From positions 1 to 56,830 of IMG/VR virus record IMGVR_UViG_3300025872_000066: a stretch of 56,830 bases of DNA, one strand, 5' to 3'. The stretch's first letter is position 1; every line of letters starts with the position of its first letter. Source of the stretch: a virus. Under the pieces are notes generated by a model, which did not search any database, was not told the DNA's origin, and saw nothing but the letters and a program-made list of their open reading frames with translations. A program made the translations under genes and the position numbers. Positions 1 to 56,830 of the stretch are shown in pieces.

Positions 1-448
1 TATTACGAGACACGCTGGAGCGGTCATCGAAATACAGACTTATGCCAGTACTGGCCGAAGAGTTGTTTGTGTTGTTCAGTAAATACCGAATAGCGTCTGG
101 GTTGCTTGATGTGTCCGGTTTCCAGACAATGAACAGCGTGGAGCCGGTCGCATTGTGCAAGTAATTGAACGACGCCGTAGACGAGTCAAAGACAAGCGAC
201 TCGGTCGAATCAAAATCAACAGACCCGCGACCATTGACGCCGCTCGCGTTGTATGCGGGCTGGTTGGCCGCTGTGTTTTTTGCCGCCGGGGCTGCTGTTC
301 CACTCTTGTCTCGCCACTCGGAGACGTTGCTGCCGTTGAGCGTGATCGTTGTAATGTCAGATGCATCAAGCCACAACGACAGGCCGCTTATGCTCTTAGG
401 ACTGAACCCAGTTGAACGCGGACGCAGAAGGCGGGGGTTCATCGGCAT
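1..448 (-). CDS. LamG/concanavalin-like virion protein, N-terminal part (continues from 56830)
   Basis: The ATG at 448 follows AGGGG by 7 bases and lies just after the stop of the preceding gene. After 149 codons the frame reaches position 2; position 1 plus 56830-56829 complete an AGC codon, and the frame stays open to the stop at 56511, giving one 255-residue protein. The N-terminal part contains SGLSLWLDASD, an E-W-R-D-K-S-G segment and VNGRGSVDFD, the signature that opens many bacterial LamG/concanavalin-A-like jelly rolls. The family binds glycans or builds adhesive surfaces. Its place between the portal side and the tail-adaptor genes suggests a virion surface or adsorption protein (inference). 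Confidence 0.75.
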   Translation of the reverse strand, partial: MPMNPRLLRPRSTGFSPKSISGLSLWLDASDITTITLNGSNVSEWRDKSGTAAPAAKNTAANQPAYNASGVNGRGSVDFDSTESLVFDSSTASFNYLHNATGSTLFIVWKPDTSSNPDAIRYLLNNTNNSSASTGISLYFDDRSSVSRN

Positions 449-452
449 GCGA

Positions 453-779
453 CTACCCCTTCAGGCTGACAGTCAGCACCGCAGAAGTGCCACCCACAAG
501 CACAGGAGCCACGTGCGGAAACGCAAAGCAGGCGTCAGGCACCGGGTGTGCCCCGACAGTCACAGCCGTGGTCACGGCGGATCCATCGGCGTAAATCTGC
601 ACCGGAGTGCTTTCGGCAGCGGATGCCCCGTACCAGGCGATCTGCGTCGCCCCGCCGGTGCTGGCGATGAACACGCACCCACCGGCAAAGCGACCAAACG
701 GGAACCGCGGCGTTGTGGTGGCCGCGGAGCTTGCGGCAGTGACAGTTACCAGCGTCTGCGAGCGTTCAATTTCGTTCAT
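453..779 (-). CDS. Hypothetical virion-associated protein, 108 aa
   Basis: Unrecognised. The start ATG overlaps the stop of the upstream gene as ATGA and is preceded by GAGGAAGGGAAA. The protein is rich in Thr, Ala and Val with alternating small and hydrophobic residues, which suggests a compact beta fold, and has no signal peptide or membrane helix. It sits between the post-portal gene and the LamG-like gene in the late block, so a small structural role (decoration or fibre attachment) is the best guess from context only. Confidence 0.6.
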   Translation of the reverse strand: MNEIERSQTLVTVTAASSAATTTPRFPFGRFAGGCVFIASTGGATQIAWYGASAAESTPVQIYADGSAVTTAVTVGAHPVPDACFAFPHVAPVLVGGTSAVLTVSLKG

Positions 780-1309
780 TTTCCCTTCCTCTTGAGCGGA
801 TGCGCGTGCTTTTCGATGATCATGTGACGCAGGTCCTCCGGCTTCTTGCCGGGGTGGAGCTTGCGGTAGCGACGCATCTCCTCTTGGATAATGCCCTCAG
901 AGAGGACGGCCCGCTTCGGAGGAACTGGCGTCCCCTTGTGGTTGACAATGCCCTCAACCGTCAGGTTCCGCTTCCGGGCGACGCGGACGATATCCGCTGT
1001 CGAATCGATCCACGCCTCGGGGTCGCAGTAGGCGCGCTTGTCGGCAAGGCCGGCGCAGTACTGCTTGCCGTTGGTGTTAATCCCGGCAGCGGCGGCCTCA
1101 CGGATGATCCGCTGGGCCATCTTCTTGGGCATGTCGTCAAACTGCTCTTGGTTCAGGCGGCCCTGATTGAAAGCCCTGTCTGTGCCCTTAGTCCCGGGGG
1201 GCGTCTGCAGGGCGACCATCTCGGCCCATCGCTCGCCGTAGGGCAGGGCGGCCTTGTACGTTTCAACGGCCGCATAGCCGGCGTCACTGATCTGCTGGGG
1301 GATTTGCAT
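776..1309 (-). CDS. Hypothetical protein downstream of portal, 177 aa
   Basis: The open frame extends back to 1429, but ATG 1309 (MQIPQQISDAG) is preferred: it has AGGA upstream and overlaps the portal gene by only 26 bases. The protein has a helical N-terminal half, a short segment with two cysteines (around YCAGLADKRAYCDPEAW) and a strongly basic C-terminus ending HPLKRKGK. No family was recognised. The basic tail and placement directly after the portal suggest a DNA-contacting or head-completion role, which is inference. Confidence 0.6.
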   Translation of the reverse strand: MQIPQQISDAGYAAVETYKAALPYGERWAEMVALQTPPGTKGTDRAFNQGRLNQEQFDDMPKKMAQRIIREAAAAGINTNGKQYCAGLADKRAYCDPEAWIDSTADIVRVARKRNLTVEGIVNHKGTPVPPKRAVLSEGIIQEEMRRYRKLHPGKKPEDLRHMIIEKHAHPLKRKGK

Positions 1310-3290
1310 TCTGCGGATCCTGGGGTGGTTGCCCTGGCGGAGGACCAGGCGGCGGCGGAGGAGGCGGAGGCACCAGGTACCGCTGGACGTCGATGTCCAT
1401 GGCCCGGCCCCAGTCTTCCAACAGGGCATTGAGGACTTGCGGGTTTCCGGCCTGCATGAGCCCCTGTGCGATGGGCATGAGGACCTGCAGGGCCTGGTTG
1501 ATCTGCTCCACCTTGGTGCCCTTGTTGGGCTTCCTGGCGCTGCCGGCCTCTACGCGGAAGTCGAACTCCCGTAGCACCTCTTCTGGGCTCATCGCCTGTA
1601 CGTGCATCTGCCAGGCCTGGGCGGCCATCGGCCCCAGGAGCGGCGCGACGTCCTGCGGCTGCACCAACCACCGCGCCAGGAGGGCCTCTTTGCGGGCCAG
1701 TTCCGATAGGGCGTCTTCCAATGTGTTGGCCATATCGTCAGGCCGCACGGAAATCTGCTCGGCCTTCACGGAGGCCTCAGCAGCAGAGCGGAACTGATTC
1801 CGCGACATGCCGTACACCAGCTCGGTCAGGCCGACCCGGCGGTCGAACAGCTCAGTAACAGCCTGGATAATGTTCCACATGTCGCTGCTAACGCCCGGCA
1901 GCTGGAACACACTGATCACATCGTTGACAGACCGGCCGATAGCCTCAGATATCTCAACGATATTAAAGCCCGATTCACCGCCGTCCAGGATCTTGGACTT
2001 CAGGTTCTCGTCTGCGGCCTTTGCTACACCGATGAGCGTGTTGGACGAGGTGGCGATCTTGGTCGCCATGAAAGATACCGCCCAGTTGACGAACCTTAAT
2101 TCGCCAATGCCAGGTTTTATCAATGAGATAGGGTAACTGTACCCCGGCTTACCATGCCACTGCAGGACAGTACATGGCCAGCCGTTAGGTTCCGCCCAGA
2201 ATGGGATCGGCCACTGAGCGGCGGCAAACAGGCTCTGCGGTAGACCCGTCTCGTCTACCTCCTCCTGGAGCATTTCAGGCGAGATATTGAGCGGATGATC
2301 CACGCCCTCGCAGACGACGAGGTAACAGTAGTCGCCCAGGGCGTCGAACTTGCCGCGCAGCTCCGCATCAGCGTCCTTCAGGCGATCACCGAACCCGGTC
2401 TTGCTGTAGATTTCCCAGTAGGTGACCAGGTCGTTGGTCTGGCCGTTCTTCTTCTTCGTCTCATAGCCCCGCTCGTCCTTACGGCTGCGGGACTCATAGC
2501 TCTCAGAATGGCCTTTCAGGTCTTCGACCGACAGGCCGAACCGCTGGGCCACAAACTCCTTCGGGTGCGTCCTGCGACGGGCCAGCCAGAGGATGTCGTT
2601 CTGGTCATCAGCGTCTGGGTCCCAGACGACATTGTCGAAGGACTCGTAGAACGAGCCGGCTAGACGCATCTCTGACCCGGGCGGCTGGTACAGCTCCGTA
2701 AACCAGCACCCGGCGCCCTTGATCAGGGCCTCGTCCACCACCTTGCGGGACTGATCCTTCAGGTTCAATTCGACCGGCGTGTAGTTCAGGTAGTCCTCAA
2801 GGAGCCTGCTGATCAAGTTCCGCTTCTCGGACGCGAACTGCGTCTGCTGCAGGAGCTGCTCGTAGAACTGCTGCCCAGGGTCCGGCATCATCACCGGCTG
2901 CCCATCCGGCCCAATGACAGGCTGGCCGTCCGGCCCCATCTGCGGCACGGGCGGCTGCGGGTAGATGCCCAACATCGGCGGACTGATGATGGGGTACTGC
3001 CGCGGCGTGACGTTCCGATTCGGATTCCGGTGGTGAATCACCGCCCCGAACAGCCGCACGGCCTCCCAAACCCGGTTAATGGTCATCCGGAAGGCCGGCG
3101 GCGTGATGCCCTTCACAAAACCCTTTTCGCCCCGCATGTACTCATTGCGGAACATCCAGGCGTTTTCGCCGTCGTAGAACTGCATGGCCTCGTCAGCGTC
3201 TTCCTGGAAGGGGCGCTTGTGCTTAAGCGCGATTTCCAGCTTGCTGAGCCAGGCCTTGGCGATGGGGCGAAGTGGGTTTTGATCTGCCAT
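1284..3290 (-). CDS. Portal protein (head-tail connector)
   Basis: 668 residues, the usual size of podovirus portals. The N-terminal third has the charged helical start seen in this family (FYDGENAW, then FRMTINRVWEAVRLFGAV). A Pro/Gly insert with repeated GPDGQPV lies near residues 119-133, the central body includes WFTELYQPPGSEMRLAGSFYE and VVWDPDADDQND, and the C-terminus ends in a proline tract of about eight residues followed by Gly/Gln/Asn. It forms the dodecameric ring at one capsid vertex that docks the terminase and later the tail adaptor. The gene follows the large terminase after one small gene, the usual order. The start ATG 3290 has AGGA upstream. Confidence 0.85.
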   Translation of the reverse strand: MADQNPLRPIAKAWLSKLEIALKHKRPFQEDADEAMQFYDGENAWMFRNEYMRGEKGFVKGITPPAFRMTINRVWEAVRLFGAVIHHRNPNRNVTPRQYPIISPPMLGIYPQPPVPQMGPDGQPVIGPDGQPVMMPDPGQQFYEQLLQQTQFASEKRNLISRLLEDYLNYTPVELNLKDQSRKVVDEALIKGAGCWFTELYQPPGSEMRLAGSFYESFDNVVWDPDADDQNDILWLARRRTHPKEFVAQRFGLSVEDLKGHSESYESRSRKDERGYETKKKNGQTNDLVTYWEIYSKTGFGDRLKDADAELRGKFDALGDYCYLVVCEGVDHPLNISPEMLQEEVDETGLPQSLFAAAQWPIPFWAEPNGWPCTVLQWHGKPGYSYPISLIKPGIGELRFVNWAVSFMATKIATSSNTLIGVAKAADENLKSKILDGGESGFNIVEISEAIGRSVNDVISVFQLPGVSSDMWNIIQAVTELFDRRVGLTELVYGMSRNQFRSAAEASVKAEQISVRPDDMANTLEDALSELARKEALLARWLVQPQDVAPLLGPMAAQAWQMHVQAMSPEEVLREFDFRVEAGSARKPNKGTKVEQINQALQVLMPIAQGLMQAGNPQVLNALLEDWGRAMDIDVQRYLVPPPPPPPPGPPPGQPPQDPQNANPPADQ

Positions 3291-3304
3291 GAGGGCGTCC
3301 TGGG

Positions 3305-3613
3305 CTACTTCTTATTGCCCTGAACCGCCTTCTCCAGGGCCGAAAGCCGCTCGGAGATCCCGGCAATGCGGGGATCCCGCGGACGATGCTCCCAGATGCC
3401 GAACTCCCGCCACTGGGGCGAGTCCGCCAGTCGCGGGTCGTCCTTATGCCGGACGCTCGGCTTATCCACACCGCCATAGCCAGGCGACAGGGCCCACAGC
3501 TCCAGCGTCTCCTTGCCCACCTTGGTGACGAAGGCCATGTTGGGCTCGGCACCCTCATGGGCGTAATACAGCACCGTCTCGCCAACTGACACCGCGGGGA
3601 TCGTCCAGCTCAT
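3305..3613 (-). CDS. Small protein between terminase and portal, 102 aa
   Basis: ATG 3613 with AAAGG upstream. The N-terminal 45 residues (VSVGETVLYYAHEG...MAFVTKVGKETLELWAL) look like a small SH3-like or KOW-like beta barrel. The C-terminal end (RDPRIAGISERLSALEKAV) is a short predicted coiled coil. Comparable genes are often found between terL and portal in podovirus-like phages, with unknown role; a packaging or head-assembly accessory is plausible. It begins 2 bases after the terL stop. Confidence 0.65.
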   Translation of the reverse strand: MSWTIPAVSVGETVLYYAHEGAEPNMAFVTKVGKETLELWALSPGYGGVDKPSVRHKDDPRLADSPQWREFGIWEHRPRDPRIAGISERLSALEKAVQGNKK

Positions 3614-3615
3614 CG

Positions 3616-5334
3616 CTAACCCTTTCTTTGGGGACCTAGGACCACAAAACCCTTGCCGTCATCGCCCAGCCGCTTCTTCTTGTCCGCCAGCCACTTCACA
3701 TACCAGGGCTCTGGGCCAGGTCGTTGCGGAGGGCGGTGATAGGTGGGCTCGTACGCGCACAGGTATTCCAAGCACTGACACGTATGGATTTCGCCACGGG
3801 CGTTTGGCGTGTCGGTGATGAACGGGCCGTTGGCCGTCTGGATCACCTTTTTCTTGTAGCGCCGCAGCTCGCGGAACAGCTCCGGCGTGGCCCCCTCCAG
3901 GAACTTCAGCTTCGTACTCCCGTCGCCCCGGATATGCAGCATCTGCCGGACAAGACCCGTACGGGCCTGAATGTCATCGGATCCGGCGATGAACTGGTGG
4001 CCTGTCATTTGGGCGCGGACGCCGCGGTCGCGAAGCTGCTCTGAGTACAGCTCTGACGGCAGCCGGCCTGACCCAAGGTCACGCAGGGCACCGCCGTGCA
4101 TGTCCATGATGAATGCATAGAAGTGCTGCCCGTCCACCTTGCGGGCGAACTCCTCGCCAAAGATCAGGGCGTTGCAGTTGCGGATGTAGAGTTCGTCATA
4201 GATCAGCAGGAACCGCTCGTCTGGCGGCACAGCCCCGAACACCGCAGCCATGACCGCGTGGCCAGGATCAATCGCCACGTACCGCGTCCACTCGGGCGGT
4301 ACACCTTCAGGCATCTCCGACTTTGGAAGGACATGCACCGCGGGATTAAATGACGGGTACATGAGGATGCTGTCCTGGGTGAACTCACCCTCGGCACGCA
4401 TCCGCAGCTCATCCACGCCCAGGGCGGACCACCGGGCGATGTTCTTCTCCTTCTCTTTGGAGTCGATATGGGCGTTGTCCAAAAATCTGAGGACGAACTT
4501 CCTGATGTTGGGCGGCGTGACGCCCAGCTCGGCTTCGCGGTCGGCACGCTCGCACAGACCCAGCAGCGCGTCGTTCTTAGAGTGCGGCATAGCACTCCAC
4601 AGCAGACGGCCTTTGCGGTCTGCGAGGCGGGCCTGCATTTCGCCCACCCATGCGGGCTGAGGGATATCCTCGTCAAAATGCACCAAATCGGCCTGAAACC
4701 CCTGCGGCGGCTCTGATTCGGCAGAGAAGAAGTTGATCTGCCAGCCGTTCGTCAGTGTCACCTTCTGGCAGTAGCCGGCGTTCTTCAGCACCCATGAGGT
4801 GTCCACCACAAACCGCGGCGGGATCAGCGGCGGCGCCGGCTTGCAGTCCTTGATCCTGTCGGCGTCCGTGGTCGGCCGGTACGCTCGCCACTCACCCGTC
4901 TCCAGGTCACGGATGATCTTGAAGGCCCCGGCCTTGAAGAGCATCGGGTACGCCACCAGGCCGATGTGCGGCCAGTTGCGGCCCACCACCACCAGGTTGC
5001 CGTCCTTCACCGGGTACTTCCCGAACGGGTCCTGGCCTGTGGCCGCGCGGGCATCTTCTACGAACGTAGAGAGCGACTTGCCGCTGCGGTTGCCGCCGAG
5101 AACGATCCGCTCGGAAGCCATGCAGGAGTGCATCTCCTGCTGCGAGGCCATCGGCTCGTACAGACGAAGGGCCTCTATCTTGCGGCTCTTCAGCTCCGCC
5201 TGGACCTCTTTCAGCACCTCCAGCGAGTGCGTCGATACGTTGGCCCCTAAATCCACCGGAGGTTTCGGCGGATCAGGTATCTGGCGTGGGTGCTTTTTCA
5301 ACTTCCTCCGTGATCGGCAGGACCTTGGCGTCAA
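3616..5334 (-). CDS. terL: Terminase large subunit (packaging ATPase/nuclease)
   Basis: Up to 572 residues. ATPase domain: Walker A GGNRSGKS (residues 80-87), a Walker-B-like LVHFDEDI near residue 220 and an LLWSAMPHSKND segment. Nuclease domain: YVAIDPGH near 345 and FIMDMHGGALRDLGSG, acidic residues of the RNase H-like fold. It pumps DNA into the prohead and cuts it. The start is uncertain. TTG 5334 has no clear ribosome site and overlaps the upstream gene by 62 bases; TTG 5301 lies 3 bases after GGAGG; all of these precede the conserved core. The upstream gene is the probable small terminase. Confidence 0.9.
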   Translation of the reverse strand: MTPRSCRSRRKLKKHPRQIPDPPKPPVDLGANVSTHSLEVLKEVQAELKSRKIEALRLYEPMASQQEMHSCMASERIVLGGNRSGKSLSTFVEDARAATGQDPFGKYPVKDGNLVVVGRNWPHIGLVAYPMLFKAGAFKIIRDLETGEWRAYRPTTDADRIKDCKPAPPLIPPRFVVDTSWVLKNAGYCQKVTLTNGWQINFFSAESEPPQGFQADLVHFDEDIPQPAWVGEMQARLADRKGRLLWSAMPHSKNDALLGLCERADREAELGVTPPNIRKFVLRFLDNAHIDSKEKEKNIARWSALGVDELRMRAEGEFTQDSILMYPSFNPAVHVLPKSEMPEGVPPEWTRYVAIDPGHAVMAAVFGAVPPDERFLLIYDELYIRNCNALIFGEEFARKVDGQHFYAFIMDMHGGALRDLGSGRLPSELYSEQLRDRGVRAQMTGHQFIAGSDDIQARTGLVRQMLHIRGDGSTKLKFLEGATPELFRELRRYKKKVIQTANGPFITDTPNARGEIHTCQCLEYLCAYEPTYHRPPQRPGPEPWYVKWLADKKKRLGDDGKGFVVLGPQRKG

Positions 5335-5815
5335 TCACCGGGAGGCCGCGGATCGTCGCCGCCGCCTCCAGGAGTCGCTGCCGCAGCTCGTCCTCCAGCT
5401 CATCCTCGCTCCACAGGGCCAGGGGCTTCTTCGCCCCGCCTAGGGCCGTATTGCTCGTCACCAGGCGGACGATAGTGTCCAGCTGCTTGGTGCGAAACGC
5501 CCCACCAGGAGGCGAGTCGTAGTATTGCTTCAGGAACAGGTTGGCGAACCCGCGTGTGCCGCCCATGTACTCCAGGATCGTCTCCAGCATCTCGCTGGAG
5601 TGCGGGATGTTCGCCCCGCCAAGCCTGGCAGCCTGGCAGAACGCATCCACGGAGTCGCGTTCGATCTTGTCCAGCCGCTCATCCTTGCGACGCTTGCGGC
5701 GTTTCCGCTCATACTCCGCCCGGCAGGTCTTGCAGCGAGAGTGCTTGCGCCCGTCCGACGTCACGTTGTAGGACGAGTCCGGCAGCTCTTTCTTGCAGCC
5801 CAGGCAGGTCTTCAT
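5273..5815 (-). CDS. Probable terminase small subunit with N-terminal zinc finger
   Basis: 180 residues from ATG 5815, which overlaps the upstream stop as ATGA; the frame also offers TTG at 5824. The N-terminus has CLGCKKELPDSSY followed by CKTC, a four-cysteine zinc knuckle, then a highly basic helix (ERKRRKRRKDERLDK). The middle is helical and the C-terminus acidic (SEDELEDELRQRLLEAA), matching a DNA-binding end plus an oligomerisation end. Location immediately before terL supports a small-terminase role. No family match can be claimed by eye, and a regulatory zinc-finger protein is the alternative. Confidence 0.55.
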   Translation of the reverse strand: MKTCLGCKKELPDSSYNVTSDGRKHSRCKTCRAEYERKRRKRRKDERLDKIERDSVDAFCQAARLGGANIPHSSEMLETILEYMGGTRGFANLFLKQYYDSPPGGAFRTKQLDTIVRLVTSNTALGGAKKPLALWSEDELEDELRQRLLEAAATIRGLPVIDAKVLPITEEVEKAPTPDT

Positions 5816-7212
5816 CGAACCCAATACCAGACGTTGCCGTCAGTTGTGTAGTTATCGAATGATTCAGCCACTGCCTGGCGAACGCCTGGGAATGTCAGAT
5901 AGTCATGCCCGGCCACTATGACCTTGGCCTTTGGGGCCCACGCCAGGATGTCGGCCAACACAGACGCATAGTCATGCTCGGCATCGATGTAGACGATGTC
6001 GAACTTCCCATCCGCAAAGTGCTTTGCGCACTCCGGCGAGCGGGCTTGGTGATAGCCGATGTCGTACATGGCTGTATTCTGGCGGAACACCTGAAGCGGC
6101 GGGCCAAATGAGCCGTCGTACGCCTGGCACCCAGCGTCGTTCTTGGACCCCTCCCACGTATCGACGCACAGCACCTTTGCTCCGGCCTTAGCCATGACGA
6201 TGGCGGACTTGCCAGCCCAGGATCCGATCTCGCACACGTACGGGCGGCGGCCGTGCCGCACCGTGAAGTCCTTGATCAGCCGCGTCAGCGCCTGGGCATC
6301 ACGCTCTGGCAGGTCCATGCCCATGCTGATAAAAGACTGCTCCCGTGGGAGGGTTGCCAGCCACGCCGGAGTCGGCAGGTCCACCAGCTTCGTCGCGCCG
6401 TCGAAGTTGCCTTCCCAGTACCCCTTCAGCTTGTCGCTAATCCCCTTGGCGTCGATCACCCGCGGCTTGCCGACGCACTTGGGCTTCCAGTGCCCGGCCC
6501 AAGAATCCCAGTTGCAGTAGACCGGGTTGTAGCCCAGCTTCTGCGTTCCGGCCATGGACAGGTCGCGGGTCTGGGTGACGTCCTCCGTGGACGCCTTCTC
6601 GGCCGCGAAGTGGTCCTTCCACTCATAGTAGAACCAGGGCTTGTCGGCGTCGCTCTTGGGCTCGGTCAGCTCAAACGCCCGCATGTCGTACATGATCAGG
6701 CCGGTCGGGAGCGCGGCGCACTCCTGGATGCCGGCCATCTTTACGGCTGTGTGGCGGTCATACATCTCCAGCTGAAAGTCCGGATTTGGGTTGTCTGACT
6801 GGAGATTGTTCCACCGGAACACGTAGACGTTCTCTACCGGCGGCGGGCCGCAATACGGGGCACCGATGACACACGGCCCAGTGTGGTAGTGATTGACCAG
6901 GAAGTCGAAGCTGCTCTTGAAGAACGGCTTCGCGTCCGGCATGCCGGCGTCCATGTCCGGCTTCATGTCCGAATCAACCATAACAAGCACATCCACGCCG
7001 TACTCACGGGCCATGACCACCGCCCTGTTGCGGGTCATGGTGATCGGCGTGTCGGACAGGTTCCAAACGCGGATGTTATCGATACGCGGGTCTTTGTGGG
7101 CTTCCAGGAGAACTGGAATCATCCACTCACGGATGTCAGGCACCTCGGAGGAAATGCCGCCGTTACCGCCGTAGGAGAAAGTAACGATGCCGACGTTGAA
7201 CTTCTGCTGCAT
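5812..7212 (-). CDS. Two-domain glycosyltransferase-methyltransferase fusion
   Basis: 466 residues. Residues 1 to about 270 resemble a GT-A glycosyltransferase: FNVGIVTFSYGG at the N-terminus, RNRAVVMAREYGVDVLVMVDSDMKPD containing the nucleotide-sugar D-S-D motif, then a long Trp/Tyr-rich acceptor region. Residues from about 310 form a class I SAM methyltransferase of the Methyltransf_24 type: YVCEIGSWAGKSAIVMA (SAM-binding loop), VLCVDTWEG (acidic end of strand 2), FDIVYIDAEHDY (motif for strand 4), ending VIVAGHDYLTFPGV. The two domains would add and methylate a sugar on a virion protein or surface glycan. It is translationally coupled to the terminase genes (ATGA overlap at 5812). Confidence 0.8.
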   Translation of the reverse strand: MQQKFNVGIVTFSYGGNGGISSEVPDIREWMIPVLLEAHKDPRIDNIRVWNLSDTPITMTRNRAVVMAREYGVDVLVMVDSDMKPDMDAGMPDAKPFFKSSFDFLVNHYHTGPCVIGAPYCGPPPVENVYVFRWNNLQSDNPNPDFQLEMYDRHTAVKMAGIQECAALPTGLIMYDMRAFELTEPKSDADKPWFYYEWKDHFAAEKASTEDVTQTRDLSMAGTQKLGYNPVYCNWDSWAGHWKPKCVGKPRVIDAKGISDKLKGYWEGNFDGATKLVDLPTPAWLATLPREQSFISMGMDLPERDAQALTRLIKDFTVRHGRRPYVCEIGSWAGKSAIVMAKAGAKVLCVDTWEGSKNDAGCQAYDGSFGPPLQVFRQNTAMYDIGYHQARSPECAKHFADGKFDIVYIDAEHDYASVLADILAWAPKAKVIVAGHDYLTFPGVRQAVAESFDNYTTDGNVWYWVR

Positions 7213-7267
7213 GTGTCACCCAGGGGGATAGGTGGACAAACGTACCAATTTCTTGAATCTGGAACAA

Positions 7268-8209
7268 CTAAAAGTACCGACGTCCGTCAGGGCCCATCGG
7301 GCTCTGCGGCAGGTAGTGCATGTCGTTGCCCATGCCTTCTGGGCCGTAGACGTCTGGCTGTCCCGGCGGCCGGTACGGCTCGCCTTGCGACGGCGGCTCC
7401 TTTGGCTGCGCCGTCCCAGGGGTGGAAGGAGCGCCCTTAACCCATCCAGTTCCAGGCTTGGGCTGATACCCAGGGTTGGGCATCTGCACGCTTTGCCCCG
7501 TCTGCGGGTTGTGCCAGTTGACGACCATCCCGAACTGCGGGCCACCACCCGCGACGAAGTCAGGGTGCGGAGACTGCGGAGCGGCCTGCGGCGGCTGATT
7601 CTTGCGGTAGTTCTTGATGGCGAGCTGGCTCTTGCGGTAGTTCTCCTGGTTGTCGGCAATCTGCTTCTTCAGCTGCTCGTCCTTCACCTGCTTGGCAGCC
7701 TCGGCGTTCTGTGACGGCAGGAAGGGCTTGTTGTCCTTCCACATGACAGACTCGCCGTTTCGTATGGCCTCCCGCTGCAGGGCCTCTAGCTGGATCTGCT
7801 TCTGGGCCTCACGCAGGCGGTCCTGCATGTCCATCTGGGCGCGGGCCTCTTCCATCAGCTTTCGGATGGGGTCCGTGTCCTGCGGCGGGCGAGGCGGCAC
7901 GGCCGTCTGCTGCGGGGCCAGGGACCCGGTATTACGGACTCGCTCTTCGGCGGCACGGCGAACCTCTTCTGGCGTGCCTGGGGCGAACGAGATCATCGGG
8001 CCAGCGGGGCCTGGCGACGGAGCGCCGTAGCCAAGCTCCGACAGACGCTGGCGGTAGTACGATTCGATGTACTCCGGCGATGTGCCACGCGGAAAGCCGC
8101 GCAGCACGCCAAGGCGGGCCAGTTCCTCCTGGGAGGGCAGCGGACCAGAGTACGGCCCGGACGGCATAGCCAGCCGAGGATTCGTCGGATCGTCATAGGC
8201 GCGAATCAC
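7268..8209 (-). CDS. Proline/glutamine-rich virion-associated protein, 313 aa
   Basis: Starts at GTG 8209, overlapping the upstream stop as GTGA and preceded by GGAGAAGG. The N-terminal third is Pro/Gly-rich (SGPYSGPLPSQEELARLGVL). Residues of about 115-205 form a long charged coiled coil (IRKLMEEARAQMDMQDRL, continuing to EQLKKQIADNQENYRKSQ). The C-terminal third is Pro/Gln/Gly-rich and low in complexity. No family recognised. It lies between the head genes and the glycosyltransferase fusion, consistent with an internal or head-associated structural protein. Confidence 0.65.
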   Translation of the reverse strand: MIRAYDDPTNPRLAMPSGPYSGPLPSQEELARLGVLRGFPRGTSPEYIESYYRQRLSELGYGAPSPGPAGPMISFAPGTPEEVRRAAEERVRNTGSLAPQQTAVPPRPPQDTDPIRKLMEEARAQMDMQDRLREAQKQIQLEALQREAIRNGESVMWKDNKPFLPSQNAEAAKQVKDEQLKKQIADNQENYRKSQLAIKNYRKNQPPQAAPQSPHPDFVAGGGPQFGMVVNWHNPQTGQSVQMPNPGYQPKPGTGWVKGAPSTPGTAQPKEPPSQGEPYRPPGQPDVYGPEGMGNDMHYLPQSPMGPDGRRYF

Positions 8210-8391
8210 GGGCCTTCTCCTGTGTTCACGGTGATGGCGTTCATCCCTAGATTGCCCTGCATGGGCATGCGGAGACGCTCAGCGTCCGCTTGGGGGTTGG
8301 CGGCGCGGGACTCCATAATCAACTGTCTTAGGAAGTCCGCGTTCTGTAACGCAGCCGCGTCGCCGTACGATGGGATGAACTGCTGTTCCAT
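8206..8391 (-). CDS. Hypothetical small protein, 61 aa
   Basis: ATG 8391 opens a 61-codon frame coupled to the next gene by GTGA. Unusually, no Shine-Dalgarno sequence precedes the ATG, because a terminator hairpin and its T-run end only about 8 bases upstream. Translation would need to be leaderless or start internally (the Met at about residue 26 also lacks a site). The composition is Ala/Asn/Gln-rich and soluble. Function unknown. Confidence 0.5.
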   Translation of the reverse strand: MEQQFIPSYGDAAALQNADFLRQLIMESRAANPQADAERLRMPMQGNLGMNAITVNTGEGP

Positions 8392-8398
8392 ATAAGCG

Positions 8399-8433
8399 AA
8401 AAGCCTCTGACCCAGTTGCCCAGGTCAGAGGCT
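8399..8433 (-). terminator. Intrinsic terminator downstream of capsid/decoration genes
   Basis: A perfect 11-bp inverted repeat (AGCCTCTGACC / GGTCAGAGGCT, 8402-8412 and 8423-8433) with a 10-base loop, followed on the minus strand by four T residues. It lies 27 bases after the stop of the 8461-9015 gene and just before the gene at 8391. A partial terminator here would enrich capsid transcripts over terminase and tail transcripts, as in other podoviruses where the capsid gene is followed by a terminator. Confidence 0.8.
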
Positions 8434-8460
8434 CCCCCCTAGCCCCTTGCAGGGCATGTA

Positions 8461-9015
8461 TCAGCTGCGGACGAGGTTAACCACCGCCAGGACGTTCTGG
8501 CCGGTAGTGCCGGCCGAGAGCGCCCGGCCGATGTACCCATTGGCCAGGTACGTGGCCGCGCCAGTCTGAGCCTGACCAGCCGTGGTGGACACGGTGCTGG
8601 TGGCAGCCGTGAGAGCCACAAGGGCCGAATCGACCGCGGCAGTCTGGGCAGGGCCCAGCTTGACCTCGGTCGGACCACTGACGGTGATCCAGAACACATC
8701 GTTGGCCGCCACGCCGCTAGCCGGCAGATGCTCGTCCACAACACCGGCCGACGCAGCGTCCGTAGCGGACGTATAGCCGTCCACCTCGCTGAACGAGCCG
8801 CTCTTGAAGACCACTACCCGCTTCGGCAGGAGCGTCACGCCGGAGGCGTTCCGCACCGCCACGCACACCTTGCGGCGGTTAGAACGAATCTTGCCCGTCG
8901 CCGGATCTACGTCAGGAAACTCTTTGACAGCGCCCACCCAACCGCCACCATCCGACGCCGAACTGACGCCGAGAGTCTGGCCGAGAGAGAACGGAGGATC
9001 AACCAACAGAGACAT
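8461..9015 (-). CDS. Probable head decoration/stabilisation protein, 184 aa
   Basis: ATG 9015 has AAGGAG 6 bases upstream and the gene lies 15 bases after the major capsid stop. The protein is Ser/Thr/Val/Ala-rich with few charged residues and beta-type patterning (VAVRNASGVTLLPKRVVVF, then SGVAANDVFWITVSGP), and ends VLAVVNLVRS. The sequence resembles DUF2190-type or other capsid cement proteins encoded next to capsid genes. The assignment rests mostly on position and beta-rich composition. Confidence 0.6.
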   Translation of the reverse strand: MSLLVDPPFSLGQTLGVSSASDGGGWVGAVKEFPDVDPATGKIRSNRRKVCVAVRNASGVTLLPKRVVVFKSGSFSEVDGYTSATDAASAGVVDEHLPASGVAANDVFWITVSGPTEVKLGPAQTAAVDSALVALTAATSTVSTTAGQAQTGAATYLANGYIGRALSAGTTGQNVLAVVNLVRS

Positions 9016-9030
9016 GCGTTACTCCTTAGA

Positions 9031-10137
9031 TCAGGCGAGGGCCTTCCACTTAATGAACGACCTGGGCGACTTGAACTTCAGGTTGCCCAACGTAGACACC
9101 ACAAATCGATATGACTGACTCGTTTCGTCGTAGAACGGGCCCTCACTGTTGAACATCTGCGACTCCATGTTCAGGAGTTCGCAGTTGCCGATTGCGAGGC
9201 CATACGCACAGCCAGCCGGCACGGCGTACTCGGTGCCCAGCTCCACGCCGTCGAACTCCACCGTGGTGAAGCCCAGCGACTTCAGGCCGTTCTCCTTGCT
9301 GACGACGAACCGCTGCTTGTCGTCATAGGCGTTCAGGAAGTCCACGTAGAGCTTCCGGTCCATGACGATCAGGTCAACGGCGTCTTCCTTGGTGTCGTTC
9401 CGCTTAGCAAAATGCAGGCCCTCACGGAGAGCCTTGATGCAGTTCGCCGCCCACGTGCTGCCACCGAAGTAGGTGCTGCTGTGGTTGACAATGAGAGGCG
9501 CGTAAAAGTCATACTCGCTGTCAGCCTTGCCAGCCGGCCAGACGCCCTCCAGCTGCGAGCCACCGTAGTAGCCCAGCTGCGTGCTGAGGCCGGCGTACGT
9601 GTCGCTCGGGTAGCCAAACGGGTCAGCCGCATTGGCCGAACGCTGCGTACCATCACTGACGTTAATGGTGCCGTTGTTGGACAAAAACGACTCAAGGCCA
9701 TGGTACCGCAGCTCGTTACCAGCCTGGTTACCGTCGATCCATACCTCCTGGCTGAGGTACTGTTCGATGCTCGTCAGGAGCCGCGAACTCATCTTACCGG
9801 CGACGTTAACCAACGCGCTGGCGCCGCGGTTCTCCAGCATCTCCTTGCGGAACAGCGAGTCGGTGGCTTGGTAGCCACGGTACTCCAGCTCCGCCTTCTT
9901 CCACAGGTTCTGGCGAGCGAACGAACGGGGAGTTTCTCCGTTGTTACCAGACGGCTTATGCAGGCGGTACGACACCTCCCAGTCGAAGCCCCTGCCGGCC
10001 ATGTTCATACGAACACCGCCGCGCTGCTCAATGGCAGCCAGAACCATGTACTTGCGGAGGGAAGCAATCTCTTCCTCACGCAGATGGTTTACAATCGTCG
10101 TTGCAATACTGCGCGCGAAATCCGTGGTAGACGCCAT
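9031..10137 (-). CDS. Major capsid protein
   Basis: 368 residues from ATG 10137 with AGGAG upstream. The N-terminal helix (DFARSIATTIVNHLREEEIASLR), the conserved FDWEVSYRLHKPSG segment, the FRKEMLENRG linker and the C-terminal PRSFIKWKAL are typical of HK97-fold capsid proteins from podovirus-like environmental phages. There is no obvious N-terminal delta domain or cleavage site, in keeping with the separate scaffold gene immediately upstream. Downstream come the probable decoration protein and a terminator. It builds the icosahedral shell. Confidence 0.85.
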   Translation of the reverse strand: MASTTDFARSIATTIVNHLREEEIASLRKYMVLAAIEQRGGVRMNMAGRGFDWEVSYRLHKPSGNNGETPRSFARQNLWKKAELEYRGYQATDSLFRKEMLENRGASALVNVAGKMSSRLLTSIEQYLSQEVWIDGNQAGNELRYHGLESFLSNNGTINVSDGTQRSANAADPFGYPSDTYAGLSTQLGYYGGSQLEGVWPAGKADSEYDFYAPLIVNHSSTYFGGSTWAANCIKALREGLHFAKRNDTKEDAVDLIVMDRKLYVDFLNAYDDKQRFVVSKENGLKSLGFTTVEFDGVELGTEYAVPAGCAYGLAIGNCELLNMESQMFNSEGPFYDETSQSYRFVVSTLGNLKFKSPRSFIKWKALA

Positions 10138-10146
10138 GTGTTACTC

Positions 10147-11142
10147 CTAGAGAGCCCCGTCTTTGACCAGCTGTGCCCGAAGGCGTTCCTCAAACGACTG
10201 CTTCGGGCGTGGTGCCCGGGGCTCCGTTGCCCCGCCGCTCCTGCTCGGCGCTCTGGTCGCACGCTCGCGCAGGAACTGCATGTTCTGTTGCGCAACAGGC
10301 TCAGGCTGCGGCATCGCCGGAGGGGCCGGCGGCTGCGCCATCGCATACTGCATTTGCTGATACCGCAGGTTCAGAAGGTCGCGCTCCAGCATCCCGGTGG
10401 CGTACTGCCATCTGGCATTCGGATCGGCAATCCCTGACTGAGCCGCTTGTTCGATGTAGGCCTGGATCGCCCGGCCTTCCGGGCTGACGTTTCCTTGGGC
10501 GTCGTAGAGCCAGTCAGAGTTCTGCTGCTCAAGGCTCTGGACGTAGTTTTGTGCGGTGTACTGACCGAGGCTCTGCTGGACCAGCTCCTGGGCCTTCTGC
10601 ATCGCCACTTCTTCGATGAATGGCTTGAGCGTCCCTTCAGGATCGGTGACGAACTTCTTGGCGAACTGGGCCGTGTAGGCCTGGTAGTCGCGGATGGCGG
10701 CCTGGGCCTCAAACGGAGCATCGGGGGCGATGATCTCGCGGCCAGTCTCCGGATCCCGGACGATGTACTGCTTCCAGGTGTCTTTGACCTGCGGCGGATC
10801 CCACCACTTGGGCTTGGCGGGCTGGGCTGGCGCTTGGGCCTGAGCTTGCGACTCCTGCCACTTGCGGAACTGGTCTGCGTTCCGGGCGTAGTCGGCCGTG
10901 ATGGCCTGGTACTGGCGGAGCTGCTGCTGGGCCGCCTGGTAACCCTGGCGGCTCTGGTACAGATCGCGTGCGATGGAGACGTCATCCGCGCCGGAATACT
11001 CCGGCAGCGACTTAAACGCATCCCACACGCTCTGCTGTGGCGCGGCTTGCTGCGGCGAGTTGTCAAAGGACTGCGAGGATGGAGACGACTGAACTTCAGG
11101 GGCCGGGGACGCTTCCTGACTCTGGACGACTTCTTCGCTCAT
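10147..11142 (-). CDS. Capsid scaffolding protein
   Basis: 331 residues directly upstream of the capsid gene. The N-terminal 40 residues are Ser/Gln/Pro-rich and acidic. The middle is a long Gln-rich helical region (AAQQQLRQYQAITADYA and later AMQKAQELVQQSLGQY). The C-terminus is basic and helical (PRPKQSFEERLRAQLVKD), like capsid-binding ends of scaffolds. An A/P-rich linker lies between. Scaffolds organise capsid subunits into proheads and then leave. Position and architecture carry the call; families diverge too much for motif proof. Confidence 0.75.
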   Translation of the reverse strand: MSEEVVQSQEASPAPEVQSSPSSQSFDNSPQQAAPQQSVWDAFKSLPEYSGADDVSIARDLYQSRQGYQAAQQQLRQYQAITADYARNADQFRKWQESQAQAQAPAQPAKPKWWDPPQVKDTWKQYIVRDPETGREIIAPDAPFEAQAAIRDYQAYTAQFAKKFVTDPEGTLKPFIEEVAMQKAQELVQQSLGQYTAQNYVQSLEQQNSDWLYDAQGNVSPEGRAIQAYIEQAAQSGIADPNARWQYATGMLERDLLNLRYQQMQYAMAQPPAPPAMPQPEPVAQQNMQFLRERATRAPSRSGGATEPRAPRPKQSFEERLRAQLVKDGAL

Positions 11143-11217
11143 CTCTTTCCTTTCAAGCGGCTAGGGGGTGCCTGTGGAAAGAGTGCCCAGCGTCTCCAAA
11201 CGGGAATCCGATTTTTG

Positions 11218-11811
11218 CTACCGATACGGAATCGGCTCGTTCCACTTTGTGCTGAACAGCACGCCTTTTTGACGGTCGCTCATTTCCCGCGACATCTGCA
11301 TCTGCCTCTCAGCCATATAACGCTCATGCTTGAGGCGTTCGATGAGCAGTTTCAGCTCGGCATCACTGCGGGCGGACATCATCGCCTTCTCATGCTCTAG
11401 CCGCCTCGCTTCACGCTCTTGCGCGACTCGCGAGTCTAGCTCGTCACCGATAGCGCCCATGACGTCAGATGCCATGCCTCGCTGCAGGCTCATCTGCTGA
11501 TAGGGATTAAACATTGCACCTCCACTATGCTGTTCTGATTGGCGGAAAAACGTGGGCTGCTGTGTCGGGGTGGCTGGTTGGCGCGGTTGGCCTGCTTGTC
11601 TGGCTGCGGCCTCACGCTGCTTGCGGGCCTGAAGATCCTCCAGCATCTGATCCGGGGTCTCGTACATGTCGGACGAGACGTATTGCTCGCGCGCGTAGCC
11701 GCCGAGCGATGCCAGCTTCTGTAGCGTCGGCAGGTCTGCGCCCGGGTTATTGCGGACCAGCTCCTGGAGGTCCGCGTAGTACCCCTTCGTAGCTGGTTTA
11801 TAAGTGGCCAT
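11218..11811 (-). CDS. Gln/Met-rich helical virion protein, 197 aa
   Basis: ATG 11811 overlaps the upstream stop by one base (a GTG at 11814 is also possible). The N-terminal part has MATYKPATKGYYADLQELV, and the C-terminal half is a charged coiled coil (MMSARSDAELKLLIERLKHERYMAERQM) ending SDRQKGVLFSTKWNEPIPYR. No recognised family. Placed just before the scaffold gene, it is probably a minor head or assembly protein. Confidence 0.6.
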   Translation of the reverse strand: MATYKPATKGYYADLQELVRNNPGADLPTLQKLASLGGYAREQYVSSDMYETPDQMLEDLQARKQREAAARQAGQPRQPATPTQQPTFFRQSEQHSGGAMFNPYQQMSLQRGMASDVMGAIGDELDSRVAQEREARRLEHEKAMMSARSDAELKLLIERLKHERYMAERQMQMSREMSDRQKGVLFSTKWNEPIPYR

Positions 11812-12140
11812 CACTTATCAGTGCCCTGACTGCCGGGCGGAAGGCCAAGATACTTAGCCCCGGCGTCGTTTAACCAGGCGTGTCGCTTGCGGCATCCGCA
11901 GTCCTTGACGCCCACGGCATTGGCCGCCGCCTGCGCGCGTTCCTTGGTTATCCCTACAGCGTTCAGGCCAGACGCCACTAGGTCCCCCAGGCCGGGCCGT
12001 GCCCGCGGGTAGGCCGGATGTTGCTCGTCAACAACGATGCGTTCGCCATCCTGGCTGACAATGCACGGCGCGACTTGCTCCATGGTGTAGCCTCTCTGCA
12101 AGCATCGCTCTTTCAGGTGCGAGATGCGGCAGGAAATCAT
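11811..12140 (-). CDS. Small conserved phage protein with C-G-C motif, 109 aa
   Basis: ATG 12140 overlaps the upstream stop as ATGA. The N-terminal half (CRISHLKERCLQRGYTMEQV, then IVSQDGERIVVDEQHPAYP) is followed by GLGDLVASGLNAVGITKERA and CGCRKRHAWLN. This last block is recurrent in small phage head-region proteins and resembles a zinc-binding C-G-C-x-K/R-R motif. Its role is unknown; a virion or ejection protein is likely from context. Confidence 0.6.
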   Translation of the reverse strand: MISCRISHLKERCLQRGYTMEQVAPCIVSQDGERIVVDEQHPAYPRARPGLGDLVASGLNAVGITKERAQAAANAVGVKDCGCRKRHAWLNDAGAKYLGLPPGSQGTDK

Positions 12141-12838
12141 GGCAGCGGGTTCTCGCAGAGCGAGACTTCCAGTGAGTCGGCGCAGGCCTTATAGCCAGAG
12201 GATTGGCACGCCGCCTTGGTGATTTGCGTGCATGAAACGGCCTCCGGTCCTGTAAAGCAGGGCGGGTCGTAGAGGTAAGGCGACCCATCGCAGTCGCCGG
12301 AGATGACCTCACCGAACGGATAGTCAAAGCCGCTGACGCACTCGCTGCAATCGTCCACTACACGGACGCGATAGTACCATTGCGATCCGTAGGCCGTAGT
12401 CCAATCGTCGCATACGTTGGGGTTATAGCAGTCCCCTGTGTCGAACCTGTTTTGCCTTCCCGGCGACGTCCCGGCACAGCCTGACACGCCAGTGTTAGCC
12501 TGGTAGTACTGATACGTTGACCACACCCTCAGCGTGCCGGCCGGCTGCGATGTTGGTATCGGGTCGGACACCCGGCTGCCAGGAGAGGAATAGTCAAACT
12601 CATAGTAGGACCACACCTTCTCCGTACACAGATATCGGTACGAGCAGCACATACAGACGTTAGTACATTCAATACTGGCGTTCCAGGTTCCGCCCGCGGA
12701 TTCGCAGTCCTGCTGCGTCGTCTTTGTGTCGTCTTTAACGCCGTCCACGCAACAGCAGCCTCCACAGCAGCAGCCTTCACCAGTCGCCAACTGGCCATTG
12801 ACGAGCAGGAGCTGACCATCGCGGAGGTAGACCGTCAT
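12137..12838 (-). CDS. Cysteine-rich virion-block protein, 233 aa
   Basis: I count 23 cysteines in 233 residues, including two CCC triplets near residues 23-30 and a CMCC cluster near 60. The rest is Tyr/Ser/Thr/Gly/Asp-rich with Trp-Tyr segments and no membrane helix or signal peptide. Such spacing suggests a disulfide-stabilised or metal-binding protein working outside the cell, for example on the virion or fibre. No good Shine-Dalgarno sequence precedes ATG 12838; translation may be coupled to the gene ending at 12841. Confidence 0.6.
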   Translation of the reverse strand: MTVYLRDGQLLLVNGQLATGEGCCCGGCCCVDGVKDDTKTTQQDCESAGGTWNASIECTNVCMCCSYRYLCTEKVWSYYEFDYSSPGSRVSDPIPTSQPAGTLRVWSTYQYYQANTGVSGCAGTSPGRQNRFDTGDCYNPNVCDDWTTAYGSQWYYRVRVVDDCSECVSGFDYPFGEVISGDCDGSPYLYDPPCFTGPEAVSCTQITKAACQSSGYKACADSLEVSLCENPLP

Positions 12839-12840
12839 GG

Positions 12841-13521
12841 CTAACGCGCAGGGAGGAGCTGCCGCACCCGCTGTGCAGGATCGCTATTGGGCAGGCGGCG
12901 GATGAGCTGGCCGGAGGCGGTTTCTAGGTAAGCGGGAATCCCTTTTCCGTAGCGGGCGTTGTCGGCAGCACTGACGAGATTGGCCAGGGCGCGATAACCG
13001 TACTTGGCGGCCGGCCGAATGCCGAGCGTCATGTAGTTGGCAGGGTCGGTAGCGACGTCGATCAGCAGGCCCATGCCAGGAGAGGTGTGCTTCCGCCAGT
13101 CATCATCAGCGTCGATGCCGCCGGCCGCCATGGACGGGACGAGCGGTGACGCCACTGCCCTGCCGGCTAGCACTGCGGAGCCTTCAAAGTTGCCCTTCGC
13201 GGCCTCCTGCATCGCACGGAAGGCGGTGTCGCGCGGGCGGGCGCCGATGTTCCACACGTAGTCTGCAGCGGCGCCGGCGTCTTCATAGACCTCCGGAGTG
13301 ACGGCCGGCTTGTAAAGGGCATCGGCAGCCATGTTCATCATGGCCGCCCGTGGATCGACCTCGCCCCAGTCTCCCAGCTGCTCGCCGCGGTGCGCCATGA
13401 GCCGGAGCTGCTCGTAGGCCTGCTGGTTGCGTACTTGCTCGTAATCAGCACGCTGCTGCTGTCGGGCCATCTCTCGCTGGCCCTCGCTGCCGAACAGGTA
13501 GTCACCCCAGTTCTCGGCCAT
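12841..13521 (-). CDS. Probable internal virion protein, 226 aa
   Basis: Start ATG 13521 shares a TAATG junction with the upstream gene. A Gln/Arg-rich N-terminal helix (MARQQQRADYEQVRNQQAYE) precedes an Ala-rich body with MGLLIDVATDPANYMTLGI. That last motif is echoed in the 1178-residue protein encoded at 43258-46794 (LAEIALDPLSYVGIGLLG). The similarity suggests both belong to the same class of ejection or inner-core proteins. Function is inferred from composition and neighbours. Confidence 0.6.
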   Translation of the reverse strand: MAENWGDYLFGSEGQREMARQQQRADYEQVRNQQAYEQLRLMAHRGEQLGDWGEVDPRAAMMNMAADALYKPAVTPEVYEDAGAAADYVWNIGARPRDTAFRAMQEAAKGNFEGSAVLAGRAVASPLVPSMAAGGIDADDDWRKHTSPGMGLLIDVATDPANYMTLGIRPAAKYGYRALANLVSAADNARYGKGIPAYLETASGQLIRRLPNSDPAQRVRQLLPAR

Positions 13522-13781
13522 TACCACTTCACCTTCGCAGCCCAGTAGGCCGCAGACGTCGGCCCCTTGTCGATGTTCTTCTGATGACGGGCGAACCAGG
13601 CCTCGCGACGGGCCCGGTAGTCCTCCGATTCACCGTCCTTGGGGGGAGAACCTTGGACGCCCTGCTCACCGAAGCGGATGATCTTCCCGTCGTACTTCAC
13701 CACATGCGACTTGGTGGGGTGATTTGGCGTGCGGACGGGGACGCCTTCTCGGAGCTTGCGGATGTTATCTTCGCTGCCCAT
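13521..13781 (-). CDS. Small conserved phage virion-region protein, 86 aa
   Basis: The core matches a small protein I recognise from many podovirus-like phages: KSHVVKYDGKIIRFGEQGV, then RREAWFARHQKNIDKG and the terminal SAAYWAAKVKW. It is basic and probably compact. Its molecular role is not established in the family. ATG 13781 is preceded by GAGGAGCTGAGG and lies inside the end of the short gene at 13765-13848. Confidence 0.75.
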   Translation of the reverse strand: MGSEDNIRKLREGVPVRTPNHPTKSHVVKYDGKIIRFGEQGVQGSPPKDGESEDYRARREAWFARHQKNIDKGPTSAAYWAAKVKW

Positions 13782-13848
13782 TCCTCAGCTCCTCCAGAAG
13801 ACGGCGGATTGCGTCTTCCTGCTTGCAGTCCTGGCACCCGCATCCCAT
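13765..13848 (-). CDS. Very short cysteine-motif protein, 27 aa
   Basis: ATG 13848 has AGGTGA at good spacing and encodes MGCGCQDC followed by a charged helix (KQEDAIRRLLEELRNGQRR). It ends 17 bases inside the next gene, so it also carries that gene's ribosome site. The CGCxDC cluster could hold a metal. It fills what would otherwise be an unused gap between two tightly packed genes, which supports it as real. Confidence 0.5.
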   Translation of the reverse strand: MGCGCQDCKQEDAIRRLLEELRNGQRR

Positions 13849-13853
13849 TGGCT

Positions 13854-14192
13854 TCACCTGCCGCCACGCATCGGCGGGAACATTGGTGCGCCACGCTCGC
13901 CAGCGACCTGCATGAGCCGCTGTCGCTGAAGATGCACGGTCTTGGGATCAATGCCCTTAGCCTTCAGTGAGTCAAACTTTTCCCAGGACATCATCATGCC
14001 GTCTTCGTCCAGCACGTTAGGGTTCGCGCACTCGCCGCGCAGGTTGCGATAACCGCACTTCGTTTTATATGCGGCGATCTGGTTGCTGGTGTTTTCGTCA
14101 AAGCTGAGCGGCCCCTGAGTGTTGACCTGCTCTACCTGCATCTGGCCGCCCTGGCCAAGCAGGCTGCGGATCTTGTTGCCGTAATCATCCAT
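13854..14192 (-). CDS. Hypothetical virion-region protein, 112 aa
   Basis: ATG 14192 (MDDYGNKIRSLLGQGG) is preferred over GTG 14201 because AAAGG sits 8 bases upstream. The centre has CGYRNLRGECANPNVLDEDG, a two-cysteine segment, followed by SWEKFDSLKAKGIDPKTVHL, and the C-terminus is Met/Arg/Pro-rich. No family recognised. Confidence 0.55.
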   Translation of the reverse strand: MDDYGNKIRSLLGQGGQMQVEQVNTQGPLSFDENTSNQIAAYKTKCGYRNLRGECANPNVLDEDGMMMSWEKFDSLKAKGIDPKTVHLQRQRLMQVAGERGAPMFPPMRGGR

Positions 14193-14224
14193 GGAAATCA
14201 CCTTTGTTGAGTAGAACGTCGCCT

Positions 14225-14824
14225 TTAGTAACCAGCCGGGATTCGCCTGCGCAGGATCTGCCGGTCGAACTCGTCCGCAATCGCCGTCTCTTCCGGATCA
14301 CTGTCAGGCGCAAGGGCACCGTACAGGGTGCCTCCAACCCCTACAGCAGTAGCGCCGGCGGCGACAGGGTTATCACGCACAAACCTGGCCGCACGCAGGA
14401 GCGGATCGACTGCTGCGTAAACGTGTGGGTCTTTCTGGCGATATGCGGGAACATGCCAGTCTAGAATTGCGCCCGGATCACGGGACGCGAGGCGGGCAAG
14501 CAGCTCGTCCTCAAACGGGCCGCCGCGGGCACGGGCCCAGAGCGGAACCGCATCTGCTAGGTCTGGGTTTTCCCGGGACGCACGGAAGATGCCGTGCATG
14601 GCCTCATGCCGCTTAACGGCACGTGCGTTTGGAAGAGTTGGGTCATAGAACGCCGTTGGTCGCGGCAGGCCCATCTTGGCCGCAAGAGCCTCGGGGGCGT
14701 AGAATCCCGCTTTGGGGAGCCCGTCGATGGCGCCGCTAGCAACGTCCGCGATCACACCGGATGCCGGAATGGGCTTGACGTCGAACATCCGGCGCGCGGC
14801 CAGGAGCTTACGGAGGTTACTCAT
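14225..14824 (-). CDS. Putative zincin-like internal virion protein (HExxH), 199 aa
   Basis: ATG 14824 with GAGGAG 4 bases upstream is better than TTG 14836. The centre has AVKRHEAMHGIFR, an HExxH zinc-metallopeptidase motif, followed about 25 residues later by GGPFEDELLARLASRD, whose glutamates could supply a third ligand. The C-terminal part has an Ala/Gly-rich hydrophobic stretch (NPVAAGATAVGVGGTLYGAL), as in ejected or membrane-contacting phage proteins. It stands beside the PolyVal ADP-ribosyltransferase gene in the leading part of the late block, so an injected protease effector is a reasonable hypothesis. Confidence 0.55.
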   Translation of the reverse strand: MSNLRKLLAARRMFDVKPIPASGVIADVASGAIDGLPKAGFYAPEALAAKMGLPRPTAFYDPTLPNARAVKRHEAMHGIFRASRENPDLADAVPLWARARGGPFEDELLARLASRDPGAILDWHVPAYRQKDPHVYAAVDPLLRAARFVRDNPVAAGATAVGVGGTLYGALAPDSDPEETAIADEFDRQILRRRIPAGY

Positions 14825-14856
14825 CCCACTCCTCAAACAGCCACCAGAAGGGGTTC

Positions 14857-15138
14857 TCAGCCGCGACCTTGTCGATATCCGACATACGGCGCCTGCGGTG
14901 CTGGGCGTGTGCGGCGGTAGCTAATGCCGCCGTCGAATGGGCTTTCAACAGCCTCCAGGCCGTATGCGGAGAGATCGGCGCCCAGGGCGCTCTCTGGCGG
15001 CAGCTCGTCGCTCAGGAACTGCTGCGGCTGCTGAGCGGCACGCTGCTTTTCCATGAGCCGCCGGATGCGGACCTCGGTGGGGAGCGGAACGCCATAGGGA
15101 TCGTAGAAGTCAGGATCGTAGCTGTTGGAATACGGCAC
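14857..15138 (-). CDS. Hypothetical tyrosine/proline-rich protein, 93 aa
   Basis: The open frame extends back to 15252, but GTG 15138 (VPYSNSYDPDFYDPYG) has AGGAG 7 bases upstream, begins just after the upstream stop and avoids a long overlap. Tyr/Asp/Pro-rich N-terminus, short basic helix (VRIRRLMEKQRAAQQP), C-terminus rich in Arg/Pro/Tyr. No recognised domain; it lies among probable internal virion proteins. Confidence 0.55.
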   Translation of the reverse strand: MPYSNSYDPDFYDPYGVPLPTEVRIRRLMEKQRAAQQPQQFLSDELPPESALGADLSAYGLEAVESPFDGGISYRRTRPAPQAPYVGYRQGRG

Positions 15139-15139
15139 G

Positions 15140-16180
15140 TTAGTTCTCCTGTGTACTAATGCCCACGGCAGGCACGGCCAGAAGCCCGCCGTTGCGGATG
15201 AAGTTCCGCAGAACCCACTCTGGAGTCTCGCCCATGCGTGCGGCCTGCTCACGGACCACTGCCTCCAGGGCGTGGGAGAACGTGGGGTCGGTAGACTCCA
15301 CGCCCGTCGCAGCGGCGCCGCCCATCCAGCGAGCCGACTGTAACTCCGCAGGAGAGAGCCCGGCCCGGTTGGCCATGCCGGTCATCATCTGCTCAGCCGC
15401 CACGTACTCGTTGGGCGTCAGCTGGCCCTTGGCCCAGGTCTTCTCACGGGAGTTCCAGGCTGCCGGCACGCCCAGACGCATCCCTTCATGCCGATCACCC
15501 GTCCATGGCTGCAGATTCCCACGCAGGTTCTCACGGAACGAGAGAATCTTGTGGGCCGCACCAGGCTCCGCGGCACGCCACAGCTGATCGCCAGCTAGGA
15601 AGCGGCTGGTCCACATGGCATCGTTGTTCCGTGCCACGGACCCATAGCCCTTGGGCGGAGGATTGTCGGCCAGCCACTCCTTGGCCGCCGCCTTGGTGTC
15701 GATGTCATCAGGCAGCAATCCCTCCAGGGCCTGTTGGCGGTACCAGCTCGCCTTGCGGAGGTTGCTCTTCACCGGCGCGGCAGAAGACGTCCCGGCCACC
15801 ATCGCCGTCAGGAAGTCGAACGCCTTGTTGCCCTCGTCCTCTCCAAGCTCGTAGATGAACTGCTGCCTCACGGGCTCGTTGTGGTACCAGGCATGGGCAC
15901 CATCCTGCATGCCGCGTTCAACGTCCTTGTAGAGCGTCCGTTTGCGATTCGCGAACCCCTGCTGCACATCAGAAGGCCCGCGTCTGGTCTGGTATCGGGC
16001 GATGGGGAGCTGTTCGACACCGACAACGGGAGCGACCTCACGCATCTCCAGGAGCGACAGGGCAGGGGGCCGGACTTCCCGCAACTGGCGAAGCCGCGCC
16101 AGCATGGTGTCCGTGGCGGAGGGTTTAACAACCCAGTCCACGGCAGGGGCGAGACGGCGGATATCAGACACACCGGCCAC
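15140..16180 (-). CDS. Probable ejected virion protein of unknown fold, 346 aa
   Basis: ATG 16180 overlaps the stop of the upstream ADP-ribosyltransferase-like gene. The protein is mainly helical, with conserved-looking islands FDFLTAMVAGTSSAAPVKSN, LRKASWYRQQALEG, a GDRHEGMRLG motif near residue 235 and YVAAEQMMTGMANRAGLSP. The H/E/R residues could form an active site but I cannot assign an enzyme. Similar proteins occur as modules of phage polyvalent proteins next to effector domains. Confidence 0.55.
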   Translation of the reverse strand: MAGVSDIRRLAPAVDWVVKPSATDTMLARLRQLREVRPPALSLLEMREVAPVVGVEQLPIARYQTRRGPSDVQQGFANRKRTLYKDVERGMQDGAHAWYHNEPVRQQFIYELGEDEGNKAFDFLTAMVAGTSSAAPVKSNLRKASWYRQQALEGLLPDDIDTKAAAKEWLADNPPPKGYGSVARNNDAMWTSRFLAGDQLWRAAEPGAAHKILSFRENLRGNLQPWTGDRHEGMRLGVPAAWNSREKTWAKGQLTPNEYVAAEQMMTGMANRAGLSPAELQSARWMGGAAATGVESTDPTFSHALEAVVREQAARMGETPEWVLRNFIRNGGLLAVPAVGISTQEN

Positions 16181-17172
16181 TATTCATCCTCCAGGGCAGC
16201 GCCAGCCGCAATCGGCGCGAGTAGTCCGTACTGGCGGAGGATGCGGATCTTGTCCTCGGTGCCGGGGAACATCACGTAGTTGCGGGTGCCAGTTGGCCCG
16301 TAGTTGATTCCCTGCTGCCGCGACAACTGATCCAGATACCGAATGCCCGGGAAGCCGCCGTCGCGAACCGCGTCCGCAACGAGCCTCTTGGACACCTGAT
16401 TTCCAATTTGCTCTGGCATTTTCCACGTTTCGGCGTTCTCGCTGAGCGCATCCTGCAATCTGCCGTAGGCTTGCGATCCAGAGCCGTCAATTTCCAGGAC
16501 ACGGTCAAGCATCGCCACCGGAGGCTCATGCGGAAGCGTGGTGGACATTTTCTGAAAGAACTTTAAGGCGCGTGGCTGCTGTGACAGCGGGGCATCCCAG
16601 TCCAATAGCGATTGCTCCGGGGCGTCAATCGCTACCTCGTACATGTGCCCGCTGTTATGCCCAACAGTCTTTCCAGTGTAGTAGTCCAGGCCAGCGAGCC
16701 TTTCTGCATGCCGGTCCCTGCGCACTCTCAGCTCTGCCATTTCGGCCGGCAACCCTTTTGTGGCATCACTTTCCCAGCCGCCAAGAGAGTTAAACCGCTC
16801 TTGCAATTTCGCGAGACGATCAGAAAGCCTGTCATGTTCCATCTGCGCGAATTGCCGCAAAACGGACTCGTCTTCGCCCATGGCGAGCAAGACGGCGACA
16901 TCTCTGTGCGGAGCGTTGGGGTTTAGGATTTGCCCGTCCGCTACAAGCTGGCCGGACAGCGAATCGCGGTACGACTTGGCTGTCGGCTCCGCCCCTGCGA
17001 AGTACATCCCGTACCCATACGCCTGGGCACCTTCGCCCGTGCCGATCTTGCTTGCGTCGAATCGGTTGAAGCTATGCGGGCTACCGTGATACGCCCGGAT
17101 GTACTTCTGCGGCAGAGGAACGTCAGAGACTAACGCAGCGATGCGTCGGCCCAGCTTATCGGCGGCAGGCAT
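16180..17172 (-). CDS. ADP-ribosyltransferase-like (ART-PolyVal) effector, 330 aa
   Basis: Near the N-terminus YHGSPHSFNRFD is followed by GTGEGAQAYGYGMYFAG and AKSYRD. This is the H...Y pattern of ADP-ribosyltransferases of the PolyVal class described in phage and plasmid polyvalent proteins. The middle is a charged coiled-coil-like region; the C-terminus has RYLDQLSRQQG and NYVMFPGTEDKIRIL, also typical of these proteins. The enzymes move ADP-ribose from NAD to a host target and are usually injected with the DNA. It is the first gene of the late block; ATG 17172 has GGGAG at good spacing. Confidence 0.75.
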   Translation of the reverse strand: MPAADKLGRRIAALVSDVPLPQKYIRAYHGSPHSFNRFDASKIGTGEGAQAYGYGMYFAGAEPTAKSYRDSLSGQLVADGQILNPNAPHRDVAVLLAMGEDESVLRQFAQMEHDRLSDRLAKLQERFNSLGGWESDATKGLPAEMAELRVRRDRHAERLAGLDYYTGKTVGHNSGHMYEVAIDAPEQSLLDWDAPLSQQPRALKFFQKMSTTLPHEPPVAMLDRVLEIDGSGSQAYGRLQDALSENAETWKMPEQIGNQVSKRLVADAVRDGGFPGIRYLDQLSRQQGINYGPTGTRNYVMFPGTEDKIRILRQYGLLAPIAAGAALEDE

Positions 17173-17217
17173 ATATCACTCCCGGTACACCTATCAGTGC
17201 CCGCCAGGAACAAGAAA

Positions 17218-17241
17218 GCCCCCGGAGCGTCCTCCGGGGGC
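17218..17241 (-). terminator. Intrinsic terminator before the late block
   Basis: A perfect 9-bp stem (GCCCCCGGA / TCCGGGGGC) with a six-base loop, followed on the minus strand by TTTCTT. It lies 45 bases upstream of the first late gene and would stop leftward transcripts arriving from the GC-rich block. Late expression therefore needs a promoter within about 45 bases, or antitermination. Confidence 0.75.
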
Positions 17242-18258
17242 GTAGTGGCTACCGTGATGTCATGCACAGTGCCGGCGGGTCGGTGACCTCCGATTCCCGG
17301 GGCCTCATATCGTTGCCCAAGCGGCGTGTTTCGTAGCCGACACGCAAGCAGCACCAGGTTGTCGCAAACGTCTTCGCCCCGGTGATACGAACCAGTGTCC
17401 AGCCGGGCCACGTGGCGCTTCAGATTGGCTGTGTTCTCGGTGGGGGAGGGGTGTCAGCGGGCCATATGGCACTTAGAGGGCGGAAAATATCCGGGGGCGG
17501 GATTGACAACCCAGTCGCGAAGCGACTGGGGGGAGAGGGGGCTTCCGAGCGATAGCGAGGAAGCCACCGACAAAACCGCCGAGCATCTGCGACAGCAGAT
17601 GCGAGGCGGCGCCGATACTGCTCCGGTGTACACTGCCGCCAACGGCCTCGGCCGCAAGCCGTTGTCGGGCCTCGGGTTAGGTGTCCGCTACGGTTTGGAT
17701 GCCGGATCGGCCATCGTCCGGCCTGCCGCTGTGGTGCGGCTGGTTCTCTGTGGTGTGCGGTGGTGCCCGGGCGGCGGCGGCGGTCGCGGCCGGGTCGCGT
17801 GGGCCGTGCATTGCCCCTCGGCCTCCCTCCCTCCCGGCCGCGTGGACCAGGCGGCGAGCGTCGCGGGCGGTGCGTCGGCCTGGTGCCGGGCGTCGCGGGC
17901 GTGTGCGGTGCGGCAGGTCTTTGTAGCGTCGGGCGTCTGCCATTCCCCGGGGCCGTGCGCGTCCGCTCGGGCCCATGCTGTTGGATCGTCACCGCGGCCG
18001 CGGATCACCCGCGGCCGTTGGCTGGCTCCATCGGTCCTCCCTTGGTTAGTGGTGCGGCCGGATCGCGACCGCCGGTTGTGGTGTACGGTAGCCGCCGGGG
18101 TTGGCTGTCCCCCGGCGGCGTGTGGCGCCGCTGCCGGTTGCAAGCCGGAGCGGCGGATGCGGCCTGACGGCTGGCCGGGGTCGCGGTGCGCGCTACCCTC
18201 GCCCGGTGCCGTACCCGTGTCGGGTTCGCCCCTGCCGGGGCTGTGGCCGTGTGCGGTT
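17242..18258. other. GC-rich segment without a convincing gene (1.0 kb)
   Basis: All frames are open for long stretches because stop codons are rare in this very GC-rich DNA, yet none has a good start and protein-like composition. Two details may matter on the minus strand. One frame (17411 down to 17130) reads less like a shadow (GSYHRGEDVCDNLVLLACR) but runs through the terminator and into the first late gene. A strong ribosome site (GGGAGGACCG, then ATG 18031) leads only into an 8-codon frame ending at 18005, with a GTG overlapping that stop and an open frame to 17688. The remainder is dense in hairpins. Confidence 0.5.
17510..17740. ncRNA. Candidate structured RNA: array of six consecutive stem-loops
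   Basis: Successive perfect inverted repeats: CCCAGTCGC/GCGACTGGG (17510-17530), GGCTTCC/GGAAGCC (17540-17565), GCATCTGC/GCAGATGC with a four-base loop (17583-17602), AACGGC/GCCGTT (17641-17663), GCCGGA/TCCGGC (17701-17722) and GCCGC/GCGGC (17725-17740). A further strong hairpin, CGCCGCT-G-CCGG against CCGG-AGCGGCG, is at 18126-18155. Hairpins alone do not tell the strand. A leader or stand-alone noncoding RNA is possible, but GC-rich DNA gives chance stems, so confidence is modest. Confidence 0.35.
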
Positions 18259-18298
18259 GCCCGGGCGGCGGCGCGTGGTCGCTGCCTGCCGCCCGGGC
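18259..18298 (-). terminator. Strong GC hairpin just after the sigma-like gene
   Basis: An 11-bp perfect inverted repeat (GCCCGGGCGGC / GCCGCCCGGGC) with an 18-base loop starts 6 bases after the stop codon at 18305. There is no T-run on the minus strand, so it may act as a T-less terminator or as a 3' stabiliser of the mRNA. Confidence 0.45.
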
Positions 18299-18304
18299 TT
18301 GCCC

Positions 18305-18979
18305 TCATCGGGCGTAATAGGCTGCTACCTGCTGCCGGTACGCTGTGAGGTTCTCACCCGTGAGGGGTTCGGCCTGCACGGCTGCGGCCGGTCGCGGGTC
18401 CGTGTCCCGGTGCAAGCCTCGGCACCCCCTGGCCGGTGGCGTGTAGCCCGGGCCAAGGTCCGTCACGCTGGGGACGGTGTTGGGTTCGTCCCCTTCGCCC
18501 CAGCCGGTGACGGCGTCGCGGACCCATGCTTCGATCCTCGCCCGGCGGCGCGTGGCCACTGGGGACGGGATCACTGGGCCGGCGGCGCTTTCGATGGCTG
18601 CGGCGATTGCATCGGGCCCGGGGCGTCCTGAGACGTCCCGCACCATCAACGGCTCTGCGGCGGGCTGGGCCTCCTGCTGGCCGGTGCGGCGGCGGCGGCG
18701 GGCGTGGCGGTGCCCCTCCTTCGTCATGCTGCCGATGCCGTAGCGCTTGGCGGTGGCGATCCGCCAAGCCACCGCTACCCGTGGGGTGGCGGGGCTGCGG
18801 TCCTTCCATTGCCGGGTCAGGAGGTCCACTAGAACCTCCTGGGCGATCTCGCCTGCCCGGTCGCGGTCTACCCCATGCGTCACCAGCCACCCGACCAAGC
18901 GGCGGCGGGCCTGCTGCCAGTCGGCGGCGGTGGCGGCGGGGAAGTTCAAACCCTCACGGGCGGGGATGGTGGCATACAT
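18305..18979 (-). CDS. Sigma-factor-like regulatory protein, 224 aa
   Basis: ATG 18979 is chosen for its GGAGGA site 8 bases upstream, although the frame opens at 19018. Residues of about 15-75 (RRRLVGWLVTHGVDRDRAGE, IAQEVLVDLLTRQ, VAWRIATAKRYG) resemble region 2 of ECF-type sigma factors. A very basic stretch (HARRRRRTG) and a low-complexity Ala/Pro/Arg C-terminal half follow, with no clear region 4. It could redirect or modulate host RNA polymerase; a DNA-binding regulator of another type is the alternative. It has its own promoter at 19029-19058. Confidence 0.45.
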   Translation of the reverse strand: MYATIPAREGLNFPAATAADWQQARRRLVGWLVTHGVDRDRAGEIAQEVLVDLLTRQWKDRSPATPRVAVAWRIATAKRYGIGSMTKEGHRHARRRRRTGQQEAQPAAEPLMVRDVSGRPGPDAIAAAIESAAGPVIPSPVATRRRARIEAWVRDAVTGWGEGDEPNTVPSVTDLGPGYTPPARGCRGLHRDTDPRPAAAVQAEPLTGENLTAYRQQVAAYYAR

Positions 18980-19028
18980 GGTATCGGTCCTCCGTTGGTT
19001 GTGCCGGTGTGTCAGCACCGGTGAGGGG

Positions 19029-19058
19029 ATTGTAAGGCAGTCCCCGGGGGCGTGTCAA
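19029..19058 (-). promoter_or_regulatory. Sigma-70-type promoter for the sigma-like gene
   Basis: Minus strand: TTGACA (19058-19053), an 18-base spacer, then TACAAT (19034-19029), matching the consensus at 6/6 and 5/6 positions. The spacer contains a CCCCCGGGG palindrome, and an arm complementary to it lies at 19067-19077, so a repressor site may overlap the promoter. Transcription would start near 19021, about 40 bases before ATG 18979. Confidence 0.6.
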
Positions 19059-19089
19059 GTACATCGTCCCCCGGGGCTGTGTGACTGTA

Positions 19090-19302
19090 TCAAACCTGCC
19101 GCATGGTACGGGTGATCACCTGCCCGTTATCCGCAGTGTACCGGGCGTGGAGCGTCGTTCCACGGCGGCGGCCGACAACCTGCCAGCGGGCTGCCGTCAC
19201 TCGGACGGCGGCGTCGATGTTCATCACCCGATGGCGGTGCATGTCAGTGACCACCCGGCCGCGAGGGCCGCGGTAATCGGCGGTGAGTTCAACTGTCCAC
19301 AT
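19090..19302 (-). CDS. Small basic beta-rich protein, 70 aa
   Basis: ATG 19302 (MWTVELTADYRG) follows AGGAGA by 7 bases; the longer frame to 19383 has no site. The protein alternates charged and hydrophobic residues (VELTADYRG, VRVTAARWQVVGRRRG), suggesting a small beta barrel able to bind nucleic acid. No recognised family. Confidence 0.6.
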   Translation of the reverse strand: MWTVELTADYRGPRGRVVTDMHRHRVMNIDAAVRVTAARWQVVGRRRGTTLHARYTADNGQVITRTMRQV

Positions 19303-19379
19303 AGGGCAGTCTCCTGGATGGGGAAGGAATGAAGCCGGAGCCGCCCCCGTGCGGCGTGGCACGGGGGCGGGTGCCGGAC

Positions 19380-19583
19380 TCACGCCTTGACGAAGGCGGT
19401 GAGGCCGACCTTGACAACCTGCCCGTCGACCGTGATCGGCGTCGGCTGGTTGCCGTGGGTGCTGGCGACGATCTTCGTCTTCCCGGTGGACGAGAGCGGC
19501 GGGTTCGCGTTCACCGGGATTCGGACGACCAGCGTCGCGGGCTGCGTCTTGGTGGCGGGTTCCAGGGTGTAGGTGGCGGACAT
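19380..19583 (-). CDS. Hypothetical protein, 67 aa
   Basis: ATG 19583 (MSATYTLEPATK) has GGAG 7 bases upstream in an AACGGAG context shared with the sigma-like gene's leader. It is Thr/Val/Pro-rich and probably beta-stranded, with a conserved-looking end VDGQVVKVGLTAFVKA. Function unknown. It is the first gene of the short leftward group that faces the rightward early operon. Confidence 0.55.
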   Translation of the reverse strand: MSATYTLEPATKTQPATLVVRIPVNANPPLSSTGKTKIVASTHGNQPTPITVDGQVVKVGLTAFVKA

Positions 19584-19801
19584 GGTAGGGCTCCGTTGGT
19601 TGCCCGGGTCGCTGGGCGGCGGGCGGGCCGTTCGTCGGCTCGCCACCTACTAGCCGGGACCGGGGCCGCGAGATTTTCCGGTTTTTTGGCGGCGCCGGTC
19701 CCGGCTTATTAAGTCGGCGGTTCGCGCCGCCGTCGCGGCCGGTTTTCCGGCCGTTTTCCCCTGGTTTTCCCGCTGAAAACAGGGGTTTTCCCAGTGTAGA
19801 C

Positions 19802-19838
19802 TGTACGGCTGTTCACCTCCCCGGTGGACGGCCGTACA
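19802..19838. repeat. Long imperfect inverted repeat (operator-like)
   Basis: TGTACGGC and GCCGTACA form an 8-bp outer stem. After one mismatch, GTTCACC pairs with GGTGGAC (one G-T wobble) around a five-base centre. The dyad spans 37 bases in the control region ahead of the early operon, suiting a dimeric repressor or an RNA hairpin near the transcript start. Confidence 0.6.
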
Positions 19839-19864
19839 CCACCGCCGGCTCCCCGCCGGCCGGT

Positions 19865-19941
19865 GACGGGTGCGGGCAGCGATGGGGCTGCCTGGACCGT
19901 GCGGACAGCGGTGTTGCTCACAGGACCGTGCGGACAGCGGT
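19865..19941. repeat. 29-bp tandem repeats upstream of the early operon
   Basis: GGACCGTGCGGACAGCGGT occurs exactly at 19894-19912 and again at 19923-19941, a 29-base period. The preceding 29 bases (19865-19893) match the first full copy at about 19 of 29 positions, making a degenerate third unit. Such phased repeats usually bind a repressor, activator or replication initiator. Confidence 0.7.
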
Positions 19942-19962
19942 CACACCACAACGGAGAGTGTC

Positions 19963-20847
19963 ATGGCTTACAAAATTGCGACAATCCTGCAGGACGGTGA
20001 CAACAATGCGAAGATCCGACACCATGGAGATGAGTACAAGGTCTATGGGATCTCCCTGGCATCGTCTGACTCCTCTGGGTTCAACTCCTGCCCACGGGCT
20101 CTGAGGCGGTCTGTCCTGCAGGAGATGCTGGACAATGGGATGGATATCCAGGAGATCGGGCAGTGGGCCAATCGCAGGGGGCTCTCCCTGTGTTCTGGCC
20201 CCTGTGTGACCTGGGAGGCAGGCCACGGGCAGTCGGACTTCGTCAGGGATGCACGCATCAACCTGACCAAGTGGCTGTATGAGAACCCCAGGTCATTCGG
20301 AGCCTACCTCCGGCGTGACATGGACCGGGTGGAGCGGAACCGCGGTGACTACATCGTCGCTGCCCGCACCAACATCGACAGTGACGTCAACTGGCTGTCA
20401 CTGTTTCCCTGGATGTACGACTACAACTGGCGGTTCTGGGACTACACCAAATGCTCTGAGCGTCTGGGCAAGACCCCCAGTAACTATCACCTGACCTACA
20501 GTTACAACGACGGCACACAGGCCAAGGACTGGGAGCGTGTGTATCGCACCAAGTCCAACGTGGCAGTGGTGTTTGACACCGTGTGGAACCCGTGGGGTAG
20601 CGAGTTTGGCTACCTCCCCGCCACCTGGACTGACCCCAACGGGAAGGTCTGGCCTGTGGTGGACGGTGACCGGCTGGAACTGCGGTTCCTGGACCCGGTG
20701 GATGTGTGTGTCGGCCTGCGGCTGAAGGCTGCCGGCGACAAGCGTGAAGATGCGTGCGAGTCGGAGTTTGCAGTGCCGACCGGCATTGACCAGGTGGGGA
20801 ACGTACACCCCGCCGATGCTGAGCCCGGCCACTACCTGGCAGCGTGA
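19963..20847 (+). CDS. Early protein of unknown function, 294 aa
   Basis: First gene of the rightward operon; ATG 19963 is preceded by GGAGAG. Largest early protein of its group, soluble, rich in Trp, Asp and Arg. Islands include IGQWANRRGLSLCSGPCVTW (paired cysteines), FGAYLRRDMDRVERNRGDY and WLSLFPWMYDYNWRFWDYTK. I recognise no catalytic motif. Being first behind the control repeats, it is likely made earliest and could act in host takeover. Confidence 0.7.
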   Translation: MAYKIATILQDGDNNAKIRHHGDEYKVYGISLASSDSSGFNSCPRALRRSVLQEMLDNGMDIQEIGQWANRRGLSLCSGPCVTWEAGHGQSDFVRDARINLTKWLYENPRSFGAYLRRDMDRVERNRGDYIVAARTNIDSDVNWLSLFPWMYDYNWRFWDYTKCSERLGKTPSNYHLTYSYNDGTQAKDWERVYRTKSNVAVVFDTVWNPWGSEFGYLPATWTDPNGKVWPVVDGDRLELRFLDPVDVCVGLRLKAAGDKREDACESEFAVPTGIDQVGNVHPADAEPGHYLAA

Positions 20848-20855
20848 GGTGTGAC

Positions 20856-21110
20856 ATGGAGAAACAGTATCGCTACACGGCGTCGATTCCGGTGCGGCCT
20901 CGCGGCTCCATTGGTGCGTTCTACACCACGGAGTTTCCTGTCGTCCTGCCGGATGTGCGAGCCACCGCCGGGCAGGTGTTCGACAAGTGGCACGCCATGG
21001 CAGGCGATGTGTTTGAGCCCGGCGCGATTGTTCGCATCAACGGCGAGTTCACGCAGGGCATGGGCGTTGACTACGGGTTTTCTGGCGAGGAGACGGCCGA
21101 TGGACTTTGA
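20856..21110 (+). CDS. Hypothetical early protein, 84 aa
   Basis: ATG 20856 (MEKQYRYTASIPV) with GAGGTG upstream is chosen over GTG 20844. Small, beta-rich and acidic at the C-terminus (GVDYGFSGEETADGL). No known domain. It overlaps the next gene by 11 bases. Confidence 0.6.
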   Translation: MEKQYRYTASIPVRPRGSIGAFYTTEFPVVLPDVRATAGQVFDKWHAMAGDVFEPGAIVRINGEFTQGMGVDYGFSGEETADGL

Positions 21111-21336
21111 CTACATGCAATCCCTGGAGCGTGTGCCGGACTATGAACTGCGTTTCATCCGGCCTGACGAGAAGGGCTATGTCAGCCAGTGCTGGCATGC
21201 CTCCCGTGCATACGGGCAGAGCCGCAGTGAGCGGCTGGCCTATGTGGTGCGGCAGTTTGTGAGGAAGTATCCCCAGTACGACGGCCGTACTGCGGGCGTT
21301 TACAAGGACGTCTGTGGCATCTTGGAGAACGTGTAA
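21100..21336 (+). CDS. Hypothetical early protein, 78 aa
   Basis: ATG 21100 (MDFDYMQSLERV) follows GAGGAG by 7 bases and overlaps the previous gene. Mixed charged and aromatic residues (PDYELRFIRPDEKGY), then a basic helix (SRSERLAYVVRQFVRKYP). Its stop overlaps the next start (TAATG). No recognised family. Confidence 0.6.
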   Translation: MDFDYMQSLERVPDYELRFIRPDEKGYVSQCWHASRAYGQSRSERLAYVVRQFVRKYPQYDGRTAGVYKDVCGILENV

Positions 21337-21806
21337 TGGGCACGCGAAGCGGCATCGGTCTGGTGGATCGCAACGAGCAGGGCAAGGTCACCCGCGTCCG
21401 CGGCATCTACTGCCACTGGGACGGCTACCTGGAGCATAACGGCGTCATTCTTGCGGGCAGTTACCGCTGCCCCGAGAAGATCAACGCCCTCCTGGACCTG
21501 GGAGACATCTCGGCCCTACGCAACGAGGTAGGCGAGAAGCATGACTTTGAAACCTACGGGGACGATTCCCCGCAGCGCGTCAACAACTGGACCACAGCCT
21601 ACGGCAGGGATCGCGGCGATAAGGACACAGAAGCCCGTGTGTTCACTGGGGCTCGGGCTGTTTCGCAGTTCGGGAAGGCGCTTGCTGCCTCATGGGCGGA
21701 GTATCTGTACCTGTTTGACAAAGGGCGGTGGATGTGGTGCCAACCTGGCGACACTGCCTGGAAGGTTCTTGGCTCGGAGTTTGCAAGCCCACAGGAGGTT
21801 GCGTGA
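21336..21806 (+). CDS. Conserved phage early protein (CHWDGY family), 156 aa
   Basis: The N-terminus MGTRSGIGLV, then GIYCHWDGYLEHNG, followed by INALLDLGDISAL, matches a widespread small phage protein family with the pattern M-x-TRS ... CHxDGY ... L-x-LGD-x-S-x-L. The family is common in early or accessory regions, but its biochemical role is unknown to me. The C-terminal part has WAEYLYLFDKGRWMWC, a strand-rich aromatic segment. Confidence 0.75.
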   Translation: MGTRSGIGLVDRNEQGKVTRVRGIYCHWDGYLEHNGVILAGSYRCPEKINALLDLGDISALRNEVGEKHDFETYGDDSPQRVNNWTTAYGRDRGDKDTEARVFTGARAVSQFGKALAASWAEYLYLFDKGRWMWCQPGDTAWKVLGSEFASPQEVA

Positions 21807-22444
21807 TGCACATGCCCAAGGCCATTGCAGCCCTGCCCAAATGGACCGATGACGAGCAGAGCCGGTATCAGCTGGAGTGCGTACGCCTCCGGCGGGAAGC
21901 CGGGACGGTGTTTGCCGAGGCCACGGACGGGCGGCGCCTGTGCCGCCTGACCTGGCAGGGCGAAGGACCGGACGGCGAGTACCGCCTGCCGGCCAAGACC
22001 CTGTCCAAGACCCTGAAAACTGTCGGCGTGCAGGATGGCGGCTACTCCGCCAGCCTGAACGGTGTGGTCACGCTGTACGGCAAGAACTGCGGGCACACCG
22101 TGCCCTCAGAGAGTGTCGATCACAAGTGGCCCAAGACTGAGGATGTGCTGTACCCGCCGGGCACGGCCAAGTGTGCCGACGTCAACGTCCGCGACCTGCG
22201 TGAGCAGGCCCGGGCAGCGATCAAGGCACAGCCCAAGGTGCATCAGTTGTTCATGGACCTGGAACTGGCGGGCGTCAAGACGCGGCTGGACGCCCGCTTC
22301 GTCCGGGACATGGCCGAGACTGCCATCCAGTGTGGATACGAACAGGTGCAGGTGTCAGCGACTGACCGACAGAGTGCCGTGCATTTCTGTGCCTTTACCG
22401 ATGTGAAGTTTGAAGCCGTGATCATGCCCCTGGCCGCCGACTGA
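21806..22444 (+). CDS. Sliding-clamp-like protein (DnaN-type), 212 aa
   Basis: ATG 21806 follows AGGAGG by 7 bases. EATDGRRLCRLTW recalls the ATDGHRLA motif of bacterial beta clamps. The C-terminal block (ARFVRDMAETA, then VQVSATDRQSAVHF and EAVIMPLAAD) matches the last clamp strands ending in MPL/MPM. Clamps encircle DNA and tether polymerases. At 212 residues it has room for about two clamp domains instead of three, so a closed ring would need a trimer as in PCNA. No phage DNA polymerase was found, so it may recruit or displace host factors. Confidence 0.65.
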   Translation: MHMPKAIAALPKWTDDEQSRYQLECVRLRREAGTVFAEATDGRRLCRLTWQGEGPDGEYRLPAKTLSKTLKTVGVQDGGYSASLNGVVTLYGKNCGHTVPSESVDHKWPKTEDVLYPPGTAKCADVNVRDLREQARAAIKAQPKVHQLFMDLELAGVKTRLDARFVRDMAETAIQCGYEQVQVSATDRQSAVHFCAFTDVKFEAVIMPLAAD

Positions 22445-22456
22445 GGAGGAACCAAG

Positions 22457-22936
22457 ATGATTCGCCGCCTTTACAACCGACTGACAAATCGCTTCAAGGA
22501 CTACGTCCGCCAGACCGTGTCCGACGCCATTAACGATGTGTTCCCTGCCGACCCGACAGTGCTTGTCGATACCATGGAAGTTGCACGCCGCGTGCAGTTG
22601 CAGATGGACATCGACCCGATTGCTGAACGGGTGGTGGACCTGGTCAAGCAGACCGACCATGCCATTGAGTACGAGACGCTGGCTGAGTGCATCAGCATCG
22701 AAGACCTGGCCAAGCAGTTCGACATTGCTGACCTGGCCGGAGAGGTTGATCACCAGGAGATCGCTAGTGCGTTGGATACGTCCGACATCGCCAGCGAGAT
22801 CAGCGTGTCTGACTTGGCCGGCGAGTTGGACCTGGAGGATATCGCGGGGCACATCGACATCGATTCGGTAGCCGACGCCATCGACTACCGCAAACTGGCG
22901 ATTGCCCTGATTCACGCTGCGAGGGAGGGAGTCTGA
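22457..22936 (+). CDS. Nonapeptide-repeat protein, 159 aa
   Basis: ATG 22457 follows GAGGAACCAAG. After a basic N-terminal helix, residues of about 80-151 are eight consecutive nine-residue units with the pattern D-x-x-[D/E/S/K]-[L/I/V]-A-x-x-[hydrophobic]: SIEDLAKQF, DIADLAGEV, DHQEIASAL, DTSDIASEI, SVSDLAGEL, DLEDIAGHI, DIDSVADAI, DYRKLAIAL. An isolated similar unit (DIDPIAERV) lies further upstream. A nine-residue period with one buried face suggests a regular solenoid or elongated helical rod. It is strongly acidic. Function unknown; it may mimic DNA or act as a scaffold. Confidence 0.8.
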   Translation: MIRRLYNRLTNRFKDYVRQTVSDAINDVFPADPTVLVDTMEVARRVQLQMDIDPIAERVVDLVKQTDHAIEYETLAECISIEDLAKQFDIADLAGEVDHQEIASALDTSDIASEISVSDLAGELDLEDIAGHIDIDSVADAIDYRKLAIALIHAAREGV

Positions 22937-22938
22937 CG

Positions 22939-23247
22939 ATGGACGAGTCCAATCTGCGGGAAACCATGGACCGCCTGCCACCACTTGCCATGGTGCAGCG
23001 GGACACGGCGGAGTGGGACTACATGTGGGAGCGACTGGCCGCCTGCCCCATCAACCAGGGGATGGAGAGCCCGACATCCTGCTACAATCCCGAGTTCAAC
23101 GAGGTGTGGCAGTACATGGGCTCCTCCATGCATGACGGCTGGTGGACGCATGGGTTCCGGCACCGGGCGCATCCGGGCAGCAAACTGCGGGAGTGCGTTA
23201 ACATCCCCGCTACGCTGTCCTTCATGCGTGAGGTTGTGGTAGAATAG
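22939..23247 (+). CDS. Hypothetical early protein, 102 aa
   Basis: ATG 22939, 2 bases after the previous stop, with GGGAGG upstream. Rich in Trp, Met and His (WDYMWERLAACPINQGM, then GSSMHDGWWTHGFRHRAHPG). No recognised domain. It is the last gene before the terminator at 23280. Confidence 0.6.
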   Translation: MDESNLRETMDRLPPLAMVQRDTAEWDYMWERLAACPINQGMESPTSCYNPEFNEVWQYMGSSMHDGWWTHGFRHRAHPGSKLRECVNIPATLSFMREVVVE

Positions 23248-23279
23248 GGTTGGTGTCGGCGCAAGCCGGCTCCGTTGGG

Positions 23280-23325
23280 CCCCTGCCGGGGAAAGTTGTC
23301 AGCTAGTACCCGGCAGGGGTTTTTT
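23280..23325 (+). terminator. Intrinsic terminator within the early operon
   Basis: An 11-bp perfect stem (CCCCTGCCGGG / CCCGGCAGGGG) with an 18-base loop, followed by TTTTTT. It separates the first early group (19963-23247) from the next and would grade expression unless read through. Confidence 0.85.
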
Positions 23326-23359
23326 CATACACGTTTCAACAGGTGTACGGAGGTACAGT

Positions 23360-23533
23360 ATGGATGTGGTTGTGGTTTTTAAGTTCCCTGACATCCCAGA
23401 TCCGGGCAGCGCCGAGGCCGACAGTGCCATCGAAAGCCTGACTCTGGACCTGAAGAAGGCCGGAATCGACTGCGAAGAGTGGTTCATTGAAGATGCCATT
23501 GGCGATGCGCAGCAAGGAGGAACCCATGGATAG
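23360..23533 (+). CDS. Small acidic early protein, 57 aa
   Basis: ATG 23360 follows GGAGG by 6 bases. The protein (MDVVVVFKFPDIPDPGSAEA..., ending EDAIGDAQQGGTHG) has one beta strand, then an acidic helix with LDLKKAGIDCEEWFI. It resembles small phage proteins of unknown role. It overlaps the next gene by 8 bases. Confidence 0.65.
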   Translation: MDVVVVFKFPDIPDPGSAEADSAIESLTLDLKKAGIDCEEWFIEDAIGDAQQGGTHG

Positions 23534-23783
23534 GATTCACACACTGAACGCTCGCGGCAGGCTGGCGGAGTACGTCGCTACGTGCGACGAGGCCGAGGTT
23601 GCCTTGCTGTACGCCGTCGCCATGGCCCGCGAGCCAGTGGAGATCACAGACAACGTCAGCGAGTCATGGACATACCATCTGCCGGCTGGGCAGCGGGCTC
23701 GCCTTGCCATGTCCATGCGGATGTGGGCAGCGTGGGAGACTCTCAAGCAGGAGGCTAGCATTGAAGACCATCGTTCACGTTAA
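23526..23783 (+). CDS. Hypothetical early protein, 85 aa
   Basis: ATG 23526 follows AAGGAGGAACCC. Helical: LNARGRLAEYVATCDEAEVALLYAVAM, with a C-terminal basic helix rich in Met and Trp. No known family. It contains the ribosome site of the next gene. Confidence 0.6.
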   Translation: MDRIHTLNARGRLAEYVATCDEAEVALLYAVAMAREPVEITDNVSESWTYHLPAGQRARLAMSMRMWAAWETLKQEASIEDHRSR

Positions 23784-23979
23784 CCAGCACATCATCCGCC
23801 GGAACACCAAGACCGGGGAGCGTGAGCCAGTGCTGACAGTCAAGACCTATAAGGACAACCAGTACGGACACGCCGTGCGGATTAATGGACCTTGTGTTGT
23901 GCGATACGAGCCGGATGCCCCGCTCTCCTGCGGTGCCCGGGTGTGGATCGAAACCGATAGCAATGTGGAGGTGGAGTGA
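23761..23979 (+). CDS. Hypothetical early protein with TTG start, 72 aa
   Basis: TTG 23761 is preceded by GGAGG at 6 bases and opens MKTIVHVNQHIIRRNTK. The beta-rich body (EPVLTVKTYKDNQYGHAVRI, then SCGARVWIETDSNVEVE) looks like a small barrel. The unusual TTG start is supported by its ribosome site and the lack of any ATG in the first part of the frame. Confidence 0.6.
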   Translation: MKTIVHVNQHIIRRNTKTGEREPVLTVKTYKDNQYGHAVRINGPCVVRYEPDAPLSCGARVWIETDSNVEVE

Positions 23980-24182
23980 TGAGTTACGACGGCAACGCGG
24001 AGTACGACAAGCACACGCCGCAACTGGCGAAGTTGCTGATCACTGCCGAGAGGAGGCATGCCCTGCTGGCACGGCTGAACGCGGCGTGCGTGGAGGTTCT
24101 TGACTGGGCCTACGCCCAGGATGAAGAGCGTCGGCCCGAGTGGGTGGAGCGACTGGAGCGTGTGATGGAGGAGCGTCCATGA
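23979..24182 (+). CDS. Small helical early protein, 67 aa
   Basis: ATG 23979 overlaps the previous stop (TGATG). Helical and charged: TPQLAKLLITAERRHALLAR followed by acidic and basic turns ending LERVMEERP. No family recognised. Coupled to the next gene by ATGA. Confidence 0.6.
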   Translation: MSYDGNAEYDKHTPQLAKLLITAERRHALLARLNAACVEVLDWAYAQDEERRPEWVERLERVMEERP

Positions 24183-24340
24183 GCCGTGGTGAGTGGGAAT
24201 ACTGCGTGGTGACTGGCACTCCAGCCGAAGGGTTTGAGGTGACAGGGCCGTTCAATAGCCATGACGAGGCGAACGAGTGGGCCAGCGAACTGGCTGATGC
24301 GTGGTGGGTCATGCACCTGTTACCCCCGGAGGCTGAGTGA
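24179..24340 (+). CDS. Small early protein, 53 aa
   Basis: ATG 24179 (MSRGEWEYCVVTG) has GGAGGAG upstream and an ATGA overlap. The sequence GPFNSHDEANEWASELADAWWV is the kind of short beta-alpha unit found in many small phage proteins that modulate other enzymes, but I cannot assign one. Confidence 0.6.
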   Translation: MSRGEWEYCVVTGTPAEGFEVTGPFNSHDEANEWASELADAWWVMHLLPPEAE

Positions 24341-24570
24341 TGCCTGACGTCACACAAGACAAGATTCTGAATGCCTCCCTGGATGTGGTGAAGTCCATGT
24401 CCAAGGAGATTCGCTGGCTGAAGAAGCAGGTGCGCGACCTGCTGGAGGTGGCGGACAACTGCCACTACGCCTACGCCCGCGGCGACTGGGACATCCTAGA
24501 GGCGGCAGACAGAGGGGCAGTGCGACTGCTGAAGCGGCACAAGATGTTCAACAAGGAGTACGACGAATGA
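24340..24570 (+). CDS. Coiled-coil early protein, 76 aa
   Basis: ATG 24340 overlaps the previous stop. MSKEIRWLKKQVRDLLEVAD is a likely coiled coil. It continues with ARGDWDILEAADRGAVRLLK, and the C-terminus is basic. Unknown role. Confidence 0.6.
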   Translation: MPDVTQDKILNASLDVVKSMSKEIRWLKKQVRDLLEVADNCHYAYARGDWDILEAADRGAVRLLKRHKMFNKEYDE

Positions 24571-24779
24571 CCATGCGATTCAAGGAACTCCCCAAGCGGG
24601 AGCATGACAAACTGGTCCGCGACTACTGGAAGACCTGGCTCTCGGCCTGGAACTTCCGGGTGCGTGACAAGGCGGCGCTGGATGCTTTCGTCACCGAAAT
24701 GGAGTCCCGCGTAATGGACTTCTGCCTGGGTGGCGGCATGGAGATGGACGGCGTGACAAATCAGGAGTGGGACGAGTGA
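24567..24779 (+). CDS. Hypothetical early protein, 70 aa
   Basis: ATG 24567 overlaps the previous stop as ATGA. Helical (LPKREHDKLVRDYWKTWLSA) with an acidic C-terminus. No recognised domain. Confidence 0.55.
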   Translation: MTMRFKELPKREHDKLVRDYWKTWLSAWNFRVRDKAALDAFVTEMESRVMDFCLGGGMEMDGVTNQEWDE

Positions 24780-24928
24780 CCCGCATCCGCATCAACGCCC
24801 GGCCCATCTGGGGGATAGGCAAGGGGCACAACGCACACCGGAGCGGTTCCGGTGTGCATCTGGATAAGCGATCACGGCGATCCCGTACCCGTGGTGCGCA
24901 AGTGAGGCGGGCAGTGGAGGATCAGTGA
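24776..24928 (+). CDS. Short highly basic protein, 50 aa
   Basis: GTG 24776 overlaps the previous stop (GTGA) and the frame ends exactly at the next start (TGATG), so coupling is perfect on both sides. About one third of residues are Arg, Lys or His (TRIRINARPIWGIGKG, then KRSRRSRTRGAQVRR). It may bind nucleic acid. Composition and perfect coupling support it as a gene. Confidence 0.5.
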   Translation: MTRIRINARPIWGIGKGHNAHRSGSGVHLDKRSRRSRTRGAQVRRAVEDQ

Positions 24929-25188
24929 TGGGCTACTACTACGTGACCCTGGATGTGGTGATGCGGGACTGCGACAGCCCGGTCGATGCCGTCCGGCAGA
25001 TGGCACGGCTGCTGCCACAGCACCCCGACGAAACCACCCAGCACATGGAGTCCTGGAGCGTAGAAGTCTTGCGGTCCCCGAAAGGCGAACACTACTACCA
25101 TCGCCGCAGCGAAGAGGCAGAGAAGCGGCTGGAGATCCTGCTGGACATGGCCGAAAACCCCGCAGACTACGGAGCGCCAAACGAATGA
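24928..25188 (+). CDS. Hypothetical early protein, 86 aa
   Basis: ATG 24928 with GGAGG 7 bases upstream. MGYYYVTLDVVMRDCDSPVD opens a beta-alpha unit, followed by helices with HYYHRRSEEAEKRLEILLDM. No family recognised; ATGA coupling to the zinc-finger gene that follows. Confidence 0.6.
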   Translation: MGYYYVTLDVVMRDCDSPVDAVRQMARLLPQHPDETTQHMESWSVEVLRSPKGEHYYHRRSEEAEKRLEILLDMAENPADYGAPNE

Positions 25189-25364
25189 CCAGACCCTGCC
25201 CGTGCGGCTCCGGCGAGCCGTCCCACATAGAGTACGACGCCCGTGGCATCCCGCTCACCCGGGTCTGCCGCGTCTGCCGTGCCGAGAAGTTTGCCCGCTA
25301 CCGCCCGGAGGTGCTGACCAACTCGCAGTATGAGTGCGATGAACCAATAGAGGAGGACTACTGA
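25185..25364 (+). CDS. Zinc-finger miniprotein (C-x-C...C-x2-C), 59 aa
   Basis: ATG 25185 overlaps the previous stop as ATGA. CPCGSG near the N-terminus and CRVCRAEKFARYRPEVL near residue 28 make a four-cysteine knuckle. The tail DEPIEEDY is acidic. This layout recurs in small phage proteins, with conserved GIPLTRVCRVCR. Probably a nucleic-acid or protein adaptor. Confidence 0.7.
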   Translation: MTRPCPCGSGEPSHIEYDARGIPLTRVCRVCRAEKFARYRPEVLTNSQYECDEPIEEDY

Positions 25365-25579
25365 TGCTGACTGGCGACAAGAGACTGGCGAAGCACGGCA
25401 TGCAAGCGTGCCAGCGATTCGCCACAGACGATGAGATCACCAACGACCTGGGCGCAGTGATGGAGACGTTGGTTGTCAGCATCATGCACCTGTGCGACCA
25501 GAATGGTAACGATCCCTACGAGTTCATGCGGAACTGCAACCAGCGGTTCTACGAAACCCTTGTGGAGGAGGACGACTGA
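25364..25579 (+). CDS. Hypothetical early protein, 71 aa
   Basis: ATG 25364 follows GAGGAGGACTACTG. Helical and acidic, with LGAVMETLVVSIMHLCDQNG and FMRNCNQRFYETLVEEDD. No recognised domain. Confidence 0.6.
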   Translation: MLTGDKRLAKHGMQACQRFATDDEITNDLGAVMETLVVSIMHLCDQNGNDPYEFMRNCNQRFYETLVEEDD

Positions 25580-25845
25580 TGCCCAACAACCCCAATGCAA
25601 CCGCCGCCATCATCGGATACGGCACGGTTCCCAATACGGTCTGCGTGCATGGCGTGGACTGGCCGATGCTGCGATCCCAGAAAGCGGCCCTGGTGTTTGC
25701 CCTCTGGCATGACCAGGCGCATCCTGGCTGGGGCATCATCTCCCTGCTGGAGTACATGCAGGAGCAGGCCGTGGAGGCGGGCGTTCCGCGGGCTGAGGTG
25801 TACGGCGAAGAGCCGGACGATCCATCCGAGGACATCGACGCATGA
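25579..25845 (+). CDS. Hypothetical early protein, 88 aa
   Basis: ATG 25579 overlaps the previous stop and follows GGAGGAGGACG. Mixed alpha/beta with VDWPMLRSQKAALVFALWHD and GIISLLEYMQEQAVEAG; the C-terminus is acidic. No family recognised. Confidence 0.6.
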   Translation: MPNNPNATAAIIGYGTVPNTVCVHGVDWPMLRSQKAALVFALWHDQAHPGWGIISLLEYMQEQAVEAGVPRAEVYGEEPDDPSEDIDA

Positions 25846-25858
25846 AGCAGGGACGGTG

Positions 25859-26065
25859 GTGAGCAAGAAGCAGAAGCCTAAGACATGCCCATGGGGGCAG
25901 CATCAGTGGCGCGACCGGGACTCAGCCCGGCGTGCCGGGTGGATAGCGACAGACTGCCGTGCGTGCGGTAAGTTTCTGGGTCGCAGGCCTGGCGATGAGT
26001 TTCCTATGTACGAACCTGGGCAGCGTGGCCCAGGTGGAACCTGGAGGGACGATGCCATTCAGTGA
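25859..26065 (+). CDS. Zinc-ribbon-like early protein, 68 aa
   Basis: GTG 25859 follows AGGGACG. CPWGQHQW and CRACGKFLGRRPG place Cys/His pairs at zinc-binding spacing (C-x4-H ... C-x2-C). A basic N-terminus (SKKQKPKT) suggests nucleic-acid binding. It overlaps the next gene by 14 bases. Confidence 0.55.
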   Translation: MSKKQKPKTCPWGQHQWRDRDSARRAGWIATDCRACGKFLGRRPGDEFPMYEPGQRGPGGTWRDDAIQ

Positions 26066-26285
26066 CAGTGAATACCCCAGCATCCTGCGGGGGAGAGACA
26101 AGCGTGAGAGCCAGCGGTTGATGGCGGCGGCGCCGAATCTGGTAGATGCCCTAGCTGCTGCAAGTCATGAGCTGTGGCAATGCTCTGTCATGCTCCGTCA
26201 GCACGGGATTGAACCATGGCCTGAGACAATGGACGCCATGCGGGGTGCGGATATTGCCATAGCCAAAGCAGAAGGGAGGGAGTGA
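26052..26285 (+). CDS. Small early protein with AAAPNLVDAL motif, 77 aa
   Basis: ATG 26052 (MPFSDSEYPSIL) with GGAGGG upstream. The helix MAAAPNLVDALAAAS is typical of a short segment found across many unrelated phage and prophage proteins. The rest is helical, with MDAMRGADIAIAKAEG at the C-terminus. Unknown role. Confidence 0.6.
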   Translation: MPFSDSEYPSILRGRDKRESQRLMAAAPNLVDALAAASHELWQCSVMLRQHGIEPWPETMDAMRGADIAIAKAEGRE

Positions 26286-26557
26286 TGCCTAAGAAGATCA
26301 AACTGAGGTACATCGAAGACCCTGGCCACGGCTGGGCGGAAGTCCCGTCCACTCTGGCCAAGGCTATCGGAATCGGCACAGACTTCACGTACCGCAATGA
26401 CATGCTGTACCTGGAGGAGGATGCTGAGATGACTGAGCTGGACGAGGCCCTGAAGAAGCACGGCTACGATCCGACGTACGTGGAGTGCTACGTGGATGAC
26501 TTCGATGCCTGGCTGGATGGCACCGAGTGGCCCACCATCCCCAAGGAGGTGAAGTGA
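26285..26557 (+). CDS. Acidic early protein, 90 aa
   Basis: ATG 26285 overlaps the previous stop. MPKKIKLRYIEDPGHGWAEV opens a beta sheet; then an acidic region (LYLEEDAEMTELDEALKK) and VECYVDDFDAWLDG. The strong acidity and DWxxG-like end resemble small inhibitor-type phage proteins, but no specific target can be named. Confidence 0.6.
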   Translation: MPKKIKLRYIEDPGHGWAEVPSTLAKAIGIGTDFTYRNDMLYLEEDAEMTELDEALKKHGYDPTYVECYVDDFDAWLDGTEWPTIPKEVK

Positions 26558-26781
26558 TGGCCGGCTGGAAGGAAACTGTGGAGTGCTACATGGGACCTGA
26601 GTACACGTATCGCATTGAGGAAGTGCAGGACGGCGGCCGGACGGTCTATCAGGTGCATGGCCGCACATCCGCGACCGGCTACACGTGGCTGGTTGGGGAG
26701 TTCAACACGCGGGGTGAGGCCCGTGATGCGATAGTGGCACAGAATCAGCGGCGTGCCAAAGGGCTGTCCGAGGACAAGTGA
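26557..26781 (+). CDS. Hypothetical early protein, 74 aa
   Basis: ATG 26557 follows AAGGAGGTGAAGTG. A beta-rich body (YTYRIEEVQDGGRTVYQVHG) precedes a short basic helix. No recognised family. Coupled to the next gene by GTGA. Confidence 0.6.
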   Translation: MAGWKETVECYMGPEYTYRIEEVQDGGRTVYQVHGRTSATGYTWLVGEFNTRGEARDAIVAQNQRRAKGLSEDK

Positions 26782-26966
26782 AGCCACGCCTGACCGACAA
26801 GGTGCGGCATGGCCTGTGGCTGATCGTTGCCAGGTCCGCCACGCTGTGGTCTGCGGAACAGACCGCCGCCGGGTTTGACCGGGATGAGAGAGAGGCCATC
26901 CTGGCTGCGGGCAGGTACGCCGAGGCCCACTGGAAACCCAAGGAGACTTTCGTTGAATCCGACTGA
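26778..26966 (+). CDS. Small basic early protein, 62 aa
   Basis: GTG 26778 overlaps the previous stop. Basic helix (KPRLTDKVRHGLWLIVARS), then DRDEREAILAAGRYAEAHW. No known domain. Last gene before the second early terminator. Confidence 0.5.
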   Translation: MKPRLTDKVRHGLWLIVARSATLWSAEQTAAGFDRDEREAILAAGRYAEAHWKPKETFVESD

Positions 26967-27008
26967 CTGACTTACTACTGTACGCATGTACGGTACTGAC
27001 GCGGTTTG

Positions 27009-27046
27009 CCCCGCCAGCAGCGTGCTGACGGGGTTTTCTTTTTTCT
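27009..27046 (+). terminator. Second intrinsic terminator in the early operon
   Basis: The stem CCCCG-C-CAGCA / TGCTG-A-CGGGG (one mismatch) with a three-base loop is followed by TTTTCTTTTTTCT. The next gene's ribosome site starts right after the T-run, so readthrough would be needed to express 27058-29976 unless a promoter lies upstream within 26967-27008, where I see only weak -35/-10 matches. Confidence 0.85.
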
Positions 27047-27057
27047 AGGAGGTGCCC

Positions 27058-27786
27058 ATGACTGGTCTGATTGTTCATGCCGGCGGCCAGGTCGTTGACC
27101 GCAGCCAGATCGACAACATCGAAGTCCCCGCGTCCACCCACACCTGGACCCCCGTGGCCCACGGCGATGTGGTGCAGATGGTCGAACAGTCGCTGGTCAC
27201 CAGCGGCCTGGAGATCACCGACAGTTCGTTCGCCCTCTCCAAGGGTGGCGCCCGGATGTTCGGCGTCATCACCCTGGCCGGCGGCACGGACTACTCCACG
27301 GTCATCGGGGTGCGGAACTCCCATGACAAGTCCTTCCCGGTGTCGTTCTGCCTGGGTTCCAGGGTGTTCGTCTGCGACAACCTGGCGTTCAGCGCCGAGG
27401 TGGTGGTCAAGACCAAGCACAGCCGCCTGGTCCTGGACCGTCTGCCCCGGCTGGTCAATGAGGGTGTGGCCCAGCTGATCGACAAGCGGGGCCACCAGCA
27501 CAAGCGGATCGAAGCCTACAAGCATGAGGAGATCCGCGGCCTTCCGCACCTGCATGACCTGGTGCTGCGGTCCTACCGTGCTGGTGCGATCCCGGCCCGG
27601 GCGATCAGCGAGGTGCTGGACGAGTACGACTCGCCCCGCCACCCGGAGTTCGCTGAGCCCACGCTGTGGTCCTACTTCAACAGCGTGACCGAGGTGCTGA
27701 AGCAGTACGGCGACCTCGCCCGGCGGACGCAGCGCCTGCACGGCGTGGTCGATGCCGAGTGCGGCGCCAAGTTGCTGGCCGTCTGA
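27058..27786 (+). CDS. DUF932-like phage/plasmid protein, 242 aa
   Basis: ATG 27058 follows AGGAGG. The sequence has the marks of the DUF932 family: THTWTPVAHGDVVQMVEQSL, LSKGGARMFGVITL, then VIGVRNSHDKSFPVSFCLG and RVFVCDNLAFSAEVVVKTKH. DUF932 proteins are common on phages and plasmids; some are linked to recombination or defence, but no activity is proven. The C-terminal half is helical and more variable. Confidence 0.75.
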   Translation: MTGLIVHAGGQVVDRSQIDNIEVPASTHTWTPVAHGDVVQMVEQSLVTSGLEITDSSFALSKGGARMFGVITLAGGTDYSTVIGVRNSHDKSFPVSFCLGSRVFVCDNLAFSAEVVVKTKHSRLVLDRLPRLVNEGVAQLIDKRGHQHKRIEAYKHEEIRGLPHLHDLVLRSYRAGAIPARAISEVLDEYDSPRHPEFAEPTLWSYFNSVTEVLKQYGDLARRTQRLHGVVDAECGAKLLAV

Positions 27787-28016
27787 TGAAGGAATGGAGC
27801 CCCGCCCCGGGCGTTGTGTACCACATCTGGTACGAGTCCGGGGCGGGTTGGGTGCTGCGGCGCAGTGTCAAGAACTACGGAGGGATCTCCGTATCTACGG
27901 CACTGTTCCCGCTGAAGGATACGGAACTACTGGCGTGGGTCAGTGCGATAGGTGATTGGCTGTACGGATTACTACCCCTGAGCAAGGAGAGCAATGATGC
28001 CGAAGCGCTTCAATGA
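27786..28016 (+). CDS. Hypothetical early protein, 76 aa
   Basis: ATG 27786 overlaps the previous stop (TGATG). Beta-rich start (PGVVYHIWYESGAGWVLRRS), then LLAWVSAIGDWLYGLLP. No family recognised. It overlaps the next gene by about 20 bases. Confidence 0.55.
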   Translation: MKEWSPAPGVVYHIWYESGAGWVLRRSVKNYGGISVSTALFPLKDTELLAWVSAIGDWLYGLLPLSKESNDAEALQ

Positions 28017-28350
28017 GGCTGATTTTGTGACCGAGTACACCCGCGTGTTCAAGGCTGGCGGCACCGTGTCGGACCTGGCCAAGGCCCTTGGCGTCACCAA
28101 CGCCATCGTCCACGGCCGCACGTTCTCGCTGCGTCAGCGTGGCTTCCGGCTCCCGCAACTGCGGAAGTCAAAGAACCACACGCTGGTCCGGGCAGCCAAG
28201 CCCGTGCAGGTGGCTGAGCCCACGCTGGGTGACGAGCTGTACTTCGACACGGCCTTTCTCCACAAGCCAGTGGAGGTGAAGGTGCATCCCAACCAGCCCA
28301 TCACCATGACGTTCCACATCACTGTGAGCCAGGAAGGCAGCGTCGCTTAA
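27997..28350 (+). CDS. Helix-turn-helix early protein, 117 aa
   Basis: Two consecutive ATGs (27994, 27997) follow AAGGAG; the second has the better spacing. VSDLAKALGVTNAIVHGRTF is a good helix-turn-helix, followed by a basic stretch (LRQRGFRLPQLRKSKNH). The C-terminal half is beta-rich (PITMTFHITVSQ). It is the clearest DNA-binding candidate in the early operon and may bind the repeats near 19.9 kb (inference). Confidence 0.65.
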   Translation: MPKRFNEADFVTEYTRVFKAGGTVSDLAKALGVTNAIVHGRTFSLRQRGFRLPQLRKSKNHTLVRAAKPVQVAEPTLGDELYFDTAFLHKPVEVKVHPNQPITMTFHITVSQEGSVA

Positions 28351-28361
28351 GGAGGACTATG

Positions 28362-28487
28362 ATGCGCAAGGACGCGCAGCTGATTGCTATACTTCACATG
28401 CTGGCAGTGGCGGTGCTGATGCTGCTAACCACCGAGTTAGTCGGCATCGCCCGCACACTGCTGGCTCACACCTTGGAGGGACGATGA
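28362..28487 (+). CDS. Single-pass membrane miniprotein, 41 aa
   Basis: ATG 28362 (or ATG 28359) follows GGAGG. A hydrophobic segment LIAILHMLAVAVLMLLTTEL spans residues 7-26, flanked by MRKDAQ and a short charged tail. Too small to classify; possible superinfection, lysis-timing or membrane-anchor factor. It ends coupled to the next gene (ATGA). Confidence 0.6.
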   Translation: MRKDAQLIAILHMLAVAVLMLLTTELVGIARTLLAHTLEGR

Positions 28488-28816
28488 ACTTCGATGAAGT
28501 CGATCCGGACGAATGCATGCCCAGTGTGGCAGTCGATGTTGCCGACGAGTTGCGGGAACACATCCGCGACCTCTATCTGCGGCAGCATCAACGCAACCAG
28601 GAGACGAACGGCGGGATGGCGAACGTCGTCCTGGCCGGGCTGACCCTGGTCTGGTTAGAGTCGGTTCACACCGTCTGGAATACCCCAACAGGGGAGTCGG
28701 CGGTTGGCTTGATGACCCAGTTGCGGCCGGATGACAAGGAGTCTAAGCGGGATATGCAGCGTGCTGCCCGTGACTTCTTGCGGCGGAGTGGATGGTGGGT
28801 GCGGAGGACCAAATGA
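28484..28816 (+). CDS. Hypothetical early protein, 110 aa
   Basis: ATG 28484 with GGAGGG upstream. Acidic N-terminus (MNFDEVDPDECM), helical centre with HIRDLYLRQHQRNQETNGG and a basic C-terminal helix (MQRAARDFLRRSGWWVRR). No recognised domain. Confidence 0.6.
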   Translation: MNFDEVDPDECMPSVAVDVADELREHIRDLYLRQHQRNQETNGGMANVVLAGLTLVWLESVHTVWNTPTGESAVGLMTQLRPDDKESKRDMQRAARDFLRRSGWWVRRTK

Positions 28817-29157
28817 AGTACCAGCAGATCATCATGGCGAAGCGTATCGGCCCGGAAGACACTGAGTTCCGGCAGTTCTACGTGCCCGTCGAAGAACGCG
28901 ACGGCAAGTGGATGCCATGCGGGGCAATGCGGGAAGAGCATGTCTCGCAGGCTTCTATGTTCGGCAGTGTTGACGAGTACGAACACGGCGGCGGCGAGTC
29001 ATGCGGCGCTCTCGCTGACCTCGCTGCCCCGGACGGGTGGTTTGTAGCGTCGCGTCTATGGCTCCCTGACAACTACGTGCCTCCCTCTGCGGAGGTCCTT
29101 GAGGAGGGCGAGCGGCGGGCACGGAAGCACCTGAAGGAGATGCTAGGTGATGAGTAG
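28813..29157 (+). CDS. Hypothetical early protein, 114 aa
   Basis: ATG 28813 (MKYQQIIMAKRIGP) follows GGAGG and overlaps the previous stop as ATGA. Alpha/beta composition with FRQFYVPVEERDGKWMPCG and a C-terminal charged helix. No recognised family. Confidence 0.6.
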   Translation: MKYQQIIMAKRIGPEDTEFRQFYVPVEERDGKWMPCGAMREEHVSQASMFGSVDEYEHGGGESCGALADLAAPDGWFVASRLWLPDNYVPPSAEVLEEGERRARKHLKEMLGDE

Positions 29158-29221
29158 CCTGCTGTCGGCGGCGTTCTTCTGGACCATCATCCTGTTCCTG
29201 TGCTACCGGAGGCAGCCATGA
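29150..29221 (+). CDS. Membrane micro-peptide, 23 aa
   Basis: ATG 29150 with AAGGAG and AGGTG upstream encodes SSLLSAAFFWTIILFLCYRR-type sequence, essentially one transmembrane helix with a basic end. It overlaps the previous gene by 8 bases and the recombinase start by ATGA. Coupling on both sides supports translation; function unknown. Confidence 0.4.
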   Translation: MSSLLSAAFFWTIILFLCYRRQP

Positions 29222-29976
29222 AACTGTGGGGATACGTGCGAGTCAGCACCGATGACCAGCAGAACTCCGTGGCCAACCAGCAGGAGTTGATCCGCGACTA
29301 CGCCCGCAAGGCTGGCGTGATCGCCTGCATCTGCGTAGACGAGGACGTCACCGGCAAGTCTCCTCTGCGGAACCGGCCGCAGGGGAGACTGCTGTGGGAC
29401 GGGCTGAACCCTGGCGACACGGTGGTGTTCGCTAAGCATGACCGGGCGTTCCGGTCCCTGCGAGATGCTGCGGACACCGTTCACATCTGGCAGGAGCGTG
29501 GCGTCAGGGCCGTGTTTTTGAACCTCGGCCTGGACCTGGGCCGCCCCGAAGGCAGGTTGTTTTTCCACCAGTTGGCTTCGTTCGCTGAGTTTGAGCGTGA
29601 GCTGATTTCGCAGCGAGTCCGCGACTGCTTCGCTTACCTGAAGCAGCACAACCGCTGCCACGGGAACCGGCCTTTCGGGTGGACGAAGGACCGGCCTGGC
29701 AAGGGCGCTTACCTGATTCCGCTGGAGTCGGAGCGTGAGCTGGGCCAGCGTGTTTGCGGGCTGCACGCTGACGGGATGAGCTACCGGCAGATTGCGATGC
29801 TGCTCCTGGAGGAGCGGGTGACGAAGCCGGGGAAGCGGTCGATAGATCAGAAGGGCGGGATCTACAGTGTGTCGGACGTTCACGCTCTGTCTCTGGCGAC
29901 TCAGCAGGGATTCCCAGCCGTAGCGAGATCGTCCTTGCGAGTCGGCGGCTCGCCAGTGCAGCCGTCCGGATGTTGA
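29218..29976 (+). CDS. Serine recombinase/resolvase
   Basis: 252 residues from ATG 29218 (GGAGG upstream). Catalytic domain: GYVRVSTDDQQ with nucleophile Ser10, the KHDRAFRS arginine motif near 75-80, and the FAEFERELISQRV E-helix. A short DNA-binding tail includes GMSYRQIAMLLLEERV. It breaks and rejoins DNA by strand exchange, as in resolution, inversion or integration. It is shorter than large serine integrases, so a resolvase or invertase role fits better. The last 70 bases overlap the convergent sigma-like gene on the other strand. Confidence 0.85.
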   Translation: MKLWGYVRVSTDDQQNSVANQQELIRDYARKAGVIACICVDEDVTGKSPLRNRPQGRLLWDGLNPGDTVVFAKHDRAFRSLRDAADTVHIWQERGVRAVFLNLGLDLGRPEGRLFFHQLASFAEFERELISQRVRDCFAYLKQHNRCHGNRPFGWTKDRPGKGAYLIPLESERELGQRVCGLHADGMSYRQIAMLLLEERVTKPGKRSIDQKGGIYSVSDVHALSLATQQGFPAVARSSLRVGGSPVQPSGC

Positions 29977-30415
29977 TGGCGAACTCCTCCGACAGATCCA
30001 CCAGCCGCTTCTTCTCTACGAAGCGGTAGACCGCCATCTGCTGGTCGCGCTCTGGCATGCCGGCGATGGCGTCCTGGAGGTGGTCGATGGCGTCTTCATG
30101 GGCGAACGCCGCCTCGGCATCTTCCAGGGAGATCCGCTCCCCAGGCGTACGGGTCAGCCGCCTGATCGACTTTAGCATCGCGTTCAGGATAGCCCGGGCG
30201 AAATACTTCTTGGGGTAGGGCAACTTCGCCGGGTCGTACGTGCGGGCGGCACGGCACAGGGCCAGGAACCCCTCGCCCTCTAGGTCCGGGATGTACAGCG
30301 ACCGCTGCCAGCCAGGCCGGTTCTGGACGAAGTACCTGGCCACCTGCGTGACCATCTCTGAGTATTCAGCGACGAGCTGCTGTTGCCGCTTGGAGAGCCG
30401 TGATCGCCCGCTCAT
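29504..30415 (-). CDS. Sigma-70-family-like factor
   Basis: ATG 30415 (MSGRSRLSKRQQQ). Residues of about 40-90 (YIPDLEGEGFLALCRAARTY, then YFARAILNAMLKSIRR) match sigma region 2. Residues 115-170 (MPERDQQMAVYRFVEKKR, SEEFAINIRTAALASRRLAR) match region 4 with its helix-turn-helix. The convincing part ends near 29905. The frame then lacks a stop and runs to 29504 antisense to the recombinase, where it is low-complexity Ser/Ala/Arg, so the real C-terminus is uncertain. It may direct host RNA polymerase to late phage promoters. Confidence 0.65.
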   Translation of the reverse strand: MSGRSRLSKRQQQLVAEYSEMVTQVARYFVQNRPGWQRSLYIPDLEGEGFLALCRAARTYDPAKLPYPKKYFARAILNAMLKSIRRLTRTPGERISLEDAEAAFAHEDAIDHLQDAIAGMPERDQQMAVYRFVEKKRLVDLSEEFAINIRTAALASRRLARTISLRLGIPAESPETERERPTHCRSRPSDLSTASPASSPAPPGAASQSAGSSSRQRAARKHAGPAHAPTPAESGKRPCQAGPSSTRKAGSRGSGCAASGKRSSRGLAAKSAHAQTQRTKPTGGKTTCLRGGPGPGRGSKTRP

Positions 30416-30566
30416 GTCGTTCCAACTGGACCTGGGTCTGATGCACCAGTTCCGGGAGCCCTTCCATGGCATGTGCGATCATCGTCACCTTCGCGTGCAT
30501 GCTCATGGCCCAGGGAACCACCGCCACCAAGACGGTGATGCCTATCAGTACCTGGTCAGTCGTCAT
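30366..30566 (-). CDS. Membrane-anchored coiled-coil protein, 66 aa (holin/spanin-like)
   Basis: ATG 30566 follows GGAGGGG. A hydrophobic segment (VLIGITVLVAVVPWAMSM) near residues 6-23 is followed by a helix ending VQLERHERAITALQAAT. The N-terminal anchor plus coiled coil is typical of small lysis or holin-associated proteins. It is near the end of the protease-rich cassette. The start overlaps the upstream gene and its end overlaps the sigma-like gene. Confidence 0.55.
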   Translation of the reverse strand: MTTDQVLIGITVLVAVVPWAMSMHAKVTMIAHAMEGLPELVHQTQVQLERHERAITALQAATAARR

Positions 30567-30756
30567 CAATCCCCTCCGCGATCAGCTCTAGCAAACCGCC
30601 GGCCGCCTCGTCCGGCAACGAACCTGCCCGTACGTCGGCCATGATCTTTCTCACGGCAGACCGCCACTGACCAGGGGGGAATTGGTAGATCCACGTGTGC
30701 CCAAAACCCTGGGCCTTCACCCGGACTATGGTTTTGGGCATCGTCCATCGGGGCAT
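30556..30756 (-). CDS. Hypothetical protein, 66 aa
   Basis: ATG 30756 (MPRWTMPKTIVRV) has GGAGAGG upstream; the longer frame to 30840 lacks a site. Beta strand (IVRVKAQGFGHTWIYQF), then a helix with SAVRKIMADVRAGSLPDEAA. Unrecognised. Confidence 0.5.
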   Translation of the reverse strand: MPRWTMPKTIVRVKAQGFGHTWIYQFPPGQWRSAVRKIMADVRAGSLPDEAAGGLLELIAEGIDDD

Positions 30757-30959
30757 GCTGCCCTCTCCGTGCAACTGCAGTCCGTCCAATGCTGTCCATC
30801 TCCCGTGCGAACCTTGCCGGTGCCACTGCACTTCACGCACTTGGGGTCGGCAGGCTTGGGCGGAGCGGGGGATGGGCTCGCCTGCTCGGCATCCAGCGCA
30901 GCGTGGATGGCGATGACGGCAACGTAGTGCGGGGTGTACTCGTTCCAGTAGAGCGGCAT
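30726..30959 (-). CDS. Zinc-ribbon (CxxCxGxGKV) protein, 77 aa
   Basis: ATG 30959 overlaps the upstream stop. CVKCSGTGKVRTGDGQHW followed by CSC is a DnaJ-type cysteine ribbon of the kind found in many short phage proteins; the C-terminus adds CPDGRC. The N-terminal 35 residues (MPLYWNEYTPHYVAVI) may form a helix or membrane-proximal segment. Metal-binding adaptor, role unknown. Confidence 0.6.
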   Translation of the reverse strand: MPLYWNEYTPHYVAVIAIHAALDAEQASPSPAPPKPADPKCVKCSGTGKVRTGDGQHWTDCSCTERAACPDGRCPKP

Positions 30960-31897
30960 CAGATTCTCCCTATGCTACCCAGGTCAGGCAGCGGGCGGGC
31001 AGGGTAGCCCTGGACGTCGGAGTACGCCCAGATGTCTTCGCTCTCCACGCACGTGGCGTAGCCGGCATCGTCAGTGACGATCATGCCGGGGATCTGCTCG
31101 GGGTAGATCGATGGCCAGTCCTTGACCGGCTGGTTCCACCGCCCCCAGCTATTGGCTATGAACCAGACCCGGAACGGCCAGAACTCCTTTGTGTCGTCAT
31201 AGCCCACGGTGGCCATATCATGGGCCCATCCCGGGCTGACACGCGGGTGGATGTTCTTGCTGCTTGGCCTGTCGGACCAGGCTGCCATCTGCCCAGAGTG
31301 GATGCCGTACCCGTTGAACAGGGCATCCATGGCATCGTCCATGGTGCGGACAAGGGCGATGGTCCCCACCTTGTTGCGGTTGCACAGGTCCAGCACCGCC
31401 TTGGGGACGCCTGTCGATCCCCACCTGGCACCCAGGGCACCGTTGTAGACCGACAGATCCACCACGCCATCGAACTTCTGGCGTGCCAGGAAGCCCGTGT
31501 CGCGCTCAAACCTGGCCGCCCGGGCCGGGCTCATGCCTGCACCGGAGTGACCGCGGGCCCCGTACGTGGGCTCCGTGGCGGTGCGGACAACCCACTCCTC
31601 GGGCTTGCCCTTCAGCAGGATCGACACGGCGCGGCTGCAATCCCTGGCGTTCCGGCTCCCATGTGAGACACAGTCGCCTTCTGTCTGTTTTTCGCTGAAC
31701 GCACCTGGGTCCAGCTGCCGCACGTATCCCCAGAGCATGGCACGCTTCCCTTTCCCACTGCCAGGCGACTGGAACGAACGCAGCGGGTTCGTCTCCAGGA
31801 ACTCCATCTTCTCCCGTGGGCTCGGCACGTAGCCGGCCAGGCCGCCAAACTGGTAGGCCCGCACCAGCTCTTCTGTGCTGTCGAAGTCACCTGGCAT
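30959..31897 (-). CDS. Papain-like cysteine peptidase, 312 aa
   Basis: Residues 71-76 (QTEGDC) supply a Gln and nucleophile Cys76. GWAHDMATVGYDD places His226, and WFIANSWGRW places Asn249 in the canonical N-S-W-G of C1 peptidases, with Cys-His-Asn in the correct order. No signal peptide or obvious propeptide is visible. Phage lysins include some CHAP/papain-like peptidases, but the NSWG arrangement here is of classical C1 type. Located among small membrane-protein genes, it is a candidate lytic enzyme or a virion/host processing protease. Confidence 0.7.
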   Translation of the reverse strand: MPGDFDSTEELVRAYQFGGLAGYVPSPREKMEFLETNPLRSFQSPGSGKGKRAMLWGYVRQLDPGAFSEKQTEGDCVSHGSRNARDCSRAVSILLKGKPEEWVVRTATEPTYGARGHSGAGMSPARAARFERDTGFLARQKFDGVVDLSVYNGALGARWGSTGVPKAVLDLCNRNKVGTIALVRTMDDAMDALFNGYGIHSGQMAAWSDRPSSKNIHPRVSPGWAHDMATVGYDDTKEFWPFRVWFIANSWGRWNQPVKDWPSIYPEQIPGMIVTDDAGYATCVESEDIWAYSDVQGYPARPLPDLGSIGRI

Positions 31898-32300
31898 CAG
31901 CGGCCACCTTCTGCAATGCCTTCACCAGGGCAGCCCGCTTGTTCGTCTCGCCGTCCAGGCCGGTGTTGTCCTTGCCAACCGCGGCCACCAGCTCGTCATC
32001 GATGGCCACATCCAGGCCGATGTACTTGCCGGGGAGGTCAGTCCCCTTGAAGGCCTCGTCCAGGCTTGTGGCATGCACCCGGCGGAACCCATCCATGGTG
32101 GTGATCGACTTGCTGCGGGACACCACATCCGCCATGGCATCGTAGAACGATGACACCCGCGTGCGATCCGCCTTGGTGGCTGGCCGCAGGGCCATGCCCA
32201 CCTTCGACACGGCGGCCGGAGGGGCGGGCTTGGGGACCTCGGGCATGAACGCCCAGATCAGGCCGACTGCCGCCAGGGCCGCGAAGACATGCTTCATCAT
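31887..32300 (-). CDS. Exported or membrane-anchored protein, 137 aa
   Basis: ATG 32300 (or ATG 32297) overlaps the upstream stop. MMKHVFAALAAVGLIWAFMP is a signal or anchor segment without a lipobox Cys, followed by a Pro-rich linker (EVPKPAPPAAV) and a charged soluble domain. Likely periplasmic or envelope-facing, part of the lysis-like cassette. Confidence 0.6.
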   Translation of the reverse strand: MMKHVFAALAAVGLIWAFMPEVPKPAPPAAVSKVGMALRPATKADRTRVSSFYDAMADVVSRSKSITTMDGFRRVHATSLDEAFKGTDLPGKYIGLDVAIDDELVAAVGKDNTGLDGETNKRAALVKALQKVAADAR

Positions 32301-32509
32301 TTGATTCCCAGCAGGGCCTCCATCAGGGCGTTGCATGCCTGCGTCACCTCGGGCGTGCGGTACGAGTCGCGCACGGCAATGACGTTGCGGATATGGGTCA
32401 GCAGGACAGGGGCCCGGCTTCCCTGAAAGGCCCACTGGACCAGCGGCCAGAGGTACATCACCGCCACGCCAGCGGCTGACAACAGTGCCACAATCTGAGT
32501 TGCCGTCAT
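32297..32509 (-). CDS. Holin-like small membrane protein, 70 aa
   Basis: ATG 32509 overlaps the stop of the subtilisin-like gene as ATGA, with AGGGTG upstream. An N-terminal hydrophobic helix (IVALLSAAGVAVMYLWPLVQ) precedes an amphipathic C-terminal part. One clear helix and a possible second weak one fit a class II/III holin or antiholin; the call is positional. Confidence 0.5.
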   Translation of the reverse strand: MTATQIVALLSAAGVAVMYLWPLVQWAFQGSRAPVLLTHIRNVIAVRDSYRTPEVTQACNALMEALLGIK

Positions 32510-33393
32510 ACGATCACCCTGCATCCGTTCCCAACCAGGCTGGTTGGATTGATTAAGCCCCACCCGTACATGCCGTCCTTGCCAGGATCCCCGGCATCCG
32601 TGGACGTCTCTCGGAGAATCTTGCTGGCCTTCTGCGCCAGGCCAGCCGTGCCGCACTTGCCGGCGTGCAACGCCAGGACGCCGGCCACAAACGGGGCGGC
32701 CATGCTTGTGCCAGAGAGGGTGGCGTACTTGCCACCCAGCCAGGCGCTGGTGATCTGATAGCCAGGGGCGGCAACGGCAATCTCACGCCCGCGGCAGCTG
32801 AACTCGCAGACCTGCCCATCCTGGTCCACGGCCCCAACGGCGATCACGCTGCCGTATGCCGCTGGGTAGTTGACACTGCCGCCGTCATTCCCAGCGGCGC
32901 AGACAACCGCAATACCCTGCTCTGCGGCATTGGCGCATGCCTCCTGCAGATACGGCACGCTGACAGGGCAGCCCAGGCTCATCACAATGATGTTGGCCTT
33001 GGCTTCAATGGCGGCATGGATCGCCTGCGTCACGTGCTGCAGTGATCCGGCGCCGTTGTTGTTTAGGACCTTGAACGACAGCAGCTCCGCCTGGGGAGCC
33101 ACGCCACGCATCGAACCCCTGCCGGCCAGGACGCCCGCCACATGGGTCCCGTGGCCGTTGGTGTCGTAAGGGCTGCAGTCGGTGGTGAAGTTGCGATGCT
33201 CCTTCACGGCACCCTCCATGGCCGGATGGCCGGGCTCTATTCCGGAATCCAGGATCGCCACCCGCACCCCGGCCCCCTGGTGCTGACTCCAGAGGGCCGG
33301 GATGCCGTACGCGGAGAGCGACCAGTCCACGCCGGAGGAGGGGAGGGCGTGTGCGACTGCCTCTACACGGTACGGTGGGAGGTGGCCGATCAC
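32506..33393 (-). CDS. Subtilisin-like serine protease (S8), 295 aa
   Basis: GTG 33393 overlaps the upstream stop (GTGA); the frame to 33690 is a shadow of that gene. All subtilase motifs are present: VAILDSG (Asp49), NGHGTHVAG (His81), AAGND oxyanion Asn169 and LSGTSMAAPF (Ser230). The protein is a compact catalytic domain with a short N-terminus and no long propeptide or signal peptide. Subtilases are rare in phages. With a holin-like gene coupled downstream, it could digest a proteinaceous envelope during lysis, or process virion proteins. Confidence 0.85.
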   Translation of the reverse strand: MIGHLPPYRVEAVAHALPSSGVDWSLSAYGIPALWSQHQGAGVRVAILDSGIEPGHPAMEGAVKEHRNFTTDCSPYDTNGHGTHVAGVLAGRGSMRGVAPQAELLSFKVLNNNGAGSLQHVTQAIHAAIEAKANIIVMSLGCPVSVPYLQEACANAAEQGIAVVCAAGNDGGSVNYPAAYGSVIAVGAVDQDGQVCEFSCRGREIAVAAPGYQITSAWLGGKYATLSGTSMAAPFVAGVLALHAGKCGTAGLAQKASKILRETSTDAGDPGKDGMYGWGLINPTSLVGNGCRVIV

Positions 33394-33716
33394 TTCTGGT
33401 TGCGCCTGGCGATGAAGACCTGGATGAGCGTCGAAACGATGGGCGCGACCACCGTCAGGAGAATCGGAATCGGGATCCCGTACTCCGCCTGGGCAGTGGC
33501 CATGACCTCGTCCTGCTCCTCGGCCGACAGGGCCTGGGCCTGGAACAGCGGGAAGGTTTCGATCACCGGCAGGACCGCCTTGGCGATCAGGTAAACGATC
33601 TCCAGCTTCTGCGAGAGGCTGAGACTGTCGCTCCAGCCGGCGACGATGTTGGCGATCTCCTTCAACACCGTGGTGTTGGACAGGAGCCACCGGACGATCA
33701 GGAACTTGTCAGTCAT
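33390..33716 (-). CDS. Tail-anchored membrane protein, 108 aa
   Basis: ATG 33716. Helical N-terminal half (LLSNTTVLKEIANIVAGWSD), possible membrane-interacting segment (LIAKAVLPVIETFPLF) and a C-terminal hydrophobic helix (ILLTVVAPIVSTLIQVFIA) followed by RRNQK. Coupled to the subtilase by GTGA. Probable part of the lysis machinery. Confidence 0.6.
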   Translation of the reverse strand: MTDKFLIVRWLLSNTTVLKEIANIVAGWSDSLSLSQKLEIVYLIAKAVLPVIETFPLFQAQALSAEEQDEVMATAQAEYGIPIPILLTVVAPIVSTLIQVFIARRNQK

Positions 33717-34089
33717 TTAGGGGCTCCTTGCGCCGTTCACAGGCAATAGCGACCACCGCATGGCCGGCGATGTCCATGAGGGTCTTCTGTCTAGTAATTG
33801 TCTCCAGCGGCCCCCTTAGCCGGCGGGTTTTCTCTCCGATCCTGGCCGTCTGGTACTGCCAGGCCGGGATGCCGTCCTGCTCCACGCCCAGGGCGTTTTC
33901 CAGGGGGTCTTCCTTGCACCCGTAATAGCTCCGCTTCCTGGTCAGGAGGCGGTACAGCTCGTCGCAAATCTCCCGGTAGGGGTCACCACTGATACTCCCT
34001 GCTGGCTCCGACAATGCGTCCGTATTCGGCCCAAAAGACGCTGTGATGGGGGTCTTCTTCCCGATCACACAGATACGCGGTTCTTGCAT
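33709..34089 (-). CDS. DUF1599/Nmad1-like nucleotide-associated protein, 126 aa
   Basis: ATG 34089 with GAGGAG 7 bases upstream. The core ELYRLLTRKRSYYGCKEDPL, RIGEKTRRLRG and LMDIAGHAVVAIAC has the order of the DUF1599 family: YG near an acidic patch, then K-x-x-R-L, then DIAxYAxxA. This family (nucleotide-modification-associated domain 1) occurs in phages with modified DNA bases and in nucleotide-pool genes. It would act on nucleotides in the cytoplasm; identity is by eye only. Confidence 0.55.
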   Translation of the reverse strand: MQEPRICVIGKKTPITASFGPNTDALSEPAGSISGDPYREICDELYRLLTRKRSYYGCKEDPLENALGVEQDGIPAWQYQTARIGEKTRRLRGPLETITRQKTLMDIAGHAVVAIACERRKEPLND

Positions 34090-34321
34090 GTGCCCACTCC
34101 TCACAGCATGTGTCTAAAAAACTATCCCGTGTCAGCGTGTTACTAATGACAATGAGCCCACGCATCTCATCCTCGTTGAACTCAAAGTACCCCAGCATCC
34201 CCGGCAGCTTGGCCGGGGGTCGCAGGTAGACTCTCACCGGATACGGCAGTGGGAAGTTCGCCTGTGCCCAGCGCCGAAAGCGCTTGAGCAGCCGCGGCCT
34301 CCAGTCTGGCGTGGAACTCAT
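33983..34321 (-). CDS. SprT/WLM-like protein with altered metal motif, 112 aa
   Basis: DTCCEEWAHARTAYL, then HHSVFWAEYGRIVGA, matches the plan of phage metallopeptidase-like proteins in which HEWAHA binds zinc and a later H...FW..YG follows. Here the first His is Glu (EEWAH), so the site is probably altered or inactive. ATG 34321 has AGAGG upstream. It overlaps both neighbours (140 and 107 bases), an unusually long double overlap. Confidence 0.5.
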   Translation of the reverse strand: MSSTPDWRPRLLKRFRRWAQANFPLPYPVRVYLRPPAKLPGMLGYFEFNEDEMRGLIVISNTLTRDSFLDTCCEEWAHARTAYLCDREEDPHHSVFWAEYGRIVGASREYQW

Positions 34322-34616
34322 ACAACCTCTCCAGCGGCAGCGTGATCAGCCACGGCTCCCTTGCCTTCTTGCTCAGGACCACCGGAACCAGGCCGCCTGA
34401 ATCCGCCTCGGCCTGCTTCATCCAGGACCGGATCGATTCCCGCTCTACGAACTTGACCTCCCAGTGGACGCCTTCCAGCTCCACCTCCAGGTCGGCCGAG
34501 TCGGCGCCCCCCTTGAATTGCACGCCACGCCTGGCCGGCAAGCGGATTGCCTGGGACACCGCTTTTGCGGCCAATCGCTCGCCCCTTTTCCCCTTCTCCC
34601 TCTGGCTACGGCCCAT
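34182..34616 (-). CDS. Hjc-like Holliday junction resolvase / PDDEXK nuclease, 144 aa
   Basis: MGRSQREKGKRGERLAAKAV supplies the N-terminal Glu; KGGADSADLEVE and HWEVKFVERESIRSWMKQA supply the D...E-x-K core of archaeal-type Hjc and related phage nucleases. These cut four-way DNA junctions before packaging. The conserved part ends near LERLYEF; the last 35 residues are low-complexity and overlap the next gene in another frame. Confidence 0.75.
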   Translation of the reverse strand: MGRSQREKGKRGERLAAKAVSQAIRLPARRGVQFKGGADSADLEVELEGVHWEVKFVERESIRSWMKQAEADSGGLVPVVLSKKAREPWLITLPLERLYEFHARLEAAAAQALSALGTGELPTAVSGESLPATPGQAAGDAGVL

Positions 34617-34881
34617 GCTTGGTCCTCACAAACAGCGGCCCATCGGGCCCCACGTACGCCCCCAGGGTGTTGAAGCTCAGGTACTCCACGGCCTCGTCCT
34701 CAGACAGGCCGTCCTCCATCAGCTTCTGGACGCAGGCATTCAGGTCGTACACGGCCACTACCGGGTGGTGGTGGTTGCATGTGTAGCCAATCAGGGCGTC
34801 TTCAAACCCGTCCGCCAGGAGAGCCTCGGGGTTCTCCTCGGCCAGGTCAGCGAACAAGTCTTCCGGTGGGATGGCGATCAT
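34606..34881 (-). CDS. Conserved phage protein of unknown function, 91 aa
   Basis: The pattern FEDALIGYTCNHHHPVVAVY, then LMEDGLSEDEAVEYL and FNTLGAYVGPDGPLF, belongs to a common phage family (DALIGY...VAVYD...EAxEYxxFN.xGAYVG). Acidic, soluble, found near nucleases and recombination genes. Function unknown. Confidence 0.75.
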   Translation of the reverse strand: MIAIPPEDLFADLAEENPEALLADGFEDALIGYTCNHHHPVVAVYDLNACVQKLMEDGLSEDEAVEYLSFNTLGAYVGPDGPLFVRTKHGP

Positions 34882-35279
34882 GGCTTCCTTGCCCTGGTCA
34901 GGTTGATCTCACGCTCGTTCAGATACCACTCGTCCGGCGGCTCGGGCTCGTAGCCCAGGTGCCGCTTCATCCGCAGGCTGGCGAGGTACTCCGGGTCGTA
35001 GTTCTCTGGGTCCGACTGCTCCTTAGCCCACAGCAGTGTGCTTTTGTACAGCGGCGGGAAGTTCCCGGCAACCAAACCGTCATGTAAAACGTCATGGCAC
35101 CGGCCGCAGAGCCGGAGGTAATTCCGGACGTCATGCCTTCGCCCGGCTCCACCCTGAAGGTGATGCACCTCCAGCTGGCGGCGGCCATCAGACTCCGGCC
35201 ACCAGCACACGGCACAGCAGCGGTGGTACTGCACCCAATCCGCGATGGCGGCCCGCTCGGCCTTAGTCATCCGTGCCAT
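34878..35279 (-). CDS. HNH endonuclease, 133 aa
   Basis: ATG 35279 (MARMTKAERAA) has GAGG 7 bases upstream, better than ATG 35285. CCAVCWWPESDGRRQLEVHH, then NYLRLCGRCHDVLHDG, gives the HNH core: HH, Asn and two Cys pairs binding a structural zinc. It may nick DNA for packaging or act as a homing-type nuclease. The C-terminal third has LASLRMKRHLGYEPEPPDEW. Confidence 0.8.
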   Translation of the reverse strand: MARMTKAERAAIADWVQYHRCCAVCWWPESDGRRQLEVHHLQGGAGRRHDVRNYLRLCGRCHDVLHDGLVAGNFPPLYKSTLLWAKEQSDPENYDPEYLASLRMKRHLGYEPEPPDEWYLNEREINLTRARKP

Positions 35280-35567
35280 GTACATTCCTCAGCGCAGACC
35301 CATTCCCTGCTGAGAGGCAAGGGGTTGACTCTCAGTTGGCCCAGTGGCCACCAATGGCTGCCTTATCGTTAGGCTCTCAGCTATCGACCGGGACGCATGG
35401 GGGGTGCTGGATCTAGTACCAGCGCGTTGCCCGGCTTTCGCGCAACCATTAGCCAACTTGTGCGGACTAGCCGCTCCTGCATAGGCAGGCGTTTGTTTAT
35501 GCTCGCGCTTTTGGTTAACAGCCGGCGGGTGCTGCGAGAAGATGAACCGCCTCGGGGGAACTGTGTA
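35280..35567. other. Unassigned intergenic stretch (288 bp)
   Basis: No convincing gene on either strand. A 33-codon minus frame starting at 35482 (MQERLVRTSWLMVARKPG) has no ribosome site. I tested for tRNA-like cloverleafs and found none. Several short stems occur (for example CTCTCAG near 35330 and CTGAGAG near 35310), and this could hold a promoter for the HNH-to-lysis genes or an attachment site. Confidence 0.4.
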
Positions 35568-35750
35568 CTACCTAGGGCCGGTGTCGGCAACAAAAGTCAT
35601 GTGCGGACACTGGGCCGGAGTTTTATTGACGAGGTTCTCTAGCTCAGTAAGCCTCGCCCGCATGGACTCTGCGGTGTGTCTGTACTGTGCAATGACGTCC
35701 TCTAGCTGGACGATCCGATGCAGGAGGAAAAGAGCGTCTTCACTGCTCAT
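35568..35750 (-). CDS. Small coiled-coil protein, 60 aa
   Basis: ATG 35750 follows AGAGG and overlaps the upstream stop (ATGA). LLHRIVQLEDVIAQYRHTAE continues as a heptad helix through LTELENLV, then a short tail with CPHMTFVADTG. Unknown role. Confidence 0.55.
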   Translation of the reverse strand: MSSEDALFLLHRIVQLEDVIAQYRHTAESMRARLTELENLVNKTPAQCPHMTFVADTGPR

Positions 35751-35968
35751 ATGCACCTCTTAACTGGCACCTCTGGGTGCGGAATGTCGTACATTTCGTT
35801 GCCCATGACTCTCACTTCTGCGGAGTCAACGTGTACTACCTCGCCTGTGTCGAACCGCTGTACTACCCAGACGCTGTTCAGGTGCGGCCCGTAGTCGATC
35901 AGCACCAGGGCGAACCCTTCACCGAGAGGCGTGGCAACCCAGATCGGCGGGTTTAACTGGAGCATCAT
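35747..35968 (-). CDS. Conserved small phage protein (NPPIWVxTPLGxGxA), 73 aa
   Basis: ATG 35968 forms an ATGA overlap with the membrane-protein gene upstream. LNPPIWVATPLGEGFALVLI, then DYGPHLNSVWVV, DTGEVVHVDSAEVRV, fits a widespread small phage family that looks like a single beta barrel. Biochemical role unknown. Confidence 0.7.
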   Translation of the reverse strand: MMLQLNPPIWVATPLGEGFALVLIDYGPHLNSVWVVQRFDTGEVVHVDSAEVRVMGNEMYDIPHPEVPVKRCI

Positions 35969-36108
35969 TTGGCCATCATCCACAGGCCGATGTTGGCTAC
36001 TGCATAGGACGCCCAAGTAATAAAACCAGGCACGTTTTTCTTACATAACTGCTCGCAAGCTACGTAGGCGTAGATGCACATGGTCAATAGGATCAGGTGT
36101 CTGCTCAT
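35965..36108 (-). CDS. Two-helix membrane protein, 47 aa
   Basis: ATG 36108. Two hydrophobic segments (LILLTMCIYAYVACEQL and GFITWASYAVANIGLWMM) around a basic turn (CKKNV). This short protein with a Y-V-A-x-E-Q and A-N-I-G-L pattern recurs in phages beside the preceding family. Ribosome site weak. Possibly a small holin or superinfection factor. Confidence 0.65.
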   Translation of the reverse strand: MSRHLILLTMCIYAYVACEQLCKKNVPGFITWASYAVANIGLWMMAK

Positions 36109-36617
36109 GCTGTCAACTGTCACTTTCCGCCAGTTTGTGGGCGTTCGCGTTATGCGGCAGATAAGCCGTAGAACACGCTGGTCCGCTTTTCTGATTTAAG
36201 CTGAAGCCCCTGCGCCGCATCGACTTCCACCGCACGGCCCGGAACGCCTTGGGACGTTACCCAGCAAGCCGGTCGTTTATACGGGTCTGCAGAAACACTG
36301 GTTATGCGAATGAAAAATGCCGCTTACCAGATTGCGGCGACGGTGTTGAGCCCCGTCGGTTCGCCTTGCCCGCCCGGCTCGGAGGCTCGGCCATACGTCG
36401 CATCACCCACCGACAATAGGCAAGGAGTGGCGGCACCGGGAGATCATCCCGGCCTCGTACTCTCGGCGCGCTTTCCGATTTCCTTAGTCGCGTCACTTGC
36501 CGCCGTCGCTCCATCAAATGTCGTTCACGCATAACCACGCGATACAGCGGACTCGCGAGAGCGTCGGTTGGTTTGTTCATGGTCATAGGTCGCGGGCCGC
36601 TGATCGCTGGCGTTCTA
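36109..36617. other. Unassigned region bounded by inverted repeats (509 bp)
   Basis: GGTTATGCG at 36300-36308 and CGCATAACC at 36528-36536 are exact inverted repeats bounding about 237 bases; a related GTTATGCG lies at 36149. Open frames exist inside on both strands (plus 36304-36534; minus 36586-36302, opening MTMNKPTDALASPL), but neither has a ribosome site. The layout recalls a mobile or cassette-like insert. No transposase is present. Confidence 0.4.
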
Positions 36618-36827
36618 TTACTCGCTCCAGCCACACCACGCGCATTGACCAGTAGCAACGACAGGACTCCAGTTCTCTCGCCCTCGCTCGCCGCAGCACG
36701 CATAGCACCGAACAAGAAATAGCCGGCCTTTGCTGTCCCGAAAGTTTGGCGACCGATCCTGCAACGTCATAGAGCCAGCGGATGCAGAAGACGGCTCGGC
36801 ACCGCCCTGCGTGTTATCATCGCTCAT
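36618..36827 (-). CDS. Zinc-ribbon cassette-type protein, 69 aa
   Basis: ATG 36827. The N-terminal leader DNTQGGAEPSSASAGS is nearly identical to that of the next upstream gene, although the bodies differ. The body has RLFLVRCYACCGERGRENW and CAWCGWSE, a four-cysteine ribbon. The shared leader is encoded by an 81-bp duplicated DNA block. Confidence 0.6.
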   Translation of the reverse strand: MSDDNTQGGAEPSSASAGSMTLQDRSPNFRDSKGRLFLVRCYACCGERGRENWSPVVATGQCAWCGWSE

Positions 36828-36852
36828 AGTTCGCCGCCCCTGATCCTTGTCG
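36772..36852. repeat. 81-bp repeat copy A
   Basis: Matches 37061-37141 at about 72 of 81 positions by my alignment. It covers the ribosome site, start and first 19 or so codons of the 36618-36827 gene. Confidence 0.8.
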
Positions 36853-36855
36853 TTC

Positions 36856-37116
36856 TCACTGCACCGTTTCGCAGCCTTCTGATGAACCGTTTCGCAGATC
36901 GCCTTCCTCTGGCCGCAAACCCAGATCGCCACTCGTTTCCCACTCTGGACGCAACCTGATGAGCAGCGACAGCAGGATGCCGTAGTCCCCCATGCAGGCG
37001 ATTCGGCCTTCGACCACAACGTATTCCAGCGCGTCGATCTCGGCCTCTGACAGCCCGTGAGAACCAGCGGATGCAGGAGACGGCTCGGCACCGCCCTGCG
37101 TGTTGTCAGTGTTCAT
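36856..37116 (-). CDS. Cassette-type accessory protein, 86 aa
   Basis: ATG 37116 with AGGAG upstream. Leader DNTQGGAEPSPASAGS (shared with the downstream gene), then a helical acidic body (LSEAEIDALEYVVVEGRIAC, LLSLLIRLRPEWETSG). No family recognised. Confidence 0.6.
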   Translation of the reverse strand: MNTDNTQGGAEPSPASAGSHGLSEAEIDALEYVVVEGRIACMGDYGILLSLLIRLRPEWETSGDLGLRPEEGDLRNGSSEGCETVQ

Positions 37117-37141
37117 CGCTCGCCGCTCCTGATCCTTGTCG
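37061..37141. repeat. 81-bp repeat copy B
   Basis: Partner of 36772-36852, 289 bases apart and in the same orientation, likewise covering a ribosome site and N-terminal coding segment. The pattern suggests a duplicated cassette boundary. Confidence 0.8.
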
Positions 37142-37146
37142 GTCGG

Positions 37147-37374
37147 TCATGTCTTGTCCTCCTCGTTGGCCCACAGCAGCGCAGCCTGCTCATCCCAGCA
37201 GTCAGCACGCCCAATGTCGAACCAGTGGGGGAAATGCCGCAGCACAGCCCTCGCCTCCTGGCGTACCTCTCGGCGGATCCCCTTGATGCCGCCCTCCACG
37301 TAGACGTTGGAGAGCCGCACCAGGAAATTGCGGGCGAGGAGGACCGCCAGCGTTCGTTCGCATGGAAGGGTCAT
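37147..37374 (-). CDS. BPSL0761-like small protein, 75 aa
   Basis: ATG 37374 overlaps the upstream stop (ATGA). MTLPCERTLAVLLARNFLVR, then EVRQEARAVLRHFPHWFDIG, follows the plan of the BPSL0761 family (MTxPxERTxAxxxxRxFLxxL...AxxxLRHFP), small helical bacterial and phage proteins of unknown role. Confidence 0.55.
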   Translation of the reverse strand: MTLPCERTLAVLLARNFLVRLSNVYVEGGIKGIRREVRQEARAVLRHFPHWFDIGRADCWDEQAALLWANEEDKT

Positions 37375-37637
37375 GGCCAATTCGGGTACAGCAGCACGCC
37401 GCACCGCGTCTCCTGGTCCAGGACCTCAACCGCAGCCGTCCGCGGGAACTCGCCGGAGATCAGGGCACAGATGCCATCAAACGGCATCTTCGCCAGCATC
37501 TCCGAATGCTCGTCGCAGTAGGTCTGGATCGCCGCGTGATCGCAGGCGAACCCAGGATCGCCATCGCCGCAGTTGACCCACACCCGCAGCGTGAACCGCG
37601 GCGTGCTGACGGCCACCATGTTTTCCCTAATCTTCAT
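37371..37637 (-). CDS. Hypothetical accessory protein, 88 aa
   Basis: ATG 37637 (MKIRENMVAVST) follows AGGAGG by 6 bases. Beta start (FTLRVWVNCGDGDPGF), helical middle (IQTYCDEHSEMLAKM), beta end (CGVLLYPNW). Unrecognised. Confidence 0.55.
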   Translation of the reverse strand: MKIRENMVAVSTPRFTLRVWVNCGDGDPGFACDHAAIQTYCDEHSEMLAKMPFDGICALISGEFPRTAAVEVLDQETRCGVLLYPNWP

Positions 37638-37788
37638 CGCGGACCTCCTTGCTATCGCGGACCACCAACTCTTCCCCTGGGACGTCTCCCCAGGAGTCAA
37701 CCAGGATCTTTCGGAGCCTTGCGACCTCGGCCTCTAGGCGTCGGATCGCACTTGTCAGCCGGCGGTTCTTCGCCTCGGAAGCCGCCAA
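37627..37788 (-). CDS. Short coiled-coil protein with TTG start, 53 aa
   Basis: TTG 37788 lies close after AAGGAG. NRRLTSAIRRLEAEVARLRK is a clear coiled coil; the tail is acidic. It overlaps the upstream gene by 92 bases and the downstream start by 11. Start choice uncertain. Confidence 0.4.
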   Translation of the reverse strand: MAASEAKNRRLTSAIRRLEAEVARLRKILVDSWGDVPGEELVVRDSKEVRDED

Positions 37789-38287
37789 CGTCTCCTTCCA
37801 CCCACTGCAGGGCGTCTTGCCTGAACAGGATGCTGCACAGCTCGTCTGCGTGTCGCAGGTGCTTGCTGGGTGCGACGAGCGTGGGCACGTTGAAACCACG
37901 CATGGAGTCCCAGACGGTCTGCTCGGTCCAGCTTTCGTCCTGGTCAAGGACAGAGAGCCAGACCCAGGCTCCGGTGTGCTGGGAGATGTAGATCCAGGCG
38001 AATGGTTTTCCACGGCTGAGTCCGTTCAGGTCGTCAACGAATACTGTGGGGTAAGGGAAGTCATCCGGCCCTGTGAACTGCAGGCTGCGAACCTTGATCT
38101 CCAGGGACACGGCCGCCACGGCGTCTGGCGTCGGGCAGAAGTCCTTCTTGGGATTGTGGTCTGGCAGTACGAGCTTGACCCCGTGCGCTATAGCGAGCCC
38201 ACGGTCGCGCTGCGTCTCCACCCACGCCTTCTCCGCCTTGTGGGCAATCTTTAAGACGCTCAGAAAGCGGTCTTTCGTCCAGGCCAT
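37697..38287 (-). CDS. Putative PDDEXK-type nuclease, 196 aa
   Basis: ATG 38287 with GGAGGGG upstream. VSLEIKVRSLQFTGPDDFPY, then PTVFVDDLNGL and FAWIYISQHTGAWVWLSV, gives an E-x-K core with flanking strands, as in phage PDDEXK-like proteins. Catalytic residues cannot be fixed by eye. The last part is low-complexity (RGRGRKAPKDPG). Confidence 0.5.
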   Translation of the reverse strand: MAWTKDRFLSVLKIAHKAEKAWVETQRDRGLAIAHGVKLVLPDHNPKKDFCPTPDAVAAVSLEIKVRSLQFTGPDDFPYPTVFVDDLNGLSRGKPFAWIYISQHTGAWVWLSVLDQDESWTEQTVWDSMRGFNVPTLVAPSKHLRHADELCSILFRQDALQWVEGDVGGFRGEEPPADKCDPTPRGRGRKAPKDPG

Positions 38288-38714
38288 TGCCCCTCCATGT
38301 GCTGCGAACGTCCGCGGCTCTCGCCGCCGCTTCCTGCGGATGGACGTCCTCTTCAGTCAGGTCTTCCCACAGCTCCGTGCTGAGGGGCTCCGTGCGCCGA
38401 ATGGTCGATGCCATGCGGGCACACTCTTCAACAGCGTCAACCGTGACGGCGAAGGCCGCTGCGATCTCGGCGTACGTCCGTTCCGGGTAATCCAGAGACA
38501 GGACCATCAAACGCTTGGTGGTAGGGAGCCCGTGCCGCTTCAGCAGCATGGTCATCCGCTTGCCGACTTCCTCGCTCAGCTCCAGCTCCCCCCACACCTT
38601 CCGCGGCGGCTCCTGGTTGATCACCACCCGGCGATACAGCACTGGCGCAACGGCCAGAGGAACGCCAGCCGAACCAACCCTTAATTCGTTGCCACCAAGT
38701 TTGCACGGCCTCAT
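38061..38714 (-). CDS. Helix-turn-helix protein, up to 217 aa
   Basis: ATG 38714 (MRPCKLGGNELRV) follows GAGGAGAAGG. RTYAEIAAAFAVTVDAVEEC is a sigma-region-4-like helix-turn-helix within a helical body (RRVVINQEPPRKVWGELELS, LLKRHGLPTTKRLMVL). The convincing part ends near 38290, but the frame stays open to 38061 over the next gene. Its start lies inside the small gene at 38802. Confidence 0.55.
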   Translation of the reverse strand: MRPCKLGGNELRVGSAGVPLAVAPVLYRRVVINQEPPRKVWGELELSEEVGKRMTMLLKRHGLPTTKRLMVLSLDYPERTYAEIAAAFAVTVDAVEECARMASTIRRTEPLSTELWEDLTEEDVHPQEAAARAADVRSTWRGNGLDERPLSERLKDCPQGGEGVGGDAARPWARYSARGQARTARPQSQEGLLPDARRRGGRVPGDQGSQPAVHRAG

Positions 38715-38802
38715 CCTTCTCCTCCTCCATGGGTTCAAACGGGAACACTTCATCCAGGTGAAACAGGTCAGCAATCTGTTCTTCAGTTACGGACAAGAGC
38801 AC
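38437..38802 (-). CDS. Small acidic protein overlapping the HTH gene
   Basis: GTG 38802 overlaps the helicase stop. VTEEQIADLFHLDEVFPFEP, then EEKDEAVQTWWQRIKGWFGW, looks like a genuine protein of about 45 residues. After that the frame is a shadow of the HTH gene until 38437. Either the overlap is large, or a frameshift joins this segment to the HTH protein. Confidence 0.4.
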   Translation of the reverse strand: MLLSVTEEQIADLFHLDEVFPFEPMEEEKDEAVQTWWQRIKGWFGWRSSGRCASAVSPGGDQPGAAAEGVGGAGAERGSRQADDHAAEAARAPYHQAFDGPVSGLPGTDVRRDRSGLRRHG

Positions 38803-40297
38803 GCCGTCTAGCCTTCTCTTTGGCGAAGAAGGAGCGCTGCCATCCGGCGAGGCTGCGGTTTCTGAGGGCCCATTCGATGTAGTCATCGTCAACCTCTCCC
38901 ATCGTTCGACCGGCGTACCGCCCACGCAGCGGCACCCGGTACTCCGAGATGTCTTTCTTGCGACCGTCCAGCGAGACGTCGCGGCCATGCACCTTGCCGC
39001 CGGCCTGGCCTTCCATGCCCTTCAGCCCGGCTTCGATCAGCTTGGCCTTGCGGACGTCATCCGCGGCCTGCTCCAGCAGGTCAGCCGGATCCTCGGCCTC
39101 AGCGTCATCATCGGCTGCACGCCTGCGGGCCTCGGCCAGGACCTCACGTGGCGTTCCTTCCTCAGCGAACATGTCCACGCCCGTGCGGATGGAGTGGTTC
39201 TCCACGCTGTCGGTGACGTCAACAATCTTGAACCAGGGCTTCTCGCTCGCAGCGATGGCGGCAATCCGTGCCGCGGGCGTGTTCTCCGCACCATCCACCA
39301 CACCAGGCAGCGGGCGAGTGGCACGCCCCCAAATCTGCAGGGCCAACGTCCGGCTCTTCGTCGGCCGGAACATGAAGATCGTCTGCGTCAGCGGAGCGTC
39401 GAAGCCCATGGTGGCGATCTGACAGTTGCACAGCAGGTCGATCTCGCCGGCCCGGTACTTGTTGATGATCCGGTTCCGCTCGTCCTGGGTCTGCAGGTAC
39501 TCGTTGCCGCAGATCCACGCGGCCCGCATGCCGTAGTTCTTCTCAGCCATCTCAGCGAGAGCGCGGGCGCTGGCCACGCCGGGGAGGAAAGCGATGGCCG
39601 CGCCAACGCGCTCCCGCTGGATGGTGAGGCAGAACTGATGAAGCCTGGAGCTGACGCCGATCACCATCTCCAGGTCGGCAGCGGAGTAGTCGCCTCCGGT
39701 CACCTTGACCTTGCTCAGGTCCAGGTCGGCACACTGAACGACACGGGCTCGGGGCGGCACGCACCAGCCGTCCTTGATACCCTGGGCCAGGCCGTAGTCG
39801 AACGCCACGTGCTGGTAGAACTTCATCAGCGGCTTGCCGTCCATCCGGAACGGCGTGGCCGTGAAGCCGATGACGATGGCTCCGTTGGCCTGGAACTCCC
39901 GGAGCATCTCCAGAAACGGCTCTGAGAACTGCGTGTGGGCCTCGTCTACGATGACCAGGCGAACGCCCAGAAGCCTCTTGTAACGCTTCTCTTTGCCGGC
40001 CAGGAGCGTGTTTCGGCAGGCCACCGTGACGCGGTTGCCGCCCGCCCAGGAGCCGGCCATCTCAACGTCCGTGTACTCCTCCGTGATTCGGTCGGCCGTG
40101 TCAGCCGCCTGCCAGACCAGCTCCCGCATGGGGGCGATGATCAGGATCTTGCTGTTGAACAGCATCTTGGCGAGCAGCGAGAAGATCACCGTCTTCCCGG
40201 CGCCCGTGAACAGGACACACAGGATGGCCGTGAAACCCTTCGCCGTGGCGTCCAGAATCGCATCGCAGCACTGCTGCTGGTAATCCCTTGCCTGCAT
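38783..40297 (-). CDS. SF2 DEAD/DEAH-type helicase, 504 aa
   Basis: ATG 40297 follows GGAGGAGG. Motif I FTGAGKT (residues 30-36), motif II VDEAH, motif III GFTATPF, and motif VI QIWGRATRPLPG are all present, with a C-terminal ATMGFD segment for motif V. An acidic linker and a basic C-terminal tail (SFFAKEKARRRALVRN) follow. It unwinds DNA or branched intermediates; placement after SSB, Erf and exonuclease suggests recombination-coupled replication. Confidence 0.85.
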   Translation of the reverse strand: MQARDYQQQCCDAILDATAKGFTAILCVLFTGAGKTVIFSLLAKMLFNSKILIIAPMRELVWQAADTADRITEEYTDVEMAGSWAGGNRVTVACRNTLLAGKEKRYKRLLGVRLVIVDEAHTQFSEPFLEMLREFQANGAIVIGFTATPFRMDGKPLMKFYQHVAFDYGLAQGIKDGWCVPPRARVVQCADLDLSKVKVTGGDYSAADLEMVIGVSSRLHQFCLTIQRERVGAAIAFLPGVASARALAEMAEKNYGMRAAWICGNEYLQTQDERNRIINKYRAGEIDLLCNCQIATMGFDAPLTQTIFMFRPTKSRTLALQIWGRATRPLPGVVDGAENTPAARIAAIAASEKPWFKIVDVTDSVENHSIRTGVDMFAEEGTPREVLAEARRRAADDDAEAEDPADLLEQAADDVRKAKLIEAGLKGMEGQAGGKVHGRDVSLDGRKKDISEYRVPLRGRYAGRTMGEVDDDYIEWALRNRSLAGWQRSFFAKEKARRRALVRN

Positions 40298-40405
40298 GTT
40301 GCCTCCTCCTTCGGCGTGGGCCTCGGGGCGGCGTCCTGCCAGCCCCGGGCCCGCATCCATGTCTCGCCGTCCACCCTCCTGGTGAACCCTTCCCTGAGTG
40401 CCCTC

Positions 40406-40732
40406 CTAAAACGGGGACGAGGCCTCCGCCTTCTCCCGCGAACCAAGCAGCGTCAGCTCGCGGACGTCCAGTCCACAGGCCTGACGCTTCACGCCATCCT
40501 TCTCGTACTCCCGGCACTTCAACTGGCCGGTCACCGCCACCTGCTTGCCGCGGGTCAGGTACTCAGCCACCTTCCCGGGACGCCACAGGTCGCAGTTCAA
40601 AAACAGCACCTCACCGTCCTTGCGGCCGTTGACGGCGATGGCAAACGCGGCCACCTCCGACTCACCCACCTCGCGGACCTCGGCATCCCTGGTCAGGTTG
40701 CCGGTGAACGAACAGCTATTCAGCGACGCCAT
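40406..40732 (-). CDS. ssb: Single-stranded DNA-binding protein
   Basis: ATG 40732 follows GGAGG by 6 bases. NSCSFTGNLTRDAEVREVG, then AAFAIAVNG and VAEYLTRGKQVAVTGQLKCR, are the OB-fold strands of SSB proteins. The usual acidic C-terminal tip is only weakly represented (EASSPF). It coats single strands for Erf and the helicase. Confidence 0.9.
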   Translation of the reverse strand: MASLNSCSFTGNLTRDAEVREVGESEVAAFAIAVNGRKDGEVLFLNCDLWRPGKVAEYLTRGKQVAVTGQLKCREYEKDGVKRQACGLDVRELTLLGSREKAEASSPF

Positions 40733-41385
40733 CACGCACCTCCAAACTTGGTATTCACGTACTCCGAAACACGGTCGTAGACCGACTGGTCGCAGACCTT
40801 CTCACTCACACGCAGCTTGACCAGGTCCAGGATGGGCTTGGCCGCATCCCGGTCCTTGGCCTTGTCGATGGCCTTGCGGGCCTTGTCTTCGATCTCCAGG
40901 CCACGGCTCAGGGCCTGCGGGCTGGACGCCTTCGTCCGCGTGACGGGCATGGCCTTCTGGGCATCGTCATCGTCCTCAGCCCACGCACCTACCAGGCCCA
41001 GGAGCAGGTACTTCTTGGCGTACGTGTACGCCGAACCCAGGCTCTGCATGTCCTGCCGCTGGTTCCCCTCCTTGTCCGTGCCCAGGAACACCGGGCACAG
41101 GCTGGTGACGAACTCGCCGCTGTTGTGCCGCAGCGTTCCAACGGCAATCCACTCGCCGCCAACGCGGGTCAGGCAGACCTGCGGCAGGATGAAGCCAGCC
41201 TCATTCAGCGGCTCACGCAATGCCTCACAGATGTCGGAGTACCGCATGTAGCGGTACTTGCCGAACTTGTTGTCGCCGCCCTTTTCGACGGCCGGGAACT
41301 TCGACTGGGCCTTGACGAGCGCCGCCACCAACTTGGTGGTGTCGGGGCTCGTTGTCAGACCTGGCAATCCATGGTCAATCATCAT
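40732..41385 (-). CDS. erf: Erf-family single-strand annealing protein
   Basis: ATG 41385 (or 41382) overlaps the exonuclease stop. LVAALVKAQSKFPAVEKGGD, YMRYSDICEALREPLNEAG, then SLGSAYTYAKKYLLLGLVG, match the ERF superfamily core (A-Q...YA...ALxxPLxxxG...GSAxTYAxRY). These ring-forming proteins anneal complementary strands. It partners with the upstream nuclease and SSB. Confidence 0.85.
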   Translation of the reverse strand: MMIDHGLPGLTTSPDTTKLVAALVKAQSKFPAVEKGGDNKFGKYRYMRYSDICEALREPLNEAGFILPQVCLTRVGGEWIAVGTLRHNSGEFVTSLCPVFLGTDKEGNQRQDMQSLGSAYTYAKKYLLLGLVGAWAEDDDDAQKAMPVTRTKASSPQALSRGLEIEDKARKAIDKAKDRDAAKPILDLVKLRVSEKVCDQSVYDRVSEYVNTKFGGA

Positions 41386-42263
41386 GCCTCTCCTCCTCTG
41401 AGAAACGCTGGGAACTCCAGCTCACACTCCTCGTCATCCTCCGGGCTGCTGTAGACGCCCAGCTCGCGTCGCAGCCGGATCTGATCCAACGTGACCCGGA
41501 TCTGCTCGCGGGCCTGCTCCACCAGCTCCTCTGGCAGCGTGAACACACGCACGCCATGAGGCTTGCTGGTCTGGGCAAAGACAAACTTCAGCGAGTGGTG
41601 ATCCCACCCGCACGCCATAGCAGCGTCCACGTACCAGGCAGCTTGCCACAGGTAGCCGTAGTCAACGCAACTGCGCCAGAGCTGCTTCCAGTCGCTACTG
41701 GTGGTCTTGAAGTCCCACAGGTAGTCGGGCGTTACGCCGTCCGCGAGGCCCTTCCGCTGGTGGCCGGCGGCATCGACATGCCGGAAGGCAGCCTGCATGT
41801 CCGTTGTGGCTTCCAGGATCGCAGCAGCGGCCGGGTGCCGTGTGACGTTCCTGATGATCCGCTGCAGCCTCCACCAGTCAGCGGCAGTGAGGATCGACTT
41901 ATCAAGGTTGTCGGCCACCCAGTCGGTGTACGCCTTTCCACGGCGGGCCCCGTTGGAAAGCACTTCCTCCGGCACCACCGCCAGATGGTCCTCCAGAGCC
42001 ACCCCCGCCACCACCATGGGGATCGCCCGGTCAACCAGCGATCCAAAGTCCGTGGCGGCGTTACCGCTGAACAGTTGTTCCCCATTATCCAGGGCCTCCT
42101 GTGCCAGCGGCCCGCCACGGAAGACGGCGTGAGCGTACGACCGCGTGAAGTGTCCATCGTCACGGCGGTACGCCGCGTCGATTTCGGCCTGGTTCAGCAG
42201 GGCCTTGCCGGAATCAAGCTGCGCAATGCAGCCAGGCGTATAACTACCAGTGGCTGTGACCAA
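41382..42263 (-). CDS. PDDEXK exonuclease (RecE/Exo VIII-like), 293 aa
   Basis: TTG 42263 has GGGAGG 6 bases upstream. The catalytic strand pair is DGVTPDYLWDFKTTSSDWKQ (D...D-x-K-T-T), followed by DYGYLWQAAWYVDAA, typical of phage RecB/Exo VIII-type nucleases. It would resect double-strand ends to give tails for Erf. The TTG start is unusual but well placed. Confidence 0.8.
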   Translation of the reverse strand: MVTATGSYTPGCIAQLDSGKALLNQAEIDAAYRRDDGHFTRSYAHAVFRGGPLAQEALDNGEQLFSGNAATDFGSLVDRAIPMVVAGVALEDHLAVVPEEVLSNGARRGKAYTDWVADNLDKSILTAADWWRLQRIIRNVTRHPAAAAILEATTDMQAAFRHVDAAGHQRKGLADGVTPDYLWDFKTTSSDWKQLWRSCVDYGYLWQAAWYVDAAMACGWDHHSLKFVFAQTSKPHGVRVFTLPEELVEQAREQIRVTLDQIRLRRELGVYSSPEDDEECELEFPAFLRGGEA

Positions 42264-42438
42264 GTGTCGCCTCCCTCAGCAGGACAAGAGCCTTCTGAGG
42301 GTGGCCGATGACCAGCATGGTCACGGCCGCCGCCACGCAAGTGGCGGCAATGGCAAGGGATCGCAGGCAGCTAGACAACTGAGCTAGTTGCCCGCGCCCC
42401 TTGACAAACCTCAGAAATGCGGAATTGTCGGGGTACAT
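42244..42438 (-). CDS. Possible single-pass membrane protein, 64 aa
   Basis: ATG 42438 with no ribosome site. SLAIAATCVAAAVTMLVIG is a hydrophobic helix. The frame start overlaps the divergent integrase start and would occupy the only space for a promoter between them, which argues against it. Confidence 0.3.
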   Translation of the reverse strand: MYPDNSAFLRFVKGRGQLAQLSSCLRSLAIAATCVAAAVTMLVIGHPQKALVLLREATLGHSHW

Positions 42439-42439
42439 C
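42264..42439. promoter_or_regulatory. Divergent promoter region for integrase and recombination operon
   Basis: Contains CAACTgagctAGTTG (42376-42390), a dyad with 5-bp arms, and TTGACA at 42401-42406, which is a perfect -35 in the integrase direction. The matching -10 is poor (ATTGTC at 42424 with 17 bases spacing). A regulator at the dyad could switch between the two. Confidence 0.4.
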
Positions 42440-43261
42440 ATGCTACTCACTGACTTTGCGAAACGCTACGCCAACCGCGTAGGGGCTTCTCCAGGCTATT
42501 TGGAGCAGCTTTTGGTGTTCACCAAGCGCCTGGACTGGCAGGTGGAGGAGATCACCACCGAAATGGTGGACTCCTACTTGACTGCCGCTCTGGGGGGTTT
42601 GAGCCCCAATACAGTCGCCAATCACCGCAGACTCCTCACAACCCTCATGCGCGAAGCTAATCGCACCGGCCTGAACACGTGTATAGCGAATGGATTCCGC
42701 CGCGTCAAGGTGCCTAGGCCGATCCCCAGGGCGCTGTCGCATGCGGAGATTCGTCAGGCAGTAGAAGCTGCCCGGCAGACGCCCGGTCATTTCCGTGACC
42801 TCCAAAAGTCCGACTTCCTTGTCGCCTGGTTCTTGACCGCGTATTCGCTAGGCCTGCGTGCGGGCGACCTAGTCGAAATCCGGTGGGATCAAGTACGTGG
42901 GCGGAAAATCTATCTGGGCCAATCGAAGACGTCAACTCCCCATGTCTCGCTTTTTACTGACGAGGCGTTGTGCGCGTGTAAGGCCCTTCCGAAGCGCACG
43001 CGGATCTTTGGGGACTTCGCTGCGCTCAACACAATCCAGCAGTGGGTGAAGGCCTGCATGGTGAGCGCAGGCCTGGATGCGTCAACGAAGTTCCTGCGAC
43101 GCTCAGCCGCGACATATGCCAAGGTCCAGGGCAAGTCGCCCAAGGCGGTGCTGGGGCATTTGACCGAAGGCCTAGCCGAAAGGCACTACGTCGATCAGCT
43201 GCTGTACGAAGAGGAGACTGGCCTGAACCAGGAGCCCCTGCCGTCCGTGATGGGCGCCTAG
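42440..43261 (+). CDS. Tyrosine recombinase/integrase, 273 aa
   Basis: ATG 42440; GGGG 6 bases upstream. N-terminal SAM-like core-binding domain (YLTAALGGLSPNTVANHRRL). Catalytic residues: Arg in YSLGLRAGDLVEIRW, the FLRRSAATYAKVQGKSPKAV block (H-x-x-R is degenerate), and His and Tyr in LGHLTEGLAERHYVD. It integrates or excises phage DNA. It is the only plus-strand gene in this half of the genome, and its stop overlaps that of the convergent virion gene in a CTAG palindrome. Confidence 0.85.
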   Translation: MLLTDFAKRYANRVGASPGYLEQLLVFTKRLDWQVEEITTEMVDSYLTAALGGLSPNTVANHRRLLTTLMREANRTGLNTCIANGFRRVKVPRPIPRALSHAEIRQAVEAARQTPGHFRDLQKSDFLVAWFLTAYSLGLRAGDLVEIRWDQVRGRKIYLGQSKTSTPHVSLFTDEALCACKALPKRTRIFGDFAALNTIQQWVKACMVSAGLDASTKFLRRSAATYAKVQGKSPKAVLGHLTEGLAERHYVDQLLYEEETGLNQEPLPSVMGA

Positions 43262-46200
43262 GCGTAATCGACGCCCAGGATGGCGAGCGGGTCTTCTGCC
43301 TGCTTCTTCTTGTCCCGTGCCCGTTTCGCGGCCTCGGACTGCAAAACGCGGTACAGCAAATACTGCCGCTGCTCGGGCTCGCTGAGGCGGGCGAGGTCCT
43401 CGGGCTTAATGAAGAGGTTCTCGTAGGTGCTGACGCCGGGGGCCGCATCCAGCAGTTGGTTCAGCGTGGTGCGTGCCGCCAGCCGCAGCGTCTTGTCCTG
43501 GTCAACGTCCTGGAACTTCATGCCAGTCAGCGTGTTGAACGCTAGCTTGGCGGCACGCTCTGCAGGGCTGATGCGGTTGTCGCGGAGCTGACGCATCAGG
43601 CCTAGGACCCGCGAGCCGCCCGGGGCGTTGACGGCGATCTGCTCGGCCATCCGCCCCCAAGAGCCAAGGTAGGGGCTCAGTGATCCCAGGTCATGCTCCA
43701 GCATGCTGTAGAGGTCACTGAGCTGCCGGCCGCTATAGAACTGCCGGTTCAGCACGCTCTCTAGCGGGCCCTTCAGGAGCGGGTTCGCCTGGCCCAGGAT
43801 GTTGGACCCGGTCTTCATCAGCGAGTCAGACACACGCTGGGCGACGTTGTTTCCAATGCCAGGCGTAAACAGGTTCAGCAGCGACTCATGCGGCAGGTCG
43901 ATGTTGGTAAGGAACCGCTGCACGCCAGGGGTCTTGACGCCGAAGATAGAAGAGGCATCGACAGGGATCGCAGCCGACTGCCGCAGGTACTCTGGCGTGA
44001 ACTGGTCCTCGCTCGGCTCGCTGCCGCGGTTGATCGCCCGCATCGACTGGCCCGTCAGGCCATACGGCCGCTCCACCAGCTCCTTGGCGACGAACGGGGT
44101 GATGCCCTTCTGGAAACGATAGAACGGAAAAATCTTGGTGAGGAAGTCGCGCTCAAAGGATGTGAAGTTCTCCGGCCCGTACAGCACCTGCGTTAGGTCG
44201 GTGAGCGCCTTCGCAGCCTCGGGGCTGTCGCCCTTGCGGACGCGGTTCAGGAACGTGCCCAGACGATTGCCAGCGTCAGTGAATGATGCAGCCCGGTCGC
44301 TGAGGTCCAGCAGGAAGTTGGGGTTGCTCGTCCGGCCGCGAGTAGCAAACGGGTTCCAGGTCTGCCAGGAGAGCCATGGCTTGTCGCGGACGTTCCGGAA
44401 CAGCCCGCCGGCCGCCCCAGGGAACGCCTCGTTCATTTGCAGGTTTGTTGCCTGCCGGCCCAGGTCATCTGCCACGGTGCCGGACGTCAGCCCCTGGCCA
44501 CCGGCCGCCTTCAGGAACTTGCGGGCCCGGGCCTCAGCCAGCTGCTCTTCAGTGACGAGCGTATAGCCAGCCGGAAGCGATGCACCGGGCTTGCCGACAA
44601 CAACGTCGCCTGGGAAGAGGTCTTCGACCCTGTACCCCTTGGCGTTCTGCAGTCGCTTAGACAGGCCGGCATAGTCGCCGCCAGCAACACGGGCGCCGGT
44701 CAACCAGTCAGTCGGGCTGAACCCATCCCGGGTCGCACTAGCAAAGGCCCCTGAATAGGCATCACGTAAATGGCGTGCCGGGCTCGCCAAGGCTAACGTC
44801 TTAAATGAGTCGGTGAAGTTCTGGAAGTTCTTCAGCAACCCCTCGGCCTCGCGGGGCGTGCGGGCGGTGACCATCCGCTCGTTGAGCCGGTCCACTAGGT
44901 CCTTGCTCATCGACATGCGTGAGAGCGTGTCGGCGTCCCTGCCCATGCGATTGGCCAGCGACTGTACTGCGTCCTCCGTAAAGCCAAGGGCCTTGAGGGC
45001 GTCAGGCAATGCGATGTGCGTCCCGCCCGGAACGCTCTCGGCCATCTGCAGCAGGACGTCATAGCCGCCCCGCTTGAAGTCGTCGGAAATGAAATCCAGC
45101 AGCGAGTTGGCGTTCGCACGCATGCGACCGCGGTTCATTAAATAGGACGAGAAGTCGTTGAGGCTGTTGCCGAACTTCGGGATCCCCTGCTCGGCTGCCT
45201 GGAGCGGCGTGCGGCGAAGGCTGTCGGCCAGGCCAACGTACATGTCCTGCGTCCGCTTCAGCAGCTCGTCGCCCTCAAACTGATCCGCCAGAAAGCCGAA
45301 TGGACCTCCGGCAGGATTCCAGTCCGGGACGTTGCGTGCCAGCCAGTCATCGATCACGCCTGGGGCGTTGTCGGCAAACCACTCGGCGTTGGTGGCTTCC
45401 CTGAGACGCTTCTGCAGTGCCGGGTCTTGGGCCATCTTGTCCAGCACCCACGCCGGGAAAGCGCGGTTGTAGTCACGCCGGGATGCCGTGCCGCCTTCGC
45501 GGACGCCGCCAATCGCAGACCCCTTGCGGCTCCGGTTCACCTTGGGCTGATAGCCATCGGCGTACCGCGGGCGGTCGATCTCTGCCTGCTGGCGAGGGAA
45601 CCAGAAGATGTCGTTGGGGAGGTTTTCCTTTTCCAGAGGAATCCCCAGTTCCTTGGCGCGTGCCAGTTCGTCGTCCATCCGCTGACGCATCCACATCAGC
45701 AGGTTGCGGCCCCCATCTGACTGCAGGGCTCGCATGATTTCCGGATCGGTTACCTGCGACGTCTGGTTCTCTAAAACGTCGCGAACGGCCTTGGCGAACT
45801 CTGGCTTGCGGATGATGTTGTCTGGAATGTCGAACGCCGCATCCACCATGTTGTCGGCAATGTCCTGCCGAACGCGGGCCAGCTCTCGCCGCTGACCCTC
45901 GGTAATGCGGCGGGCGATGTACTGCCCCTTCTCGTCCGTGAAGCCCATAACCCTAGGGTCGAAGATCGCCTGGGCACCGCGGACCACCGGACCAAGGACC
46001 GGAGCGGCACGGGCGTAGTCTCCCAGCTTGTCGCTGGTCTTCGCCAGCCAGTCGCCGGCCGTCTTTCCGTAGAGGTCAGCAGAGCCTTCAACCATGCCCG
46101 GGATGGAGATTCGGTTAGTGCGAGCGAGCGGCTGGCCAAGAAGCTCCTCGGCCGCAGCGCCGGCGTACTCCTCCCACTTGGCCTTGGCAGCCGCCTGCTC

Positions 46201-46794
46201 GGCGGCGTCACCCGCCATGTCGATCAGCGTCTGCGGGGTGGACTCGCGGAGAAACTGGGCCGTGCCCATGTTCTTCTGCTTGGCCAGGAGTCCGATATCG
46301 CCGGCCATGAGCCCGGCCTTCTCGGCGGTCTTTGCGGCGGCCGTCTTGGCCCCGCGACCCAGCAGGCCGATGCCGACGTAACTGAGGGGGTCCAGGGCGA
46401 TCTCGGCCAGCATGCCACCCGCGAAGTTTCTCCAATTGTCCTCAGAGCCCGTCAGGCCGTATTGGCGGGCCAGTTCCCGGCCGGTGACTCTTTGTTCACT
46501 ATCTTCCCAGAGGGCCGACAGGGCCTTCCCAGGGCCTCCAGAGAGCAGTCCGCGGACAACGGCCCCGGGAGTGTCTAGAGCCCAGCCGAATAAGGAGAGG
46601 CCAGACGAGCCAGCGTTGGCAAGCTGGCGAAGGAGGGTGGTCTTCTCTTCTTCCGGGAGGAGGTCGGCTACCTGGGGCTGCCGTTTGCGGATCGGGATCA
46701 CGCCAAGGATATCGGCGTCGCCCATGGGCGTTCCGATTCGCTGGCGGATCTCCCCCTCTGGGTCGTAGATGTCAAAGAGGGGCGAGAGTGCCAT
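43258..46794 (-). CDS. Large internal virion/ejection protein, 1178 aa
   Basis: Ala/Gly/Arg-rich and mainly helical, with repeated hydrophobic segments such as GGMLAEIALDPLSYVGIGLL and VVRGLLSGGPGKALSALW near the N-terminus, long helical middle parts (EGQRRELARVRQDIADNMVD), and a C-terminus with REAEGLLKNFQNFTDSFKTL and LAILGVDYA. Size and position at the end of the late block match core proteins ejected into the host in podoviruses. The central SPARHLRDAYSGAFASA is also seen in such proteins. No enzyme motif recognised. Confidence 0.65.
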   Translation of the reverse strand: MALSPLFDIYDPEGEIRQRIGTPMGDADILGVIPIRKRQPQVADLLPEEEKTTLLRQLANAGSSGLSLFGWALDTPGAVVRGLLSGGPGKALSALWEDSEQRVTGRELARQYGLTGSEDNWRNFAGGMLAEIALDPLSYVGIGLLGRGAKTAAAKTAEKAGLMAGDIGLLAKQKNMGTAQFLRESTPQTLIDMAGDAAEQAAAKAKWEEYAGAAAEELLGQPLARTNRISIPGMVEGSADLYGKTAGDWLAKTSDKLGDYARAAPVLGPVVRGAQAIFDPRVMGFTDEKGQYIARRITEGQRRELARVRQDIADNMVDAAFDIPDNIIRKPEFAKAVRDVLENQTSQVTDPEIMRALQSDGGRNLLMWMRQRMDDELARAKELGIPLEKENLPNDIFWFPRQQAEIDRPRYADGYQPKVNRSRKGSAIGGVREGGTASRRDYNRAFPAWVLDKMAQDPALQKRLREATNAEWFADNAPGVIDDWLARNVPDWNPAGGPFGFLADQFEGDELLKRTQDMYVGLADSLRRTPLQAAEQGIPKFGNSLNDFSSYLMNRGRMRANANSLLDFISDDFKRGGYDVLLQMAESVPGGTHIALPDALKALGFTEDAVQSLANRMGRDADTLSRMSMSKDLVDRLNERMVTARTPREAEGLLKNFQNFTDSFKTLALASPARHLRDAYSGAFASATRDGFSPTDWLTGARVAGGDYAGLSKRLQNAKGYRVEDLFPGDVVVGKPGASLPAGYTLVTEEQLAEARARKFLKAAGGQGLTSGTVADDLGRQATNLQMNEAFPGAAGGLFRNVRDKPWLSWQTWNPFATRGRTSNPNFLLDLSDRAASFTDAGNRLGTFLNRVRKGDSPEAAKALTDLTQVLYGPENFTSFERDFLTKIFPFYRFQKGITPFVAKELVERPYGLTGQSMRAINRGSEPSEDQFTPEYLRQSAAIPVDASSIFGVKTPGVQRFLTNIDLPHESLLNLFTPGIGNNVAQRVSDSLMKTGSNILGQANPLLKGPLESVLNRQFYSGRQLSDLYSMLEHDLGSLSPYLGSWGRMAEQIAVNAPGGSRVLGLMRQLRDNRISPAERAAKLAFNTLTGMKFQDVDQDKTLRLAARTTLNQLLDAAPGVSTYENLFIKPEDLARLSEPEQRQYLLYRVLQSEAAKRARDKKKQAEDPLAILGVDYA

Positions 46795-48306
46795 TTACCA
46801 CGTTGTAGTCGGAAGGTCGCCAGGGTCTGCGGAACCATCGTCACCAGGCGGTGGTGCGGCGGGCGCGGTCTTGCGTTTGCGAGCCGCAATTGCAGAAACA
46901 ATTACCTTGGCCCGCTCAAGGGGAATGCGGTGCTTCTGGCTGAGATATAGCGCCGCCTGCTCCTGCTCGGCCTCCGAGAAGTCGCTGGCGAAGGACCCCC
47001 AGAACCCACTCTGGTCCCATGCAAAGTTATCGTTGATGTATTTTTCAGCGTCCGCAACAATGTCTGCGTCTCGCTTGGCCTGAGCGTCGGCAACTTGCTG
47101 CTGTGCCACAGGGTTGTTCTGGAACATGCCCTGCGCGAGATTCATGCCCTCAAGCATGCGCAGCGCATTACGTACGCCCATCGCTTCGACGTCCAGCGGC
47201 CTGGCCCCGCCGAGAATGGCCGCCTGCTGCCCTGGGTCTAGACCAGGAAGCGCAAGCGCGCCGATGGCGTTCCCGGCCTGGATCATGGTGCGAGGCCGCC
47301 ACTGCAACTCTCGGTCGCGGGCGTCTTGAGCCCTGTTCGATGCTATGACGTCCCGGAGCTGATCGTCGGAGTATCGCGAGGCCGTGGCTGGATCCAGGCC
47401 GGACTGCGCCATCAATCTGCGGCGAATCTGCGGATCGCGAGCGTCACGCACTCTCTTATCCTGCTCCCGCAGGGCCTTCCGCGCTGTGTCATCGCCACGC
47501 ATGGCGGCGTCCTCGTTTGCGCGGCGCGTCGCGTTCATGCTGTTCTGGTGGGCAGTATGCGGAACGTAAGTACTGCCCTTTTCGTAAGCCGCCCGCGCCT
47601 TCTGCTCCTCGTCCGGGCCGTAGCGCTGGCGGATGTGGACAAAGGCAGCCTCCATTTCCTCTTTTCGCTTTTCTGCCTGCTGCAGGGCGTACTCTTCCGG
47701 ACGCCATCGCTGCATCTCGTCCGGATTGGATGTGACAAACTCCTCCCAACTGGCCTGCTGCGCCGGCGTGCCAGGATCAACCGGCGTCTGAGGATGCAGT
47801 CCAGCGCGGATGATGCGACCCTGCTCGCGGGCATAACGCTCGCTGTCGTCCCACTGCCGCTGCAAGGTGGGGCTGGGGCTCTGATGGCTCGGCGCCCCGG
47901 TGGCCGTGAAGTAATCGTCGTACATCTGCTGGTGACGGGCGTTGGCAGCGCGGTTTTCGGATTGGGCCTGGACGAGACGAGCCATGCCCTCGGGCGTCTG
48001 GTACTCCTGGTAGAGCCCGGCCGCCCCAGCTGGGCCGTAGGTGGCAACCTGATTGGCTCCAAGGCGGTAGGCGTCGGCCGGAGAAGCACCGGCGTCGCGG
48101 TGCATCTCGGCCAGCGACAACGCAACGGTCGGCTGCCCGCTCATGTCCTGGGCATCTAGAGACTGCATGACGCGGGATCGCGCCATCTGCTGGGCCTGCT
48201 CAGGAGTGATGTCGTACGTGCGGTACAGCTCGCGGGCCAGGGCATCCACCGCCTGGTCAGTGTCATCCTTAATCGGCAGCGTAGGCGCACCATCCAGGCG
48301 ATTCAT
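46795..48306 (-). CDS. Internal virion protein, 503 aa
   Basis: Gln/Ala/Arg-rich helical protein (RELYRTYDITPEQAQQMARS, then QQAEKRKEEMEAAFVHIRQR). ATG 48306 overlaps the upstream stop. Coiled-coil composition and position between two other internal-core candidates suggest a tube- or core-forming ejection protein. The C-terminus is Pro/Gly/Asp-rich. Confidence 0.65.
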   Translation of the reverse strand: MNRLDGAPTLPIKDDTDQAVDALARELYRTYDITPEQAQQMARSRVMQSLDAQDMSGQPTVALSLAEMHRDAGASPADAYRLGANQVATYGPAGAAGLYQEYQTPEGMARLVQAQSENRAANARHQQMYDDYFTATGAPSHQSPSPTLQRQWDDSERYAREQGRIIRAGLHPQTPVDPGTPAQQASWEEFVTSNPDEMQRWRPEEYALQQAEKRKEEMEAAFVHIRQRYGPDEEQKARAAYEKGSTYVPHTAHQNSMNATRRANEDAAMRGDDTARKALREQDKRVRDARDPQIRRRLMAQSGLDPATASRYSDDQLRDVIASNRAQDARDRELQWRPRTMIQAGNAIGALALPGLDPGQQAAILGGARPLDVEAMGVRNALRMLEGMNLAQGMFQNNPVAQQQVADAQAKRDADIVADAEKYINDNFAWDQSGFWGSFASDFSEAEQEQAALYLSQKHRIPLERAKVIVSAIAARKRKTAPAAPPPGDDGSADPGDLPTTTW

Positions 48307-49253
48307 CAGTATCCTCCAACGCGCCGAGGCGGAAGCCTCTGGCTAGGGTAAGTGCCCATCAGACGCGGCCGGACACGCACTTCGTCCACCAGGTCTGCGT
48401 CACTGAATGCGTCCGACTCTGGGCGAAACAGGTCGTCGGGTTCGATCTGGAAGTCTGGCATAGTGAGGTCTGCGAGCGCGGCGTGGATGTCGGAGTCGCC
48501 CCCCGGAGCGATAGACGCACCAGCCAGGCCGCTAAGGAAGGCATCCTCAGCTGCCGCCAAAGCGCGAGCCCGTGCGCCATCGTCCGCCTCCAGGCCCCAC
48601 GGGTAACCATCTGCGTCCGCGGCCCGCCCCCACGCATCCGAATCCAGGGCGGCAGCCTCTACGGAGACTGCATTGGCTGCAGCATCAGCGGCCTGGCGGC
48701 GCTGCCTCTCAGCCATGGCGTTCTGGATGGCAATACCACCAGCCGCCGTGGCCGCAGCTCCAGCCGCGGCCGGGAGAACGTACGGTGCAACGCGGCCCAA
48801 GGCCTCTCGCGTCCGCGCCGGGCGGGCGGCATCCATCTGCCGGCGGCGACGGGCGGCGGTGTCGAACGAGTCTGCAATCGACTCCAGCGACGTCATCGCA
48901 GACCCACGCGGATTGGCGGACGGGAATGGCACCTGCGAGTCGATCCACTGGCGAAGCGCCGCATTCTCTGGACCAAGGCCAGCAGCGGCGGACGCATCGG
49001 CAGCGTCCACAAGACGGCGAGCAGCAGACGGCATCGGAAGGCCAGCGGCCAGGAACTGCTCGGCCGTTGACAGCGTGCGAGGGGCAGCCTCCAGGACGGG
49101 CTCGGCAACCTGGGGCGTGCGGCCGTAGAACTCGTCCAGGAATCGAACCTGGTCGTCGTACCGCTGCGACCGCATCAGATCGTCCAGGTACCGCGCCGCC
49201 GTGGCGTCATCCAGGTGAGGTAGTGCCTGCCTGGCAATCCCTGCCCAGTCCAT
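48306..49253 (-). CDS. Ala-rich virion protein with membrane segment, 315 aa
   Basis: Helical and Ala-rich; a hydrophobic segment (VLPAAAGAAATAAGGIAIQN) near residue 160 could insert into membranes during ejection. The acidic N-terminal helix (QALPHLDDATAARYLDDLMR) and C-terminal acidic and basic patches flank it. No recognised fold. Confidence 0.6.
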   Translation of the reverse strand: MDWAGIARQALPHLDDATAARYLDDLMRSQRYDDQVRFLDEFYGRTPQVAEPVLEAAPRTLSTAEQFLAAGLPMPSAARRLVDAADASAAAGLGPENAALRQWIDSQVPFPSANPRGSAMTSLESIADSFDTAARRRRQMDAARPARTREALGRVAPYVLPAAAGAAATAAGGIAIQNAMAERQRRQAADAAANAVSVEAAALDSDAWGRAADADGYPWGLEADDGARARALAAAEDAFLSGLAGASIAPGGDSDIHAALADLTMPDFQIEPDDLFRPESDAFSDADLVDEVRVRPRLMGTYPSQRLPPRRVGGY

Positions 49254-49498
49254 TAGCCCATCCTCGTCTTCTTGGGAGCCACTTCCTCTTCCTCGGGCGT
49301 GACGCGGGACGGCTTGCCACGCTTCTCTTCGACCAGGTCGGCCAGGTCGTTGCGCTCCTTGTCGGCCACCTCACGCTGCGACAGCTTTTCCAGGATGGCC
49401 TTCTCCTCGCCATCGCTCGCGACCAGGAGCTGGGCGACGAGCCGCTTCAGGGCACCCTTAGTCAGGTCATCGACGCTGAAGTTCATCTGTGCCGCCAT
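49253..49498 (-). CDS. Small charged protein, 81 aa
   Basis: ATG 49498 overlaps the upstream stop. Helical start (DDLTKGALKRLVAQLLVAS), charged middle (ILEKLSQREVADKERNDLAD) and a Lys/Glu-rich tail. Possibly a core-assembly helper. Confidence 0.55.
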   Translation of the reverse strand: MAAQMNFSVDDLTKGALKRLVAQLLVASDGEEKAILEKLSQREVADKERNDLADLVEEKRGKPSRVTPEEEEVAPKKTRMG

Positions 49499-49974
49499 TA
49501 GAGGAGCCCCTGGAGAAGCGAGTTTGCGAGCTGGCTGCGACCACCGAAGCCGCTCATCATGTTTCCGAATACGTCGCCCATGAAGCCGGTCGCATTGCCG
49601 ATGGTCTGCAGTTGATTCATGGCCTGGTTCTGCGTGCGCTGCTCATTCAGCCGGGCGAGGGCCGTGCCGAACTGATCGCTGCGGATCTGATCATCCAGGT
49701 GCATGCCGGCGTTGTAGTAGGCGTCGCCCATCCGCACGCCCTCGGCGCCGGCCATGTTCTTGGCGTAGGCGTCCGCACTGGCCGCAGACCCGGCATATGC
49801 GGTGCCCTTGCTGGACGAGAGCCCGGCGCGCTGGTACTGCTTGCCGGTGAAGCGAGGGTTGGCCTCATAGTCGGCCATCGCACGCTGGTAGTTGGCGGCG
49901 GCGTTCGTCTGTTCCGGCGTGTACTGCGGCGAGTTCTGGTTGTGGTTGATGCGGATGTTCTGGTTCCAGGCCAT
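49498..49974 (-). CDS. Ala/Asn/Gln-rich virion protein, 158 aa
   Basis: ATG 49974 shares TAATG with the upstream stop. NIRINHNQNSPQYTPEQTNA precedes a helical body ending GFGGRSQLANSLLQGLL. Its C-terminus resembles that of the next gene upstream (NSLLGGLL), suggesting related modules. Probable internal or tail-core protein. Confidence 0.6.
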   Translation of the reverse strand: MAWNQNIRINHNQNSPQYTPEQTNAAANYQRAMADYEANPRFTGKQYQRAGLSSSKGTAYAGSAASADAYAKNMAGAEGVRMGDAYYNAGMHLDDQIRSDQFGTALARLNEQRTQNQAMNQLQTIGNATGFMGDVFGNMMSGFGGRSQLANSLLQGLL

Positions 49975-50339
49975 TACAACAGCCCTCCCAGCAACGAGTT
50001 GGCACCATTGAACATGTCGCCCATCCAACCGTAGGCAATCTTCTGGGCCGCCTGATTGCGAGCCATGGCGTTGGACTCCTGGTCAGCCAGGAGATTCAGG
50101 CCAGCCAGGGCAGACTGATTCGCGGCGTCAGAGGCCTTGCCGAAATACTGGCCAGCCGCCTGCGTGTTGGCCCGCCCAAGGTCAATGGCGGCAGCCTGCC
50201 CCATGGGACGGTAGAGGTCCGCAAAGTGCTGCTGGTTTGTGCCGCCGTAGAGTTTCGGGGCCGGGGCCTGCAACCGCTCCATCCCTGCGGACGGGTTGTA
50301 GACCTGCTTGTTGGGATTGATCTGCGTGCGGAGCTGCAT
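49974..50339 (-). CDS. Ala/Gln-rich virion protein, 121 aa
   Basis: ATG 50339. Short extended start (QLRTQINPNKQVYNPSAG), then Ala/Asn-rich helices (QSALAGLNLLADQESNAMAR) and terminal NGANSLLGGLL. Likely duplicate in origin with the 49498 gene; role unknown. Confidence 0.6.
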   Translation of the reverse strand: MQLRTQINPNKQVYNPSAGMERLQAPAPKLYGGTNQQHFADLYRPMGQAAAIDLGRANTQAAGQYFGKASDAANQSALAGLNLLADQESNAMARNQAAQKIAYGWMGDMFNGANSLLGGLL

Positions 50340-51274
50340 CAGAACCCTGCTCGGCCACGGAACGGCCGCTGGCTGACGCCAGCAGCGCCCGTGTTGAAAC
50401 CGTAATCCGACTTGTCATAGAGCCCGTCCAGGGCCCCATAGCCCATCCGCATCTGGGCCATCATGTCGTTGCGGATGCTGGGGTCCATGAGGTTCTTCTG
50501 GGTCATGCCGAACCCGGCGTTGACGTCCTGGCGGAGCCAGTTGCCCATGGAGTTCTTGTCGCTTAGGTCGTTGCGGAACTTGTCCAGCGAGCGAAACCCA
50601 GAGTCAATGGGCGTGTACGGGTTGTACTGCTGCCCACCTCCGCCGCCACCGCCGCCACCTCCGCCGCCGCCGCCGCCGCGCCGTCCGCCGCCGAAACTTC
50701 CAGAGCCAGAAAAGCCGTCGCCAGAGAAGTTGAATCCGCCACCAAACCCACCTCCGCCCGTGAGCCCGCCAAGGGCACCAGACATGGCGTTGGCACGGTT
50801 GGAGTCGGCGCCGGCAGCAGCACCGGCAGCACCAAGAGCAGCGGAGTAGTGCATGCCCTGGCCCATGGTGTTGTAGTAGGCGTTAGCCATCTGTCCCATG
50901 GCGTTGGCCTGGGCGATCTGGCTGTTGACCAGGGCCTGGTCCTTGCCAATGCCGTACTGGCCCATGGCGTTCTGGCCGGCAATGCCCAAGTTGGCAGCCG
51001 CCGTCATGGCCGCCTGGTCTTTTCCAGTCTGGGCAGCCACGCCGGCCTGATAGGCCTCATTGGATGTCGGCCGAATGCCGCCAGTGGGCGTGTACTGGTA
51101 CGGGCTGGCGGGAGGCCGGTAGTTAGGGTTGGGCGTGAAGTTGGACGGCTGGCCCTGGCTGTACATCATGGTCGGCTGGAACGGCTGCTGCTTCGACACA
51201 AGCCCGCCGCCGCCGCTCATCCAGGAACGCCCCTCGGGACTCATTTGCGGCTTTCCGCCAGAACCTGAAAGCAT
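50339..51274 (-). CDS. Glycine-rich virion protein, 311 aa
   Basis: Ala/Gly/Asn/Gln-rich helices (QALVNSQIAQANAMGQMANA), then a Gly/Phe/Ser segment and a run of about 15 glycines encoded by GGN repeats at 50635-50685, followed by a helical C-terminus. A flexible glycine linker joining two parts is likely. Resembles proteins of the inner core or tail in related phages. Confidence 0.6.
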   Translation of the reverse strand: MLSGSGGKPQMSPEGRSWMSGGGGLVSKQQPFQPTMMYSQGQPSNFTPNPNYRPPASPYQYTPTGGIRPTSNEAYQAGVAAQTGKDQAAMTAAANLGIAGQNAMGQYGIGKDQALVNSQIAQANAMGQMANAYYNTMGQGMHYSAALGAAGAAAGADSNRANAMSGALGGLTGGGGFGGGFNFSGDGFSGSGSFGGGRRGGGGGGGGGGGGGGGQQYNPYTPIDSGFRSLDKFRNDLSDKNSMGNWLRQDVNAGFGMTQKNLMDPSIRNDMMAQMRMGYGALDGLYDKSDYGFNTGAAGVSQRPFRGRAGF

Positions 51275-51324
51275 GTGTTTTTCTCCTACCCATTAATGCC
51301 CAAGACCGGGAAATCGCTGCACGG

Positions 51325-52176
51325 CTACTCAGGACAGGACGTCCCGGACAGGAGGGTGGTCACCTCCTCGTCGTCCGCAGTGCCATAAATCACGGCCTGA
51401 CGGGTCTTGATCGTCAGGTCTGTGCCGTCCCACTCCACCCCTGTCACAATAGGGATATTCATGGGGTTCAGTTCCGATCCGCCAACGATGACCGGGCCTG
51501 TGAGCGTCACCGGACCCTCGTAGTACGTAGGCCCGTCGTAGTACGTCTCGTCGTAGTGGTAGGTCGGGCCGTGGTTGTGCGTGAAATAGTTGTGGGCCAC
51601 CTCGGTGTGGACCTCATGGCGGTTGATCACGTTGTTGTTATTGATCACCGGGCCCTGGTTGATCACCTGATTGCGGTGCGTGACGCGGCGGTCTACAAAC
51701 ACGTTGCCGCCGATGAAGACGTCGCCATCCTGGTAGATGTCCCCGCCGTTGATGATGTCGCCTTCGTTGTTGATGGTGGTGCTGTTGTTGGTGACGGTCG
51801 TTGTTTCCGGCGTCTGCATTGGCCCGGCTTGGACTGGGCCATCAATGACAACGACCGGCGGATCCAGATATGGCGTGTCCTTCCACTCCGGCCACTCGGG
51901 GTACGGAATAGGCGTGAACGGGACGTTCTGCCACGGCGGGATGTTGATGGTGATGTTCCGCGCGTCCACCATCTGCTGCGGAAACGACAGGCTCGGGCCA
52001 GCAGGGCCAAGCGTCGGGAAGAAGTTCTGCGTCGGCCGCGAGATGGTCAGGTTGCCGCGGTGCTGGATCGGCGCCTGGCAGTTCGCCAGCGACTGCACCA
52101 TCTCTTTGGCGGAGATGTCGCCCATGCCTCCAAGGCGGAGGGCGTTTTCGATCTGGCCGGACTGGCTGGTGAACAT
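51325..52176 (-). CDS. Beta-structured fibre-like protein with Asn/His-rich repeats, 283 aa
   Basis: ATG 52176. Residues of about 125-220 form short repeats (TTVTNNSTTINNEGDIINGG, then DIYQDGDVFIGGNVFVD, NQGPVINNNNVINRH) suggestive of a left-handed beta roll or trimeric beta fibre, leading to a His/Tyr-rich stretch (HTEVAHNYFTHNHGPTYHYD) with HxH pairs that could hold iron as in some phage tail tips. The C-terminus has a compact domain. Likely a tail fibre or needle next to the nozzle. Confidence 0.65.
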   Translation of the reverse strand: MFTSQSGQIENALRLGGMGDISAKEMVQSLANCQAPIQHRGNLTISRPTQNFFPTLGPAGPSLSFPQQMVDARNITINIPPWQNVPFTPIPYPEWPEWKDTPYLDPPVVVIDGPVQAGPMQTPETTTVTNNSTTINNEGDIINGGDIYQDGDVFIGGNVFVDRRVTHRNQVINQGPVINNNNVINRHEVHTEVAHNYFTHNHGPTYHYDETYYDGPTYYEGPVTLTGPVIVGGSELNPMNIPIVTGVEWDGTDLTIKTRQAVIYGTADDEEVTTLLSGTSCPE

Positions 52177-54824
52177 TACTGAGCGACTCCCTCCACGGCC
52201 ACGCCGTAAAGGATCGCCGGCTCGCCTGACGGGCGGGTTGTGGAGATCGCAACGGCCAGGTGCCTATCGCCACCGGAGGAACGCTCGTCCATGCGCCCGG
52301 AATACGAACAGATCGCGTACCCTGTCGCATCGCCCAGGGCGGAGCGGGTCTTCTTTAGGTTCAGCGTGGCGTTCGACCCTCCCTCTGTGACGAATCCGGT
52401 GCCGCGGTCAGTCATCACAGCCGCCGTACGCGGCGTGGTGGAGTTGTTGTAGTGCAGCCCCAGCGTCAGCGTGCAGTCGGCGGTGGTCGGCTTGTAGAGG
52501 AAGCGGATGCCGCGAGACGACTCTTTGGGGTCGAAGCTGAAATTGCTGGTCCGCAGCGTGCAGGCGATGCCAGCTGCGGCGCCAGCGGAATCGACGTCCT
52601 GGGCACCAGAGTCAAACAAGTACATCGACCCCGTCTGGCCGCCGGCAATGACCCGTTGGCGGCCAGATGTCTTCAGGCACTCGGCTGCGGCAAAGTCCTG
52701 GGAGTAAGACTCTACCCACCAGGCCTTGGTGATGGGGTGGAAGCACAGGGCCTTGTCTGGAAGACCGGCGGACTCCGTATAGAAAAACCGGACAATCCGC
52801 GTCTGCGGGTCCACGCGGACAAAGAAGTGGGCCGATGACGCAAAGTGGATGATGTCGTCTGTCCAGAACGTGTCGATGGCGTCCGACAGCGGGACGGCGC
52901 TAGTCCCGTCCAGCATGTACATCCCTGCGGCATCGACCACATACGCCACGCCATCGTATTGGTCCCAGCACCGCTGGTTCAGGCAGCCTCGCTGGCAGAT
53001 CAGCGAGATGTTGGCGTCCAGGATGGGCTGCGAAACATATGACAGGCGGTAAGCGTGCCGCTCTTGGAACACCACCATGCCGCCGCCGAACGGCATCAGA
53101 GCCGTGATGCGGTCCTGGCCCTTGACGTTCTCCTGGATGATGAGTTGGTTCACATCCGGAACCGACTCGGGTTCATCCAGCTCCGAAAAGTACAGCACGT
53201 TGGGCTCCGCCGCGGACGAGTCCGTGGTGCCGTCGAACTTCCTCCCTGCGACGTCAACGCCGTACCAGGCCCTGTCCTGGAACATGGAGATCACGGCCTT
53301 ATTCTGCGGCGGAGGCGTAAACCGGCGGGCGTTCACCTGCCCGTTGGGAAGCGTGATCGGCAGGGCCCCAAACCCGTCGCGGCTCGGATCAACGAGCTGC
53401 GCGTCCTGGAGCGAGTCCGTGTAGGAAGTGACGTTGTTGGCGACCTCGGCAACCTTGTACAGCACCAGGGCCTGGTCGGCGCTCGTCCGCCACAGTTCGA
53501 TCTTGTGAACGCGGGCGTCCATCCCGGAGTTGGACCAGCTCCAGCTCAGCGACTCTGAGTTGTTCGTCACTTCGATCTCAGCAAACTCAGAGATGGACGA
53601 TGGAATTGGCCCGCTCTTCGCCTCAACGGTGTCATCGATGTACCGAATTGCACACCAGTATTTTCCGATGATGCCAGGGCTCAGGACTGGCTTCAGCACG
53701 GCGCGCTTTGGGTCCTGCTCGCCGTCTGCGACGATGGTCGCAGTCGGGGGAGAGGAATAGGCTCCGCCGTGGATTAGGCGGACAGACTGAATGCTGCCGG
53801 TTTTGCTTACAACCACTTCACCCACGGCACCGCCGCCGTTGCCGTTAAACACCACCCGCGGGTTACCCGTGTAGCCAGAGCCGCCGTTAGTGACAGACAC
53901 ACCCGTGACGCGATACCGCATTCGCGGCGACAGGCTCAGCCCAGTGCCGCCACCACCGGATGTGGTGATGGTCGGCGGCTCCGTATAGCCGTCGCCCTGA
54001 TTCAGGACAGGGATGGCGTTGACGTTTCCGATGTAGTTGCGGATGGGCGCCAGCTCGCAATCGCCGCTATCGGGAGACGCGGTCGGGGGAGATGTGTAGT
54101 CTCCACCCTGATCGTCCACGTTAACGCCAACAACGCGGCCGGAAACAGTCAGCGAGAGCGTGGCCCCTGAACCCTTGTTGGAATCCTGGATTGGCGCGGC
54201 ACACTCCACAGTCGGCGCTTCGGAGTACCCGATGCCGTACCGCAACAACTTGACCGATTTCACAGCACCGTTCTTGACGGTCGCCTTGGCAACAGCCTGC
54301 GCGCTGACGTCTGCGGTCGCCGCCCCAGAGGCCAGGTCAGAAGTGACGTTGACGGCCGTGCCGCCTGGAGTCGCAGCGAGCTGGAACGTGTTGGTTGCAG
54401 CGGCAATTACGTAGTAGGTCGTTGTGCTGCTCAGGCCAATGGCAGAGGCCATCGCCGTGCTTAGCCGCACTTCTCGCCCGTTTGTCAGGCCATGCGCCGC
54501 CAGCGTGAACGTATCAGTTGCCGCGCTCGCGGACAGCGTGACTGGAACTCCACCGCTAACGGTGACGGCCGGCGTCTCTTCGTAGCCGAAACCGCCATTC
54601 ACCACATCGATGCCGGCCAGATAGTATTTGGCGGACGCTGCATTGGACGAGACAGTGGGCGCGGCAGCGGGGGCCTTGATGCCCAGCTGCTCCACGTTGG
54701 CCGTGACGGTGTCCCACCGCAGGCCGCGCTCCAGGCCGTTGACGGCGTACACATCACCATTCCGGCCGCGGGCGAAACACAGGGGCGTCGTTGCCGAAAA
54801 CGCCGAGGAGGTGATTTGGGTCAC
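52176..54824 (-). CDS. Tail nozzle (gp12-like) protein with repeat insertion, 882 aa
   Basis: GTG 54824 overlaps the upstream stop (GTGA) with AAGGGG at good spacing. Nozzle-type features: FARGRNGDVYAVNGLERGLR at the start, KYWCAIRYIDDTVEAKSGPI and LWRTSADQALVLYKVAEVAN in the middle, QERHAYRLSYVSQP, GCLNQRCWDQYDGVAYVVDA, then DKALCFHPITKAWWVESY. An N-terminal insertion carries six degenerate GGxGYxxxPxV units. It forms the tip of the short tail through which DNA exits. Confidence 0.75.
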   Translation of the reverse strand: MTQITSSAFSATTPLCFARGRNGDVYAVNGLERGLRWDTVTANVEQLGIKAPAAAPTVSSNAASAKYYLAGIDVVNGGFGYEETPAVTVSGGVPVTLSASAATDTFTLAAHGLTNGREVRLSTAMASAIGLSSTTTYYVIAAATNTFQLAATPGGTAVNVTSDLASGAATADVSAQAVAKATVKNGAVKSVKLLRYGIGYSEAPTVECAAPIQDSNKGSGATLSLTVSGRVVGVNVDDQGGDYTSPPTASPDSGDCELAPIRNYIGNVNAIPVLNQGDGYTEPPTITTSGGGGTGLSLSPRMRYRVTGVSVTNGGSGYTGNPRVVFNGNGGGAVGEVVVSKTGSIQSVRLIHGGAYSSPPTATIVADGEQDPKRAVLKPVLSPGIIGKYWCAIRYIDDTVEAKSGPIPSSISEFAEIEVTNNSESLSWSWSNSGMDARVHKIELWRTSADQALVLYKVAEVANNVTSYTDSLQDAQLVDPSRDGFGALPITLPNGQVNARRFTPPPQNKAVISMFQDRAWYGVDVAGRKFDGTTDSSAAEPNVLYFSELDEPESVPDVNQLIIQENVKGQDRITALMPFGGGMVVFQERHAYRLSYVSQPILDANISLICQRGCLNQRCWDQYDGVAYVVDAAGMYMLDGTSAVPLSDAIDTFWTDDIIHFASSAHFFVRVDPQTRIVRFFYTESAGLPDKALCFHPITKAWWVESYSQDFAAAECLKTSGRQRVIAGGQTGSMYLFDSGAQDVDSAGAAAGIACTLRTSNFSFDPKESSRGIRFLYKPTTADCTLTLGLHYNNSTTPRTAAVMTDRGTGFVTEGGSNATLNLKKTRSALGDATGYAICSYSGRMDERSSGGDRHLAVAISTTRPSGEPAILYGVAVEGVAQ

Positions 54825-55090
54825 TGCAGCCCCTTGGCGATGAAGACATGCCCAGAGGCGTTCTGGTAGATCACGCTCTCGTTGGCACCGATAGGGCAGC
54901 GGAACATCTCTACGATGGCCACCGCCGAACCAGAGTGCGTGGTGAACGTCACAGAGGCCTGGCCGTTGCGGGCATTCAGCTCGCCCGGCCGGCGGCACTG
55001 GAAATTGGACTGGGTGACCGCTGCACCCACAGGAAGCGCATACGGGCTGCCGTTGGTGACCAGGCCCTTCCAGGTGTCAATTACGATCAT
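54821..55090 (-). CDS. N-terminal partner of the tail nozzle, 89 aa
   Basis: MIVIDTWKGLVTNGSPYALP, then VTQSNFQCRRPGELNARNGQ, is the usual beginning of nozzle proteins, and the next gene continues the same fold. The GTGA overlap suggests the nozzle has been split into two coupled genes. ATG 55090 overlaps the adaptor stop. Confidence 0.65.
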   Translation of the reverse strand: MIVIDTWKGLVTNGSPYALPVGAAVTQSNFQCRRPGELNARNGQASVTFTTHSGSAVAIVEMFRCPIGANESVIYQNASGHVFIAKGLQ

Positions 55091-56226
55091 CCCTGGTCTG
55101 GCAAGAGCGGACTGCGCCAGCCTCCATCATGGTAGACCTGGCGGCTGCGACCACTGAGCGGGGCGAGCTGATCCTGCTCCATGGCCAGGCGGAGGTCCCT
55201 TTGATACATCTGGAATACCTTGTCCACTGACTGGTTGCGGATCCGGGCCAGCCAGTAGTCACAGCAACTATCCAGGGCAGCCTGCATGTGCGGGGCCACA
55301 TCCATCGGATCGGTGATCAGGTACTTGGTCGAACTGGCGACCGTCCCAGACTCATCGGTAGTCAGCCCAGCGGTAGAGCCAACGGCCGTAATCTGGCACT
55401 CCGACACCCACGGGGTGAGCGATTCGATAGGGCCCGGGATGTTGGTGGTGTCGCCAACCCGGAGAACGGACCCCAACATGGCCGCGGAGAAGGCCGTGCC
55501 AGTCCCGGTCACTGAGGTGGTGCTGCGGCTGATCGTTCCCTGCCGCAGAGCGGCCTCATGGCCGGAATAGCGAATCGGCCTGGCAGCTCGCCGGTAGGTG
55601 AAGTCGATGGTTTCCTTGGCGGTCGGCCAGCCAACCAGCTTGATGGCCCAGTTGGCGCTGTGTGGATCTTTGATTAGCGTCCAGTGGTAGGGCTCGCCGG
55701 AGCTGTTACTGACCCGTTCAATCTTCATCGCCTCATCGGGCGTCACATACAGGCCGCTCCACCAGTTGAACTCGTCGCTCGGCTCGTCCATGTTTTTAAA
55801 GTCAGCCGGCAACGGGTAGATGGCGCGGAACAGGGTGTAGGAAGACCCTGCGGAAACATCGATCCCAGAGAACGCCGACTCCAGCGTCACCGCGGTGGCG
55901 CTGGAATATGATGCGAGTGGATACGAACGGTCGCCTGTACGGATCGTCCAGTGCTTGGCGTTCGCCGCAGTCACGCCGGCCGTGGCAAACGATCCTCCGG
56001 TGAGCGTCACGGCCCCGGAGGTGATGCCGATGGTCCCGGTGGTGTACGCCGGGTTGGTGACAATGCGGCCGTGAACGGAGTAGTAGCCCCAGTCCCGGAT
56101 CGTTGTCAGCTCGTTGTACGCCTTGTGAATGGCGGAGCGGATGTCTCGCTGCTCGGCGTCCTGCGGGCCGCCGTAGGAGGAGACGATCAGCGATTCGACA
56201 AGGTCAAAATAAGTCAGGTATCCCAC
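55087..56226 (-). CDS. Tail tubular/adaptor protein (gp11-like), 379 aa
   Basis: GTG 56226 follows GGAGGGG by 6 bases. IRSAIHKAYNELTTIRDWGY, YPLPADFKNMDEPSDEFNWW, YVTPDEAMKIERVSNSSG, LVGWPTAKETIDFTYRR and the helical end DSCCDYWLARIRNQSVDKVF match podovirus tail adaptors, which dock to the portal and hold the nozzle. Beta-rich insertions lie at about 60-135 and 235-300. Confidence 0.75.
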   Translation of the reverse strand: MGYLTYFDLVESLIVSSYGGPQDAEQRDIRSAIHKAYNELTTIRDWGYYSVHGRIVTNPAYTTGTIGITSGAVTLTGGSFATAGVTAANAKHWTIRTGDRSYPLASYSSATAVTLESAFSGIDVSAGSSYTLFRAIYPLPADFKNMDEPSDEFNWWSGLYVTPDEAMKIERVSNSSGEPYHWTLIKDPHSANWAIKLVGWPTAKETIDFTYRRAARPIRYSGHEAALRQGTISRSTTSVTGTGTAFSAAMLGSVLRVGDTTNIPGPIESLTPWVSECQITAVGSTAGLTTDESGTVASSTKYLITDPMDVAPHMQAALDSCCDYWLARIRNQSVDKVFQMYQRDLRLAMEQDQLAPLSGRSRQVYHDGGWRSPLLPDQG

Positions 56227-56514
56227 TTACGTCCCCTCCGCCTGCCGAATAGCCATGTACTCGCTCTCGGTTATCTCTTCGACGGCACCGCTGGCGAGGA
56301 GTTGCGGCAGCAGTTCGGCCGGGAGGTTGTAGTCGCAGTAATCCGACGCAATTGCGAGATAGACGCGATCTTGTGCGTCATGTAGCGCATCGGCCGCAGG
56401 CGTGATGCTCGTCAGAGTCTTCGTCTCGGCGTTCGGGTAGCCGTAGGCAGCATCTAATTGCGCCCGAATAGACTCGTAGACGGCGTCGGTTGACCTGAAG
56501 AATCGCGTTGTCAT
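56227..56514 (-). CDS. Small virion-block protein, 95 aa
   Basis: ATG 56514 overlaps the LamG-gene stop (ATGA). Helical (YESIRAQLDAAYGYPNAETK, LHDAQDRVYLAIASDYCDYN), with a C-terminus rich in Glu. Between the LamG protein and the tail adaptor; a head-completion or assembly role is possible. Confidence 0.6.
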   Translation of the reverse strand: MTTRFFRSTDAVYESIRAQLDAAYGYPNAETKTLTSITPAADALHDAQDRVYLAIASDYCDYNLPAELLPQLLASGAVEEITESEYMAIRQAEGT

Positions 56515-56830
56515 GCGACCGTGATTCCGTACTTCTTTCCAAGGTACCGTTCAACGGCCTGGCGCGCCGCCGTGCCGAGCGCGCCCTGATAGAACAGAAT
56601 CTCCGCTACACTCGCCGGCGAGCCTCCACCGCCGAAATTTCCGATGGTGAGGTTTAGCGAGGCGTTGCCAGTGGAGGCTGCGTTCGTCAGCGTGTTTGAA
56701 ACACCAGATGATGCTCCATTGTGGTAGAGAAACAATCGATTGGCAGCCGTTGCGTTCGCAGCGTCTGCAACCACAGAAAAGACGAAGAAAACGTTGGCCG
56801 CTACGACGAAGTCGTTGTTGGTGGTGATGC
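56511..56830 (-). CDS. LamG/concanavalin-like virion protein, C-terminal part (begins at 448)
   Basis: Continues in frame from position 1 through codon AGC. Contains NRLFLYHNGASSG, then NLTIGNFGGGGSPASVAEIL and AVERYLGKKYGI, the terminal strands and closing helix of the LamG-type jelly roll. The full protein has 255 residues. Confidence 0.75.
   Translation of the reverse strand, partial: ITTNNDFVVAANVFFVFSVVADAANATAANRLFLYHNGASSGVSNTLTNAASTGNASLNLTIGNFGGGGSPASVAEILFYQGALGTAARQAVERYLGKKYGITVA

Follow-up and report, generated by a model that had tools for sequence, protein, structure and literature searches.

Can a phage cassette built around two proteases serve to lyse the host cell? The question is raised by a viral genome of 56,830 nucleotides (IMG/VR record IMGVR_UViG_3300025872_000066; the whole stretch analyzed is called the window here), in which a first-pass annotation had recognized a protease-based, lysis-like module. 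The genome appears to be circularly complete, because a 255-aa LamG-like open reading frame (ORF) continues in frame over the joined ends of the window. Searches with Pfam and PHROGs across the window recovered no peptidoglycan hydrolase, in agreement with the earlier claim that the genome has no lysozyme, amidase, or transglycosylase, although a divergent one could escape family libraries among the many unknown proteins. A PHROG "endolysin" match at 16180-17172 (E=7e-4) was rejected, as the alignment involves a stretch of 50 residues in a model 1277 aa long and Pfam points to ART-PolyVal in that region. Among 19 relatives, none of seven families (phage lysozyme, Amidase_2, SLT, NlpC/P60, M23, CHAP, and GH108) scored above the cutoff; one relative gave a GH108 match below it (E=0.001, 15.5 bits), which was not accepted. 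The three planctomycete genomes tested were also nearly devoid of seven common murein hydrolase families.

A conserved operon with two protease genes

Between positions 33716 and 30366 on the minus strand, six tightly overlapping genes encode, in order, a hydrophobic-tailed protein, an S8 subtilase, a protein with one transmembrane (TM) segment, a protein with a signal anchor, a papain-fold enzyme of family C1, and a protein rich in Cys; the gene for a membrane coiled coil comes next. The features of this region are as follows:

33390..33716, minus strand: protein of 108 aa with a hydrophobic segment near the C terminus (residues 85-103); homologue at the same place in ~30 contigs, dN<dS
32506..33393, minus strand: S8 subtilase of the intracellular-subtilisin type, 295 aa; D49/H81/S230, HLPPYR motif, no signal peptide
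32297..32509, minus strand: 70-aa protein with a single TM segment at the N terminus; start codon and subtilase stop overlap (ATGA)
31887..32300, minus strand: 137-aa signal-anchored exported protein; family directly upstream of the papain gene in distant planctomycete prophages too
30959..31897, minus strand: C1 papain-fold cysteine peptidase, 312 aa, candidate lysis enzyme; Q71/C76/H226/N249
30726..30959, minus strand: 77-aa Cys-rich CxxCxGxG protein (DnaJ zinc-finger-like motif)
30556..30840, minus strand: small soluble protein, start codon uncertain; kept in the nearest relatives
30366..30566, minus strand: 66-aa protein with an N-terminal TM segment and a coiled coil; family conserved, BhlA/i-spanin-like in architecture only
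29504..30472, minus strand: sigma factor of the sigma-70/ECF type, last in this operon; TIGR02937, 45.3 bits (cutoff, 42.9)

The features described by the first-pass annotation all lie where it had placed them, on the minus strand, and the two protease genes, said to fall within 2.5 kb, span 2.44 kb. The membrane proteins interleaved with the proteases are real conserved genes, as indicated by dN < dS and by synteny in ~30 contigs. Gene order is kept, and catalytic residues are retained, in ~30 related podovirus contigs of ~60 kb, and the entire operon is present in every relative with sufficient flanking sequence. The cassette genes are under purifying selection, with dN < dS for each gene for which both values were computable. 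The stop codon of the 108-aa protein gene overlaps the subtilase start (GTGA); this protein, for which family searches gave no convincing match, is a possible membrane-acting or holin-type factor. The 70-aa one-TM protein is fused to the neighboring downstream gene in relatives L003 and L006. In the window, the cassette is part of a replication-side operon adjoining the sigma factor and away from the late genes, a position that counts against a role in lysis. The sigma factor gene overlaps a resolvase ORF (29200-29976, plus strand) in antisense orientation.

The papain-type enzyme and its planctomycete relatives

Across 39 sequences of the papain enzyme, C76 and H226 are invariant (39/39), Q71 is present in 38/39, and N249 is present in 36/39, with Gln in the other 3; the catalytic Gln, Cys, and His are also invariant in 22 divergent homologues. 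The window enzyme thus carries the Gln-Cys-His-Asn set of peptidase family C1. The Pfam C1 model PF00112 did not match significantly (E=0.26, 11.8 bits versus a cutoff of 20.7), but this reflects a library threshold rather than a structural criterion, and we therefore describe the enzyme as a divergent C1-fold family. Pfam, PHROGs, and NCBIfam gave no significant match to the family, and a sequence search of its profile against the PDB also found none, so that a fold comparison was required. Structure prediction, a check proposed in the first-pass annotation and run on this enzyme, gave a papain fold with a 33-sequence input (AlphaFold pLDDT 84, pTM 0.85; a 7-sequence input gave pLDDT 34). The top fold matches listed are C1 peptidases, with C1 cathepsins and xylellain at Z 17-21; xylellain itself (PDB 3ois) superposes at Z 20.6 and rmsd 2.8 over 229 residues. 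The predicted fold therefore confirms the C1-type papain-like peptidase (Cys76/His226/Asn249) that had been read from the sequence and that Pfam missed. The phage enzyme differs from xylellain-type C1 peptidases in its low identity (~16%), its score below the Pfam C1 cutoff, and its location in a membrane-protein cassette. Xylellain-type C1A genes have been reported in Myoviridae and Siphoviridae (PMC10380794).

Inteins are inserted exactly at papain Cys76 in relatives L040 and L043, and relative L019 has one beside the subtilase active-site His81. Such placement is typical of functional active sites, and the papain enzyme is active-looking as judged from its sequence. Residues 1-48 occupy the usual place of a pro-region. 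No signal peptide was found in either window protease, and the papain enzyme shows no cell wall-binding domain.

Divergent papain homologues were detected in 13/392 Planctomycetota genomes with a podovirus-only profile, mostly in prophages and beside small membrane proteins. At seven Planctomycetota loci the enzyme itself has an N-terminal membrane segment; homologues thus occur both with and without a signal anchor. Endolysins are likewise of two sorts, SAR and holin dependent. Terminase lies 1-2.5 kb downstream of the papain gene in L071, L072, L074, L076/pPLIM01, and L081, and in L075 and L077 the papain gene has head genes on one side and tail genes on the other. Several homologues adjoin a homologue of the exported-protein gene, a family found at seven distant loci (profile E 1e-11 to 5e-6; hhalign 98%); PKD lipoproteins of L073, L075, and pPLIM01 were considered as further members, and profile comparison gave no support. 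Some homologues are membrane anchored with thioredoxin-like neighbors, and at distant locus L083 a stretch resembling the Cys-rich protein is joined to a redox-like segment.

One homologue, PLIM_RS21800 (WP_013112484.1), is carried by pPLIM01, a 37-kb phage-plasmid of Planctopirus limnophila on which no Pfam murein hydrolase was found. It is 26% identical to the window enzyme, is annotated merely as hypothetical, and resembles the window arrangement in lying beside a membrane/PKD-like lipoprotein gene, followed by HNH and TerL; it differs in having an N-terminal membrane segment and no subtilase. By tblastn, the window enzyme matched none of 50,697 phage records, as did two distant homologues used as queries, and among 72,556 plasmids it matched pPLIM01 only. 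Genome matches to the podovirus were planctomycete MAGs in 6/7 cases, and distant papain homologues occur on complete Planctomycetota chromosomes and on pPLIM01, in line with the planctomycete host suggested earlier. The host is thus probably a planctomycete, the podovirus's own assignment resting on MAG binning. A cyanobacterial host (a Synechococcaceae MAG) was rejected, since the matching contig measures 3.6 kb and a search of 292 genomes from that phylum gave no further full-length match.

Papain-superfamily folds include known peptidoglycan peptidases (CHAP and NlpC/P60), and it is possible, although we would put it clearly below an even chance, that the papain enzyme is a murein endopeptidase of this kind rather than a protein-digesting enzyme, an alternative that overlaps our preferred reading where the substrate is murein. 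Planctomycetes, P. limnophila among them, have peptidoglycan sacculi sensitive to lysozyme (PMC4432640), which favors a murein substrate and weakens the earlier rationale of a proteinaceous envelope. The nearest viral folds also include phage proteins that pair the fold with a "peptidoglycan binding-like" or "N acetylmuramidase" annotation, and a papain-superfamily domain has been reported in a phage lysis context in mycobacteriophage LysA (N5; PMC3314691), although N5 is C39-like and sits within modular endolysins of phages with actinobacterial hosts. Against this, no cell wall-binding domain is evident in the enzyme, and its nearest folds, the cathepsins and xylellain, are proteases and not known murein peptidases, which counts against lysis more generally. 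The lack of a CHAP or NlpC/P60 chain among the 50 fold matches listed does not argue against such kinship.

The subtilase and nonlytic roles

The subtilase gene (33393-32506, GTG start) matches Pfam PF00082 over the full model (E=8e-52), and D49, H81, S230, and the oxyanion Asn N169 are invariant in 34/34 sequences, as in peptidase family S8; the complete subtilase of the first-pass annotation is thereby confirmed. In the PDB it matches intracellular subtilisins best (ISPs; 7y6m, 7xr8, 6f9m, and 2x8j), ahead of all extracellular subtilisins, with identical catalytic residues and an alignment that starts from the N-terminal LIPY segment. As in ISPs, neither a signal peptide nor an I9 prodomain was found. 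The phage enzyme has an N-terminal LPPY, invariant in 34/34 sequences, with Pro at position 2 of the published motif [LVI]-[IFLV]-P-[YFH] (PMC6220982); because of this departure it is termed ISP-like. It also differs from ISPs in being phage encoded. The two proteases do not form the equal pair first envisaged: the papain gene is ancient and widespread, whereas the subtilase, of intracellular type, was found solely in this podovirus lineage.

These properties of the subtilase, the lack of signal peptides on both window enzymes, and an operon shared with replication-side genes and a sigma factor would fit two cytoplasmic proteases acting in host shutoff, protein recycling, phage-protein processing, or defense removal, with the membrane proteins as unrelated neighbors. 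We consider this rather unlikely, given that the exported-protein neighbor stays with the papain gene in very distant prophages, that seven Planctomycetota loci have a membrane segment on the enzyme itself, and that the gene recurs near terminase with no other lysis enzyme found. Lysogenic-conversion or anticompetitor cargo, such as the secreted scavenging proteases of temperate phages, is improbable: the phage encodes an integrase, and the anchored homologues with thioredoxin-like neighbors would suit such a role, but retention of the whole operon in every sufficiently flanked relative is unusual for cargo, and purifying selection and active-site inteins also speak against it. Virion-associated proteases aiding genome entry or capsid maturation are very improbable even though L075 and L077 have the papain gene flanked by head and tail genes, as the genes lie outside the virion operon in the window and its relatives (leaving the entry option of the first-pass annotation unsupported), pPLIM01 and L073 already encode ClpP/S49-type head maturation proteases, and signal anchors are unfit for a virion protein.

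A possible route to lysis

We lean slightly toward a reading in which this planctomycete podovirus uses the cassette to lyse its host and the papain enzyme takes the place of an endolysin. This reading draws on a complete genome with no recognizable endolysin, on the conserved operon and catalytic residues, active-site inteins, and predicted papain fold, on the recurrence of the papain gene in Planctomycetota near terminase and beside the exported-protein homologue, on the parallel between anchored and unanchored homologues and the two endolysin types, and on the peptidoglycan-related annotation of viral fold neighbors; it supports the proposal of a lysis-type module made from protease-fold enzymes. 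Because the papain enzyme falls outside every known peptidoglycan hydrolase family searched, we say that it may work like, rather than be, a known endolysin type. As in lambda-type cassettes, small membrane protein and enzyme genes lie together, upstream of terminase in five relatives, and the mixture of anchored and unanchored homologues recalls SAR endolysins, but the window enzyme has no N-terminal signal anchor (distant homologues have one), and the window cassette has no recognized holin, spanin, or murein hydrolase, does not adjoin terminase, and encodes a C1 peptidase. The protein called holin-like has the membrane topology, but no holin family matched, so that the term describes topology only; membrane proteins at all papain loci likewise matched no holin or spanin family, which counts against lysis.

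In the mechanism we propose, the papain enzyme would be synthesized in the cytosol, its N terminus forming a short pro-like region, and one or more small membrane proteins of the operon would let it through the inner membrane, after which it could cut envelope peptide bonds in murein peptides or structural envelope proteins. The signal-anchored and Cys-rich proteins, whose genes flank the papain gene, would work beyond the membrane; a role as partner, as inhibitor, or in redox chemistry is possible. In this scheme the subtilase, an addition peculiar to this lineage, would stay in the cytosol as a subtilisin locked at its N terminus; once unlocked at the end of infection, it may break down the contents of the host cell or assist in releasing the papain enzyme. 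It is somewhat doubtful, yet conceivable, that unrelated planctomycete phages share such protease lysis, the papain enzyme replacing a murein hydrolase and being exported via a holin or its own signal anchor, here with a latent intracellular-type subtilisin added.

The open literature that we searched holds little on planctomycete phages, and to our knowledge no lysis enzyme has been described for them. Because the papain gene recurs in a holin-like, next-to-terminase setting in unrelated planctomycete prophages with no recognized cell wall enzyme, it may be how planctomycete phages burst their hosts, and its presence on a phage-plasmid of the cultured P. limnophila makes the question directly testable. 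If this is true, tailed phages would have a new principle of lysis, in which they leave the host by proteolysis instead of cleavage of murein sugar or amide bonds.

Organization and conservation of the protease cassette

The first-pass annotation had placed subtilisin-like and papain-like enzymes less than 2.5 kb apart, interleaved with small membrane proteins, and all of these genes are indeed present on the minus strand:

33390-33716 (-), hydrophobic-tailed protein
32506-33393 (-), subtilase; GTGA overlap at the 33393 junction
32297-32509 (-), one-TM protein; ATGA overlap at 32509
31887-32300 (-), exported protein; ATGA overlap at 32300
30959-31897 (-), papain-like enzyme; 11-base overlap at 31897
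30726-30959 (-), Cys-rich protein; TAATG junction at 30959
30366-30566 (-), TM coiled coil
29504-30472 (-), sigma factor

Between 33716 and 30726, neighboring genes abut or overlap by a few bases, as one translationally coupled operon should show, and in the seven genes tested dN was below dS wherever both were computable. The operon's sigma factor lies tail to tail with a serine resolvase (29200-29976, +), with an antisense overlap of ~470 bases, and this opposed arrangement recurs in the relatives. At 33983-34321 (-), a conserved small protein without a Pfam match carries an EEWAHA...DPHH..FWAE.GRI motif that is metallopeptidase-like by eye.

Pattern scans recovered the papain gene in ~30 distinct IMG/VR contigs, and nearly all relatives with enough flank keep the same gene order (HNH, PDDEXK nuclease, two small genes, hydrophobic-tailed protein, subtilase, one-TM protein, exported protein, papain, Cys-rich protein, TM coiled coil, sigma factor). 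In a few of these contigs, no counterpart was detected for the one-TM and small genes, whose conservation is weak.

Because a 255-aa LamG-like ORF stays in frame across the joined ends, the 56,830-base virus record was treated as a complete, circularly permuted genome; those of its relatives span 56 to 62 kb. At 117,778 bases, one contig (L039, IMGVR_UViG_3300049595_001870) is roughly double the usual 59 kb in length; its cassette matches that of L038 in coordinates and identities, and the contig is possibly a concatemer assembly. The portal, capsid, and terminase can be recognized in the window, as can some large virion proteins, and 43258-56226 looks, from gene order, like the podovirus tail and internal-protein region. 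A structural-operon protein (16180-17172, -) has an ADP-ribosyltransferase-like domain (ART-PolyVal, below cut-off). The stretch at 18000-20000, where two gene orientations meet, has 70% GC (about 60 to 66% elsewhere) and strong AT skew and is possibly an origin or control region.

Identity of the two proteases

The papain enzyme fell below the Pfam C1 cut-off and had no match in a PDB sequence search. Its AlphaFold model (33 sequences) has a papain fold (pLDDT 84, pTM 0.85), matching procathepsin B in Foldseek (E 4.5e-8) and xylellain in VIA (Z 20.6, 229 residues). The alignment with mature papains begins near residue 49, so residues 1 to 48 occupy the place of a pro-region. Viral fold neighbors include phage proteins labeled, by annotation only, “Peptidoglycan binding-like” and “N acetylmuramidase.” C76 and H226 are conserved in 39/39 sequences, Q71 in 38/39, and N249 in 36/39 (Q in the remaining 3).

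The best PDB matches to the subtilase profile are intracellular subtilisins (ISPs; 7y6m, 7xr8, 6f9m, 2x8j, and 2wv7), with all secreted subtilisins ranking lower, and the alignment begins with LPPYRVEA over LIPYEVKA. In ISPs, this N-terminal segment occludes the active site (PMC6220982). The window subtilase does not strictly follow the published motif pattern (PMC6220982), having Pro at position 2, and we therefore term it ISP-like. D49, H81, N169, and S230, together with L5-P6-P7-Y8, are invariant in all 34 sequences.

Intein-like inserts, with open frames running through both insert and host protein, interrupt both genes among the relatives:

L040:4585-6720 and L043:4519-6726, immediately 5' of papain Cys76 (GD/CFVAGTLVRMGDGTE...AVHN/CVSH)
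L019:3161-5401, immediately past the subtilase catalytic His-Gly (GHG/CIAPDDE...IVSN/THC)

Inteins prefer conserved, functional active sites in important proteins. Their siting here is thus an independent indication that both catalytic centers matter to the phage.

Papain homologues in planctomycete genomes and elements

The window papain enzyme had no match among 50,697 phage records and one among 72,556 plasmids, pPLIM01 of Planctopirus limnophila DSM 3776. A genome scan gave matches in seven assemblies, namely six planctomycete MAGs (Pirellulaceae, Pirellulales, Planctomycetaceae, and Thermoguttaceae) and one Synechococcaceae MAG (a 3.6-kb contig). With a podovirus-only profile, homologues occurred in 13 of 392 Planctomycetota genomes. 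With a broader profile, full-length members (E < 1e-85) stood apart from generic weak matches (E > 1e-8); across 292 genomes from the phylum of the Synechococcaceae MAG, none but that MAG reached a full-length score.

Judged by gene content, pPLIM01 (NC_014149.1, 1-37010) is a phage-plasmid, with TerL, portal, ClpP, capsid, and tape measure genes as well as ParB and integrases. Its order is PLIM_RS21795, the papain gene PLIM_RS21800, a small secreted protein, HNH, TerL, portal, ClpP-type protease, capsid, and tail genes; PLIM_RS21795 has hydrophobic stretches, a lipobox-like stretch, and a PKD-like part. In four further loci (L071, L072, L074, and L081), a terminase-like gene follows the papain gene in the same orientation, 1 to 2.5 kb downstream, the terminase call being Pfam confirmed in L071, weak in L081, and based on sequence clustering with L071 in L072 and L074. 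L075 (genome G290) and L077 (the P. limnophila chromosome) have the papain gene between capsid and tail genes. These two loci are compact ~20-kb head-tail clusters with host-like flanks, between which no replication or integration genes were evident, and we regard them as gene-transfer-agent-like or defective prophage elements.

Exported-protein homologues occur immediately 5' of the papain gene in L046 to L049, L071, L072, and L078. By eye, seven distant papain enzymes (L071, L072, L074, L075, pPLIM01 [L076], L077, and L079) have an N-terminal hydrophobic segment, whereas those of the window, L046 to L049, L078, L082, and L083 do not, a difference resembling that between signal-anchor-using and holin-using endolysins. 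Thioredoxin-like neighbors (L071, L072, and L074; Pfam confirmed in L071) and, in L083, a Cys-rich protein like that of the 30726 gene with a redox-like segment allow the speculation that redox control of the cysteine enzyme beyond the membrane is possible.

A putative lysis module

The first-pass annotation had found no obvious endolysin, and this held: Pfam and PHROGs scans of the window proteins (25 of 28 PHROGs families listed) showed no murein hydrolase, and a six-frame search with seven Pfam families gave nothing above cut-off in the window and 19 relatives. A Pfam murein hydrolase was likewise absent from the 43 pPLIM01 proteins scanned. In the P. limnophila, G290, and G346 genomes, phage lysozyme, SLT, NlpC/P60, M23, CHAP, and GH108 gave no match above cut-off, and Amidase_2 gave one match each in the first two. 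The near absence of seven common murein hydrolase families from these three genomes (G328, G290, and G346) suggests unusual wall hydrolase repertoires in these planctomycetes.

The simplest account, to which we give about even odds, is that the papain gene, its exported partner, and its membrane neighbors form a putative planctomycete-phage lysis module to which the podovirus lineage added the ISP-like subtilase. Against it count the lack of a recognized holin or spanin and a position in the window that is not that of a late operon. The main rival, a cytoplasmic role, is fairly unlikely; the subtilase suits it better than the papain enzyme does.

CHAP and NlpC/P60 are known papain-superfamily endolysin domains. 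The N5 papain-superfamily domain occurs in mycobacteriophage endolysins (PMC3314691), and xylellain-type C1 genes have been noted in tailed phages (PMC10380794). The papers and libraries searched yielded no C1-type family that recurs among unrelated phages of planctomycetes in lysis-like settings and has both an ISP-like partner and inteins at active sites. Planctomycetes, including P. limnophila, possess lysozyme-sensitive peptidoglycan sacculi (PMC4432640), and the putative lysis enzyme may therefore cut murein peptides, like other papain-fold endolysins, or envelope proteins; these two readings overlap, so the confidences need not sum to one.
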